A stretch of DNA of 64,000 nucleotides from Batillaria attramentaria. Lineage: Eukaryota; Mollusca; Gastropoda; Batillariidae. The stretch lies in assembly GCA_018292915.2 (NCBI GenBank), contig JACVVK020000195.1, forward strand, positions 976,001 to 1,040,000, in the 5' to 3' direction. The notes under the pieces were generated by a model. That model made no database searches and was not told where the DNA came from. It saw nothing but the letters and a program-made list of their open reading frames with translations. Positions 1-64,000 of this stretch are shown here, piece by piece. The position numbers were made by a program, and so were the translations under genes. Each line of letters starts with the position of its first letter. Positions within the stretch are counted from its first letter, which is position 1.

Positions 1-52
1 GCGTGTGTGTGTGACGGTGTATGTGTGTGTGTGCGCGCGCGCGCGCGTGTCA
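1..52. repeat. GT/GC dinucleotide tract
   Basis: Alternating purine-pyrimidine tract (GT)n followed by (GC)n. The same tract precedes the SINE in unit 2 (about 12,560-12,743) and unit 3 (about 23,780-23,899), with different lengths. Confidence 0.9.
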
Positions 53-77
53 GTCACTGCGACTCCTGCGACTGTGC

Positions 78-252
78 GGGTGGGTGGGTGGGTGTTTGGG
101 GGTGTAACGTCCTTTTCCACCACATACGGGTGATATCAAAGACGGGGCAACGATGAAAAAGCCAGCACAAATACTTGGCCCCAGCCGGGATCGAACTCAC
201 GACCCGAGCATTAGAAGTCCAACGCTCTACCATTCGACCACCCCGGCTCCCC
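78..252 (-). mobile_element. tRNA-derived SINE, unit 1
   Basis: Read on the minus strand it begins with a tRNA-like head: an A-box-like TGGTAGAGCG, and a B-box-like GAGTTCGATCCC at 187-198. A conserved body follows, ending in a (GGGT)n-type tail on the plus strand. The same family recurs at 12,772-12,946, 23,928-24,104, 29,430-29,555 and 57,622-57,800. The head resembles a tRNA gene but runs straight into the SINE body, so it is not called as a tRNA gene. Confidence 0.85.
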
Positions 253-533
253 TGCGACTTCGGAGACCTAGAAAACCAGAGCGCGAGTTTGGGTAATTTC
301 ATTGTGCCTTTGATCAGCGAGCGAGACACATCGCTACAACGTCTTAAGCGAGTGTTGTGTACTGCAAGAGACTCGAAGACTTTCCACTGCGACATTTCTC
401 GCTCAATGTCAAAACGCAGACTGGGCTGTGAAATCAGACTCCCCCTGGCTTTTATGAGGGTTTCAGGGACGCTGAAAACTCTGTAACTGTGACAGAGTTG
501 ACTGCGAATTTTTGCACAGTCGGACAGTTTTGT
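253..533. other. Unit spacer, no gene seen
   Basis: The stretch between the SINE and the pentamer repeat has short open frames only. One plus-strand frame runs on from the SINE and shows no domain. It is repeated in units 2 and 3. Confidence 0.6.
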
Positions 534-611
534 TTTTAATTCAATTCAATTCAATATAACTTTATTGTCTGTCGATGGCAGAAAATTTTCTTCTGGCTCG
601 CACACACACAC

Positions 612-690
<79 letters not shown>
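534..690. repeat. (ATTCA)n pentamer, retroposon-like 3' end and (CA)n array
   Basis: An AATTC/ATTCA pentamer run is followed by a motif containing CTTTATTG and then about 90 bp of (CA)n. On the minus strand this reads as an AATAAAG-containing 3' end with a pentamer tail, as in many non-LTR retroposons. Length variants occur at about 13,232-13,405 and 24,388-24,531. Confidence 0.75.
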
Positions 691-693
<3 letters not shown>

Positions 694-1911
694 CTACATT
701 AATTTATCTAGACATATAAATCCATACATATTAAACACAGATCCTAAAGTAATGTGTGATGTCCAAGTCTAATACTATGCTACTAAACTAAGAAATCTAA
801 ACTAAAAGATGGCAAGGGCATAGCGGACATGACACAGCTGAGCACAGTTATGAAAATCTCAACAAATAAAGTCTATACATACTGGGGACGGGCAGTTAAC
901 AGTCATGAGTTTGTGGGATTTTGTTCAGATTGCAGACCTTTCATTACGCCCACTGTTTGCAGATTGTGTATTGATTGTGTGGCAATCCCTTCCACTTTGA
1001 ACTGTGTTGCTATGGAGCCTTTGATATGCGTGTATAGTTGTCGTCAAAAGCTTGCGTCAGCTCCTGCTACCTTGAATGCCACCAGTGTCAGGCACTGTTT
1101 GCTGGCTGAGTGTTTTGCGCGGGGCACACAGGTGCAGTTTGCGAAGTGAAACTAGAAATCCCTTGTCTTGCGTAATTGAATGTTCTGGCTCTGTTGGGTC
1201 TTGTAATTTTTTTCTTAGTTTTTAAGATTTCGAAATTTGATTCGTGTGTGTACATGAATATCGATAAGTATATGGCTTACCCGTTTTCCTGTACATGGTT
1301 AACTGTGTTGTCTTTCAACAAGATTTTCTAAGACATCCTCCGAGGATTATATATATATATAACAACTGCTTATACCTGAGTGCAATACCAACGACACGAA
1401 TCTGTGTACATGTGTAGCACCCCGGGTGTAGGGTCGTCGTGGTTGTCGGGAACGCTAAAAATTTAGTTTAGTGAGCTACTCTGAAATGTTTGTTTAAGAT
1501 GACTGAAGTGCGAAAGAGTATTGCCACACACGTCTCCGCACTCAATCACTCATCACACGTACACTGTCTCTCGAAAGAAACAACTGACAAAGAGAATGGA
1601 ACTCAGAGTGTTCACTTATTCCAATAAAAGTTACATGCAGATTATATGAAGCGTTAGACGTAAGTAAGGCAACACAGATTCGGCTCAAAATATATCATTA
1701 CTATGATTTTGAGCGTGATGATTAATACTTGTCGGGCAACAAACTAGAGACTACTACTAAAAACTAGACTACAAATACAGAAACATACGGGAAAAGACTA
1801 AACTTTAAAATACGGGACCGTGACGGGACAGTACAACTCAAAGTAACGGGGAGTGGACTATTCCGTGAATGATGTAAACCGACAGCGCGGTCACTCTGTC
1901 AATGGAATTCC
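691..1911. other. Unit spacer, no gene seen
   Basis: AT-rich, with no long open frame or recognisable domain. It contains a short (AT)n at about 1,348-1,360. The same sequence occurs in unit 2 (about 13,405-14,643), and its first part occurs in unit 3. Confidence 0.6.
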
Positions 1912-2183
1912 ATCTCGCGAATTCGCTCTGTTTCAGCCCGCTCCAGCTCTTCCGCCTGTTTCTTCTTCTCCTCTTCGGCGTCTTCCGCTTCCTTCCTCAG
2001 CTGCTGAACGCACTCGTGGCCTTCTAATTCTCTCTTATCGCACATTTCCAGTCGTCTGGCAACCTCCCTCTCCAAACTTTCCCCGATCATCGTGTATCTC
2101 GGACAAACGTACGGCTTGTTCTCATTTTGACGGCTCATCCACTGGGCCATTCTGAGCAAGCCCTCAGTTTGAGGCTGAATTCC
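1912..2183 (-). pseudogene. Stray fragment of the last GIMAP exon, unit 1 only
   Basis: This 272 bp segment translates on the minus strand to a diverged copy of the interior of the GIMAP last exon: residues following G5 ([13 protein letters not shown]) through the first part of the coiled coil. It is flanked by 7 bp GAATTCC direct repeats at 1,905-1,911 and 2,177-2,183. In unit 2 a single GAATTCC stands at that place with no insert. It differs from both intact copies (for example SLEREV for SLEKEV), so it derives from a third, older paralogue. It cannot make a GTPase by itself. Confidence 0.85.
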
Positions 2184-3191
2184 TTACTGTAACTACACGT
2201 GACCGTCAGTGCTGAAAGAAACAGACAATACACACTCGGCCGCGCGTGCGCTGCGTGTTACACAAGAAAGCTGGGAACTATCAGATCTCTTAGAGTACAT
2301 CGAGTTATTACAGTACAAGTATTTTCCTACTCTACACAAACTGTTCTCTAGTTAATAGGGAAAAATGAGACACAATCACCGTTTATCTGAAGACTAATTC
2401 CAAGTCCGAATTCAGTGGTTTCAAACACAGTCAGTTCACAAAATTAATAATCCGATACAGAATCACACTTTCTTCACAGTGCACATACAGTAGTTCCAAA
2501 TAGAATATATGTATCTAGTAATAGGTCTAACACTGGTAACAAAATAACAAAATCGCTACAGAGGCTGAGCCGCTTTCAATGAAGATGAGAACTATAGTAT
2601 AGCGAGGGAACGAGGAGAGCGATTCACCTCGGAGGGCTGGAGGGACGACACACGTCTCCGGGGACTCTCAGAGAGCGGCTGATGAAAACGCGGCCGGGAA
2701 ACTCTCGCTATTATAAGGTTCTGACTTTAGCGTTTATACAAGAAATCACGCGCTCATCACGCGATCACGTGGCCAGCGCACGTGAGAACTGACCCTTCAC
2801 TGTGGCTAGCTTGACCCAACTCAAAAGTGCAACGGTACTAGCAAATGTTACTTTTTAAATTGTTACTGCGACTCTTCGACTGTTCATAATGCAGGCCACG
2901 CTGACAGACGGAAGTCTCCGTGCCACTTAAAGGTCTACAATCTTAACAAAATGCTACAAACCTTTTTCTTTTTTTACATTGTCGCAGTGGCTACTCTTCT
3001 CGTGCGGTGGCAGTCGCGCCTACCGAGCTGCTCATCGGCGGGTTTCTGTCCGTGTTATCCGGACTTTCCTCCCCAAGCACAATTGCAACATAGGATAGGT
3101 ATATTGTGGCGCTGCATCGTGTCGACGCGCTTCCCCCAGGCGAAGCAGCCCGAATTTCCAGATAGAGATGATAAATATTTAAAAAAAAAAA
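2184..3191. other. 3' flank of GIMAP gene 1, no separate gene
   Basis: This is downstream of the stop codon on the minus strand and probably includes the 3' untranslated region. No confident polyadenylation signal was assigned. Repeated at about 14,650-15,655. Confidence 0.6.
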
Positions 3192-4214
3192 TTACAGTCG
3201 CTCCAGCAGGTTATACACGGCCCTGACAGGCGCAGTAACATACCTGACAGCTTGACCCAAATACCCCGGCTCTGTTCTAACTACTTCGTTTCTCACTCTC
3301 CGCAACTCTTCTTCATGTCGACACCTTTGCCTCCTAAGCTCTTCTTCTTTTTCTTTTTGGCATCGTCGGCTCCATTCCCTCCTATCCGCCTCTTCGCGCT
3401 CACGGCGCCTTTCCCTCTTACGCTCTTTTTGTTCCTCTTCAAGTTCTTTGCGCCTTTGTCGTTCTTCCAGAACCTGTCGCTTCAAACACTCTTGACGGAC
3501 CGTCTCTTCCAGTCTTCTCTTTTCTTCTTCCTGTTTCTGCTTTTCTAGTTCCTGTTTCAGTTTCTGTAACTCTTCCTGCTTCCTCTCTTCTGCCTGTTGC
3601 ATCTCGCGAATTCGCTCTGTCTCAACCCGCTCCAGCTCTTCCGCCTGTTTCTTCTTCTCCTCTTCGGCGTCTTCCGCTTGCTTCTTCAGCTGTTGAACGT
3701 ACCCGTGGCGTTCTAATTCTCTCTTATCGCACATTTCCAGTCGTCTGGCAACCTCCTTCTCCAAACTTTCCCCGACCATCGTGTATCTCGGACAAACGTA
3801 CGGCTTGTTCTCATTTTGAGCGCTCATCCGCTGGACCATTCTGAGCAAGGCCTCAGTTTGAGGCTGAAGATCTCCAGCGCGGTTATTGAAAATGACGGTC
3901 CTGTTGCCGCACTCACGAAGGATGGCCGCCAGCGAATCTGGAGCTTCTGCCAGAAACTCTTCGAACGTAACCTCGTCTTGTTCAAGATCGTCCCCGCACG
4001 TGAAAAGAACGATGGTGTATTTGGCGATGGTCTCGTCAAACAAGTCCTTGATGCGTGTGTAAACTTTGGCGTCCTCCTCAGTGAAGCGACCGACCCTCAC
4101 AACGTAGAGTATGGCGTGGGGTCCAGGGTGCAGGCCGACCACAGCCTGCACGATTTTCGCGCTTATTTCCTCGCGAGGTCTGTTTGTGTCACACAGACCG
4201 GGCGAGTCCATGAT
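3192..4214 (-). CDS. Gene 1 last exon: G3-G5 and coiled coil
   Basis: Acceptor TTTTCAG|ATC starts the exon. It encodes IMDSPGLCD (G3), the AIG1 conserved box, FTCGDD (G4 region), VIFNN (G5 region), a linker KPYVCPRYT, and about 150 residues of Glu/Lys/Arg/Gln heptad-like coiled coil. The end, [13 protein letters not shown], can form an amphipathic helix, then a stop. The codon at 3,996-3,998 reads TGC (Cys) against GGC (Gly) at the same place in unit 2. Confidence 0.9.
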   Translation of the reverse strand: MMDSPGLCDTNRPREEISAKIVQAVVGLHPGPHAILYVVRVGRFTEEDAKVYTRIKDLFDETIAKYTIVLFTCGDDLEQDEVTFEEFLAEAPDSLAAILRECGNRTVIFNNRAGDLQPQTEALLRMVQRMSAQNENKPYVCPRYTMVGESLEKEVARRLEMCDKRELERHGYVQQLKKQAEDAEEEKKKQAEELERVETERIREMQQAEERKQEELQKLKQELEKQKQEEEKRRLEETVRQECLKRQVLEERQRRKELEEEQKERKRERRREREEADRREWSRRCQKEKEEELRRQRCRHEEELRRVRNEVVRTEPGYLGQAVRYVTAPVRAVYNLLERL

Positions 4215-7200
4215 CTGAAAAGACGGACAAACAAGGCAGTGGTCAGACCAGAAGGACCAACAGGAAACATTTTAATGAGATCCACCATCCCCCTAAAACA
4301 AAACAAAACAAAACAAAACAAAACAAAACAAAACAAAACACCCCCCCCCCCCAAACAAAAAAACCAAACACCAAACCAAAATGAACAAGAACAACAGCAA
4401 CAACAAAAAACACCCTTGCCGCAACAAGCACGCATTTTTCGTGGTAGACCACAAAGCTGCCAAAAAGATGCATGCATGCTGCGGGTCTGTTTATGCACGG
4501 GGAACAACTCATGCAGGCAATAATCTCTAATCAGGCTGAAAATGTACTGTGCTGGTGAATGCGACAGTTTTCACCGCTTCTGTGCACACTGTGAAATAAC
4601 ACGGGGACCTCAAAGTTGTTCGCAACTGTCCACTTTCCTTGTCACCGAGTATTTTTTTTTCCTTCTTAGGTATCACTTAGCTCGGCTCGGTCTCGGTTAG
4701 CCCGATTTGGGCGTCGTCACATGGGCTAAGAGAAGCGCGGACCCGGTACAGGGATGCCGGAATTACAACTTGGGACTCATAGCTTAGCTTCCGGACATGC
4801 GACTCGGGACTCATAGCTTAGGCTACGTGACACAGATGCAAATCTGGGGGAAAACGCTACAGTCGAATCCGCTAATAAGAACCTCGTAGGGACATGCATT
4901 ACTTATACATGCGTGTTCTTATAAGCGAGGTCCCTTGTAAGCGAGAAATCGGTTATAAGGTCGTATATGGAAGTGTGTGTTCTTATAACCGAAAAAAGGG
5001 GTGGGTGGGTGTTTGGGGGTTTAACGTTTATAACCGAAAAAAGAAGAAATTAGCAAGAAGATGGCAGGTCAATGATATTTCTCTTATTTCTCTTCCCTCT
5101 CTTTTTTTCTAGCTAGACACACGTTATTATAAAACTTACTTGCAGAATATTGGTATTATTTCCCCGAAAGGGGACAAAAAGCAATAAAAATACAAATAAA
5201 AATAAAAATTATTTAATGATAATTTTGGACAAAGACAAAAAAAATCTGGTTTATGATTATATAAGAAATTATAAAGTCAGAGTTGTATTTCTTGAGAGAG
5301 AGAGAGTATTCTTCCAAACTGTCTTTTGGACTTTAATGAGACAAACATGAAAGTAATACGCAAATTAAAGAGACGTGTATTATTTTCAAGCGTCAGAGAA
5401 AGCTTTAGAGAGGGCAGGGAGCAGGGGAAGCAGTGGAGAATAGGAAAGAAAAGTCGGTATGTCAGAGTACTTCCGTTTATCTACACAAAGATGTAGTTAA
5501 ACGTGCACTCAAACCTGTTTATCTACACAAAACTTTAAATAACGTGCTGTCAAATTCTGACAATATGACTAAACAAATATTTCATTTTTGTTTTTGTTGT
5601 TTTGTACTATACTATCAATCATAAAGGAAACACAAATATTTTATATTTGCGCTGATAGTTCCATAAAAGACCGTCAGCCAAAACAAAACATCCGAATAAA
5701 AAAGTTTTTCATGCAACAATTTTCATGCAAAAAAATGAAAAAAAAAAACAAAACAAAAAAACCTGAGGACGAACACGTTCTTTTGCTAAAGAAAAATTAA
5801 TAGTGTTTTGTCGGCTGTTTCTATTCACTCAGATTCAGCAGGAAACCAAATATTATTCCTATTAATAAATCGTCAATCTTGGAAGCTTTTGAAAGTGAAT
5901 TGACATAAAAAAGAAAAAAAGAAAAAAAGAAAAAAAAAAACATGGGCTCATGCTAGAGCACCATGCTTCCCATCTAATACCAGTCTTGAGTGGTTTACTT
6001 ACAGCACTTCACTGTACACAAACTACCCGTTCAAAATGACCGCAAAAGTTTCCGCGCAAATACACCCTGTCCTGGCTGACCTCAACTCCAGGAATTGTGA
6101 ACAGTGGCATGTGCGGTATCCATTCTCTAGTGGTGGCACTCACAGCTGTATACACAACAATGGTAGTTTGAAGCAACGTTGCTGCTGCATAGATTTCTGC
6201 GTCTGAGCGAGAGAGCTTTTCTCTTCCATTCTGCCATGTTTCTTGCAAGTGATGTACACAAACCGAAAACGAAACAGTTCCCTTTTCCCAGAGGGGGAGG
6301 TTATTATGGAGGGAACTCGTACAAGTCTATTTTTAGACGGTTAGGGTTAGGGTTAGGGTTTGGTTATGGTTTGAACGCGCCGGAATCTCGCGACCTCAGC
6401 TGACGTCCGTCTAAAAATAGACCTGTACGAGTTCCCTCCATAATAGCCTTCACCTTCCCCAAAAAGAAAGCCCACTTCCTGGAAACGATAACTTCCACTT
6501 TCGATTTCTAAACTTGCTTATAAGAACCTGAGTTAGGCCTAGTTACCTTTAGGCGAGCAGAAGTTTTTATATCCGAGGGAAGGACCTGTGGGGAGCAAGC
6601 ACGTGAGGTTCCTATAGGCGAAGGTTCTTATAGCAGAGGTTCTGATATGCGAGTTTTTATAAGTAATCACAAAGAACAACTTTGGCAGGGACGTGTATTG
6701 GGGGGTCCTTATAAGAGAAGTCCTACTAAGCGGCGTCCTGTTAAGCGGATTCGACTGTATATATTCCTCTTACACTTAACGCTGCAGATGACACCCTAGA
6801 AATGCTTTAAAATTCACACACACAAAAAATTCACAAAAATCAGGCAGCCATAGACTCATGTGTAGAGGAAATTTAAACAAATTCCAATATTCCGTTTTTT
6901 GGCAATGTTGGCAGCGACCACATACCCCCTCATTCCACGGTCGTCTGCTGGCTCCTGTGCCAGCTGCGCATGAATACAAATAGTCCACAAGCCAGCCTCA
7001 TTTTTCCCTAATTTTACTATTACCTGGCATGAAACTTGTTTACAAAGCCAACAAAAAGCACCAGATTGCCATTTTTTACTCTGCACACAAATTTTTAAAG
7101 GGGCAAAGATTTTCTACTATATTTAGCCGAGTTCTTACTACATGCCCCGGAAGCTAATACCGTCACGTAACCTGTTAAAGCTTCCGGAAATGCAACTCGG

Positions 7201-9447
7201 GACTCACCTCGATAAGTCGCCCAGTCGTTTCCGTCCGATGCAGTTCGCATTTCGCTGTAGCGGAACGTAAGCTGGTCTTGGTTGTAAAGAATTTGCCTCC
7301 GAGAATTGTGTTTCCTGTCGTGCTTTTCCCGCTTCCAGTCTTTCCGATGAGGAAAAGTCGGAACTGTTCGGGAGAATCCCCTAAAGACAAAACGAAACGA
7401 GGAGAAATAAGTATCACTCAGCAGCAAAACTTGTGTTAGCCAATAACGATTTCAATACCTTGCCTCGTAGACCGGCAGCAGGTACCTCAAAATCGCACAG
7501 GGGTTCATCGGTGAGTCTGACTATAACAACGTTTTGTACTTTTCAGCTACAGATAGTTTTGTTGGAACACACCAATCAAGATAAAGGAGATATACAGATT
7601 ATGTATCCCGCCCTCTTTAGTTGAAATTGATGATATGAAAAGAAATTGTCCAGGTTCAAAACACCAGTTACGAAAAATGTCCGTGTGCATTCACGAAGAT
7701 CCTCAAGCAGTCGAACGACTCAACGGTATGCAAATGAGTGTGGTCTGCTGTAACCCCCCCCCCCCTTTTTTGGGGGGGGGGAGGGGAAGTGGGAGTGGGA
7801 TGCCTGGGAGACAGCAACAACATAAGTACATGATTGTATCACCTGACTCCTTCGTGCTGACACCAGCAGCAGCAGCACCTGCATCACTGAAGGCCTCTGC
7901 ATCATCAGCCTGGGTGTCCAGGGCCGGAGATCTGGGTACAGCTGTATCAGTTTGTTCAGGAACGTCTTCGTCACTCTCGGCTTGGCTGTTGTCTGACGCA
8001 CCAGGCATTTGCGGATCAGTTTGTTTTGGAACCTGTTCCACAGACTGGGCTTGGTCGCTGTCTGACACACCAGACATTTGCGGATCAGTTTGTTTTGGAA
8101 CCTGTTCTTCAGACTTTGCTTGGCCGTCTGTCTGACCAGGCATTTGTAGATCAGTTTGTTTTGAAACTTGTTCTTCAGACTTTGCTTGGCCGTCTGTCTC
8201 ACCAGGCATTTGCGGATCAGTTTGGTTTGAAACTTGTTCTTCAGACTTTGCTTGGCCGTCTGTCTGACCAGGCATTTGTAGATCAGTTTGTTTTGGAACC
8301 TGTTCTTCAGACTTTGCTTGGCCGTCTGTCTCACCAGGCATGTGCGGATCAGTTTGTTTTGAAACTTGTTCTTCAGACTTTGCTTGGCCGTCTGTCTGAC
8401 CAGGCATTGGCGGATCAGTTTGTTTTGAAACTTGTTCTTCAGACTTTGCTTGGCCGTCTGTCTGACCAGGCATTTGCGGATCAGTTTGTTTTGAAACTTG
8501 TTCTTCAGACTTTGCTTGGCCTTCTGTCTCAGTAGGCATTTGCGGATCAGTTTGTTTTGAAACTTGTTCTTCCGACTTTGCTTGGCCGTCTGTCTGACCA
8601 GGCATTTGTAGATCAGTTTGGTTTGTAACTTGTTCTTCAGACTTTGCTTGGCCGTCTGTCTGACCAGGCATTTGTAGATCAGTTTGTTTTGTAACTTGTT
8701 CTTCAGACTTTGCTTGGCCGTCTGTCTCACCAGGCATGTGCGGATCAGTTTGTTTTGAAACTTGTTCTTCAGGCTTTGCTTGGCCGTCTGTCTGACCAGG
8801 CATTTGCGGATCAGTTTGTTTTGGAACCTGTTCTTCAGACTTTGCTTGGCCGTCTGTCTCAGTAGGCATTTGCGGATCAGTTTGTTTTGAAACTTGTTCT
8901 TCAGGCTTTGCTTGGCCGTCTGTCTGACCAGGCATTTGCGGATCAGTTTGTTTCGGAACCTGTTCTTCAGACTTTGCTTTGCCGTTTGTCTCAGTAGGCA
9001 TTTGCGGATCAGTTTGTTTCGGAACCTGTTCTTCAGACTTTCCTTTGCCGTCTGTCTCAGCAGGCATTTGCGGATCACTTTGGTTTGGAAACTGTTCATC
9101 AGACTGGGTTCCGTCTGACGCATATGGTGTAGCAGCAGAGTCGTTGTTCAGTCGTCCTATCGCTGCATTCAGACGCAGGCAGCTGGCCGAGGACAGCAGA
9201 CCCGGCTTCTGAAAGTTCTCCGTCACGTCCTGAACAGAGAGGTGGCGCAGATCATCCAGTGTAGAGAGGCCATGCTCTTCCAGAATGCCGACAGTCTCTG
9301 GCGCAAGACCCTCTTGTAGACTCCACGTCCGGACCTCAGTGACTGACAATGAAACTCACAATGAGACTTGATTCTTCCAAAAGGGTTATATATAGCGTCT
9401 TATTTTCTATCTTGTCCTAGCTACATACTACTGAAAAACTAAGTCAG

Positions 9448-9516
<69 letters not shown>

Positions 9517-11299
9517 AGAAAAGGGGCAGCACAAATATTTGGCCTAAGCCGGGAGTCGAACGACTCAACGGTATGCAAATGAGTGTGGTCTGCTGTAACC
9601 CCCCCCCCCCCCTTTTTTTTTTGGGGGGGGGGGAGGGGAAGTGGGAGTGGGATGCCTGGGAGACAGCAACAACATAAGTACATGATTGTATCACCTGACT
9701 CCTTCGTGCTGACACCAGCAGCAGCAGCACCTGCATCACTGAAGGCCTCTGCATCATCAGCCTGGGTGTCCAGGGCCGGAGATCTGGGTACAGCTGTATC
9801 AGTTTGTTCAGGAACGTCTTCGTCACTCTCGGCTTGGCTGTTGTCTGACGCACCAGGCATTTGCGGATCAGTTTGTTTTGGAACCTGTTCCACAGACTGG
9901 GCTTGGTCGCTGTCTGACACACCAGACATTTGCGGATCAGTTTGTTTTGGAACCTGTTCTTCAGACTTTGCTTGGCCGTCTGTCTGACCAGGCATTTGTA
10001 GATCAGTTTGTTTTGAAACTTGTTCTTCAGACTTTGCTTGGCCGTCTGTCTCACCAGGCATTTGCGGATCAGTTTGTTTTGAAACTTGTTCTTCAGACTT
10101 TGCTTGGCCGTCTGTCTGACCAGGCATTTGTAGATCAGTTTGTTTTGGAACCTGTTCTTCAGACTTTGCTTGGCCGTCTGTCTCACCAGGCATTTGCGGA
10201 TCAGTTTGTTTTGAAACTTGTTCTTCAGACTTTGCTTGGCCGTCTGTCTGACCAGGCATTGGCGGATCAGTTTGTTTTGAAACTTGTTCTTCAGACTTTG
10301 CTTGGCCGTCTGTCTGACCAGGCATTTGCGGATCAGTTTGTTTTGAAACTTGTTCTTCAGACTTTGCTTGGCCTTCTGTCTCAGTAGGCATTTGCGGATC
10401 AGTTTGTTTTGAAACTTGTTCTTCCGACTTTGCTTGGCCGTCTGTCTGACCAGGCATTTGTAGATCAGTTTGGTTTGTAACTTGTTCTTCAGACTTTGCT
10501 TGGCCGTCTGTCTGACCAGGCATTTGTAGATCAGTTTGTTTTGTAACTTGTTCTTCAGACTTTGCTTGGCCGTCTGTCTCACCAGGCATGTGCGGATCAG
10601 TTTGTTTTGAAACTTGTTCTTCAGGCTTTGCTTGGCCGTCTGTCTGACCAGGCATTTGCGGATCAGTTTGTTTTGGAACCTGTTCTTCAGACTTTGCTTG
10701 GCCGTCTGTCTCAGTAGGCATTTGCGGATCAGTTTGTTTTGAAACTTGTTCTTCAGGCTTTGCTTGGCCGTCTGTCTGACCAGGCATTTGCGGATCAGTT
10801 TGTTTCGGAACCTGTTCTTCAGACTTTGCTTTGCCGTTTGTCTCAGTAGGCATTTGCGGATCAGTTTGTTTCGGAACCTGTTCTTCAGACTTTCCTTTGC
10901 CGTCTGTCTCAGCAGGCATTTGCGGATCACTTTGGTTTGGAAACTGTTCATCAGACTGGGTTCCGTCTGACGCATATGGTGTAGCAGCAGAGTCGTTGTT
11001 CAGTCGTCCTATCGCTGCATTCAGACGCAGGCAGCTGGCCGAGGACAGCAGACCCGGCTTCTGAAAGTTCTCCGTCACGTCCTGAACAGAGAGGTGGCGC
11101 AGATCATCCAGTGTAGAGAGGCCATGCTCTTCCAGAATGCCGACAGTCTCTGGCGCAAGACCCTCTTGTAGACTCCACGTCCGGACCTCAGTGACTGACA
11201 ATGAAACTCACAATGAGACTTGATTCTTCCAAAAGGGTTATATATAGCGTCTTATTTTCTATCTTGTCCTAGCTACATACTACTGAAAAACTAAGTCAG

Positions 11300-11370
<71 letters not shown>

Positions 11371-12078
11371 AGAAAAGGGGCAGCACAAATATTTGGCCTA
11401 AGCCGGGATTCGAACTCAGGACCCGATCATTGAGAGCCCAGCGCTCTACCACTCGGCTGTCTCTCTCCCCCCCCCCTACTCCCCCTGTCCCGCGGGAACC
11501 TACCTGGATTTCCGAAATGAATCACACAATGGTTCAAGAGAAAAGGGAGAGAAAGAGAAAAGAAGAACGGTTTCAGGGGGTATCATATATATAGTTTCAG
11601 GGTTTCAGGAAAGAAACGAAACTGAAACTGAAACTGTTCTTATTTTCTCTTTCTCTCCTTATATATAAAAATTAGAAACAAAGGCGTCGCTAAAGCCGAA
11701 AACATGCGCTCAATCAGGTCAATTGGAAAGTAGGGGAAGTAAGTAAAGCTGAGAGCGCTTACAAAATATATATATTCAAACAGCATGACCGTAGATGATC
11801 TGTACACTAGTATGTATGTAGCATAGCATATATTCCTACAGATGAAAAGGCAACAACAACGAACCATTCACAGTAGCGCATATTCTTCTGTCTACTCATT
11901 CACATCTATACAGAACACAACAGTATGAAAAAAAAATAAAGACGCATCCTCTGTTTTGGTGTATTAAACCAGTCTAGCAGAAACACAGAACAGAAAGACA
12001 CAGAAATAAACAAGTGATCCAAGGTATTCTGCCATTGGGGCAAGGACTTCAGCCGGCTCAGGCTGACGGATATTCAGA

Positions 12079-12125
<47 letters not shown>

Positions 12126-12261
12126 GGGATCTTGATCATGGACCAGAAACTGCACAGTATATTGTCGCTCGATGTCATACACTTCAAAATGGTTAACTCA
12201 TGAATCGGATATACACAACAAAGGGCACGCAAGTACAAAACCTTGCCTTACCTTCAGTCAT
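3192..12261 (-). CDS. SAM-like / 22-aa repeat / GIMAP (AIG1) GTPase with coiled coil, gene 1
   Basis: Four coding exons join in frame: 12,261-12,252, 11,194-9,695 and/or 9,342-7,843, 7,380-7,208, and 4,214-3,192. With one SAM exon the product is 901 residues; with both it is 1,401. Domains in order (901 form): SAM-like at about 5-70, about 17 repeats of 22 residues at about 85-460, P-loop GKTGSGKST at 516-524, G3 DSPG at 564-567, the AIG1 conserved box [13 protein letters not shown], a G4-region [14 protein letters not shown] (G5 region), a coiled coil at about 720-875, and a short amphipathic C-terminus. Known of the family: AIG1/GIMAP proteins bind GTP and often assemble on membranes, with roles in lymphocytes and in invertebrate immune responses. 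The N-terminal SAM-like domain and repeat stalk are inferred to mediate multimerisation. The G4 region has Cys634 where the unit 2 and 28 kb paralogues have Gly. Confidence 0.85.
4295..4354. repeat. (AAAAC)n and poly-C tract in intron 3
   Basis: About nine AAAAC units followed by about 14 C, close to the acceptor of the last exon. The matching tract in unit 2 is at about 16,759-16,814 and is one or two units shorter. Confidence 0.9.
4425..4746 (+). mobile_element. Half of a hAT-like foldback element in intron 3
   Basis: Closely matches the right arm of the 613 bp palindromic element at 55,825-56,437, from the CTTGCCGCAACAAGC region through GACCCGGTACAGGG. The left arm and the last few bases are missing. 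The same half copy is in unit 2 at about 16,889-17,210. Confidence 0.8.
4860..6757. mobile_element. Non-autonomous pogo/Tigger-like DNA transposon in intron 3
   Basis: The ends are inverted: CAGTCGAATCCGCT at 4,860 and AGCGGATTCGACTG ending at 6,757. Both are flanked by TA, the Tc1/mariner target duplication. The terminus resembles that of pogo-group elements (CAG...AATCCGCTTA). Several subterminal motifs around TTATAAG and GCGAGGT recur at both ends. No transposase frame is visible. A SINE-tail fragment (about 5,003-5,030) and a hairpin MITE (6,301-6,446) lie inside. Confidence 0.8.
6301..6446. mobile_element. 146 bp hairpin MITE with telomere-like core
   Basis: Two 40 bp arms (6,301-6,340 and 6,407-6,446) are inverted copies with about two mismatches; each contains GGAGGGAACTCGTACA and TCTATTTTTAGACGG. 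The loop holds three TTAGGG units and a variant. Identical copy at 18,792-18,937. Confidence 0.85.
6758..7207. other. Intron 3 segment between pogo-like element and P-loop exon
   Basis: No gene seen. It contains a short sequence (CTTCCGGAAATGCAACTC, about 7,184-7,201) that also occurs near 4,788, outside the transposon, suggesting a small local duplication around the donor site. Confidence 0.5.
7208..7380 (-). CDS. Gene 1 P-loop exon (G1/G2 of the GIMAP GTPase)
   Basis: 173 nt. Acceptor CTTTAG and donor GAG|GTGAGT are clear. It encodes [12 protein letters not shown] followed by the Walker A/G1 motif GKTGSGKST and TGNTILGG, and ends LIE in phase 0. It enters in phase 1 and leaves in phase 0, matching its neighbours. 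Identical in unit 2 (19,699-19,871). Confidence 0.9.
7754..7781. repeat. Poly-C / poly-T / poly-G hairpin just inside intron 2
   Basis: About 12 C, 6 T and 10 G in a row, so the C and G arms can pair around a T loop. It begins about 60 nt past the donor at 7,842. Variants with other loop lengths lie at about 9,599-9,634 and 20,244-20,275. Confidence 0.85.
7843..9342 (-). CDS. Gene 1 SAM/repeat exon, proximal copy
   Basis: Same structure, phases and splice sites as the distal copy, 1,852 bp away. There is no ATG before the SAM-like domain; the frame is closed upstream by TGA at about 9,356, so this exon must be internal. It lies next to the P-loop exon (intron 7,381-7,842). The 66 bp repeat array occupies about 7,985-9,112. 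Confidence 0.82.
7985..9112 (-). repeat. 66 bp minisatellite encoding the 22-aa stalk (gene 1, proximal)
   Basis: About 17 head-to-tail units of 66 bp. A few units are 69 bp and encode 23 residues. The last units toward the donor are degenerate ([14 protein letters not shown]). The unit is a multiple of three and lacks stops in several frames, which makes spurious open frames on both strands. Array copies lie at about 9,837-10,964 and 20,470-22,203. Confidence 0.95.
9449..9513. repeat. (CA)n microsatellite between the two SAM exons
   Basis: About 32 CA units. A second copy at about 11,302-11,368 belongs to the duplicate; the unit 2 counterpart at about 22,539-22,582 is shorter. Confidence 0.95.
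9556..11409. repeat. Tandem duplicate containing the SAM/repeat exon (distal half)
   Basis: Copy of about 7,711-9,555. The junction at about 9,551-9,561 fuses a SINE sequence (CCGGGA) to intron sequence (GTCGAACGACTC). The two parent sites share AGTCGAAC/ATTCGAAC, an eight-base near match, at 7,709-7,716 and 11,408-11,415. Absent from unit 2. Confidence 0.9.
9695..11194 (-). CDS. Gene 1 SAM/repeat exon, distal copy
   Basis: This 1,500 nt exon has acceptor TTTCATTGTCAG and donor TCAG|GTGATA, with phase 1 at both ends. The first 65 residues form a SAM-like helical domain (WSLQEGL, then AIGRLNN at its end). About 17 repeats of 22 residues follow, each like [15 protein letters not shown] plus QTDGQAK, and then an Ala/Asp-rich linker ending KESG. 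It is nearly identical to the proximal copy at 7,843-9,342, differing at a few residues (for example PHMPG to PQMPG). It can splice to the proximal copy, or directly to the P-loop exon, without a frameshift. Confidence 0.78.
11367..11468 (-). mobile_element. tRNA-like SINE, intron 1 of gene 1
   Basis: The minus strand carries an A-box-like TGGTAGAGCG and a B-box-like GAGTTCGAATCCC, then CAAATATTTGTGCTG of the SINE body, cut off by (CA)n. It is the right-hand breakpoint of the exon duplication. Counterpart in unit 2 at about 22,583-22,684. Confidence 0.75.
11611..11637 (+). promoter_or_regulatory. ISRE/IRF-like repeat (GAAACT)n in intron 1 of gene 1
   Basis: A run of GAAAC, then three GAAACT-type hexamers, gives two or more overlapping GAAANNGAAA matches, the core recognised by IRF proteins. 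It sits in intron 1, between the start-codon exon and the distal SAM exon, and is kept in unit 2 at about 22,829-22,853. Function is inferred from the motif only. Confidence 0.4.
12080..12126. repeat. (CAA)n microsatellite
   Basis: About 15 CAA/ACA units in intron 1, with a shorter copy at about 23,302-23,341. It creates poly-Asn or poly-Cys open frames that are not genes. Confidence 0.95.
12252..12261 (-). CDS. Gene 1 coding exon 1 (start codon exon)
   Basis: On the minus strand, CTGTAAAATGACTGAAG is followed by the donor GTAAGGC. It gives Met-Thr-Glu plus one base (phase 1). The next exon has no ATG before its SAM-like domain and begins in the matching phase after TTGTCAG. Joining gives MTEV-TEVRTW, so this is the best start. 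The context has A at -3. The identical arrangement is at 23,467-23,476. Confidence 0.68.
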
Positions 12262-12560
12262 TTTACAGTGTTGTCTTCGCTGTATCCAAAAGCGCACGAC
12301 GTGAAATCAGCAACTTCAATGTTCTCCGGTATACTACGGCACTTCGGTCCTGAAAACTTCGTGTATTAAAGAAATGTAACTGCGTTGATAGGTCTACGCC
12401 TGTGCTGAGGCAGGCCGCAGACGTCTTGTGCTTCCTTGCAGTTGTCTGGCTGTCTGAACTGGCTGTTGCCTCGCCGCACTGCGTCTCCTCTATGCTCACG
12501 AGCTCTGCTCTGAATTTTGTATACTTTAAAGGTCTTCAGTCTCAACAAAAAGCAGCAAAC
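12262..12560 (-). promoter_or_regulatory. Probable 5' UTR and promoter region of gene 1
   Basis: This is sequence upstream of the ATG on the minus strand, ending at the GT-rich tract that begins unit 2. It contains TTTAAAGTATACAAAA at about 12,517-12,532 as a possible TATA-like element. The start site is not resolved. A GTG-initiated open frame here lacks any domain and is taken as untranslated. Confidence 0.35.
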
Positions 12561-12594
12561 AGTGTGTGCGTGCGTGCGTGCGCGAGCCGCGCGC

Positions 12595-12671
<77 letters not shown>

Positions 12672-12771
12672 TGTGTGTGTGTGCGTGCGTGCGTGTGTGT
12701 GTGTGTAACGGTGTATGTGTGTGTGCGCGCGCGCGCGCGCGTGTCAGTCACTGCGACTCCTGCGACTGTGC

Positions 12772-12946
12772 GGGTGGGTGGGTGGGTGTTTGGGGGTTTA
12801 ACGTCCTTTTCCACCATATACGGGTGATATCAAAGACGGGGCAACGATGAAAAAGCCAGCACAAATACTTGGCCCCAGCCGGGATCGAACTCACGACCCG
12901 AGCATTAGAAGTCCAACGCTCTACCATTCGACCACCCCGGCTCCCC
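12772..12946 (-). mobile_element. tRNA-derived SINE, unit 2
   Basis: Same element and orientation as at 78-252, with a few substitutions. It arose by the unit duplication, not by a new insertion. Confidence 0.85.
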
Positions 12947-13310
12947 TGCGACTTCGGAGACCCAGAAAACCAGAGCGCGAGTTTGGGTAATTTCATTGTG
13001 CCTTTGACCAGCGAGCGAGACACATCGCTACAGCGTCTTAAGCGAGTGTTGTGTACTGCAAGAGACTCGAAGACTTTCCACTGCGACATTTCTCGCTCAA
13101 TGTCAAAACGCAGACTGGGCTGTGAAATCAGACTCCCCCTGGCTTTTATGAGGGTTTCAGGGACGCTGAAAACTCTGTAACTGTGACAGAGTTGACTGCG
13201 AATTTTTGCACAGTCGGACAGTTTTGTTTTTAATTCAATTCAATTCAATTCAATTCAATTCAATTCAATATAACTTTATTGTCTGTCGATGGCAGAAAAG
13301 TTTCTTCTGG

Positions 13311-13400
<90 letters not shown>

Positions 13401-13404
13401 CACA

Positions 13405-15655
13405 CCCCTACATTAATTTATCTAGACATATAAATCCATACATATTAAACACAGATCCTAAAGTAATGTGTGATGTCTAAGTCTAATACTATGCTACTAA
13501 ACTAAGAAATCTAAACTAAAAGATGGCAAGGGCATAGCGGACATGACACAGCTGAGCACAGTTATGAAAATCTCAACAAATAAAGTCTATACATACTGGG
13601 GACGGGCAGTAAACAGTCATGAGTTTGTGGGATTTTGTTCAGATTGCAGACCTTTAATTACGCCCCGGCCACTGTTTGCAGATTGTGTATTGATTGTATG
13701 GCAATCCCTTCCACTTTGAACTGTGTTGCTATGGAGCCTTTGATATGCGTGTATAGTTGTCGTCAAAAGCTTGCGTCAGCTCGTGCTACCTTGAATGCCA
13801 CCAGTGTCAGGCACTGTTTGCTGGCTGAGTGTTTTGCGCGGGGCACACAGGTGCAGTTTGCGAAGTGAAACTAGAAATCCCTTGTCTTGCGTAATTGAAT
13901 GTTCTGGCTCTGTTGGGTCTTGTAATTTTTTTCTTAGTTTTTAAGATTTCAAAATTTGATTCGTGTGTGTACATGAATATCGATAAGTATATGGCTTACC
14001 CGTTTTCCTGCACATGGTTAACTGTGTTGTCTTTCAACAAGATTTTCTAAGACATCCTCCGAGGATTATATATATATATATATAACAACTGCTTATACCT
14101 GAGTGCAATACCAACGACACGAATCTGTGTACATGTGTAGGCACTCCAGGTGCGGGGTCGTCGTGGTTGTCGGGAACGCTAAAAATTTAGTTTAGTGAGC
14201 TACTCTGAAATGTTTGTTTAAGATGACTGAAGTGCGAAAGAGTATTGCCACACACGTCTCCACACTCAATCACTCATCAAACTTACACTATGTCTCGAAA
14301 GAAACAACTGACAAAGAGAATGGAACTCAAGAGTGTTCACTTATTCCAATAAAAGTTACATGCGGATTATATGAAGTGTTAGACGTAAGTAAGGCAACAC
14401 AGATTCGGCTCAAAATGATATATTCGCTCCCGATGTGATACATTTGGGCGTGATGATTAATACTTGTCGGGCAACAAACTAGAGACTACTACTAAAAACT
14501 AGACTACAAATACAGAAACATACGGGAAAAGACTAAGCTTTAAAGTACGGGACCGTGACGGGACAGTACAACTCAAAGTAACGGGGAGTGGACTATTCCG
14601 TGAATGATGTAAACCGACAGCGCGGTCACTCTGTGAATGGAATTCCTTACTGTAACTACACGTGACCGTCAGTGCTGAAAGAAACAGACAATACACACTC
14701 GGCCGCGCGTGCGCTGCGTGTTACACAAGAAAGCTGGGAACTATCAGATCTCTTAGAGTACATCGAGTTATTACAGTACAAGTATTTTCCTACTCTACAC
14801 AAACTGTTCTCTAGTTAATAGGGAAAAATGAGACACAATCACCGTTTATCTGAAGACTAATTCCAAGTCCGAATTCAGTGGTTTCAAACACAGTCAGTTC
14901 ACAAAATTAATAATCCGATACAGAATCACACTTTCTTCACAGTGCACATACAGTAGTTCCAAATAGAATATATGTATCTAGTAATAGGTCTAACACTGGT
15001 AACAAAATAACAAAATCGCTACAGAGGCTGAGCCGCTTTCAATGAAGATGAGAACTATAGTATAGCGAGGGAACGAGGAGAGCGATTCACCTCGGAGGGC
15101 TGGAGGGACGACACACGTCTCCGGGGACTCTCAGAGAGCGGCTGATGAAAACGCGGCCGGGAAACTCTCGCTATTATAAGGTTCTGACTTTAGCGTTTAT
15201 ACAAGAAATCACGCGCTCATCACGCGATCACGTGGCCAGCGCACGTGAGAACTGACCCTTCACTGTGGCTAGCTTGACCCAACTCAAAAGTGCAACGGTA
15301 CTAGCAAATGTTACTTTTTAAATTGTTACTGCGACTCTTCGACTGTTCATAATGCAGGCCACGCTGACAGACGGAAGTCTCCGTGCCACTTAAAGGTCTA
15401 CAATCTTAACAAAATGCTACAAACCTTTTTCTTTTTTTACATTGTCGCAGTGGCTACTCTTCTCGTGCGGTGGCAGTCGCGCCTACCGAGCTGCTCATCC
15501 GTGGGTTTCTGTCCGTGTTATCCGGACTTTCCTCCCCAAGCACAATTGCAACATAGGATAGGTATATTGTGGCGCTGCATCGTGTCGACGCGCTTCCCCC
15601 AGGCGAAGCAGCCCGAATTTCCAGATAGAGATGATAAATATTTTTAAAAAAAAAA
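13405..15655. other. Unit 2 spacer and 3' flank of gene 2 copy, no gene seen
   Basis: Matches unit 1 positions 691-3,191 without the 272 bp exon fragment. An (AT)n run near 14,067-14,083 is longer than in unit 1. No recognisable coding domain. Confidence 0.65.
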
Positions 15656-16678
15656 TTACAGTCGCTCCAGCAGGTTATACACGGCCCTGACAGGCGCAGT
15701 AACATACCTGACAGCTTGACCCAAATACCCCGGCTCTGTTCTAACTACTTCGTTTCTCACTCTCCGCAACTCTTCTTCATGTCGACACCTTTGCCTCCTA
15801 AGCTCTTCTTCTTTTTCTTTTTGGCATCGTCGGCTCCATTCCCTCCTATCCGCCTCTTCGCGCTCACGGCGCCTTTCCCTCTTACGCTCTTTTTGTTCCT
15901 CTTCAAGTTCTTTGCGCCTTTGTCGTTCTTCCAGAACCTGTCGCTTCAAACACTCTTGACGGACCGTCTCTTCCAGTCTTCTCTTTTCTTCTTCCTGTTT
16001 CTGCTTTTCTAGTTCCTGTTTCAGTTTCTGTAACTCTTCCTGCTTCCGCTCTTCTACCTGTTGCATCTCGCGAATTCGCTCTGTCTCAACCCGCTCCAGC
16101 TCTTCCGCCTGTTTCTTCTTCTCCTCTTCGGCGTCTTCCGCTTGCTTCTTCAGCTGTTGAACGTACCCGTGGCGTTCTAATTCTCTCTTATCGCACATTT
16201 CCAGTCGTCTGGCAACCTCCTTCTCCAAACTTTCCCCGACCATCGTGTATCTCGGACAAACGTACGGCTTGTTCTCATTTTGAGCGCTCATCCGCTGGAC
16301 CATTCTGAGCAAGGCCTCAGTTTGAGGTTGAAGATCTCCAGCGCGGTTATTGAAAATGACGGTCCTGTTGCCGCACTCACGAAGGATGGCCGCCAGCGAG
16401 TCTGGAGCTTCTGCCAGAAACTCTTCGAACGTTACCTCGTCTTGTTCAAGATCGTCCCCGCCCGTGAAAAGAACGATGGTGTATTTGGCGATGGTCTCGT
16501 CAAACAAGTCCTTGATGCGTGTGTAAACTTTGGCGTCCTCCTTAGTGAAGCGACCGACCCTCACAACGTAGAGTATGGCGTGGGGTCCAGGGTGCAGGCC
16601 GACCACAGCCTGCACGATTTTCGCGCTTATTTCCTCGCGAGGTCTGTTTGTGTCACACAGACCGGGCGAGTCCATGAT
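15656..16678 (-). CDS. Unit 2 last exon: G3-G5 and coiled coil
   Basis: IMDSPGLCD, the AIG1 conserved box, FTGGDD, VIFNN, a coiled coil and an amphipathic C-terminus, 340 codons plus stop. Differs from the unit 1 exon by a handful of residues (T/K, G/C, V/A). Confidence 0.9.
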   Translation of the reverse strand: MMDSPGLCDTNRPREEISAKIVQAVVGLHPGPHAILYVVRVGRFTKEDAKVYTRIKDLFDETIAKYTIVLFTGGDDLEQDEVTFEEFLAEAPDSLAAILRECGNRTVIFNNRAGDLQPQTEALLRMVQRMSAQNENKPYVCPRYTMVGESLEKEVARRLEMCDKRELERHGYVQQLKKQAEDAEEEKKKQAEELERVETERIREMQQVEERKQEELQKLKQELEKQKQEEEKRRLEETVRQECLKRQVLEERQRRKELEEEQKERKRERRREREEADRREWSRRCQKEKEEELRRQRCRHEEELRRVRNEVVRTEPGYLGQAVRYVTAPVRAVYNLLERL

Positions 16679-19600
16679 CTGAAAAGACGGACAAACAAGG
16701 CAGTGGTCAGACCAGAAGGACCAAAAGGAAACATTTTCATGAGATCCACCATCCCCCTAAAACAAAACAAAACAAAACAAAACAAAACAAAACAAAACAC
16801 CCCCCCCCCCCCCAAACAAAAAAAACCAAACACCAAACCAAAATGAACAAGAACAACAGCAACAACAAAAAACACCCTTGCCGCAACAAGCACGCATTTT
16901 TCGTGGTAGACCACAAAGCTGCCAAAAAGATGCATGCATGCTGCGGGTCTGTTTATGCACGGGGAACAACTCATGCAGGCAATAATCTCTAATCAGGCTG
17001 AAAATGTACTGTGCTGGTGAATGCGACAGTTTTCACCGCTTCTGTGCACACTGTGAAATAACACGGGGACCTCAAAGTTGTTCGCAACTGTCCACTTTCC
17101 TTGTCACCGAGTATTTTTTTTTCCTTCTTAGGTATCACTTAGCTCGGCTCGGTCTCGGTTAGCCCGATTTGGGCGTCGTCACATGGGCTAAGAGAAGCGC
17201 GGACCCGGTACAGGGATGCCGGAATTACAACTTGGGACTCATAGCTTAGCTTCCGGACATGCGACTCGGGACTCATAGCTTAGGCTACGTGACACAGATG
17301 CAAATCTGGGGGAAAACGCTACAGTCGAATCCGCTTATAAGAACCTCGTAGGGACATGCATTACTGTGTTCTCATAAGCGAGGTCCCTTGTAAGCGAGAA
17401 ATCGGTTATAAGGTCGTATATGGAAGTGTGTGTTCTTATAACCGAAAAAAGGGGTGGGTGGGTGTTTGGGGGTTTAACGTTTATAACCGAAAAAAGAAGA
17501 AATTAGCAAGAAGATGGCAGGTCAATGATATTTCTCTTATTTCTCTTCCCTCTCTTTTTTTTTCTAGCTAGACACACTTTTATTATAAAACTTACTCGCA
17601 GAATATTGGTATTATTTCCCCGAAAGGGGACAAAAAGTAATAAAAATACAAATAAAAATAAAAATTATTTAATGATAATTTTGGACAAAGACAAAAAAAA
17701 TCTGGTTTATGATTATATAAGAAATTATAAAGTCAGAGTTGTATTTCTTGAGAGAGAGAGAGTATTCTTCCAAACTGTCTTTTGGACTTTAATGAGACAA
17801 ACATGAAAGTAATACGCAAATTAAAGAGACGTGTATTATTTTCAAGCGTCAGAGAAAGCTTTAGAGAGGGCAGGGAGCAGGGGAAGCGGTGGAGAATAGG
17901 ACAGAAAAGTCGGTATGTCAGAGTACTTCCGTTTATCTACACAAAGATGTAGTTAAACGTGCACTCAAACCTGTTTATCTACACAAAACTTTAAATAACG
18001 TGCTGTCAAATTCTGACAATATGACTAAACAAATATTTCATTTTTGTTTTTGTTGTTTTGTACTATACTATCAATCATAAAGGAAACACAAATATTTTAT
18101 ATTTGCGCTGATAGTTCCATAAAAGACCGTCAGCCAAAACAAAACATCCGAAAAAAAAAGTTTTTCATGCAACAATTTTCATGCAAAAAAATGAAAAAAA
18201 AAAAACAAAACAAAAAAACCTGAGGACGAACACGTTCTTTTGCTAAAGAAAAATTAATAGTGTTTTGTCGGCTGTTTCTATTCACTCAGATTCAGCAGGA
18301 AACCAAATATTATTCCTATTAATAAATCGTCAATCTTGGAAGCTTTTGAAAGTGAATTGACATAAAGAAGAAAAAAAGAAAAAAAGAAAAAAAAAAAACA
18401 TGGGCTCATGCTAGAGCACCATGCTTCCCATCTAATACCAGTCTTGAGTGGTTTACTTTACTTGTTGGTGTTCAGATGCAGAATGCCATGAACAGCACTT
18501 CACTGTACACAAACTACCCGTTCAAAATGACCGCAAAAGTTTCCGCGCAAATACACCCTGTCCTGGCTGACCTCAACTCCAGGAATTGTGAACAGTGGCA
18601 TGTGCGGTATCCATTCTCTAGTGGTGGCACTCACAGCTGTATACACAACAATGGTAGTTTGAAGCAACGTTGCTGCTGCATAGATTTCTGCGTCTGAGCG
18701 AGAGAGCTTTTCTCTTCCATTCTGCCATGTTTCTTGCAAGTGATGTACACAAACCGAAAACGAAACAGTTCCCTTTTCCCAGAGGGGGAGGTTATTATGG
18801 AGGGAACTCGTACAAGTCTATTTTTAGACGGTTAGGGTTAGGGTTAGGGTTTGGTTATGGTTTGAACGCGCCGGAATCTCGCGACCTCAGCTGACGTCCG
18901 TCTAAAAATAGACCTGTACGAGTTCCCTCCATAATAGCCTTCACCTTCCCCAAAAAGAAAGCCCACTTCCTGGAAACGATAACTTCCACTTTCGATTTCT
19001 AAACTTGCTTATAAGAACCTGAGTTAGGCCTAGTTACCTTTAGGCGAGCAGAAGTTTTTATATCCAAGGGAAGGCCGTGTGGGGAGCAAGCACGTGAGGT
19101 TCCTATAGGCGAAGGTTCTTATAGCAGAGGTTCTGATATGCGAGTTTTTATAAGTAATCACAAAGAACAACTTTGGCAGGGACGTGTATTGGGGGGTCCT
19201 TATAAGAGAAGTCCTACTAAGCGGCGTCCTGTTAAGCGGATTCGACTGTATATATTCCTCTTACACTTAACGCTGCAGATGACACCCTAGAAATGCTTTA
19301 AAATTCACACACACAAAAAATTCACAAAAATCAGGCAGCCATAGACTCATGTGTAGAGGAAATTTAAACAAATTCCAATATTCCGTTTTTTGGCAATGTT
19401 GGCAGCGACCACATACCCCCTCATTCCACGGTCGTCTGCTGGCTCCTGTGCCAGCTGCGCATGAATACAAATAGTCCACAAGCCAGCCTCATTTTTCCCT
19501 AATTTTACTATTACCTGGCATGAAACTTGTTTACAAAGCCAACAAAAAGCACCAGATTGCCATTTTTTACTCTGCACACAAATTTTTAAAGGGGCAAAGA

Positions 19601-22538
19601 TTTTCTACTATATTTAGCCGAGTTCTTACTACATGCCCCGGAAGCTAATACCGTCACGTAACCTGTTAAAGCTTCCGGAAATGCAACTCGGGACTCACCT
19701 CGATAAGTCGCCCAGTCGTTTCCGTCCGATGCAGTTCGCATTTCGCTGTAGCGGAACGTAAGCTGGTCTTGGTTGTAAAGAATTTGCCTCCGAGAATTGT
19801 GTTTCCTGTCGTGCTTTTCCCGCTTCCAGTCTTTCCGATGAGGAAAAGTCGGAACTGTTCGGGAGAATCCCCTAAAGACAAAACGAAACGAGGAGAAATA
19901 AGTATCACTCAGCAGCAAAACTTGTGTTAGCCAATAACGATTTCAATACCTTGCCTCGTAGACCGGCAGCAGGTACCTCAAAATCGCACAGGGGTTCATC
20001 GGTGAGTCTGACTATAACAACGTTTTGTACTTTTCAGCTACAGATAGTTTTGTTGGAACACACCAATCAAGATAAAGGAGATATACAGATTATGTATCCC
20101 GCCCTCTTTAGTTGAAATTGATGATATGAAAAGAAATTGTCCAGGTTCAAAACACCAGTTACGAAAAATGTCCGTGTGCATTCACGAAGATCCTCAAGCA
20201 GTCGAACGACTCAACGGTATGCACATGAGTGTGGTCTGCTGTAACCCCCCCCCCCCCCTTTTTGGGGGGGGGGGGAGGGGAAGTGGGAGTGGGATGCCTG
20301 GGAGACAGCAACAACATAAGTACATGATTGTATCACCTGACTCCTTCGTGCTGACACCAGCAGCAGCAGCACCTGCATCACTGAAGGCCTCTGCATCATC
20401 AGCCTGGGTGTCCAGGGCCGGAGATATGTGTACAGCTGTATCAGTTTGTTCAAGAACGTCTTTGTCACTCTCGGCTTGGCTGTTGTCTGACGCACCAGGC
20501 ATTTGCGGATCAGTTTGTCTTGGAACCTGTTCCACAGACTGGGCTTGGTCGCTGTCTGACACACCAGACATTTGCGGATCAGTTTGTTTTGGAACCTGTT
20601 CTTCAGACTTTGCTTGGCCGTCTGTCTGACCAGGCATTTGTAGATCAGTTTGTTTTGAAACTTGTTCTTCAGACTTTGCTTGGCCGTCTGTCTCACCAGG
20701 CATTTGCGGATCAGTTTGGTTTGAAACTTGTTCTTCAGACTTTGCTTGGCCGTCTGTCTGACCAGGCATTTGTAGATCAGTTTGTTTTGAAACATGTTTT
20801 TCAGACTTTGCTTGGCCGTCTGTCTGACCAGGCATTTGCGGATCAGTTTGTTTTGAAACTTGTTCTTCCGACTTTGCTTGGCCGTCTGTCTGACCAGGCA
20901 TTGGCGGATCAGTTTGTTTTGAAACTTGTTCTTCAGACTTTGCTTGGCCGTCTGTCTCACCAGGCATTTGCGGATCAGTTTGGTTTGGAACCTGTTCCAC
21001 AGACTGGGCTTGGTCGCTGTCTGACACACCAGACATTTGCGGATCAGTTTGTTTTGGAACCTGTTCTTCAGACTTTGCTTGGCCGTCTGTCTGACCAGGC
21101 ATTTGTAGATCAGTTTGTTTTGAAACTTGTTCTTCAGACTTTGCTTGGCCGTCTGTCTCACCAGGCATTTGCGGATCAGTTTGGTTTGAAACTTGTTCTT
21201 CAGACTTTGCTTGGCCGTCTGTCTGACCAGGCATTTGTAGATCAGTTTGTTTTGAAACTTGTTTTTCAGACTTTGCTTGGCCGTCTGTCTGACCAGGCAT
21301 TTGCGGATCAGTTTGTTTTGAAACTTGTTCTTCAGACTTTGCTTGGCCGTCTGTCTCAGCAGGCATTTGCAGATCAGTTTGGTTTGGAACCTGTTCTTTA
21401 GACTTTGCTTGGCCGTCTGTCTGACCAGGCATTTGCGGATCAGTTTGTTTTGAAACTTGTTTTTCAGACTTTGCTTGGCCGTCTGTCTGACCAGGCATTT
21501 GCGGATCAGTTTGTTTTGAAACTTGTTCTTCAGACTTTGCTTGGCCGTCTGTCTCACCAGGCATTTGCGGATCAGTTTGGTTTGGAACCTGTTCTTCAGA
21601 CTTTGCTTGGCCGTTATTCTGACCAGGCATTTGCGGATCAGTTTGTTTCGGAACCTGTTCTTCAGACTTTGCTTGGCCGTCTGTCTGACCAGGCATTTGC
21701 GGATCAGTTTGTTTTGAAACTTGTTCTTCAGACTTTGCTTGGCCGTCTGTCTCAGTAGGCATTTGCGGATCAGTTTGTTTTGAAACTTGTTCTTCCGACT
21801 TTGCTTGGCCGTCTGTCTGACCAGGCATTTGTAGATCAGTTTGTTTTGTAACTTGTTCTTCAGACTTTGCTTGGCCGTCTGTCTGACCAGGCATTTGCGG
21901 ATCAGTTTGTTTCGGAACCTGTTCTTCAGACTTTGCTTGGCCGTCTGTCTGACCAGGCATTTGTAGATCAGTTTGTTTTGGAACCTGTTCTTCAGACTTT
22001 GCTTGGCCGTCTGTCTCACCAGGCATTTGCGGATCAGTTTGTTTCGGAACCTGTTCTTCAGACTTTGCTTTGCCGTTTGTCTCAGTAGGCATTTGCGGAT
22101 CAGTTTGTTTCGGAACCTGTTCTTCAGACTTTCCTTTGCCGTCTGTCTCAGCAGGCATTTGCGGATCAGTTTGGTTTGGAAACTGTTCATCAGACTGGGT
22201 TCCGTCTGACGCATATGGTGTAGCAGCAGAGTCGTTGTTCAGTCGTCCTATCGCTGCATTCAGACGCAGGCAGCTGGCCGAGGACAGCAGACCCGGCTTC
22301 TGAAAGTTCTCCGTCACGTCCTGAACAGAGAGGTGGCGCAGATCATCCAGTGTGGAGAGGCCATGCTCTTCCAGAATGCCGACAGTCTCTGGCGCAAGAC
22401 CCTCTTGTAGACTCCACGTCCGGACCTCAGTGACTGACAATGAAACTCACAATGAGACTTGATTCTTCCAAAAGGGTTATATATAGCGTCTTATTTTCTA
22501 TCTTGTCCTAGCTACATACTACTGAAAAACTAAGTCAG

Positions 22539-22585
<47 letters not shown>

Positions 22586-23299
22586 AGAAAAGGGGCAGCA
22601 CAAATATTTGGCCTAAGCCGGGATTCGAACTCAGGACCCGATCATTGAGAGCCCAGCGCTCTACCACTCGGCTATCTCTCTCCCCCCCCCCCCTACTCCC
22701 CCTGTCCCGCGGGAACCTACCTGGATTTCCGAAATGAATCACACAATGGTTCAAGAGAAAAGGGAGAGAAAGAGAAAAGAAGAACGGTTTCAGGGGGTAT
22801 CATATATATAGTTTCAGGGTTTCAGGAAAGAAACGAAACTGAAACTGAAACTGTTCTTATTTTCTCTTTCTCTCCTTATATATAAAAATTAGAAACAAAG
22901 GCGTCGCTAAAGCCGAAAACATGCGCTCAATCAGGTCAATTGGAAAGTAGGGGAAGTAAGTAAAGCTGAGAGCGCTTACAATATATATATATATATTCAA
23001 ACAGCATGACCGTAGATGATCTGTACACTAGTATGTATGTAGCATAGCATATATTCCTACAGATGAAAAGGCAACAACAACGAACCATTCACAGTAGCGC
23101 ATATTCTTCTGTCTACTCATTCACATCTATACAGAACACAACAGTATGAAAAAAAAATAAAGACGCATCCTCTGTTTTGGTGTATTAAACCAGTCTAGCA
23201 GAAACACAGAACAGAAAGACACAGAAATAAACAAGTGATCCAAGGTATTCTGCCATTGGGGCAAGGACTTCAGCCGGCTCAGGCTGACGGATATTCAGA

Positions 23300-23340
<41 letters not shown>

Positions 23341-23476
23341 GGGATCTTGATCATGGACCAGAAACTGCACAGTATATTGTCGCTCGATGTCATACACTTC
23401 AAAATGGTTAACTCATGAATCGGATATACACAACAAAGGGCACGCAAGTACAAAACCTTGCCTTACCTTCAGTCAT
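15656..23476 (-). CDS. SAM-like / 22-aa repeat / GIMAP GTPase with coiled coil, unit 2 copy
   Basis: Exons 23,476-23,467, 22,433-20,337, 19,871-19,699 and 16,678-15,656 join in frame for 1,100 residues. Layout as in gene 1, but with a single SAM/repeat exon and about 26 repeats of 22 residues. The extra length comes partly from duplication of a seven-unit block: the atypical SDSDQAQ unit occurs twice, about 465 bp apart. P-loop GKTGSGKST falls at about 715-723 and DSPG at about 763-766. The G4 region reads FTGGDD, the form shared with the other paralogues, so this copy has the more canonical GTPase domain. Other changes from gene 1 include Lys for Glu in GRFTKED. Promoter and intron sequences are almost identical to gene 1, so co-expression is likely. 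Confidence 0.87.
16889..17210 (+). mobile_element. Half hAT-like foldback element, unit 2 intron
   Basis: Duplicate of the half element at 4,425-4,746. Confidence 0.78.
17322..19248. mobile_element. Non-autonomous pogo/Tigger-like transposon, unit 2
   Basis: Same termini (CAGTCGAATCCGC and its inverse) and TA flanks as the unit 1 copy. It retains a 37 bp stretch around 18,460-18,494 that is missing at about 6,001 in unit 1. The hairpin MITE lies at 18,792-18,937. Confidence 0.8.
19699..19871 (-). CDS. Unit 2 P-loop exon
   Basis: Identical in structure to 7,208-7,380: GKTGSGKST, acceptor CTTTAG, donor GTGAGT. Confidence 0.9.
20337..22433 (-). CDS. Unit 2 SAM/repeat exon
   Basis: 2,097 nt, a multiple of three, with phase 1 at both ends. 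Splice signals are the same as in unit 1. SAM-like domain, about 26 stalk repeats, then the acidic/Ala linker. The 66 bp array spans about 20,470-22,203. No frame break across the array. Confidence 0.85.
22829..22853 (+). promoter_or_regulatory. ISRE/IRF-like repeat in intron 1, unit 2
   Basis: Overlapping GAAANNGAAA matches, same position relative to the exons as in unit 1. Confidence 0.4.
23467..23476 (-). CDS. Unit 2 gene, coding exon 1
   Basis: ATG ACT GAA G followed by donor GTAAGG, phase 1, same as 12,252-12,261. It supplies the only plausible ATG for the gene. Confidence 0.68.
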
Positions 23477-23788
23477 TTTACAGTGTTGTCTTCGCTGTAT
23501 CCAAAAGCGCACGACGTGAAATCAGCAACTTCAATGTTCTCCGGTATTTTACGGAACTTCGGTCCTGAAAATTTCGTGTATTAAAGAAATGTAACTGCGT
23601 TGATAGGTCTACGCCTGTGCTGAGGCAGGCCGCAGACGTCTTGTGCTTCCTTGCAGTTGTCTGGCTGTCTGAACTGGCTGTTGCCTCGCCGCACTGCGTC
23701 TCCTCTATGCTCACGAGCTCTGCTCTGAATTTTGTATACTTTAAAGGTCTTCAGTCTCAACAAAAAGCAGCAAACAGTGTGTGCGTGC

Positions 23789-23829
<41 letters not shown>

Positions 23830-23846
23830 CGCGTGTGTGCGTGCGT

Positions 23847-24458
23847 GTGCGTGCGTGTGTGTGTGACGGTGTATGTGTGTGTGCGCGCGCGCGCGCGTGT
23901 CAGTCACTGCGACTCCTGCGACTGTGCGGGTGGGTGGGTGGGTGTTTGGGGGTTTTTAACGTCCTTTTCCACCACATACGGGTGACATCAAAGACGGGGC
24001 AACGATGAAAAAGCCAGCACAAATACTTGGCCCCAGCCGGGATCGAACTCACGACCCGAGCATTAGAAGTCCAACGCTCTACCATTCGACCACCCCGGCT
24101 CCCCTGCGACTTCGGAGACCCAGAAAACCAGAGCGCGAGTTTGGGTAATTTCATTGTGCCTTTGACCAGCGAGCGAGACACATCGCTACAGCGTCTTAAG
24201 CGAGTGTTGTGTACTGCAAGAGACTCGAAGACTTTCCACTGCGACATTTCTCGCTCAATGTCAAAACGCAGACTGGGCTGTGAAATCAGACTCCCCCTGG
24301 CTTTTATGAGGGTTTCAGGGACGCTGAAAACTCTGTAACTGTGACAGAGTTGACTGCGAAGTTTTGCACAGTCGGATAGTTTTGTTTTTAATTCAATTCA
24401 ATTCAATTCAGTTCAATATAACTTTATTGTCTGTCGATGGCAGAAAATTTTCTTCTGG

Positions 24459-24533
<75 letters not shown>

Positions 24534-25125
24534 CTACATTAATTTATCTAGACATATAAATCCATATATATTAAACACAGATCCTAAAGTAATGTGTGAT
24601 GTCTAAGTCTAATACTATGCTACTAAACTAAGAAATCTAAACTAAAAGATGGCAAGGGCATAGCGGACATGACACAGCTGAGGAGCAAGCACAGTTATGA
24701 AAATCTCAACAAATAAAGTCTATACATACTGGGGACGGGCAGTAAACAGTCATGAGTTTGTGGAATTTTGTTCAGATTGCAGACCTTTCATTACGCCCAC
24801 TGTTTGCAGATTGTGTATTGATTGTATGGCAATCCCTTCCACTTTGAACTGTGTTGCTATGGAGCTTTTGATATGCGTGTATAGTTGTCGTCAAAAGCTT
24901 GCGTCAGCTCCTGCTACCTTGAATGCCACCAGTGTCAGGCACTGTTTGCTGGCTGAGTGTTTTGCGCGGGGCACACAGGTGCAGTTTGCGAAGTGAAACT
25001 AGAAATCCCTTGTCGTGCGTAATTGAATGTTCTGGGTCTGTTGGGCCTTTTTTTTTTTTTAAGATTTCGAAATTTGATTCGTGCGTGTACATGAATATCG
25101 ATAAGTATATGGCTTACCCGTTTTT
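23847..25125. repeat. Partial third unit of the tandem duplication
   Basis: Homology to the start of units 1 and 2 (GT/GC-rich tract, SINE, pentamer repeat, (CA)n, spacer) continues to about 25,125 and then stops abruptly just before another (CA)n tract. It carries no GIMAP exon. This marks the right edge of the duplicated array. Confidence 0.9.
23928..24104 (-). mobile_element. tRNA-derived SINE, unit 3
   Basis: Third copy of the SINE carried by the unit duplication. Confidence 0.83.
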
Positions 25126-25145
25126 CCGGAATATGATTGGCGGTG

Positions 25146-25224
<79 letters not shown>

Positions 25225-27760
25225 CAGTGGCCACTAGTTTTGAGGAACCAATAATTGTAATTATCCTAATGATAGGGATCGTCATAAGGAGTAAAAATCA
25301 TCAGAGACAGTTTTACACAAAAGATGGGTATACTGCGTAAAACTAAATGAGAAATAGAACAGCCTCCCCCAAACAGACAAACAAAACAAACAAACAAACA
25401 TCAGGAGAAAACAAACAAGCAAACAAACGAAGTATTGCTTGCACTTTTACATACACGTAACAACGATCAAATGGCAACGGTCACTGCCAAATCGTACATG
25501 TCTAAGTGCACCTCCTTTTGCGGTTGCCGATTCTGACTTCGTGTAACCGCATGGACATACATGCTGTTCAGCTCATGCAGTGGTACACGTTTGTCCTTCA
25601 GGGAGAAGGTGCGAAGATCTAAAGCAGAAAGTTACACTAAAACACACTGATAGGCTGCTAAACGCAGTGTGGAGTGACTAAGAATACAACGTGGTAGCCA
25701 CAAGAAGGATCTACAAACGCTTCACTAATGACTGTTATCTATCTAATTTTAGATAAGTGAGTGAATCTTCACGCCAGTGTATCTCGCAACTCTGCATTCT
25801 CTGGCTTCCCTTGTGTCACACTCGTAAGTCCCAGTAACTACACATGTATGAAGTATGTAATACATAAAATATATTCAGCAACGAAAAGAACATTACTGTA
25901 CAGTTGATCAAAAAAATATTGAGAACTACGTGTTTACCTCTAGGCCGCAAACAAACTATTGGACGAGACAACTGAACAGCACACAATGAAAAAGCAGCAT
26001 ATCTCAAGTGTATATTGATTTTATTGGTCTAGCTTGTGTTTTAGGTTCTCGTTACAACCGTTGATCCTTTCGGCCTGGTAGCAGCCGATAAAAAATTGTA
26101 CCAATTCGCACACCACAGCACGCCGGGTTTGGAGAAGTTCACGCTTCATTTTTTTGGAGTCTTTTTCAACTCCATCTTGTGGACTTGGTCCTACAGGAAT
26201 GACAAGTGTTCCCCATTAGAATTTTGCTTTCGGGTTTAGTTTGATCGTTCAAGCAGGTGACGCTTTTGTTTCGAAGCCACTGTTTTTTTGTTTTGTTTTT
26301 GTTGTTGTTATTTTAGCAATGGAATGTGTTTCTGGTCGTTGCTTTACTAAGAATCTAGTGATCTCTTTAAATGTATGTATGAAGTTAGAAGGGGAAATTC
26401 ATGCTGAGTCTGAACACACAGGTCTCTGGTGAAATTTTCCAGAAAACTGCACAATACATAGTTGCTTCCTTTTGTGACCCCCCTCGCCCCCCCCCCCCCC
26501 CCCCCCTTGCTCGTGGGACTTTGGGCACTGCTTAAGACGCTAAAACACTGACTTCGCTTTCCTCTACTTGCACCTCGTAATTGGAAAGATTAATAATAAT
26601 AATAATTACATTAATATAGGCGCTTTATCCCAAATATTTGGCTCATAGCGCCGCTAGGTAAACCCAACACGCACGCTCACGTGAATCACACGCATTCTCT
26701 CACACCAGACACATTACAATCACGGGGTGCGATGGGTTAGTTCAACTATTTAAGTTTCGGAATTCAGAATTCATTTATTTGCAGATTTTGTGGTCTGAAC
26801 GTTTCCAAAGCAGAAAGCGTTCCCTCCAGTTCTTTCCCGCTGCCACAGGTTGCCTAACATTAAGTAAAGGAGAGAAATGGGAGTGTCTACAGATTTCATG
26901 AAGACCACTGGTTATGAAATCAGTTCATCCGCATTTTGTACAAACACAAATATATATATTTTCAAAGGCTTTCTCCATGCACCCGCACTTCAAACAGCGT
27001 CGACTGACATCAACATGGGCAGACTCAAAACAGCTAATACCTAACATTGCAGTGACTGACAGTGACATTACCCTTTAGCTTGAGATATTATCTGTTTCAT
27101 ATAAAACTAAACATAAGCTTAACATTGCGGGAGAATTCATGGGTAAATTTCTCGATAGTTTTTGACAGGCTGTAAGCTGTACGACTGAAACGCTGGTAAG
27201 ATATAGACTCAAACAAAAGCAGGAAAAAACATGCAATTCATGAGCAGCGAGAGTTGTTTTCATGTCTCTGGTTTTAAACTTCTTATGTCTCTGGTTTTAA
27301 ACTTCTTCAATCGTGGAAGTAAAAAGGAAATACGCCAAAGAGAACCAATTTGTTTACTTTTGATAGTGGAAATTGGCTTATAGAAAAGGGCTGAGTGTCA
27401 ACACGGGGTACATTAAAATTCATAAGGCTTGGGCCGGGGGGGGGGGGGGGGGGGAAGGGGGGGTTGGAAACTAACCGTAAGTGAGCTATTGATTAGATTC
27501 AAACGTAGCGCCACACAGCTCACTAGAGAAAGTTCGAGACTGAGAAAAACCGCGTAAACCGTGTCAGTCAGCAGGATACCAACTGTTATAACAGCAATAC
27601 TGACATGATCCGAACGCATCCTACCATCTACTACCCCATACAACTTTGTCCACAGCAGAGCCCAGCCACTGGAAGAGGCCTGGTTGTTCTCGTTGAGATG
27701 TGACAATTTCATCTTTTGTTCCGTTTGTGACATTCTCAGGTCGCTTTCTCTTCGACTCCT
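25126..27760. other. Intergenic region right of the duplicated array
   Basis: (CA)n at about 25,148-25,220, a CAAA-rich stretch at about 25,370-25,425, about 18 C at about 26,490, a MITE/SINE-like patch beginning (AAT)n at about 26,585-26,740, a 24 bp direct repeat at about 27,263-27,310, and about 20 G at about 27,436. No coding domain seen in either strand. Confidence 0.6.
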
Positions 27761-28600
27761 CTAATTCTTTTGCTTTTCTCGCTTTCGCTGAATGTTCTGC
27801 GATTTCAGCCTCTCTATCTTCTCGAGCAGTTCTTTCTGGTGCTTCTGCTCTTGCACAGCTTTTTTCAAATTCTTTAAATCCTCTGCCAGACGTTCTTTCT
27901 CTTGCGCTTCTTTTTTTCTGCGTTTTTCGTCGTCCAGCTGCTTTTCTTGAATTTCCTTCATCTTTTTCTCGTGTTCCTTAAGTCTCTCCGCTTCTTCCTT
28001 TCGCAGCTGTTCTTGCGTTTCAAATTCTTCCTTCTTTTTTCGAAGATCTTCCTTGGCCTCATCTATTTGCTTCGTTAGGTCTTGTACGTACTTCTGTCGC
28101 TCCAGTTCTCGTTCGTCAACGACTGCCAGTCGCTTGGCGATTTCCTCTTCCATGCCCTCGCCGATCTTCTTGTACTTTGGACACACGTACGGACTGCGGT
28201 TTGCCATCTTCATCCGTTCCACCATCCTCAGAAGATCTTCAACTTGAGGCTGGGGGTCTGTAGCTGTGTTGTTAAACACAACCAGCCTGTTGTCACAATC
28301 TTCCAGTACTGCTTTGAGGTTCTCTGGCATTTGTACCATGAGACTGTCTAAAGTTGTCTTTGTTCTCTCAAGCTCATCTCCTCCCGTGAAGAGTACGATC
28401 ATGTACTTCGTGATGGTTTCGTCAAAAAGTGCCTTTAAACGGCGGTATGCTCCGTATTCTTCTTCTGTATAGCGACCCAATCTTACCACGTACAGAACAG
28501 CATGTGGACCAGGGTGTAAGCCAGCCACAGATTGCATGACGGTAGTACTGATGTCCTCTTGAGACTTTCCCGTGTCATAAAGACCAGGTAATTCCATGAT
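27761..28600 (-). CDS. Last exon of the 28-31 kb GIMAP gene
   Basis: Acceptor TTAAACAG|ATC. Encodes IMELPGLYDTGKSQED through the coiled coil to the stop. G3 reads ELPG, with Glu replacing the usual Asp. Confidence 0.88.
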   Translation of the reverse strand: MMELPGLYDTGKSQEDISTTVMQSVAGLHPGPHAVLYVVRLGRYTEEEYGAYRRLKALFDETITKYMIVLFTGGDELERTKTTLDSLMVQMPENLKAVLEDCDNRLVVFNNTATDPQPQVEDLLRMVERMKMANRSPYVCPKYKKIGEGMEEEIAKRLAVVDERELERQKYVQDLTKQIDEAKEDLRKKKEEFETQEQLRKEEAERLKEHEKKMKEIQEKQLDDEKRRKKEAQEKERLAEDLKNLKKAVQEQKHQKELLEKIERLKSQNIQRKREKQKN

Positions 28601-29280
28601 CTGTTTAAGAAAGATATACATTTCCAGTTGAAACCAACGATCAAGATTACCATGTATAGTTTCGTTACTTTCAAATGGTCGCCGCACACGCATTAGTGAG
28701 AGAGGAGTTTTGGGAGCCCTCTCACTGCCTGACAGTGGGCACAGTAACCGCGGGTCACTGAGATCGAAGACCACAAAATACAAGAAATTCTATATCCTTC
28801 CATACTCATTTAGACCATAAAAAGCTATGTCGTCAAGTCAGTCTCCAAATTCAATACTGGGAACAGATTCTATAACTCGGCTGGTCGCGTCAACCACTCA
28901 AAAGCGCAGAAACCTGCCTCTCCCACCAGCACCGCTATTATGCACCAAGCAGTGACCGTGTTGTGTGTTTGTGTATCGGGGAGAGGGGGAGGGGCGGAAT
29001 ATATTATCAGCATGGAGTGAAAACGTTGTCCCGTGCACACGTGTAGGGGAGTTTCCAGGTTATGTGTTCATGCGTATTTCGTCATCAAAAGTGCGTGCTC
29101 TATGCAGTAAAAATAGCGTTGAGCAGACGGCCGAATACTCGGACACTGGAAGTGCCGACCGGAATTGTGGTCGGTGGGGACTAAACGAATTAAAAAAAAA
29201 GGTGACAATTGTCGCAAGTGTCCATAAATGTCCGACTTTAGTTGCGTGGTATGCAACATTGATTGCTTGATTGATTGCTT

Positions 29281-29362
<82 letters not shown>

Positions 29363-30912
29363 TAGTACCTAGATTGTAAGTCATTTTAGAATTTCACTGA
29401 AAATATCTTGGAATGCATACTCCAGACAATGTCTTGGCGGGTGGGTAGGTGAGTGGGTGTTTGGGAGTTTAACGTCTTTTCCCACCACGTATGGGTGATA
29501 TCAAAGACGGGGCACGAGGAAAGGCCAGCACAAATATTTGGCCCTAACCGGGAAATGCCTTGACACACACACTGAGTTTTATACGGACGTTAGCTGAAGT
29601 CACGATGTAGTCTTTATTCTTACGACCTCCATCTGAAAGATGACTATTTTGTTCATTGCAAGGTCGCATGGAGTGGGAAAACCTTGTTATCTCTTAAAAA
29701 ACCCGTGCAAAAATTCCGTTTTTACTTGAAATCTTCACATCACTAGAAACCACTATTATTCAATCTGCACTGGTCCCCGGCCTCGCGAGGAAGGCCCACA
29801 CCTTGCGTATGTGGCTTGAAGTGGCTCCTTCTGGTGTGCAGTGTCTTGTTCTTATCGTGTATTCGGCAAGGGTAGTCGGCGCTTAAGAGTTATGAACTCT
29901 CTCTATTACTACATCGCAATGAAAGATGACTGATTTTTTTCATTGCAAGGTCTGAGAACACTGGGGCGACCTCACAAGGAAATTCCATTATTACGACCTC
30001 ACCATGAAATAAAAGTTTCATTGCGAGGAAATATAACAAGGAACGACTCACGATGAAATCTTTCAAACGGAGGCCGCTACTGCAGAGACTGCATCGTGAA
30101 GTTAGCCAACACAGGTCTAAAATGTCTGTTTTGCTTCTTTCGATTTGCCATACCTCAATGGATCTGCCTCTTCTCTTGCTTCTTTTCAGCTGGCAGTCAG
30201 GGGTGACTGATGAAAACGTCGCAAAAGTTGGGAACAGGTCCTCCCCGAATATGGTGTTTCCGGATGTGCTCTTTCCGCTTCCAGTTTTTCCCACAAGAAG
30301 GAATCGAAAGTCCACGTCAACAGAATTTCCTGCAAGCATCCACATGACAGATATAGGGCACAGCTCTTTTCATCATAAAATCTGAGCAAAGAAACATTCT
30401 GTAACATTTAATTCAGTGTCTGCATATAATACGCAACCTATATATAAAACTGAACCTTCAATATTTTGAATATTTTAATCATTGAAAATACGGGTGATTA
30501 TTCCAACCAAAACAGGGCCAGGAAAACTGTTGAGAAGTCCTGACCCATATTCTAGTACCTGTGCTCACGTCAGGCGCATCAATGCTCCCGGAATTCGATA
30601 CCCCTGAAGATGACGTTTGAAGAGATGAAGCGCCAACAGCTGCAGACTCCACGGATGGAGCTTGTGGCTGTTGAGAAGGCAGCACTTCAGGTGGACAAGA
30701 TGTACCGCCACCTCCAGTCAGTCGACCTATGGCCTTCTTCAGCTGGATGTAGTCTCGCTTAGGCAAAAGTTCTTTATTGTCGAAACACTCCTTTACATCA
30801 TCTGGCTCCAGCTCACGTAGCGTATTGAGGGTTGTGAAGTTTTCGTCCAGAAGAACTTTGATTGTTTGGGAGGAAAGACCTTCCTTCTTCCCCCATTCTT
30901 CGATTTCACCAC
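27761..30912 (-). CDS. SAM-like GIMAP GTPase without repeat stalk (5' exon not found)
   Basis: Exons 30,912-30,559, 30,329-30,154 and 28,600-27,761 join in frame with the same phases (1-1, 1-0, 0) as the duplicated genes. The SAM-like exon encodes GGEIEEW through LKKAIGRL and then a Ser/Pro/Gln-rich linker of about 50 residues instead of 22-aa repeats. The P-loop exon has GKTGSGKST; the last exon has ELPGLYD at G3, [26 protein letters not shown], and about 130 residues of Lys/Glu-rich coiled coil, ending in a basic tail with no amphipathic end. The G3 Asp of DxxG is Glu here. A start codon exon like MTE was not found; a LINE fills the sequence just upstream. Intact reading frame suggests a working gene. 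Confidence 0.82.
28784..30153. other. Intron with repeats (28-31 kb gene)
   Basis: Contains (GT)n then (GA)n at about 29,285-29,353, a truncated SINE at 29,430-29,555, and a diffuse repeat with GAAAGATGACT and TTCATTGCAAGGTC around 29,630-30,030. No exon seen. Confidence 0.6.
29430..29555 (-). mobile_element. Truncated tRNA-derived SINE
   Basis: Matches the body of the SINE at 78-252 (GATATCAAAGACGGGGCA and AATATTTGGCC). The tRNA-like head is missing. Confidence 0.75.
30154..30329 (-). CDS. P-loop exon of the 28-31 kb GIMAP gene
   Basis: 176 nt. Acceptor CTTGCAG, donor GAG|GTATGG. Encodes [20 protein letters not shown] and ends SIE in phase 0. Confidence 0.88.
30559..30912 (-). CDS. SAM-like exon of the 28-31 kb GIMAP gene
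   Basis: 354 nt, phase 1-1. Acceptor CAACCTACAG and donor ACAG|GTACTA. The distance from the acceptor to the SAM Trp is the same as in the duplicated genes, so the exon borders are homologous. Confidence 0.8.
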
Positions 30913-31009
30913 CTGTAGGTTGATACCATTTCACATCAGGTTTTGTGTCGCCTATGGTGCTCTCTCTCTCTCTCTCTCCAAACACTAATTCAAAACACTA
31001 AAATTCCAA

Positions 31010-33899
31010 ACACTTAAACAAAAATTACACGTAGGCCATCTCAATGTCTGCCATCTCCGTAAAAAAGTGCTTGAGGTCGGTTTGTTTTTGGGAGGTTCAG
31101 ACCCGTTCCACATCTTTGGTATCACCGAGTCACGTCTGACGGAATTAGTAAGCGATGACGTTGTGCAAATAGACGGTTATTGTCTATTTAGGCGTGAACC
31201 GGAAACCCCAGGCCAAACTGGCATTGCAGTTTACATTCACCAGTCGATTGCCTCAGTGACCCGGAGGCGTCACGACTTAGAGAACACTGAAGTAGAGTGT
31301 ATGTGGTTTGAGGTCAGAGGTCATACGATGATATGAAGTCCCCCCCCCCCCCCCCCCCCCACTATTGATCGGCTATGTATATAGACATCCCTCATCAAAT
31401 TTTGATTGGTACGATCATTTTCTACACATGACGGACCAGGTTCGTGTCAATGACAACAATGTTCTTATTATGGGCGATTTTAACATCAACTTGATGAAAT
31501 CCCATCTAGCCTGGGACACAACATTCACATTGATTGGTTTAGAACAAATAATTCAAACAGCAACTAGAATCACCCCATGAACATCAACTTTAATCGATCA
31601 TATATACACGAATAAACCACATGCAGTGTCTGAGGCAAATGTCTCAGATCTTAGTATTAGCGACCATTTTCCGGTTTCCTGCAAATGGTCGCTGAAACTG
31701 CCTAAAACAAAGAAACAGGGTCATACCACTATCACATACCGATCATTCAAAAATTTCAACCGACCGGCCTTTCTTCATGAGCTTAGTACTGTATTATTTG
31801 ATAGTGTTTTTAATGAAAGTGACCCAGATGCTGCGTTATCGACATGGTATAATACATTTAAAGGCGTTTTAGACAAACATGCACCAATACGACAAAAGAG
31901 AGTCAAGCATGCCGCCCCACCCCCATGGCTTACACCTGAAATCATCCAAGCCATGAAACTTAGAAATGATCTGAAAAGAAATAAGCAGTTTGAAGAATTT
32001 AAGCGACAGCGAAATCGGGTAAAGTATATGGTTAGACAAGCGATGAAGTCGTTTTGTGACAAATTAGTAGAACAGAGTAATGATGTGTACTCAATATGGC
32101 GAGTAATAAACATCCTGACAAAAGGCAGTGGGAGTAAGTCACCAGCCCCTAACTCCGATCTAAATGCCAGCCATTTTAATGATCACTTCCTTTCCATTGC
32201 CGACTCACTAGTCCCACAACAACACAAGAACACACCCTATGTCTGTCCTGACAAATTAGTTGATTTTTGTCGTGAAAGAACTGCTGGCACCAAACCGTTC
32301 TCTCTGCCTTCTTTAGCTATACATGAAGTTGGCAAACTTATCAACAAAATGGAGAACAAAAAGTCGTTGGGACCCAACGAAATTAGCCCAAGGATTTTAA
32401 AGATGTCACTTCCATTTATTATAGAATCCTTAACATATACATACAACTTATGCATCGACCAAAACACGTTTCCATCTGACTGGAAGATTGCAAAAGTAGT
32501 GCCGCTCCCGAAGACAAAGGATAAATCTGACGTTAACAACTTTCGGCCCATATCCCTTCTCTCTGTCCTATCAAAACCACTAGAGAGACACATTCACAAG
32601 CATACTTACATACCTAGAATCACGTAAACTCATCCACCCATGTCAGTCAGGTTTTCGGCCAGGTCACTCCTGTCATACTGCTTTAGTCCGATTAACAGAC
32701 GCCTGGCTGACGCAAATCAACAACTCTCAAATAAATGGTGTTGTGTTTTTGGATTTCCGAAAGGCCTTTGACCTCGTCAACCACAATATCTTGATATCAA
32801 ACTTAGCATGTATTTTAGTGGCCATGATAGAACCCCATTTTTTTTTAGTCTTATCTCAAGGCAAGGAGTCAAAAAGTTCTTTTCAATGGGCAGTACTCAT
32901 CTTCTGGAGTCGTCAAATATGGCGTCCCTCAGGAATCAGTGTTAGGCCCGCTTCTCTTTTGTGTTTTTATAAATGATCTCCCCTTGCACCTTTCGGCAAA
33001 GGTCAGTTGTGAATTATTTGCTGACGACGCGACGCTGCACACTGCAGACAAAAACATCAACACTGTCGGTTCATGTCTCCAAGAGGGTGTCAATGAGGTA
33101 GTCGACTGGTGTCAGTTAAATTCAATGGTTTTAAATCCACCTAAGACAGAATCAATGGTAATTACCACCCGCCAGAAACACCAGCTTCATCCATTAGCAC
33201 TTAATCTGACAGTCGAAAATACCACAGTCAAACAAGTGTCCGAGCATCGATTACTCGGCGTAATAATCGATAATAAACTCACCTGGCAAACGCACATCAA
33301 TACGCTCTGTAAAACGGTTTCATGCAACATTTTCCTTCTCTCTAAACTCAAACATTTCATAGATGAAGATGCTCGGAAACTTTTCTATTCCGCACACATA
33401 AAAACACATATTGACTACGCATCGACTCTGTGGGATTGTGCTAGGGACGTCTACTTAAAAAGGCTTAACTCTCTCCACAGACGAGTGGCCAAACTCTTAC
33501 TTCCGCACTCTCAAATGACAACTGACCAAAAGCTTGAGAAACTGGACATGCTTCCCCACGACAAACACCTCCAGTTCAGTAAATGCGTGTTTCTGTACAA
33601 AATTTGGAACAATCTATTTCCTCAAGAAACATGTGCACTTCTGTCCAAGTCAGCACCTCTTTATGCCACTACAAGAATGTCCTTCATTGTTCCCAGACCA
33701 CGCATTGATGTTTTTAAGACAAGTCTCTGTTTTTCTGGTAGTTCACTCTGGAATTCACTTCCGCAACACATCAAAAGTGCACCAACCCCCTCTCTCTTTA
33801 AGAGCAACACTCTAGCGTTCCTGAAATCAAGATTTCGAAGGCATGCTTTACTATTAATGTCATATATACTAATCAGTGGTGCTGCCATTTTACTACGAA

Positions 33900-33958
<59 letters not shown>

Positions 33959-34195
33959 TGGTTTTGTTTGTTTGTTTTTGCTCTGTGACACTGTATCTTA
34001 TCGACGTCAGTGTACAATTATGACCTTTGACGTAACCTCTGTGTGTCTGTGTGTGTGTGTTGGATTGTGCCTTCCTTTTGTGTAGTGTAGCTGTTCTTTA
34101 TAGTTATGTAGTAGCTGTAGCAACGGCAAGTTCGAAAATTGACCTTTGTGTTAAAGCTTTAACCGTTGATAAATAAAGAATCATTGTCATTGTCT
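31010..34195 (+). mobile_element. CR1/Jockey-group LINE, 5'-truncated, broken
   Basis: Plus-strand frames encode an APE-type endonuclease start (FGITESRLTE), GDFN and SDHFP motifs, then a reverse transcriptase with NNFRPISLLS, FLDFRKAFDLVNH and the catalytic FADD, and a C-terminal region (LLGVIIDNKLTW). Breaks: a frame change at a long poly-C tract (31,338-31,362), an in-frame stop at about 31,578, and frameshifts at about 32,610 and 32,850-32,950. The 3' end has AATAAAG and a TCATTG-type tail at 34,181-34,195. It begins about 100 bp upstream of the SAM exon of the GIMAP gene, in opposite orientation. Not functional. Confidence 0.85.
33901..33954. repeat. (GT)n in the LINE 3' region
   Basis: About 27 GT units inside the LINE sequence downstream of the RT domain. 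Confidence 0.95.
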
Positions 34196-34990
34196 CTCTA
34201 GGAAACGGGTATTGCTATAATATCCTGTTTCAAGGTTTTTATTGTCTAGCGCATAAAAGCACCAGGACAAAACGTAATAAAGGAAAATAATCAAAACAAA
34301 AGAGGAGGGAGAAAGCTATTTACACCCACGGCACGATAAAAGCCCATATCCGGCGCCGTACTGAACTTGAAAGTAACGACATTTAATATATTTGGCTTGA
34401 GGTTAAAATAGGCTTATCTGCACCAGTCCTTAAAGGGTAAGGCAAGTCAAGTGCAATGGTGGGTTTAGGGGATAGATAGTGTTATCCTAGACGGCTGCAG
34501 CCCAAAAGATTTGAACATGAATACACCATTCAGCATTTAAGACACCAAACGGCAGCCGAAATGCGATGCCATGGAGGCTGCCATGTTGATCCTAGCAGTG
34601 ACGTCACTCCACCACTCAGCAGCAGACGACACTAAGCTGGCACACTCTCTGTGCGTGCAGGTGTGCCTGCTACACGTTTTAGGCGTGCTATTTCTGGCTC
34701 GTATACACACTTTACTTATTTCCTGAAAGCTAGAATGGATTTGGGGATAGTTCTTTATAATTTCGAGCCAGAATATTCTGAGGAAGAGGTCAGTAAGGGG
34801 TCGGGCAGAAAACAGGGACGATGGGGAAGAGCCGATTGATGCGTGTTTGACAAGTGAAGCAGCAACATCGTTCGCAAAAGCGCCAGTGAAAAAATCCGGG
34901 GTAAAATGATCTCCACAAACGAGGTCAGTCTCGATTGTTCCAGGCGTATTCCTGCACTCGGCGGGGCAAGCGATCGTTCTTCACTGGCAG
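34196..34990. other. Intergenic, no gene seen
   Basis: No recognisable coding domain; a short plus-strand frame at about 34,651-34,839 has no known motif. Confidence 0.55.
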
Positions 34991-36010
34991 CTTTAATAAC
35001 CTTGACCTTGAGTCAAGGTAATTCAAAAGGGTGTCTGCATAGGTCTCATCGCTGTCTATCAGCGGGCCTTGTTTAGTGCTTCTGCTGTTTGTTGTTTACG
35101 GGAAAGTGCCAGCGGTTAAAGTTTCCTCGAAACAGCTTGTATGGCCTTGCATGTATGTCAATAAAGGTGTTATTAATGTCAATCATCTTGCAAAATTTGA
35201 TGCCTCTGCCTAGTTCTAGATTCTGAAAAAAATGACAATGTTTAATTTCCAGTGAGACAGTTTGAGTCAAGGACATTGAAAATGGTATGTTTTGGAAGGT
35301 CTTACTGCTGTCTATCAGCATGACAGGTTTGGTGCCTCTGCTGTATGTTGTTTCTGAGAAAATGCCAGTGTTAAAACTTAAACGTTTTCCGCAAACAGCT
35401 AAATTATATGGCCTCGACCTTGACTCAAAGTCATTAAATACAAGCATGTTAGTGAAGTTTGATGCTTTCAGTACTTCTAAATTCTGATGAAATGGTAATG
35501 TTAAATTTCCAAAGATACAGCTTTAATGACATTGATCTTGGGTCAAGGTCATTCAAAATGGTATGTTTTGGGAGGTCTTATTGGTGTCTATCACCAAGCA
35601 AAGATTGATGCCTCTGGTATTTTTAGGTTCTCAGAAAATGCCAATGTAAAATTTTCAAAGAGAAAACATGAAAAGAGTAAACTTGCATATTTTTAAAGTA
35701 AAATGCCAATGTTAAGGTTTTGTAAAGTTTTTCACAAACAGTTTGTATGCTCTTGACCTTGACACAAGGTATTTGAATACAGGTATGTCTGCAAAGTTCT
35801 CATCAATGTCTATTGTCATGCAGTGTTTAAAGCCTCTGGTGTGTGTAGACTGAGAAAATTAACCAATGTTAATGTTCCAAGGAGACTGCTTTTGTGGCCT
35901 CGACCTTGAGTCAAGGTCATTCAAAATGGCAAGTTTTGACAGGTCTTATGGATGCCTATCAGCATGCAAGTTTGGCCGGTGCCTCCGCTATTAGTAGATT
36001 CTGAGAAAAG
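34991..36010. repeat. Degenerate satellite with TGACCTTGA/TCAAGGTCA motifs
   Basis: Imperfect repeats of roughly 110-270 bp share TCAAGGTCATTCAAAATGG, GTCTATCAGCATG and GAGAAAATGCCA blocks. Each starts with a palindrome-like TGACCTTGAGTCAAGGT element. Full nine-base extended half-sites occur at 35,003-35,011, 35,543-35,551, 35,754-35,762 and 35,911-35,919. Confidence 0.75.
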
Positions 36011-36034
36011 GCCAGTTTTAAGGTTTACCGCAGA

Positions 36035-36035
<1 letters not shown>

Positions 36036-36097
<62 letters not shown>

Positions 36098-36115
36098 AAA
36101 GAGAGAGAGAGAGAG
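36036..36115. repeat. (CA)n and (GA)n microsatellite
   Basis: About 29 CA units followed by a short AGAGAG run. Confidence 0.95.
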
Positions 36116-36347
36116 GCAACGGAGGGTTATTGCATAGACTCACTTTGTTACACAAGTGAGCAAAAACCCCTGAACTTATTACTTTATTACTTATTACACA
36201 CACGGAAGTCAAAATACTTAATCCTACCGTTCATTCAATCGTGGGTGACAAACTACAAACGCTAGGTCTGCACTCTTTATATAAACCAACTTAACTACTT
36301 TTCAATAAGTGTGTTGCTTTCTATCAAAACCAAAATACATGTATATA

Positions 36348-37624
36348 CAGGGTCGAACTTTAATTAAGGACCACCCAGGCAAACAGGCTCTATATTTAAA
36401 AATTCGCAAAAATTACAAGCAGTGCATTTTATCAAAGAATTCTACTGGGAAAGGGTTAAAGGGTTAACAGTGTATCCTGCAAAGTTTGCTGAAGCTGTTT
36501 TGTTGTCACGTACGGCATGCAGGGGGGGGGGGGGGATTGAAAGTTGCTGATTATTGGCAAAATTGGCTGTTTTGTAAGCATCAGTGAACACTGATTCGAA
36601 CGGCTTTGGTCTGAAATTCTAAATGCACGTGCAAGAACCAATGCATTGCTGAGCATTTCACTCACTGGAATGCCCATAAAAGCAGCCGAATGTGCATAAT
36701 TCCTCACAACACCAACATGCCTCCAAGACGCAAGCTGTCAGATTTTGACCGGACCCGGGCGATTGCATGGCTGCAGGATCGAGTTGGCGTTCGAGAAGTG
36801 GCCAGAACACTACAGGTCCCACTCCGTTATCATTCGGCTGAGAGAACGTTTTCAAGCCACTGGAACTGTTAAAGAAAGACCCCGTCCAGGCCAGCCAAAG
36901 AAGACCACTGCAAGGGAGGACCGGTTCATCCGCAGACAGGCTCTTCAGAGGAGGACCATCACCTCCAACACCATCAGGCGTCGGCTCCAAGCTGCCACTA
37001 ACACAGCAGTGTGCCAGATGACCACACGGCGGCGCCTCCATGCTGGCAACCTTCATGCAAGACGCCCAGGAAACCCAAACTGACTGCGGCACACCGGGCA
37101 AGCCGCCTGGCCAGGTGTACAGCTCACCAAAGGTGGCCCCGGGCACAGCGGCAACTGGTGCTGTTAAGTGACGAGTCCCGGCTCCTGGTGAAGCCACGAG
37201 ATGGACGCATTCGGGTGTGGCGGCGTCCTGGAGAGCAGCTGGCAGATGACGCCGTCCAGGAGATCACAGCTGCTGCACTACCTCCAGCAGGAGTGGGCAA
37301 ACCTCCCCCAGGCCCTCATTGCAAGAACTGTCAACACCATGAGACAGCGCTGTGTGGGTTGTGTGGCAGCACGAGGGGGACACACTCGGTTTTGATCAGA
37401 CTGTAAAGGAACACTCTGTTTGTGAATTTCAATTTCGGCGGGGGGGGGGGGGGGGTCTTTAATCACGCACAATGATTTTGTTTTTGTTTTTTCTTTTGGG
37501 AAATTGACCAAATATGGTTCACTGATAATGAAATTAAACATTTATGTTTCTGGCGTTTTCGGGTTTCACTTTCTATGTTTTATGAGACTGTGTATAAGTG
37601 GTCCTTAATTAAAGTTCGACCCTG
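36348..37624 (+). mobile_element. Tc1-like transposon with an internal deletion
   Basis: Inverted ends of about 26 bp (CAGGGTCGAACTTTAATTAA at the left, the inverse at the right), flanked by TA. Frames from about 36,718 encode a Tc1-type transposase: paired-like helix-turn-helix (IAWLQDRVGVREVARTLQ), RPRPGQPKKTT, and the first catalytic Asp in LLSDESR. The stretch that should hold the second Asp and the Glu (DD34E) is missing; sequence jumps to the C-terminal LLHYLQQEWANLPQ at about 37,270. At least two frameshifts and poly-G tracts are also present. Not functional. Confidence 0.88.
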
Positions 37625-38698
37625 TAGATAAATTTAGAAAAGTAGTCCTGAAATGGAACTTGACATGTTTAATAAAAAGCTGGGCAGGCGGAGAGGCAGA
37701 AAACATTTGACTTTCATGATAAGGTCAGTGGGTCCGAAACACCACTGAGTTTTTGTCGAAAACCGCACATAAACACAACAGTATAATTTGTACACTCGAT
37801 CTTTTACGCACTTTCAACGTCGCTCATGCTGAAAATACTGCACACACCGCCGTAGCTACTCAAACGAAAGTTTTGTCCTCTGGATTTCTCTGCCAGTATA
37901 AGTTTCAGCAAAGCACTGGCCTGGCAAAGATTATTTATACCAAGCGCCGATCGACTGACTGTTTCTATAAAAGAAATACCTTACCCTTCGGCATACGTGA
38001 TTTTAGATGAATTGATAATTTTACGGGAACTGCGCTACGCCAGTGCAAAGTAATTGACATGCAGCCTGATTATGATTGACAAGTCAGTGCAGCCAACCAC
38101 AGTGCACCAATACTCCGACAGACAAATCACGCGTGTGGGATTATCTGTCGGAGTATTTAGGCAGTAGGACGGATATCTCGTTCGTTCCAATCCGTGGACG
38201 GTATTACTAAAGTACAAGATTTTTTATGACACAGCTCATCAACACCTTTTTTGAAAACCGCAGATATCTCACGTGTAACGAATCGCATTTTATAGAAATC
38301 GTCTGTTATAATCTGCCGAAGTCGAGCTCTGTCAAAAACAAGGGAGACTACAACCGCTGCCGCGTTTGCGTCACTTGCTTGATTTCTGACCAATGAAAAA
38401 AATCAGCCTATTTGCTTCAGTGCGGAGTAGCAGCATGGCGTCGTCTGCTGCAAAAGTACGTGGTGTCATTCATTTCCAGCTCACACCACAAAACACACAA
38501 CTGCTCTCACCACAGACATAAACACAGAACACTCAATAAGCACCATAACACACACCGCAGATACAAACACAGAACACGCAGCATAAACCACAACACAATA
38601 CATACTGACATCAGAGGATTTGGATATTATTAATAGAGAATTTGACAAACCCATGGACACGTACACAACAGACACTGACACAGCATTGCAACCCTTCA
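37625..38698. other. Intergenic, no gene seen
   Basis: Contains a short hairpin at 38,112-38,157 and a CA-rich, C-poor-in-G stretch from about 38,460. No domain recognised. Confidence 0.5.
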
Positions 38699-39151
38699 CA
38701 GGGGCGCCGGAAGATGTTGCGGGAGGGGGGGGGGGGCAGAATCTCAGAGAAAGTGAAAAGCGGGGGGAGGGGGGGGGGATCAGATGCTGCGCAGACAAAA
38801 ACTGAAAGGAAGGACGTTGCCCAAAGAAAGTGAAAAGCGGGGGGGGGGGGGGGGGGGGGGGAGGGGGATTATCAGACGACTTTTTGCCAAGTCATTTTGA
38901 TAATATTACATGCAACGGCTAAACTGAGTTCTCTGTTGGGTGGGATGAGGGAGAGAGCAGTAAGAGGGGGAGAAAGGGGAAGGGAGGGGGGGGGGGGCAA
39001 GACCATGGCTTTGCCCCCCCCCCTCTTGCCATAGTCACCTGATTTTCCAGGGGGGGGGGGAGATACTCTTGCCCCCCCCCACTGCTTGGGTACAGGGGGG
39101 GGGGAGCTGCCCCCCTGCCCCCCCCCCTCCCCCGCGGTTCCGGCGCCCCTG
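38699..39151. mobile_element. MITE with CAGGGGCGCCGGAA ends, copy 1
   Basis: Inverted termini CAGGGGCGCCGGAA and TTCCGGCGCCCCTG. Flanked by CTTCA at 38,694-38,698 and 39,152-39,156, a 5 bp target duplication. The inside is a set of long G and C tracts joined by AAAGTGAAAAGCG and GTCACCTGATTTTCC. No coding frame. Same family, opposite orientation, at 51,287-51,724. Confidence 0.88.
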
Positions 39152-39517
39152 CTTCAACATTGCACACCAACTAGACCAACTCATCACTGGCATCCACTCA
39201 CACAACAACAACATCCTCCCAGCACCACTTACATATGCACCACAGCTCACACTACCCGGATCTACACCTTTCTTCATGCAAAAACTTCTTATAGGCGAGT
39301 CTAATTAGGCATTTCATATAGCGGAAGGTAGAACAAATTTGATCCTAACTTTTTATTACAGAAATCAGTAGAGCACATGCCCCTAATGCTGTGGTGGTCT
39401 CCGTGAATTTTTTCTCCGTCCGCGTCACCGTTAAAAACGACCGTTTATCTTGCCATTTTCACTATATGAGCCCTATAAATGGGCTTTTGAGGGTGTGCAC
39501 AAAGTATGCGTGTTTGC

Positions 39518-42500
39518 AGAATGTATGCTGCCGACGCAATGCCACTTGACGCAGTGCAAGGTGTTTCGGCGGCTGCAGCCGCGTACCATACAAGTCATGT
39601 GGCAGAATGGATTACCTTGATGTCTCAATAGCCGGGGTTACTGTAAAAGGTACGTCCATAGGAAGTATGGCGCCTGCATCACATTCCCCTCCCCCTCCCA
39701 TCCCACATACATTAAGACGTGTTTTTGCTCTTTCAAGAGTCTTCCCATTTGTTTTTTTTCTGTTTCGTTTCTCTAGGTTTGAGTCCTGCCTCGTTATCAC
39801 TTTGACTGAAGGGAACCATGTTGGACTCTAGGCTTTTCTACATGGCCGGAGGGGTTTTGTCCCTTTATCTGTCTCGCCTTCAGGGCGACGCCTTTTTTTT
39901 TTTCTTTTTTTTTCTTTTTTTTTCCGTCTTGCCAGGCTGCATGTGGGATCCCCTTTCAGAGAATAATAGAAGTTGCTCAAGTCTTGTACTGAGTGTTTTC
40001 CTTTTGCTGATTCTTGTTGTTGTTTTTTGCTTTGTTTAATTTAGTCTTGGTTGCTTGCAAATCTGCGAACGCTGTGTAGACAGTAATGGATCATAATTTG
40101 TTTGGTTTTCTGGCTACCTCATTTTGTGGCCTGTGGTAGTGTGTGTGGGGGAGTGTGTGTGTGTGTGTATGTGTGTATGCATGCGTATACAGTATGAGTG
40201 TATATATATATATACATACATGTGCGTGTGTATGTGTATGTTGCATGTGTGTGTGTGTATGTGCAAAACAGGACAAATGTCAGATAAATAAGGATGTTTT
40301 GAAGTCGTGGTTACCAAAACTACATCATATAGTTGGTTTACCTAACTTGAATGCTTCAATAGTAGGTTTCTACATGATGTTAAAACATGATAAGCCCTGA
40401 TAGCTTGGACTCTGCCTATGCATTTTGTTTTGTCGGCTTGACCTTTTCACGGCTCATCCTTTTTGTTTTTCTCCCTTTTGTTGAGTTGCACAGTAGCCCT
40501 ATGTTTTTTGTTGTTGTTTTTTTCCTTGCACATGTTTACCATGTGTGTACATTGTCAAATTAAGTAATTGACTGTGGGTTGCAGTAAAATACATAGTCAT
40601 CATCAATGTTAGCCACGTTTGCACACACTATCGCAGACTTACATATTGCGCACACACGTGCATGCTCAGGCATGTGCGTATGCACACCTACAATACATAC
40701 ACCGCAGTATTTTGTTTTTTGTTTTTTTTTCCAAAAGCCTTTGAATAACTAACTTAATAGTTTCAAACAAACGATATGCTAATTGCTCCATTCAAAGTTT
40801 TGGTTGGTTAGGCAAATAGGACCTAATCAGCAGAGGTTTTTACTCGGCACCGTATCGAGCGGTTTGTTTACCATGAATATCCTTTTTGTTTCTTTTTATG
40901 TTTTTTGTCTGTGTTTTTGTTTGTTGACTGTTGTAGTAAGTGGTCTGTTTTGTTTGTTTTTTATCCCCATATATATGTACATGTACTTGCTGCATCTCGG
41001 AGGTGACTGTTTCTTGTGTATCACTACCTGTTTACTTTGTTCCACCCCCAGCTGTTTCACTGAGGGGTTGGAACATGGATGGGTGCCATCCCTTTGGTCA
41101 GTAGTTATTGACTATAGTACATTCCCTGATCATGGTGTTACATGATCCACTCAAGATCTGTACTCTCAATATAAATGGTCTTGGTCAATTTCAAAAAAGA
41201 AAAGATGTGTTTGATTACTTAAGACAACAAAAAGCCAATATATACTTTTTACAGGAAACACACTGGAAGTCATCAGATGAAAATATTGTACGATCAATGT
41301 GGGGTTTCAATTGTATCGTGAATGGCATTAGTACTAACAGTAAAGGTGTGGCTATAATGTTTAATAATAATTTTGAGTATAATTGCACAATGTAATTAAG
41401 GGTGTTGATGGAGCATATATTGTGATTGATATTGAATGCGCTGATAAGCGTATGACTTTAATTAACCTATATGGTCCGAGTGACCGTGACTCGCCTGCCT
41501 TTTTTGAAGGTATTGAAGAAGAAATAGATAAATTAGATAACGACTATATTGTAATTGGAGGTGACTGGAACGTTGTTGTAGATCCTAGTAAAGATACCTT
41601 TCGGTACAGAAACATAAATCGTCCTCGGGCGATGAAAACTGTTCATGATATGATGGAGATGTATAGCTTGGTAGATATCTGGAGACAGGTACATCCACAA
41701 AAACGCCAGTATACTTGGCGTAGGTTCAACACCAACATAAAAGGTAGGCTGGACTACTTTCTTGTGTCTGAATCTTTGATGTCAGACATAAGCAGTTGTA
41801 AAATAGAAGCTGGTTATCGTACCGACCACTCTCTTGTTTCATTTACAATTGGTAATAGTCATCAATATAGACCTAGAGTATACTGGAAATTTAACAACTC
41901 TCTGTTGAAAGACAAGGAGTATGTTGGTATGGTTAAGAATGTAATACTTGAACTTAAGAAGCAGTACGGTATCCTACTTTATGATATGGAAAACATTGAC
42001 AAGATTAATAATGATGACATCCAGTTTACTATTAATGATCAGTTATTTTTGGAAATGATCCTGTTAGAGGTTAGAGGTCGTACAATATCCTATGCTAGCT
42101 ACAAAAAGAAGATGCAACAACAGAAAGAGGCAGCTCTAGCTAATGAGATTGCTTTGTTAGAGAACAATCTTACTGATAATAACATAGTGTTACTCGAAAG
42201 AAAACAACAAGAACTTATGGATATCAGGAGAAAGAAAACAGATGGAATGATTATTAGATCACGGGCAAAATGGATACAGGAGGGTGAGCGAGCAACAAGG
42301 TACTTTTGTAGTTTAGAAAAAAGAAATTTTGTTAAAAAGTCAATGAATTTTTTAGTAAATGATGACCAGGAAACTGTTATCTATTCTCAGACAGATGTTA
42401 TGAATGAAACACAAAGTTTTTACGAGCAACTTTATGCTTCAAGGGAGTCAGAGGTGCTAGATGTGGATTTAGAATGCTACTGGTGGAAGCACCAGGTCTA

Positions 42501-44993
42501 TCTCAAGAACAGAGTGAATCGATTGAAGGTCTAATTAGTAATAAAGAAGCTTTGTCAGCCTTGAAGCGCATGAAAAACAATAAAAGTCCAGGATCTGATG
42601 GATATAGTGCGGAATTTTTTAAGTTTTTCTGGCTTGATCTCGGTTCTTTTGTTGTCCGGTCTATTAATTATGGGTTCTCTTGTGGTCAGATGTCAGTCCA
42701 CCCAACGTCAGGGAATTATAACCTGTATACCGAAAGGAGGGCAAGGATAAGAGGTACCTTAAGAAATTGGAGGCCCATTACACTTCTGACACTGTTTATA
42801 AGCTGGCTTCTGCTTGTATATCAGAACGTCTTAAACGTGTATTACCCACTATTATTCACAGTGATCAAAAAGGTTTCCCTAAAGGGAAGATATATCGGGG
42901 AAAACATTAGGTTGTTATATGATGTACTTGTACACACACACATAAACAAAATTCCAGGGCTGCTTCTGCTAGTTGATATAGAAAAAGCGTTCGATAGTGT
43001 AGCGTGGTCATTTATTGAGAAGTGTTTTCGCTTCTTTAACTTCGGTCCGGACATGATTACATGGATAAAAACATTTTACAAACAATATAACGGCATGTGT
43101 TTTCTGTAAACGGTCAGTATTCTAGTTGGTTTAAGGTGAAAAGGGGATGCAGACAAGGCGATCCATGTTCGCCCTACATTTACTTAATTTGTGCGGGAAA
43201 TCATGTCTTCAATTATGCGTAACAATACAGAAATTAAAGGTTTAAGGGTTAACGACCTTGAATACTATTGTCTCAATTCGCAGATGACACATCTATCTTC
43301 CTCGATGGTAGTGAAAAATCTTTCACTGAGAGCATACGATGTCTCAGATATTTTGCTTCTATATCAGGACTGAAAATCAATCACGACAAAACACAAGTGG
43401 TCTGGTTAGGGCCAAGAAGAAATTCTGAAGTAAAGTACATGCGTGATGCCAACTTTATTTGGAATCCTGGGACCTTTAAAGTCCTTGGGTAATATTCAGC
43501 ACGGATATCGATAGAATTACACGGATTAATTATGAAAATAAACTTGCTGAAATACAATGCATTCTCACAGTCTGGTCTAAAAGGCAACTTACCCCCTTTG
43601 GAAAAATAACCGTCATTAAGACTCTTGTAGTATCAAAACCTGGTACACTTATTTACCAATCTCCCAGATCCCCTGCTCAGTTTATGAGTGAACTTGATAA
43701 ATGTTTGTTTGCATTTTTGTGGGATAAAAAGATGGCAAAAGTAACAGAAGAGTTGTTTGTGCAACATATGAGAAAGGAGGTCTGAAAATGCTGAATGTCC
43801 ATTATTTTTTAGCATCAGTGAAGATAAGTTGGTTGCGTAGAATATTTTGTAAGGACTCTCCAGTCAAAACTTTATTGTTTTCTCTATGCCCAGAATTTGG
43901 AAATCTAAGACAGTATGGTAGTGAGTATGCTAACATTGTGATGAACCGGTGTAGAAATAAGTTTTGGTCAGATGTTGTTAGACATTATAAACACTTTAGT
44001 TATAAGTGTGTGCCAGAACGGTATAGTGAATTTGTATCTGATTGTCTGTTCTATAACCTTTATGTCAAACGAGGTAGAAGGGTTATCTATGTACAAAATT
44101 GGAGAGACAATGGAATTGTTGCTATTGGGCATCTGATGGATTCCACGGGGGAATTTTTAGAGTATGAGCAGTTTTGTCAAAAATATCCCCTAGTACATAC
44201 AAACTTCCTTGTCTACACAGGTATTATTAGTGCTGTTAAGGAATACAGGCGGCAAAGAGGGTTTGAGAAAAGTGGTGATTGTATAGTAAATGTTTGCAAG
44301 GTGTGGAATTTGGATCTTGTATGGAGAACCAAAGGTTATCTATTCTGCTCTTGTAGAACCCGAGTCCGCTCCTGTTGTACATTTAAATGGTCACAGCAGT
44401 TCACTGATCTACCACCATGGAAACTGATTTTTTGTAAACATATAAAAACTACCCTTGACCCTAAGATGAGATGGTTCCAGTTTAGACTTATACACCGTTT
44501 ACTTCCTACAAAGAGACTTTTATACCTGAAAAAGTTATCAGAATCTGCAACTTGTACATTCTGTGGGGTGGAGGAGGAAACGTTAACACATTTATTTTGG
44601 GGCTGTCCCTTGTTCAGTCATTCTGGAACTCAGTGCAGGGATGGCTTAATAGAAACTGTGATAACTGTGCAACATTATCCCTGACTGAAACTTTTGTTAT
44701 CTTTGGCGTAGCAAGGAAATTTAGATCAGATATTGTGATAGATTTGTTGATTTTACTTGCCAAGTACCATATTTATACATGCAGACTTAAGGGAGTAAGA
44801 CCAGACATAAATATCTTTAGTCAGTTATGCAAACAGAGATACTGGATTGAGAGATACAGATGCACTACTGTCGATGAAATGCAGAAATTCCTGCTACTTT
44901 GGCTCCCATACGAAAAACTTATACAGTGACTGTGTAATATAAAAGAAGTATGTGTATACACTTAAAACTTACTTAAGAGATGCATGTAATGTA

Positions 44994-45032
<39 letters not shown>

Positions 45033-45161
45033 AGACCAGTTCTTGTACATACACTGTATCAGTATTAATGTCAATGTGTCCCGTGTACCATTATTACTGT
45101 CAATATGTCATCATTTGTAAAAAATCCCAAAAACAGGAATAAAAAAAAAAAAAAAAAACAA
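39518..45161 (+). mobile_element. L1/Tx1-type LINE inserted in the palindromic element
   Basis: Bounded by near-identical 17 bp target duplications, AAAGTATGCGTGTTTGC at 39,501-39,517 and AAAGTATGCGTTGTTGC at 45,162-45,178, with a poly-A end. ORF2 runs from about 41,150: APE endonuclease (TLNINGLGQ, FLQETHW, GGDWNVV, YRTDHSLVS), reverse transcriptase (NNKSPGSDG, NWRPITLL, LLLVDIEKAFDSVAW, GCRQGDPCSP, FADDTS) and a C-terminal CTFCGVEEETLTHLFWGC zinc knuckle, to a stop at 44,927-44,929. Frame breaks occur at about 41,395, 42,530, 42,700-42,830, 43,110, 43,200-43,300, 43,490, 43,785 and 44,660. No ORF1 was recognised in 39,518-41,130. A dead but nearly full-length copy. Confidence 0.88.
40136..40265. 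repeat. GT/AT-rich simple repeat in the LINE 5' region
   Basis: (GT)n with interspersed TATA runs. It gives Cys/Val- or His/Thr-rich false frames. Confidence 0.8.
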
Positions 45162-47762
45162 AAAGTATGCGTTGTTGCGGGTACAGAAATGCGAAGAATC
45201 CACTCTAAATACGGTTACTGTTAGACAAGACATGCATTGTTGACATACTGAAATTTTACCCCAATCAGAATGATGCTTCCTGGAAAATTGCGGCCATCAG
45301 TTTGGCCGTTGATTCAAAGGACCCTGTAAAACGGCAGCATTTGATGCTTGTGCACTTATCAGGTCACTGCAGGTGACATGTATCGCGGAAAACATTTACG
45401 AACATTGAACAATTTAGTCAGGAAACGCTTCTTGGTGTTGTGAAGTTCCCTTGTCACCGCATGTGCCAGGTACGTATGAAATATGATATCCAAGTGAGCA
45501 CTTTTTTCGGTAGCGATATTTTGGGGGTGTACTTACTAAAGTAGTTGCTGCTTTGTTAGTAGTGAACGGTTTTTTCTCAAAGAGCAGTGCACACTCAAGA
45601 ATAGTATCCCAGGTGTGTCATATCAAAAGTTCATTGAAATCGCTTTTGTACTTTTGTCACAAACAGCCAACGAAAGTGCAACCTGTTTAATAATGGCTGA
45701 ATATGCGTAATGATGGGAGTAGGGACATTGATTGGTTTCTGTGATAAGGTGTATCCGCGAAAACAAGTATAATATGATGCAAATTCGGGCACATGCTCTG
45801 TGTTTCAGAAGTATCTTCAAGAACTTGTATGAGAGATTATTGCTTATAGATGGCCGTTAATTGAAGCTATCAGTTCCCTATAAGGGCTGAAAGCGGTGCT
45901 TACCAAAAGAGCCTGCCATAATTGCTACACTTGATGCAATTTCCTTTTATACATTTGTCTTGGAGGAAAAGACAATGACTAGTCGTATGAAGAAAGATCC
46001 CTGAATCTAAACAAGCACGTCTTCTTACAGCGGTCATTATTTTACCCATTTTTTCCCATTTCCTTCATTACATGCTGCGGGGGGTAGGTTTATATTTTGC
46101 TGCTAGCAGCCACCAGTTTTAACTTGTCATTGTTTTACATATTGGAAAAAGTAGAGTGATTCCAGGAGAAGGAAAACGTGCATCCCACATCAAATTTGAT
46201 GAACTCTTCACTGCTTGAAATAGGTGACTTAAATCACCTTTTTCTAATTAAACAGAGCATTAATTGCTACGGGGGTAGGTTACCAAGTAGCCAGATATGA
46301 CGGCCACAGTGTACACAGCGTTTTTTGTTACTGACCAACTTTTAGAGGAGAGCTTGGCACTTACGTGTTACTAGCCCATCCACTATGTCCTTTTGGCTGT
46401 GAGGGGAAATGACGGGAATCCATATTGTGTTGGGTTCAAAAACTGACTATACACAGCAAAGATTACAAATGACGCCGCTGCAGCAGGTATTGTGCACACA
46501 CTTCAAGTTTGACTACTGGATATGTTAGGCCAGACCACCTGTGGTGGTCCAACGAAATGACGACAGATTTGCCTGTAGAAGCTCTCAGTTATCAAATCTT
46601 CCTTTTTCCATATAGACGCCAATTCTCTTACTGATGGGGACCGGGCTGACATATTACGCTGCTGCAGCTGCTACGCTTGACAGATCATTTGCAGACGCAC
46701 ATCATGCTTTAGAGAAATGGTCCAGCAACCCTAAAATACTATTACAAGTATACCTTTTTGCCTCAAATTCTAACGCACTCAGAAACTGTCGGACTTTTCA
46801 TTAATTCCTGTTTTGAGGTACAGGTACAGAAATTAGACAAACTTAATATGAAACGTCCAGAAAAATAATATCACACGAATGCAAATGAAAAACAATAGAC
46901 ACAAAAAGCAAATCTGTGAAATCTCTTTTATTTTCAACGTGTTTTTCCTTGGAACAAACGCCGTTATTTTGCCTCTTTTTTGAACATTCATAAGTTTACA
47001 AATGAAAATCACTGGCATATATTTCTGGCAAATGTGATGGAGTACTGAACTAGCAGCCATTATTAAATAGGTTGCACTTTCGTTGGCTGTTAGTGACAAA
47101 AGTACAAAAGCGATTTCAATGAACTTTTGATATGACACAACTGGGATACTATTCTTGAGTGTGCACTGCTCTTTGAGAAAATCGTTCACTACTCACAACG
47201 CAGCAACTACTTTAGTAAGTACAACCCAAAATATCGCTACCGAAAAAAGTGCTCACTTGGATATCATATTTCATACGTACCTGGACATGCGGTGACAAGG
47301 GAACTTCACAACACCAAGAAGCGTTTCCTGACTAAATTGTTCAATGTTCGTAAATGTTTTCCGCGATACATGTCACCTGCAGTGACCTGATAAGTGCACA
47401 AGCATCAAATGCTGCCGTTTACAGGGTCCTTTGAATCAACGGCCAAACTGATGGCCGCAATTTTCCAGGAAGCATCATTCTGATTGGGGTAAAATTTCAG
47501 TATGTCAACAATGCATGTCTTGTCTAACAGTAACCGTATTTAGAGTGGAGTTCTGCGCATTTCTGTACCCGCAAACACGCATACTTTGTGCACACCTCAA
47601 AAGCCCATTTATAGGGCTCATATAGTGAAAGTGGCAAGATAAACGGTCGTCTTTAACGGTGACGCGGACGGAGAAAAAATTCACGGAGACCACCACGGCA
47701 TTAGGGGCCTGTGTTCTACTGAAATCTGTAATAAAAGGTTAGGATCAAATTTGTTCTACCTT

Positions 47763-48560
47763 GTTCGGCAATTTTCCTAGCCTATTACAGACATCAGCCT
47801 CAGAATCAAAAGTGCTTCAATCATATCACAACAATCAAGGCTACTCTCTTCTTAGCACTACAACACTTACAGACAACAATGGACAGACTCAAACACAAGA
47901 TTACACAGGAACACACACCACACATGACAGTACTTGACGCATGCACTAGGAACACACCCCTACCACCACACTTGCGCACGCCCACCTGCATCCACACCAC
48001 CCTCACCTAAACCTGTGCACATACAACCACATCAACATCTGCCACCACCCTCATCCACACATACACTTACACTACCCTCACACACATCCACATCTGCATC
48101 ACTTTCAACCAAACCACCACTCTCATCCACGCATACATCTGAACCAACCTTATCTGTACCCCTACCTGCACCACCCTCATCAAACAAACCTACACCCATG
48201 CCACCATCTTGCACATTCCCATCTACACCATCCTCATCTACACATACGCACACATCATTCACATTCACATCCACATATGCACCCACAACATCCTCATCAC
48301 ACTTCAAATACCCTGCACCAAAACCACGACAATCATACACAACACCCACATACGCCACACCAAACAGATCACACAGACCACTCTTACCTCCACCACACTG
48401 CAGAAAAAACTTTACTTCCAACCCAGCCACACACCCATACAGACTCCCACGCACACCACTTCTACATACACCTAACAAACCAACACACACTCACACTAAA
48501 ACACTAACCTACACACACGTGCACTGACTACTACACTACACTACACACACTACAAATCAT
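47763..48560. other. CA-rich low-G tract, no convincing gene
   Basis: About 700 bp very poor in G on the plus strand, with CACAC, CCACC and ACATC runs. A 197-codon plus frame (47,934-48,527) is Ser/Thr/Pro/His-rich with no domain, and the opposite strand is open too. This is composition, not clear coding. Confidence 0.55.
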
Positions 48561-50450
48561 ACGTTTTAACCCATCACTTCACATCATCTTTCATACTCAT
48601 TCTCATCTCCATCTTCATACGAGAAATACACAAAAATTTTTAAAAATCATCATACCACTTTGAGTGTTCTCTTCTCACTTGTTGGTTGGTTTTTTGGTTT
48701 AAATACTTCTATTATTCCTTTTTATATATATTTTTTATATATCTCCGAATGGGGTTACTGGGTAAAGTCGATGTCTTCTTTCCATAAACAAAATGTCTTG
48801 CGCGTCTGTGGTTATTTTTCATGTTTTGGACAAGTATTAAGATTTTTTTTTAGTGCACTGAAAGACTTTAGTGACGCACAGACTTAAAAGTTAAATTAAC
48901 TGATAAGTTATACTGTGGTAATGCTGCATCATTCATGTGGAGACATAGCATTAGCTGCGCTCAACTTTCAATGACTCTTGGCTATGCTCCGCGTCGCAAG
49001 CCCAGATACGATACATACAATCTGTGTTGAAGTCCTCAATTTTTTCTTGTTAGATCTTGATTTTTATTGTTATGCTCTCCTGGAGTTTTTGTCACAGTAT
49101 GTATGTATACAAACACACGCTCCTGAGGTGTCAGTGTGCCAAGCATCTGATACTGAATTACTCTGTGAACAGCTTTGTCCTTATCAGTGATATCACTGTC
49201 TTTACCTCTTTTCCAAAGCCTTTCACAAGACCAATAGGCTCTTAGATTTGTTTCACATGTCCAGAATGTTTGTTTTTCAACAAACTGAACAAAATTACCA
49301 TGAATTATAAAGAATGCCATAAGTTTGTTTGTCGCCAGGTGCGCACAGTCAAAAGTACAAGTACTAAAAATAGAAAATGACGATACTAAAAAATGCGAAT
49401 CGTTACGGGTTGAGATCTCTTCAGATTTGGATTCAGCACACAAAATACATCTAGGATCACCCAATTTTTTGTACTTTAGAAAACCTGTCCACGGAAACGA
49501 TTTTTAAGCAGTAATTTGGGGCGTCCCAACGCCTAATTCGAGGGTTCCCTGCCTTAAGTCGTATCTCTAGTCTGTCTGTCTGAATCGATAACAGAGAGCC
49601 CTCAATCAGATAGGCTGCCGGGGAGAATCAGACTGCATGGCTGAGGGCCTGTGGCTACATGTTAAGTTTGACGTAGGACGGTACGTAGAACATGTGTATG
49701 TGAACATCTGTGGTTCTTTGAAGAAGCGATTAATCAATCATTACGGAGAACTGCATAATATATTGATTTGGTCTAGTCGTTAAAGCATGAATCACGACGG
49801 ACATGAATTTTTGCTGTTGTTGTGGCTTTTTGTTTGTTTGTTTGTTTTTTCCTGGCCAGACCAAAATCGTGTGCATCACTCGCCTTTGTGCACACCCGCA
49901 TACATTGCATACATGCCAATATGTACACGTAAAAACCCCACCTGCGTCATCCGAGGAAGAAAGGGTGTATACGTAGTGGAATGAAAAAAATCAGATATTA
50001 CACTGCACACTCTGAAAAGCAGAGTGGAGGTTTTAACGTACTGCTGAGTGTCTGTGGCAAACACTAAATCCAGTTCATCGATGGAATTCCTGCTTTCCAC
50101 ACCTCAAGATAGAACAATTCAGAAACAGTGGCGAGACATCCCCCAAAGAACGCCGCCAGCATTACGTCAATCAAAACTGACGTTGGCAAATCACTGATAA
50201 TTTGAGTACAGGCGATGTCACACTGAAAACAGGTTTTCTTAAAAGGCAAAACGCCCGAAACATGCTTTACATGACACGTGAAAACATGTTCTGAGAAACA
50301 ACCTCGAAACCACTCTCTGGGGCACAGAGTCTTTCAGTGGAAAGTACATCTGCGCACGGTGGGGAAATGGCGCTCACTGCGCTACGTGATGGGCCTAAAT
50401 TGTCTCGGTGCTAGAAAAGGAAACGGTAATGACTACGAAGTGGTTACAAG
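48561..50450. other. Intergenic, no gene seen
   Basis: AT-rich. Short frames only; no domain, RNA gene or complete transposon recognised. Confidence 0.5.
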
Positions 50451-50454
50451 TTAA

Positions 50455-51120
50455 GCAAATAAAAGCGACATAAAAGGGACAGAAACCCACTTAACTTTCA
50501 CAAAGGACGGCACAGGTCAACGTTTCGGCTTCCGCCTTCCTCAGGACACAAACAAATGGGACATAACTTCAACAAACAAACAAAGGTAACTCTGCGGACG
50601 TAGTGACATACACGGCGCTGGGGAAATAATAAATAATAATAATAAAAAAAAAACGCTGGGCGAGAAAAGGACCAGAAAACAATAGTAAAAATATCACAAC
50701 ACCCATCCTTTGGTGACAGAAGACCATGGACTGTGTGTGAAAAAAGGATAGTAAAAAAAAAAATAGCAGACATCACGACACCCATCCTTTGGTGACACAA
50801 GACCAAGGGTGTTGTGATGTCTGCTATTTTTTTTTTTTTTTTTTTACTATTCTTTTCTGTTCTTTTCTGCCCCACTCTTTTTTTTCACACACAGTCCATG
50901 GTCTTCCGTCACCGAAGGATGGGTGTTGTGATATTTTTACTGTTGTTTTCTGGTCCTTTTCTCGCCCAGCGTTTTTTTTTTTTCCCCGCGCCGTGTATGT
51001 CACTACGTCCGCAGAGTAACCTTTTGTTTGTTTGTTGAAGTTATGTCCCATTTGTTTGTGTCCTGAGGAAGGCGGAAGCCGAAACGTTGACCTGTTCCTT
51101 TAATGTCGCTTTTATTTGCT
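50455..51120. mobile_element. About 660 bp foldback palindrome
   Basis: The left arm (from AAGCAAATAAAAGCGACAT, through CGTTTCGGCTTCCGCCTTCC) is the inverse of the right arm (ending at about 51,120), with the centre near 50,800. Arms include an inverted pair of CACCCATCCTTTGGTGACA. The left arm has an extra piece of about 33 bp at about 50,481-50,513. No coding frame. Confidence 0.85.
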
Positions 51121-51286
51121 TGTCTCGGTGCTCTCAAACACAAGGTCGCGCAATGTCATCCTTGACCAGCTTTGAACCCAGAGGGATCCTCAATGGCGCA
51201 AGTGATGGCAGGCTGTCTTCAGAGTGAAAGTAGGCGTGTTTCTGAATCAGAGACATACATAACATGTCTCTGTCTGAATACAGATC

Positions 51287-51523
51287 CAGGGGCGCCGGAA
51301 CCGGGGGGGGGGGGGAGCAGGGGGGGCAGCTGCCCCCCTGTACCCAAGCAGGGGGGGCAAGAGTCTTTTTGCCCTCCCCCCCCCCCCCCTGGAAAATCAG
51401 GTGACTATGGCAAGAGGGGGGGGGGGCAAAGCCATGGTCTTGCCCCCCCCTCCCCTACCTCTCCCCCTACCCTAGTGCTCTTCCCTCATCCCTCATCCCA
51501 CCCAACAGAGAACTTCTGTTTTT

Positions 51524-51559
<36 letters not shown>

Positions 51560-51724
51560 CTTTTCACTTCGGGCAACGTCCTGGTTCGTAAAGTTTTTTG
51601 TCTACGCAGCATTTGATCGCCCCCCCCCCCCCCCCCCCCCCCGCTTTTCACTTTCTTCGGGCAACGTTCCCCTCTCCGAGATTCTGCCCCCCCTCCCCCC
51701 CCCCAACATCTTCCGGCGCCCCTG
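51287..51724. mobile_element. MITE with CAGGGGCGCCGGAA ends, copy 2
   Basis: Same termini as copy 1, flanked by AGATC at 51,282-51,286 and 51,725-51,729. Internal blocks run in reverse order compared with copy 1. Contains about 30 C at about 51,529-51,558 and about 22 C at about 51,620. Confidence 0.88.
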
Positions 51725-52289
51725 AGATCTATTATTACATTCAGTCCTAGAGAACGGGTGTGTATGCTTTTGTAATCGTCTCTTATTCCACCACAAGGCA
51801 GGTACGTGATCGTCTGCACCGTGCAATAATACTTGCCTGTAGAGTGCAACGGCCTGTCAGAGTGCAACCCCTTGCCGTTTACTCACATCCTGTTGGATCA
51901 GTGTACCACGTAAACAGTGCCATCAAAGCGCAACAAAAATTGTCCGCTGGCAAAGATTTTGCCTAAACCAAATGTGGTCGGATATTCAAGACTTCGTTTC
52001 AAATCGATTCATATGACACAAGTCTTCGCTTTTCTCAAACAAAAAAAAACAACAACAAAAAAAAAAAATCCAAAAAAAAAAAAAAAAAAATTCGCCATTT
52101 TTGAAAATGGCGCTGTAAGCAGTCACATTTTCACGACCCGCCGAAAAGGGACTGCACTCTGGAGTCTACCTCGAAACATGTGTAGAGTGCTCTCCCTTAA
52201 CTCCTTGAACAAACATGGGGCCTATATATGTCGAGTAGCGACAGTGAGGACGATATTCCGTTCTTTGCTGCTTCAGCAGCCGTCCTCTC

Positions 52290-52309
52290 CCTCACACACC
52301 ACACACACA

Positions 52310-52340
<31 letters not shown>

Positions 52341-52425
52341 CGCACGCACGCACGCACGCACTTTCCCATTCATGGGACAATAAAGATCTAACGAACTGAA
52401 CTGAGCTGAATTGAACTGAAATTTC
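52290..52425 (+). repeat. (CA)n and non-LTR-type 3' tail
   Basis: (CA)n, then CATTCATGGGACAATAAAG and a GAACT/GAATT pentamer tail: the 3' end of a plus-strand retroposon. The body upstream (about 52,120-52,290) was not assigned. Confidence 0.6.
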
Positions 52426-53135
52426 TGCAATTCTAATGGAGGAGGGAGATCAAGTACTGCAGAAAACAAATAATTCTGCATTTTTGATAGCTCATTTGCA
52501 TATCTGCAAAAAGCGGTATCTACGCAATTGGTTTTTCTGTCTAAACCACAAGAAGAAGACGAAGAACACATTGCTATTTTATTATTTTCTTATCATTTAT
52601 CTTATTAGTCATTATTGCTTTGACCAAGCCTAACATTGGCACCCTTGCACAGCTTCCAATGCAAAGTGCACTGTGCGTGTACACATATGTGCTGCTCAAA
52701 TTTGCTAAGGAATGAAAACTGCCTTTTTACTTGAAATGCGTTCCGACGGAGATTTTATTACAACTGTAACCGGGTTTTCAACTGGGGGTAAAGAATGCAC
52801 TGATTTACATCCCTGCTTTTAATACTCGAGGGGCCCTTCCGGAAGTACCTATCGTTACAGATACGAAAGAAGAGAGACAGTATGTTCTTAGCAGGGAAAA
52901 ACTCGAAATGGAAAGGACAAAACATTTGTTTTCACCATTATTGTACAGTAAGGCCTTAGTAACTTATGTCAGCCCAAATAGCCGAAACTAGTTTACCTGT
53001 GCCCAAGAGAGATCACAATGCCAGCGGATTTAGTAGGCATTTTAACCACTTTTTGTTTTGTTCATGTGACATTCATTGGTTGCTATGACAGGTAGCACCG
53101 GCCAGTCCTGGCACGGATAAAAAGAACTCCAAAAC
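52426..53135. other. Intergenic, no gene seen
   Basis: No open frame of note and no repeat family recognised. Confidence 0.5.
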
Positions 53136-53138
53136 CGG

Positions 53139-53510
53139 TCCCCGTAGTGTTGTGGTTAGCACTTCGGACCATGGACCGGGAGACCCGGGTTCGAGTCCCA
53201 GCCGAGGAAAGCGGGATTTTTCCTACTTAGGTCGGCTCCTACCCAGAGCGGGTGTGCTATGGGCCCAATGGGGAGGCTGTTGCCACACAGCCGAGCTTCA
53301 CCCACTTCACGGGTGCGACTTTGGGGGCGCTTCCCTTGGTATGACACGTCTTATGACCGCAGGTGCCGTAGTTTCCGGGCCTGGTTAATGCCGGGGATAT
53401 TTATGACAGGAAAGCGTGGAATGCGGCCCTGTCCCGCAGTCCCAAACCACACGGACGTACATAGCATCATCTTACCATCATCCTCATCTCCATCATCATG
53501 CATAATAAAA
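53139..53510 (+). mobile_element. tRNA-derived SINE of a second family
   Basis: The head has an A-box-like TGTGGTTAGCAC and a perfect B-box core GGGTTCGAGTCCC, then GCCGAGGAAAGCGGGATTTT. The tRNA fold lacks a proper 3' acceptor end and continues into an unrelated body that ends in (CATCAT)-type repeats. This argues for a SINE rather than a tRNA gene. Confidence 0.72.
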
Positions 53511-53860
53511 ATTACCCCAGCTTCCGAGCCCTTCGTGGATTCCACCCATTACCAGGGAGGACACCACTGAACTGGCAAAAGAGTTGGGGCAGCAAAAAAA
53601 ACAAAAACAAAAAAAAAACAAAGAAAAAAACCCTCCAAAAAATAACACGGTGCAAGAACTCCTTAGTTCAGCTCCTGCTTGGCCACGTTTGGGTTAGAAG
53701 TGTGAACACTCGTGGTGGACCAGGTCTGGGCCGCTAAACCCAACCAGAGTAATGCTCGAAACAATCAGAAGGCAATATGCCTGGGCATGAACATTTGGGT
53801 ACCGCATGAAAGTACCTGCTACCATTTACGACGAACAGCACACAAACATTTTATACACCG

Positions 53861-54973
53861 TTACAGACCTTTCTTACCTTCCTCATCGTACCGTGTAGAC
53901 AATGCGCTCGTTCTGCTGGCGGTTGCTGTCTCCTGCGTGGGGACCCGGTGTGGAATCCCTCGGCAATACTTCTCTCTTTCCAGTTCCCCTTCGTGTAGCC
54001 CCACCAGGCCTTGTGTAAGTGTTCCAGTCGTTAATAGCCGCAGAAACGATGGTTTCTTTACATTCCTGGTGGCTTCTAGCAGACATTCGACTTGAACCTT
54101 TTTCTCCGTTGCCTTGTTGTTGAACACAATATACCTGTTGTCGCATTCCTTCAATACCTGACGGAGCCCAGCTGGTGCATCTGCATGAAAGAGGTCGTGT
54201 TCTATTTGTTTATGTTCGCGGATGTCGCCTCCTGTGAAAACAATCACTGAATGGTTTGTCACGTTTTCTCCAAGTATTTGCTTTATGGTTTCATATGCAG
54301 CATAGTCTTCTCTTGAGTAGCGTTGGTGGGCTGCAATGACTATCACAACAGCGTCAGGACATTCACACCAGGACCGTAAACTTTCTGTGATTCTTCGAGC
54401 TGTGGTCCTCTTGCGCTAGTTGTGTGTCAAAGAAGCCCGGTGTGTCCATCACCTGTAAAGCAAACAACTAGGCCAAAAAGACGACACTTCAGGCGCACAC
54501 TGTTTGATTAGGTCTGATTGTAAACGAACGTGATTTGAAAACCCATGTCTTAGCATAGGCAGATACAATTTCTACCCCCCCCCCACGCCCCCTCCACCTT
54601 CCCCCCCCACAAAAAAAAAAAAAAAATTTTAAAATTTATATTATGACTGCGAAAAATAGTTAGAATAGCCTTGCATTGTTTACTGCTCGTTTCTCTCTCT
54701 CCTAAAGGGTTCTACGTTGAAAAGGGTCGCGCGAATGCAAACCGCACATCTTTGGGAATTACAGAGCATGTCCATTTTAGATGATTTCTCCCCAAATAAT
54801 GTTCTAACCTGGACAGAGGTTGTATCCGTGTCGTCCAGTCGCAACTTCACATTGCTGAGTCCGTGAGCTGAATGACCGGACTTCATGAACTTCAAACTTC
54901 TTCTCACCAAGAATAGTGTTCCCGGTTGAACTCTTTCCACTCCCCGATTTGCCCACAAGCAAGAACCGAAAGC
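53861..54973 (-). pseudogene. Decayed GIMAP gene (third locus)
   Basis: The P-loop exon (54,973-54,809) has [18 protein letters not shown] after a CTTGCAG acceptor. The next exon (54,452-53,861) starts VMDTPGFFDTQ and later has IVIAAHQRYSRED, VIVFTGGDI and YIVFNN. Two frame breaks are visible: near 54,850, where CEV and the DDTDTTSVQ that precedes the donor are in different frames, and near 54,405-54,420, after LAQE. The C-terminus is short and lacks the long coiled coil. No SAM-like exon was found upstream. Base-calling errors could mimic the breaks, but two in one short gene plus the lost tail favour a pseudogene. Confidence 0.8.
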
Positions 54974-55123
54974 CTGCAAGCAGAGAACAGTCATCCATTT
55001 AATCGTGTGAAGTGAACGAGTAGGGCAGAGTGAGTTAGTTTCATGGTCACCATAAGAAAGTATTCTGTTTTTCGTAAATTAGTCATTCATTTTAGTCAGT
55101 GTTAAGTGATTATTGTGTACAAT
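54974..55123. other. Short spacer
   Basis: Nothing recognised. Confidence 0.5.
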
Positions 55124-55330
55124 ACAATACAATACAATACAATACAATACAATACAATACAATACAATACAATACAATACATCTTTATTATCCCCTTAGG
55201 GGGAAATTATGGTGTGGGGATCATAAAAACATAAGATAGTACATTAAAATCACTCAAATAAATAAATATACACCTTAAAATATCACATCATATCCTAAAT
55301 ATCACATCATTGCTATGCCATCACAGCTTT

Positions 55331-55385
<55 letters not shown>

Positions 55386-55740
55386 CCCAACCTGATCAGC
55401 TGACAGCCGCAGGCATGGCACCCTTTGGATTTTCTATTTAGAATTAGAATTGAGGATGCTGACAGTTGACGGTGTAAACTAAGCCGATATCTTTTTGTGC
55501 GGCACTTCGGTGCGCGCAGTCGTCTACCTGAAGGAAGGGTTTCAAAGAATGTATTTAAAATATGGGTATTGTCGTTTCGAATGTTGGTGGCCTTGCCCGC
55601 GGCTCTCGCTGTGAAGAGGTCAGTGAGAGTTTGCTGTTTTGTTCCCACAATCTTACTCCACACATTCACAATGCCATTCAATCTGTTTTTCTCTTTCACA
55701 CCCAGACAAACAAACCAGTGTAAGGATTAGTCAGTACATG
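55124..55740 (-). mobile_element. 3' fragment of a CR1/Rex1-like LINE
   Basis: On the minus strand, 55,699-55,440 encodes a typical C-terminal RT-downstream region (LNGIVNVWSKIVGT, FFETLPSGRRLRAPKCRTKR). The 3' end has AATAAAG and a GTATT pentamer tail ((AATAC)n on the plus strand at 55,124-55,181). A broken (CA)n lies at 55,331-55,384. Truncated at the 5' end. Confidence 0.78.
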
Positions 55741-55750
55741 TGATTGATTT

Positions 55751-55752
<2 letters not shown>

Positions 55753-55792
<40 letters not shown>

Positions 55793-55796
55793 CACA
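55753..55796. repeat. (CA)n microsatellite
   Basis: About 20 CA units next to the foldback element. Confidence 0.95.
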
Positions 55797-55824
55797 CAGA
55801 GATGTAAACACTGACGGTCAAGAC

Positions 55825-56437
55825 CAACCCTGTACCCGGGTCCTCGCTTTTTGGCCCATGCGATGATGCCATTATCGGGCTTACCAAGACCGAGCCGAGC
55901 CAAGTGATACCTAAGAAGGAAAAAACAAAAATACTCGGTGACAAGGAAAGTGGACAGTTGCGAACAACTTTGAGGTCCCAGTGTTATTTCATAGTCTGCA
56001 CAAAAGCGATGAAAACTGTCGCATTCGCCAGCACAGTACATTTTCAGCCCGGTTAGAGAGTATTGCCTGCATGTGTTTTCTAACTTGCCGCAACAAGCAC
56101 GCATTTTTCGTGGCAGAGCACAAAGCCCCCACGAAAAATGCATGCTTGCTGCGGGTCTGTGTATGCATGAGGGACAACTCATGCAGGAAATAATCTCTAA
56201 ACAGGCTGAAAATGTACTGTGCTGGTAAAATGCGACAGTTTTCACCGCTTCCGTGCACACTGTGACATAACACTGGGACCTCAAAGTTGTCGGCAACTGT
56301 CCACTTTCCTTGTCACCGAGTATTTTTGTTTGTTTTTTTTTCTTCTTAGGTATCACTTGGCTCGGCTCGGTCTCGGTTAGCCCGACCTGGGCATCATCGC
56401 AGGGGCCAAGAGAAGCGAGGACCCGGGTACAGGGTTG
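55825..56437. mobile_element. 613 bp hAT-like foldback element
   Basis: The two halves are inverted copies: CAACCCTGTACCCGGGTCCT at the left and its inverse at the right end. Flanked by the 8 bp GTCAAGAC at 55,817-55,824 and 56,438-56,445, a hAT-size target duplication. The centre is a hairpin around ACGCATTTTTCGTGG. No transposase. Half copies lie in both GIMAP introns. Confidence 0.88.
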
Positions 56438-56445
56438 GTCAAGAC

Positions 56446-57621
56446 AGGCTTGGTTCCGGGGAAAAAAACACAAACACTGACAGAGGGAGACCTGATTGGT
56501 TAAGGAAGACAATGACAATGACAAAGCTCTATTTTTCAACGGTAGGAGATGTTGAAAATCGGCCAGTTAAAAATCATCATTATTAAAACTTTAACGATAC
56601 ATTTTTAAAAGGTGGGTTAGGCGACGTGGATGCTGGAAACTACTGGGAGCAATATACAATGTACATATAATTATGAAAATGATCCATTGTATATGTGATG
56701 GGGCTATTCTAGCATGGACGGGCAGCGAGTTCCATAAACTAGTTTGAGAAAATGAAATACTGGAATAATTTATATATTATCATGCATTACCGGTTTTTCC
56801 CTTTGATCTCTCCCTTTGTATAAGTGTGGGAATCTCACTAGTGATGATAACTCATGTGACATATCACATGACAACCATTACCGTGTGTTCCCTGCTAAGG
56901 TTTTATCTATACAGATAGGAAGAACACAGATAGAACCTTTTGGCCAACAACAGGTGTTACTACGCTTTAGAGCTGTGAAACCGGTTTCAAAATCCAAAAC
57001 CAGTTTTTTACCGGTTTTTTTAACTTCAAACCGGTTTTTTTAAACCGGTGTTTTTTTCCGTTCAGTCATCACCAAAAGGTGTTTGAGGTCTGCAAAAAAT
57101 TGGCGTTTTATGCAATGCATGTTCATATATATGTGTGTGTGTTCAAGTGCATCAGCGATCAGGCTGCAGTAAACTGATTGCTAGTCGTCAAAAATAAATC
57201 CTGGCTAAACAAACAAACACACAAAACGAACAAACAAACAAGAAAAAAGAGGAGGAGGAGGAGGAGAAGAAGAAGTGCGGAAAAAATGTCAACAACATTA
57301 CCCTCCCCCCCCCCACTCCTCCTCCTCCCCCAACCCCAGCTTAGGTTACAGAGTAGGATACAGACGAGACTACAAGATCTGCAGATACGTTACAAGAATT
57401 CCAGCGGCCGCCAAGAAGAAATTAGAAGAAACAAGGAGGAACGGCCCCGTCCTACAAAGTTGTTTCTTCCAAACTTCATTTTATTTTGTCTGTTTTGTTG
57501 TCGGTTCTCCCCTCTCCAAGTTCTACCAATGACACTAGATCCTCTACGACCTCGACCGATTAGCCACGTGACTGGGGGTGGGGGGTGGGGCCGGGTGGGG
57601 GAAGAAGGGAGAGAGAGAGAG
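56446..57621. other. Intergenic with motif cluster, no gene seen
   Basis: Contains an ACCGGT-rich patch (56,979-57,050), and a purine-rich simple repeat at about 57,220-57,275. A 164-codon plus frame at 57,178-57,672 is low complexity and runs into the SINE. Confidence 0.55.
56979..57050. promoter_or_regulatory. Cluster of Grainyhead-like ACCGGT motifs
   Basis: AACCGGTTT at 56,979-56,987 and 57,029-57,037, with variants TACCGGTTT (about 57,009) and AACCGGTGT (about 57,043). Matches the Grainyhead consensus. It could also be the end of an unrecognised repeat. Confidence 0.3.
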
Positions 57622-57800
57622 AGGTTGGGTGGGTGGGTGTTTAGGAGTTTAACGTCCTTTTCCACCACATAAGGGTGATATCAAAGACGGGGCAACGAGA
57701 AAAAGGCCAGCACAAATATTTGGCCCCAGCGGCCGGGATTCGAACTCTCGACCCAAGCATTGAAAGTCCAACGCTCTACCATTCAGCCACCCTGGCTCCC
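57622..57800 (-). mobile_element. tRNA-derived SINE, full-length
   Basis: Same family as at 78-252, with a better B-box (GAGTTCGAATCCC). It is an independent copy, diverged from those in the tandem units. Confidence 0.85.
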
Positions 57801-57875
57801 CAGAGAGAGAGAGAGAGAGAGAGAGACGTCAGTTCCGTGAACTAAACATTTGACGTCAGCCTCAGGCAGGTCGTC

Positions 57876-57922
<47 letters not shown>

Positions 57923-57961
57923 GTCAATTCCGTGAACTAAACTTTTGACGTCAGCCTCTAG
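57801..57961. repeat. (GA)n plus 95 bp tandem repeat with CRE sites
   Basis: Two copies, offset 95 bp, of a GACGTCA/TTCCGTGAACTAAAC unit, each followed or preceded by (GA)n. Perfect TGACGTCA at 57,851-57,858, 57,919-57,926 and 57,946-57,953; one diverged AGACGTCA at about 57,825. Confidence 0.8.
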
Positions 57962-59253
57962 CACTGAGATCGTCTGAGGATGCTTGTTCATGTCTTGTGA
58001 TTTCTTGGCTTTGTGACTTCTCCGACTGAATTATTTTTCACATGAAATCTGGAAGGTCTAGAGGGCTGATGAAATGTCGGAAGCAGTGACGATACTTGCA
58101 GATTTTGTCTGTGAACCAAACATTTGCAGATGAAATGATTTCCTGATGAAACGTGGACTTAAGTGCCTTGAATTGTACTTACGAAATTGCAGTATTGGAA
58201 CTTTTTTGACCGGCGCTTCTCGCAGAAACATGAAAAAATGTGTTTATCTAAAACCTCTGTTATTCTTAATACTAAAGCTATAATAGTGCAGTAGTTCACG
58301 TCATATGTGCAGTTGGCACAAGTGACAAAAATACCGGAACGATGAGTAATTTGAAGGAGTCTTTTAATAGATATTTGTTTACTCGAAGCTGGCCTATCCC
58401 GGGCACCGAACTAATACTACTTGACTTGACTAGCCGTGGCAAGCAGGGCGCAAAAAACCTTGTTGAAACGACAGGAGACTTTAACTAAAAAGCACTGCGT
58501 ACTCAAATCGAACACGGTTTCAACGCCATCAAAACCTGGCATGAAGCTGAATCGACTCTTCACTGCAGTCGTGTGCTATCCGCTGGGAAGGCAAGCGTAA
58601 TCCTTGTCAGTCTAGATCTCTAATTCAACCGAAGGTCCTTGAATCGTTCGAATCATGCAGGCAATTATTAAATGTAGCTGTTGGTGTAAGGCCATTTTAA
58701 TCGTTCCATAAGCACTCAAAATATTATAAGCAGCACTCACGATTCTTCATATTCCACGTGAAACAGAGTTGGGAAGATGCAAGGCAGGCCCGGCATCTAG
58801 GTCACGCTGACATCAAAGATCTTGGAAACAAGGTCTTTGCTGACATTCCCTCAAACGTAAACAGAGCTGTGCATGTTTTGGTTTCGCATTGACTTTGCAC
58901 ATTTCTATTTCCTTCACTGTGTTACCAGGTTTGTGTCTTCAGTTGAAGTTAAGAAATTTTGTTTTTGTTTGGGTTTGAGTGAACTGACATTTGTATTGCG
59001 TACTTTATTTCTAGCGCGTACTGATCTCCTGACCACTCGTCGTCTTACCGAGGAATACGACAACACTCTTCACGTAGCGAGTTCTTAAAGACCAACCCGA
59101 GAGGTGCACTATTTTCTGAGGAGAAATACTAATTTGTATGCTAAACTTAACCCCCCAACTGATTTTTAAAAAAAAAACGGTTATACGACCGTAATATTAG
59201 CAAAAACCTTGTTCGTTCACCTGTTGAAACCGAGCTGGGTAACGAAACCGGAT
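57962..59253. other. Upstream region of THAP gene, no separate gene seen
   Basis: No domain in any frame. Probably the 5' flank of the THAP gene. Confidence 0.5.
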
Positions 59254-59254
59254 G

Positions 59255-59262
59255 TGACGTCA
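59255..59262. promoter_or_regulatory. CRE (TGACGTCA) just upstream of the THAP start codon
   Basis: A perfect eight-base palindrome, 18 bases before the ATG at 59,280. Position is typical of CREB/ATF-driven promoters if transcription starts nearby; if it lies in the 5' UTR it may not act as such. Confidence 0.35.
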
Positions 59263-59279
59263 GTTTGGTGCTTAGCAAT

Positions 59280-59828
59280 ATGGCCGACCACTGGGACGAC
59301 CACACGTATTTTCAAGACTCGCCGAAGTTCAAAAGGAAACGGACCGGGAAGAGTTGTTGTGTAGCAGAGTGCTGCAACAAAATCTCCGATGGGGTTAGTA
59401 TCCACGGCTTCCCGACAAATCCATCACTACGGCGGCAGTGGATAAATTTTGTGAAGACATGCCGAGCCGACTTCACAGCTCCGACAGCTAACAGTGTCAT
59501 TTGCGAAAAACACTTCTCAGCAGACTGTTACCCACTGCAGTACAGGCTGAGGGAAGAGATGGGAATCCGTGTGACCAAAAAGGATTTGCTTCCTGGATCG
59601 GTACCGACCATCCAAAAGTGTTTCACGCCGGCAACCAGCACGAATGGGTCGACCATCGGTACTGACTCAACCGTGACTTCCGTGGCATCACAGTCACAGA
59701 CAACATGTACGGTGGTGACCACCACACGAAAGAGGCCGTTGGTTTCCTGCACAGTCCAGCCAGTTACATCGAAGCCTCGGACAGCATACGCTAAACGGGA
59801 ACACCAGCGAGTACGTATAAAAATGTAG
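59280..59828 (+). CDS. THAP-domain protein (first exon or short gene)
   Basis: Start ATG at 59,280 (context AAT before, G after). Residues about 20-105 form a C2CH THAP zinc finger: CCVAEC, HGFPTNP, QWINFVKTC, CEKHFSADC, and VPTI at the end, matching the family's AVPTIF box. A Ser/Thr-rich linker with short basic stretches follows. THAP proteins bind DNA and are related to P-element transposases. The frame stops at 59,826-59,828, but a donor CGA|GTACGT at 59,811 makes it likely that this is exon 1 of a longer gene, in phase 0. No later exon was identified. Confidence 0.78.
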   Translation: MADHWDDHTYFQDSPKFKRKRTGKSCCVAECCNKISDGVSIHGFPTNPSLRRQWINFVKTCRADFTAPTANSVICEKHFSADCYPLQYRLREEMGIRVTKKDLLPGSVPTIQKCFTPATSTNGSTIGTDSTVTSVASQSQTTCTVVTTTRKRPLVSCTVQPVTSKPRTAYAKREHQRVRIKM

Positions 59829-60159
59829 TTCATACATGCTAATCACTGTTTCAGCATTTTATGCCCCTTGAATGCACGGCTGCTGTGTTCCTAAAATTAA
59901 TGTGCATTTGACATGTATGTATGTAACTTAATATATTTCTATGTAATTATTTTGTTAGATTATGAAAGATTCAGTTGTAGGCAAACCAACAAGAAAATTG
60001 TAATGTATATAATGTACATTGCACAACAAAATTGAATACCGGCAATGTCATCAGTGCACAGATCTATACTGAGATAGGGACATAAACTGAAACTTTGCTG
60101 AAAATGAAAGTAAGTGTACTCACTTTATTGCTTTAGGTTATCAAGGAGATGCGCGCACG

Positions 60160-60184
60160 CACACACACACACACACACACACAC
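60160..60184. repeat. Short (CA)n
   Basis: About 12 CA units. Confidence 0.9.
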
Positions 60185-60273
60185 CTACCTCAGAGTCTTA
60201 TATACAGATATAGCGTTCTAGCACATTTTGAACCTCTATTATGAAAGAACCAATCAAAAAATCACCTCATTAC

Positions 60274-60655
60274 TATGGATGTTCCGATTCGGGTGGGCCG
60301 AACCGTTTTCGAATTGCGATTTCACGACGAAACCGGGTTTTTTTCGGCGATTTACCGCGAACCGGGTGACCTTTGAGGGGAGGCAACCCCGAGTAAGCTT
60401 CAATGGCTTCATCTGTCAGAATTGTTCCGCCAACTTCTTTCACAAAGAAACTTTTCCAGACTGCTGATTTCCCTCTCGGATTTTCGACGAGACGTTCACG
60501 TTGTTGAAGTTGTTCTGCCATTTTTCAGTTGATAGCGACAAGAGTTATGCCCCTTTTACAACTTCGATTCACGATTCGAGTGTCGAACCGGTTTATTGAA
60601 TCGTCCAAAAACTAAATCGATTTTTTTCAGGTTTTCATTAATCGGCACAACCCTA
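60274..60655. mobile_element. 382 bp hAT-type element with BED-finger-like fragment
   Basis: Ends TATGGATGTTCCGATT and (inverse) TAGGGTTGTGCCGATT. Flanked by the 8 bp CTCATTAC at 60,266-60,273 and 60,656-60,663, diagnostic of hAT. The minus strand from ATG at about 60,521 reads MAEQLQQRERL then SAVWKSFF, like the start of a ZBED/hAT transposase BED finger. No catalytic core, so non-autonomous. Confidence 0.85.
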
Positions 60656-60663
60656 CTCATTAC

Positions 60664-61230
60664 AATTTAAAACTGAGAAAAATCCAGAATTATCGAGTAC
60701 ACGCCCGCCGAATCTAGGCGCGTTAATAAACACCTACTCAGTAATCGTAAACAAGTCATAAGAAAACGATTTGTACGAGATTTTCGGGCGACTCAGACCG
60801 TGACCCTAAACGCGTACCGCCCCTCGAGGCAAGATTAGCTACAATCAAAACAAGGTTGCTACTTCTAGAATTTTCGTGAAAAACAAGAGAAACTTCTAGA
60901 ACAGAGAAAACAGATCTACATTACTGAAGCACAATATAACGAACGTAAACTAAACAAGGAAACCTCTCTGTTCCACTCAACCTTTAAAAACAACAACAAC
61001 AACAACAACAATACAGCTGTTATCTTTCAGCATACAAACAAATCACAAACAGAACACACAGCCACGCTCGTAACAATGTGCTGCATAATAAATTGCGGGC
61101 ATTAACGTCGACCATATATGTCAGTCTAGATAACATGCACAGATTACGGGACACAGTTTAACAAACGTTATTGATATGACTCTGCCGTTAAAACTGGTTG
61201 TCTACCGTAACCCTCAGTAAGCAATGTTGC
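60664..61230. other. Intergenic, no gene seen
   Basis: Short (CAA)n at about 60,990-61,012. No domain recognised. Confidence 0.5.
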
Positions 61231-61235
61231 TCAGC

Positions 61236-61510
61236 CTGCAGACAGAAGACCGAGCTGGGTCTTCTGGCATATGGGTATAGCCATACATTCAGTCTTAGTG
61301 TGGTTTAAAATCATGTTATTAGTAGCATTAAACCAATCAGAGACTTCAACCAGGCTCTGCTTTAGACGAATATTAACATTAACTATGTCCTTGTCTGGAC
61401 TATGTTTTGTTGTATCGTCTGCGAACAAGTCACCTGTAACTTCCTTATTGGTTAAGTGGAGAGGTAAGTCGTCAATAAATAAACAAAGGAGTAATGGCCC
61501 GAGGACAGAG
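61236..61510 (-). mobile_element. Reverse-transcriptase fragment of a CR1/Jockey-group LINE
   Basis: The minus strand reads VLGPLLLCLFIDDLPLHL, then the catalytic LFADDTT and EVSDWFNATNNMILN. Similar to 32,939-33,180 of the LINE at 31 kb. Both ends are missing. Confidence 0.8.
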
Positions 61511-62521
61511 CGCTAAGATGCACCTAACTCTTGAACCAAACCAGTAATAACTCTTGGCCAAATGTACGAACTCGACCTTTAGCCACGTGACCAGTTAGGG
61601 CACACCGTGCTCCACCAAGCCAAGAGGGGAAAAACATCCATTTACAAGAACTGTCTGTTTTCTATCAGTTAAACAAAACTTAGAAAACGTTTAAACTCTA
61701 GAGACATTATTCCTGTCATTTGTTACTTATTCCACAAAGACAACCCAAAACTGTTTGGCACTAGTGGTAGGAAACTCAAATGTTCCGTGGCAAAGTGTCA
61801 CACGCGCACTCACTCAGCACGCTTTCGGACGGTCACACACACGCATACACGCTCACAAACGCACTCAACAAGTGAATGAACAATGTTTACGAGGTTTATG
61901 TACTAGCTTAAACTAACTTAACTAACTTAACTAATTTAACTAACTTAAGTTTAACTAAGAACTAAACTTAACTAATATAGTCAGTTCTTGCCCGTCTACG
62001 CGGGTGAAGGGATACACTCTAGGCACGGAGTAGGGCTAGAGGGACTAGGAGGGCGACAGCAGCGCACGACACAGACAGGGGTCACAGGAGGAGGGGAACA
62101 CTGACTTCCCTGAAACTATCACACGGTCTCGGCAGCGGCCTCTTGCCGGTGTCGTCCGTCCGTCTCTCTGCGCTCAAGTCCCACGTCGTGCGCTGACCCC
62201 CCCCCCCCCCCCCCCCCCCGGTGACCGGCAGTGGCGAACTTGCTCGGCCCGTGCTCAGTACCCGTCCCAACGCCGCTGAAGGTGGTCCTCCTGGGCGGAG
62301 ATGGAGACCCCGACGACGAGCGGTAGGGACGTCCGAGATGAGAGGAGAAGAGAACAGAAAGGAAAGGAAAGGCCTAAAGGCCAAAGTCAGTCCCTTGTTC
62401 CAGAACTGTAGTCCCCACACCTACCCCCCGTTATCGTTACGCATTTGTCGACCCCGTAGTTCCCTCTTGCCAATACAAACTTAACAAAGACAGCTGATTT
62501 TTGGTTCCATAACCATTGTGT
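61511..62521. other. Intergenic, no gene seen
   Basis: A TTAACTAAC-type simple repeat at about 61,905-61,975 and about 25 C at about 62,197-62,219. A 112-codon minus frame across the poly-C tract has no domain and is not called. Confidence 0.5.
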
Positions 62522-62794
62522 TCAAACAATGTAGGTACTGGGGACCAAATTTGTCCGCTTGTACCCGACGAAATGGCGGCTGCACACGCTAGCCCACCGA
62601 GACGGGACGAAGTTCTGCCTTCGAATCGTTTTTATCCACAAATTCCTGAGTCTCGGCTCTGAAACTTTTGAAGGAAAGGGCTCAAACTGAACGATCTCAC
62701 CATTAGGTAAGACCATCTCTGGGAATTTCTCCAGCTTATCTGATTTTCTCAAGCCATTTTGACAGCCGATCGCAACGCAGTGGTAGTGCGGCAT
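62522..62794 (-). CDS. THAP-domain protein (N-terminal part)
   Basis: Starts at the ATG at 62,794 (MPHYHCVAIGC). The C2CH pattern is visible: CVAIGC, FEPFPS, LWIKTIRRQNF, VCSRHF. The frame ends at 62,522 soon after the zinc finger, so this is probably a first exon; no clear donor was fixed. An upstream in-frame GTG is not needed. It lies convergent to the THAP gene at 59.3 kb; the two share the fold but little sequence. Confidence 0.72.
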   Translation of the reverse strand: MPHYHCVAIGCQNGLRKSDKLEKFPEMVLPNGEIVQFEPFPSKVSEPRLRNLWIKTIRRQNFVPSRWASVCSRHFVGYKRTNLVPSTYIV

Positions 62795-62866
62795 CGTGTG
62801 TGACTCGAGTAGCCCACATGCCGAGTCTATCAAGCCTAGTCTCGGTCCAAAATCGCGCACGTTCAC

Positions 62867-64000
62867 GCATGTTCACGCGCTAGAACGAGAGTCGGCAACC
62901 GCAGTATTAACAACCTACCCGTCCGGCCCACGACAACCAGCGTCGAAAATACCCTCGGCGCTGCAACCCGGCTGACTGAACAGCCTAACAACAATTAGTC
63001 GGCGAAACTAATTTCCTCAGCGTTGAACTGAGCCCACAATGAAGTGGTTCCTTGCAAGAATAGCGGGAGAATGCCAGGGACCCTAGCCTACGGGTCGGAA
63101 AAGGGGGTTTACTCGAACGTTCTAGAAACCGCACAGCCCGTGCGAACCGATCTACCCGGAATGCACAGCTTAACCAGCCACCCGTGCATCACACAACCTA
63201 ACGGTTAACCATCCACCCGTGCAACTGAAAACACAGCAAACAGGGTAAGAACTCCGCCGCAGCGGATACTTTTATTGATATAGCTGGATTACAACTTCCA
63301 CCACCACCCTCTTGCCATAGGGACCCGAAGCGGGTCGTGACACAAAGACAGACAACCTATCTAACGTTTCCAACACAATATTAAGGCCTCAAATAAGTTC
63401 GTAAAAGTGTTTCACCTGTGGTAGAGTCCATGGTATCAGGATAATGTCTTCGGAAACTGCAACGGTATCACTCTGCTAACCCGTAACCGACGGTGACCGA
63501 CTGCGCACTTCCTACCTGTTTAAACACTTTGCACTGTGCATGATAAGCCTCTGCTGACAGTATCGACTTGACGTGACGTCACCGTTTACAGCGTACTTGG
63601 TACGCCTCCCCACAGTTATAACCTCAGTCCAGTGGCTAACAGGTCGAGGTCGTGCCTTATCAGTCGCTTGGTTCCCGAGTTATAATAAAAAAATTGCAAT
63701 ACAAACGTTATCGTAAACAGAGTGCACGATATCACGATTTACAGAAGAATCTAGAAACATTGTTATTTGAATTCGACTTGCGTCTCGTTCGAATTACAAT
63801 GTTCTCGAGTCTTCCATAAATCTTGATATTGTGCACTTTCTTTACGATAACTGATAGAACATTAGCTCAAACATCCGACATCACGATTGTTGACGTCTTT
63901 CGACGTAAAAATTTAATGAACGGATCAGAAAACAGTTCAATTCCATATATTAAGCCGGGCTACCTAGTCTTGAATGCAGCCGAGGAGTCGGGCTGGCCGA
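62867..64000. other. 5' flank of the THAP gene at 62.8 kb, no other gene seen
   Basis: No domain or repeat family recognised to the end of the window. Confidence 0.5.

Follow-up and report, generated by a model that had tools for sequence, protein, structure and literature searches.

Tandem arrays of AIG/GIMAP genes have been described for Biomphalaria glabrata, where the encoded proteins combine AIG1 with a coiled coil and in some cases carry N-terminal death-fold (DD-CARD) domains, and where AIG genes respond to immune challenge (PMC7053062). In the accessible parts of that study, a coiled coil beside AIG1 is the family criterion, most genes encode one AIG1 domain in one exon, and neither 'sterile alpha' nor 'SAM domain' occurs (PMC7053062). 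Vertebrate GIMAPs consist of an AIG1 domain, a helical extension and, in some, a membrane-anchoring C-terminus, and GIMAP2 dimerizes on GTP binding, with membrane scaffolds being proposed in the excerpts available (PMC8201404). According to an excerpt of a further study, amphioxus AIG1 proteins have varied architectures (PMC12373286). Searches of the open-licence literature brought up no description of a SAM-like head on a GIMAP or AIG protein. Polymerizing SAM proteins such as tankyrase and polyhomeotic have a SAM-type fold, a flexible linker and linker control; a GTPase is absent from them, and polymerization has been shown there, whereas the heads described below are known from sequence and prediction. 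Vertebrate GIMAPs such as GIMAP2, 5 and 7 have, to our knowledge, neither an N-terminal head nor a tether.

The window analyzed here is a stretch of 64,000 nucleotides from the snail Batillaria attramentaria. Genes 1 and 2 are encoded on the minus strand (12261-3192 and 23476-15656), and the span 3192-23476 runs exactly from the stop codon of gene 1 to the ATG of gene 2. Each gene follows a four-exon plan (Table 1), in which a short start exon with a coding part of ten bases (ATGACTGAAG) is followed by an exon for a SAM-like head and 22-residue repeats, a P-loop exon, and an exon for the remainder of AIG1 and a coiled-coil-like tail. All splice sites are GT-AG, the intron phases are 1, 1 and 0, and each frame runs uninterrupted to one stop codon. 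Thus, the joining of head, repeats, AIG1 and coiled coil in one frame in both copies, which an earlier note on this DNA had claimed, is borne out by gene models with canonical splice sites. The earlier note overlooked the second head exon of gene 1, gene 3 and the AIG1 fragment past gene 1. AIG1 plus a helical extension, which the coiled-coil-like tail may represent, is also the plan of GIMAP2, 5 and 7 as far as the excerpts describe them. The window genes resemble the B. glabrata family in their tandem arrangement and in AIG1 with a putative coiled coil; AIG1, mostly reported there in one exon, is here split before G3. The product of gene 2 has 1100 amino acids plus stop. As the head exon of gene 1 is of phase 1-1, either copy gives a product of 901 amino acids and both copies give 1401, making a one-headed or a two-headed gene 1 protein possible. 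Because the non-coding DNA of genes 1 and 2 is nearly identical, their phase agreement is no independent support and carries no weight; that weight rests with gene 3 and the relatives.

Table 1. Features of the AIG1 genes and gene pieces in the window.
Feature	Position	Strand	Remarks
Gene 1 exon 1	12252..12261	-	ATG ACT GAA G, donor GTAAGG, phase 1; identical sequence at 23476-23467
Gene 1 head-and-tether exon, distal copy	9695..11194	-	SAM-like head followed by 22-residue repeats; 1500 nt, phase 1-1
Gene 1 head-and-tether exon, proximal copy	7843..9342	-	1500 nt, phase 1-1; tandem duplicate, acceptor and donor intact
Gene 1 P-loop (G1) exon	7208..7380	-	173 nt, phase 0 end; GKTGSGKST
Gene 1 last exon: remainder of AIG1, coiled-coil-like tail, amphipathic segment at the C-terminus, stop codon	3192..4214	-	AIG1 2.2e-39
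Gene 2 exon 1	23467..23476	-	
Gene 2 head-and-tether exon	20337..22433	-	2097 nt, 27 repeat units
Gene 2 P-loop exon	19699..19871	-	no difference from gene 1 P-loop exon
Gene 2 AIG1 remainder, coiled-coil-like tail and C-terminus	15656..16678	-	AIG1 1.6e-39
Gene 3 head exon	30559..30912	-	354 nt, phase 1-1; short linker, repeats absent
Gene 3 P-loop exon	30154..30329	-	176 nt, phase 0 end; AIG1 2e-11
Gene 3 AIG1 remainder and coiled-coil-like tail	27762..28600	-	AIG1 1.1e-33
272-bp AIG1-exon fragment past the 3' end of gene 1	1908..2179	-	94% to 3597-3868
Broken AIG1 gene	54971-53861		

Gene 3 (30912-27762, minus strand) is a diverged gene (identity to gene 1: head 35%, GTPase 55%) and has the exon boundaries and phases of genes 1 and 2 for the head, P-loop and AIG1 exons without the repeats. 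When gene 1 is compared with gene 3, synonymous differences are far more frequent than nonsynonymous ones over 230 GTPase codons (pS 0.757, pN 0.278) and, with a weaker contrast, more frequent over 68 head codons (pS 0.708, pN 0.463), which supports the head and GTPase exons as protein-coding in the frame used here. The coiled-coil frame of gene 3 stops early and is followed by a C-terminal-like stretch in another frame, and a simple pattern scan of 3.1 kb yielded no start exon. The 272-bp fragment past gene 1 has no counterpart at the matching place of the next unit.

The Pfam AIG1 model scores 135.5, 135.9 and 116.9 bits on the last exons of genes 1, 2 and 3, respectively (cut-off 27; the value for gene 1 is that of the last exon alone, with the P-loop exon left out), which confirms the AIG1/GIMAP identification made earlier. 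The G1 P-loop, G3 DxPG and FNN (G5/IAN) motifs are intact in genes 1 and 2; in gene 3, ELPG replaces DxPG. By eye, the tail is rich in Glu, Lys and Arg in all three genes and looks coiled-coil-like. The C-terminal segment of gene 1, with a hydrophobic moment of 0.68 over 18 residues, resembles the C-terminus of the headed relative P0003 and may be membrane-binding. The AIG1 exons of genes 1 and 2 yield a dN/dS of 0.22 from just 4 synonymous and 3 nonsynonymous changes, so that this comparison has no power and an inference of selection from it was dropped.

For the head, AlphaFold2 predicts a bundle of five helices (3-11, 15-23, 29-33, 37-45 and 52-71, the last one long) with a pLDDT of 85; the end-helix has the conserved sequence LLxLAQCLALKxA. 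The top three Foldseek matches and the top 19 VIA rows are SAM domains; the scores of helix-hairpin-helix domains come close to theirs in both structure and sequence searches, in which the N-terminal domains of NusA, RNA polymerase alpha and RAD51D appear beside the SAM domains. None of the window heads reaches the cut-off of a Pfam SAM model; the gene 3 head matches SAM_KSR1 with an E value of 0.0021 and 18.5 bits, below the cut-off of 22.5. The SAM-like head proposed earlier is supported as a predicted five-helix fold whose closest matches include helix-hairpin-helix domains as well as SAM. The three-headed relative P0006 passes SAM_2 as a whole protein (27.4 versus 20.5 bits, with no single stretch at 0.001). 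Death-fold domains (CARD/DD) have no entry among the structure matches listed for the head and no Pfam match among 19 heads, an absence that does not amount to exclusion, and a scan of four proteins against NCBIfam left the head unmatched. In sequence searches, the top hit to the head profile is a solved piece of CtBP2 isoform 2 (9wbj; E 0.019 and 0.015), which we take to be RIBEYE. Because a terpene synthase, which is unrelated, scores 0.017 in the second search, this link was dropped; literature searches brought up nothing on structure 9wbj.

The 22-residue repeats are encoded by 66-bp units, of which TRF counts 16.8, 16.8 and 25.7 copies in the two gene 1 exons and gene 2, respectively, and a count by hand that includes degenerate end units gives 18, 18 and 27, a few units having 23 residues. 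With a head of about 69 residues subtracted from the 500 and 699 exon codons, the linkers are about 430 (gene 1) and 630 (gene 2) residues long. D, E, K, Q, N, S, T, P and G make up 82% of the gene 1 tether, which has a net charge of -53 over 420 residues. The earlier note had called this repeat a stalk. The repeats themselves are confirmed, but a stalk is doubtful: the array is acidic, almost free of aromatic residues and disordered by a charge and hydropathy score, so that a flexible tether is likelier. Treated roughly as a random coil, the tether would span about 17 nm from end to end in gene 1 and about 22 nm in gene 2. Over 35 units (14 from the gene 1 distal exon and 21 from gene 2), the coding frame has a pN/pS of 0.66, as against 0.52 for frame +1 and, with gene 2 units only, 0.22 for one reverse frame; substitutions thus show no preference for the coding frame and are uninformative about selection on the repeats.

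Relatives were retrieved by protein searches that reach sequences with shared five-residue words. The gene 3 query yielded 195 proteins among 7993 scored candidates (at least 120 listed), and the whole gene 1 protein 34 among 7980, with the best alignments covering at most 46% of it; a head-only query (2 of 142 candidates) was too insensitive. A profile built from 19 heads, 17 from relatives and 2 from the window, was run over 151 retrieved proteins and detected the head in 24, seven of which lie outside the profile-building set. Twenty of these 24 come from five snails, Batillaria, Littorina, Nucella, Babylonia and Pomacea, and in 23 the head and linker are followed by a standard G1, P0034 having a variant G1. 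The earlier note knew of no described family with this exact layout; in view of these relatives, uniqueness of the layout is rejected. The relatives carry head and GTPase in one protein, these being single-ORF proteins from short contigs that speak only indirectly to the splicing of head to P-loop exon in the window genes, and P0006 has three heads in a row. Their heads are 25-48% identical to that of gene 1 (25 other heads aligned), and a SAM model is absent from the precomputed Pfam domains listed for these 24. In databases, the headed relatives are listed as hypothetical, uncharacterized or GTPase IMAP family-like.

The headed caenogastropod AIG1 proteins, such as Batillaria BaRGS_00018068, likewise combine a SAM-like head with a linker and AIG1; those inspected also have a coiled-coil-like tail. 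For P0003, the model shows a confident head, an 86-residue linker below pLDDT 50, a mostly confident GTPase, and a tail in which a single 155-residue helix (363-517) is followed by a last helix of weak prediction. Unlike the long repeat tether of the window genes, the linkers of the relatives are free of such an array and 33-186 residues long (23 measured), many of them being rich in Pro, Ser and Gln by eye. None of the 24 headed proteins has a comparable tandem array, the motifs of the unit are absent from all 151 retrieved proteins, and another short-period repeat occurs in six of the 151, none of them headed. Because of this absence of unit motifs and the limited coverage of gene 1, in searches that reach relatives with shared five-residue words, the 22-residue array may be confined to this lineage. 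As judged from these comparisons, the repeat tether (about 430 or 630 residues) and the doubling of the head exon are new here, the headed plan being already present in other snails. By plain identity, the nearest relative is Babylonia P0009 for gene 1 (56.4%) and Batillaria P0004 for gene 3 (65.5%). A tree of 40 chosen AIG1 domains has headed genes in every larger group; genes 1 and 2 are placed on a long branch of 0.74 changes per column, in a group (support 91/87) that also comprises gene 3 and two sequences from Batillaria. In light of this branch, relaxed or altered function is possible for genes 1 and 2.

By sequence, the window genes are GIMAP-type (AIG1) GTPase genes of a head-bearing caenogastropod subfamily. 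The likeliest role of their products is that of a GTP-gated membrane scaffold with clustering or recruiting heads, given the amphipathic C-terminus, the GTP-dependent dimerization of GIMAP2 and the membrane scaffolds proposed for vertebrate GIMAPs. We infer the following assembly steps: The C-terminus and coiled coil would position the GTPase on an internal membrane and pair it there, the protein would assemble through its G domains upon binding GTP, as in vertebrate GIMAP2, and the head, on a tether with a reach of many nanometres, would cluster adjoining GTPase scaffolds or recruit a partner. We regard such a scaffold GTPase with a clustering or recruiting tethered head as somewhat probable. 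An immune function is suggested by analogy, since members of the Biomphalaria family respond to immune challenge. Against this reading stand the heads below the Pfam SAM cut-off with near-equal helix-hairpin-helix scores, the repeat units without frame-specific constraint, the long branch of genes 1 and 2, and, in gene 3, the start exon not found in the scanned 3.1 kb and the early end of the frame.

The head could instead be a small adaptor of SAM-like fold, a helix-hairpin-helix relative or heterotypic binder without self-association, which the tether merely spaces from the GTPase. The NusA, RNA polymerase alpha and RAD51D matches point in this direction, but SAM domains take the best structural ranks and P0006 passes SAM_2 as a whole protein, which leaves the adaptor a tangible though doubtful alternative. 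Genes 1 and 2 might also be decaying or neutrally drifting copies whose repeat and exon gains are functionless, as would fit their long branch, the unconstrained array, and the broken or partial AIG1 copies nearby. We consider this distinctly improbable: reading frames, splice sites and the G1, G3 and FNN motifs are intact, and the heads of genes 1 and 2 differ by no nonsynonymous and one synonymous change, a comparison of low power. Very unlikely, finally, is the production of the head-and-tether exon without the GTPase, as a free regulator, via intron retention past its donor. The frame is indeed open for some 45 to 80 codons beyond the donor in the three exon copies, and this donor, GTGATA, is not a strong consensus; however, acceptor and donor phases fit the P-loop exon, and the relatives join head and GTPase in one protein.

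The main risk is an assembly error, by which two alleles or a mis-joined repeat would have been placed in tandem, as the origin of gene 1 versus gene 2 or of the second head exon of gene 1. With gaps left out, the aligned non-coding DNA of genes 1 and 2 differs at 21 of 4458 columns of the main segment and at 25 of 2666 columns of the 5' segment (0.5-0.9%). The direct duplication of about 1.85 kb inside gene 1, which holds the complete second head-and-repeat exon, is 99.3% identical over 1862 columns with gaps counted (4 mismatches and 9 gap columns), and its head exon copies have 2 differences in 1500 nt, both nonsynonymous and none synonymous. The differences between genes 1 and 2 and between the head exon copies lie within the ordinary heterozygosity of marine molluscs. 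Such an error is nevertheless unlikely in our view: there are three tandem copies of the flanking unit (near 1, 12695 and 23853) with an aligned difference of 0.9-1.9%, gaps left out, and the exon duplication is joined at a clean breakpoint, where a short stretch, TTCGA, is common to both parents.

As judged from its sequence, the tether has grown by 66-bp tandem duplication. In the preferred scaffold reading, the unit number would set its reach and the copy number of the head exon would set head valency, so that both could change quickly between tandem copies. A more speculative and on present evidence unlikely extension is an evolvable immune scaffold, in which adjacent gene copies would acquire tethers of 18 or 27 units through unequal recombination in the repeats, and one-headed and two-headed forms through duplication of the head exon with its symmetric phase; tether reach and head number would thus each change in a single step and tune the threshold of GTP-gated clustering.

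As the Pfam listings of the 24 headed proteins hold no SAM model, the head profile would be useful for annotation. With the tether and double-head variants, the influence of linker length and head number on the assembly of an immune GTPase could be tested directly. SAM-like heads on GIMAPs would imply that a GTPase family already regarded as scaffold-forming gained a second self-assembly module, which several caenogastropod lineages kept.

The window contains a fourth AIG1 locus, the reading frame of which is disrupted by frame shifts and which by eye resembles the first AIG1 domain of the Batillaria dual-AIG1 proteins P0002 and P0014. In P0034, a database relative that carries the SAM-like head, about 120 residues including a hydrophobic stretch precede the head, and the G1 motif is the variant GITGSGKS.

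Positions of the additional features in the window
Feature	Position	Strand	Remark
Fourth AIG1 locus	54971-53861	-	
Repeat array of gene 2	20494-22196		
Exon-duplication breakpoint of gene 1, at a tRNA-like SINE sequence	9530-9600 and 11380-11450		
Reverse-transcriptase-type element	31581-33988	+	
Second LINE-like element	41383-44684	+	
THAP-domain ORF	59163-59828	+	THAP match 2.4e-15
Inverted repeat, ~540 bases	45159-45699 and 47590-47054		arms 96.9% identical

The reverse-transcriptase-type element lies directly upstream of gene 3, the diverged AIG1 gene without repeats, and is split over two frames; a domain search returned an RVT_1 match for its second piece and no match for the first. For the second LINE-like element, the search yielded a zf-RVT match and an endonuclease match slightly below its cut-off. 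The SINE sequence is located at the exon-duplication breakpoint of gene 1 and includes a B-box-like stretch.

Within the array of gene 2, one unit, read over ten residues, was found by eye to be present twice at a spacing of 155 residues, corresponding to seven units. This recurrence suggests that the array grew by blocks of units.
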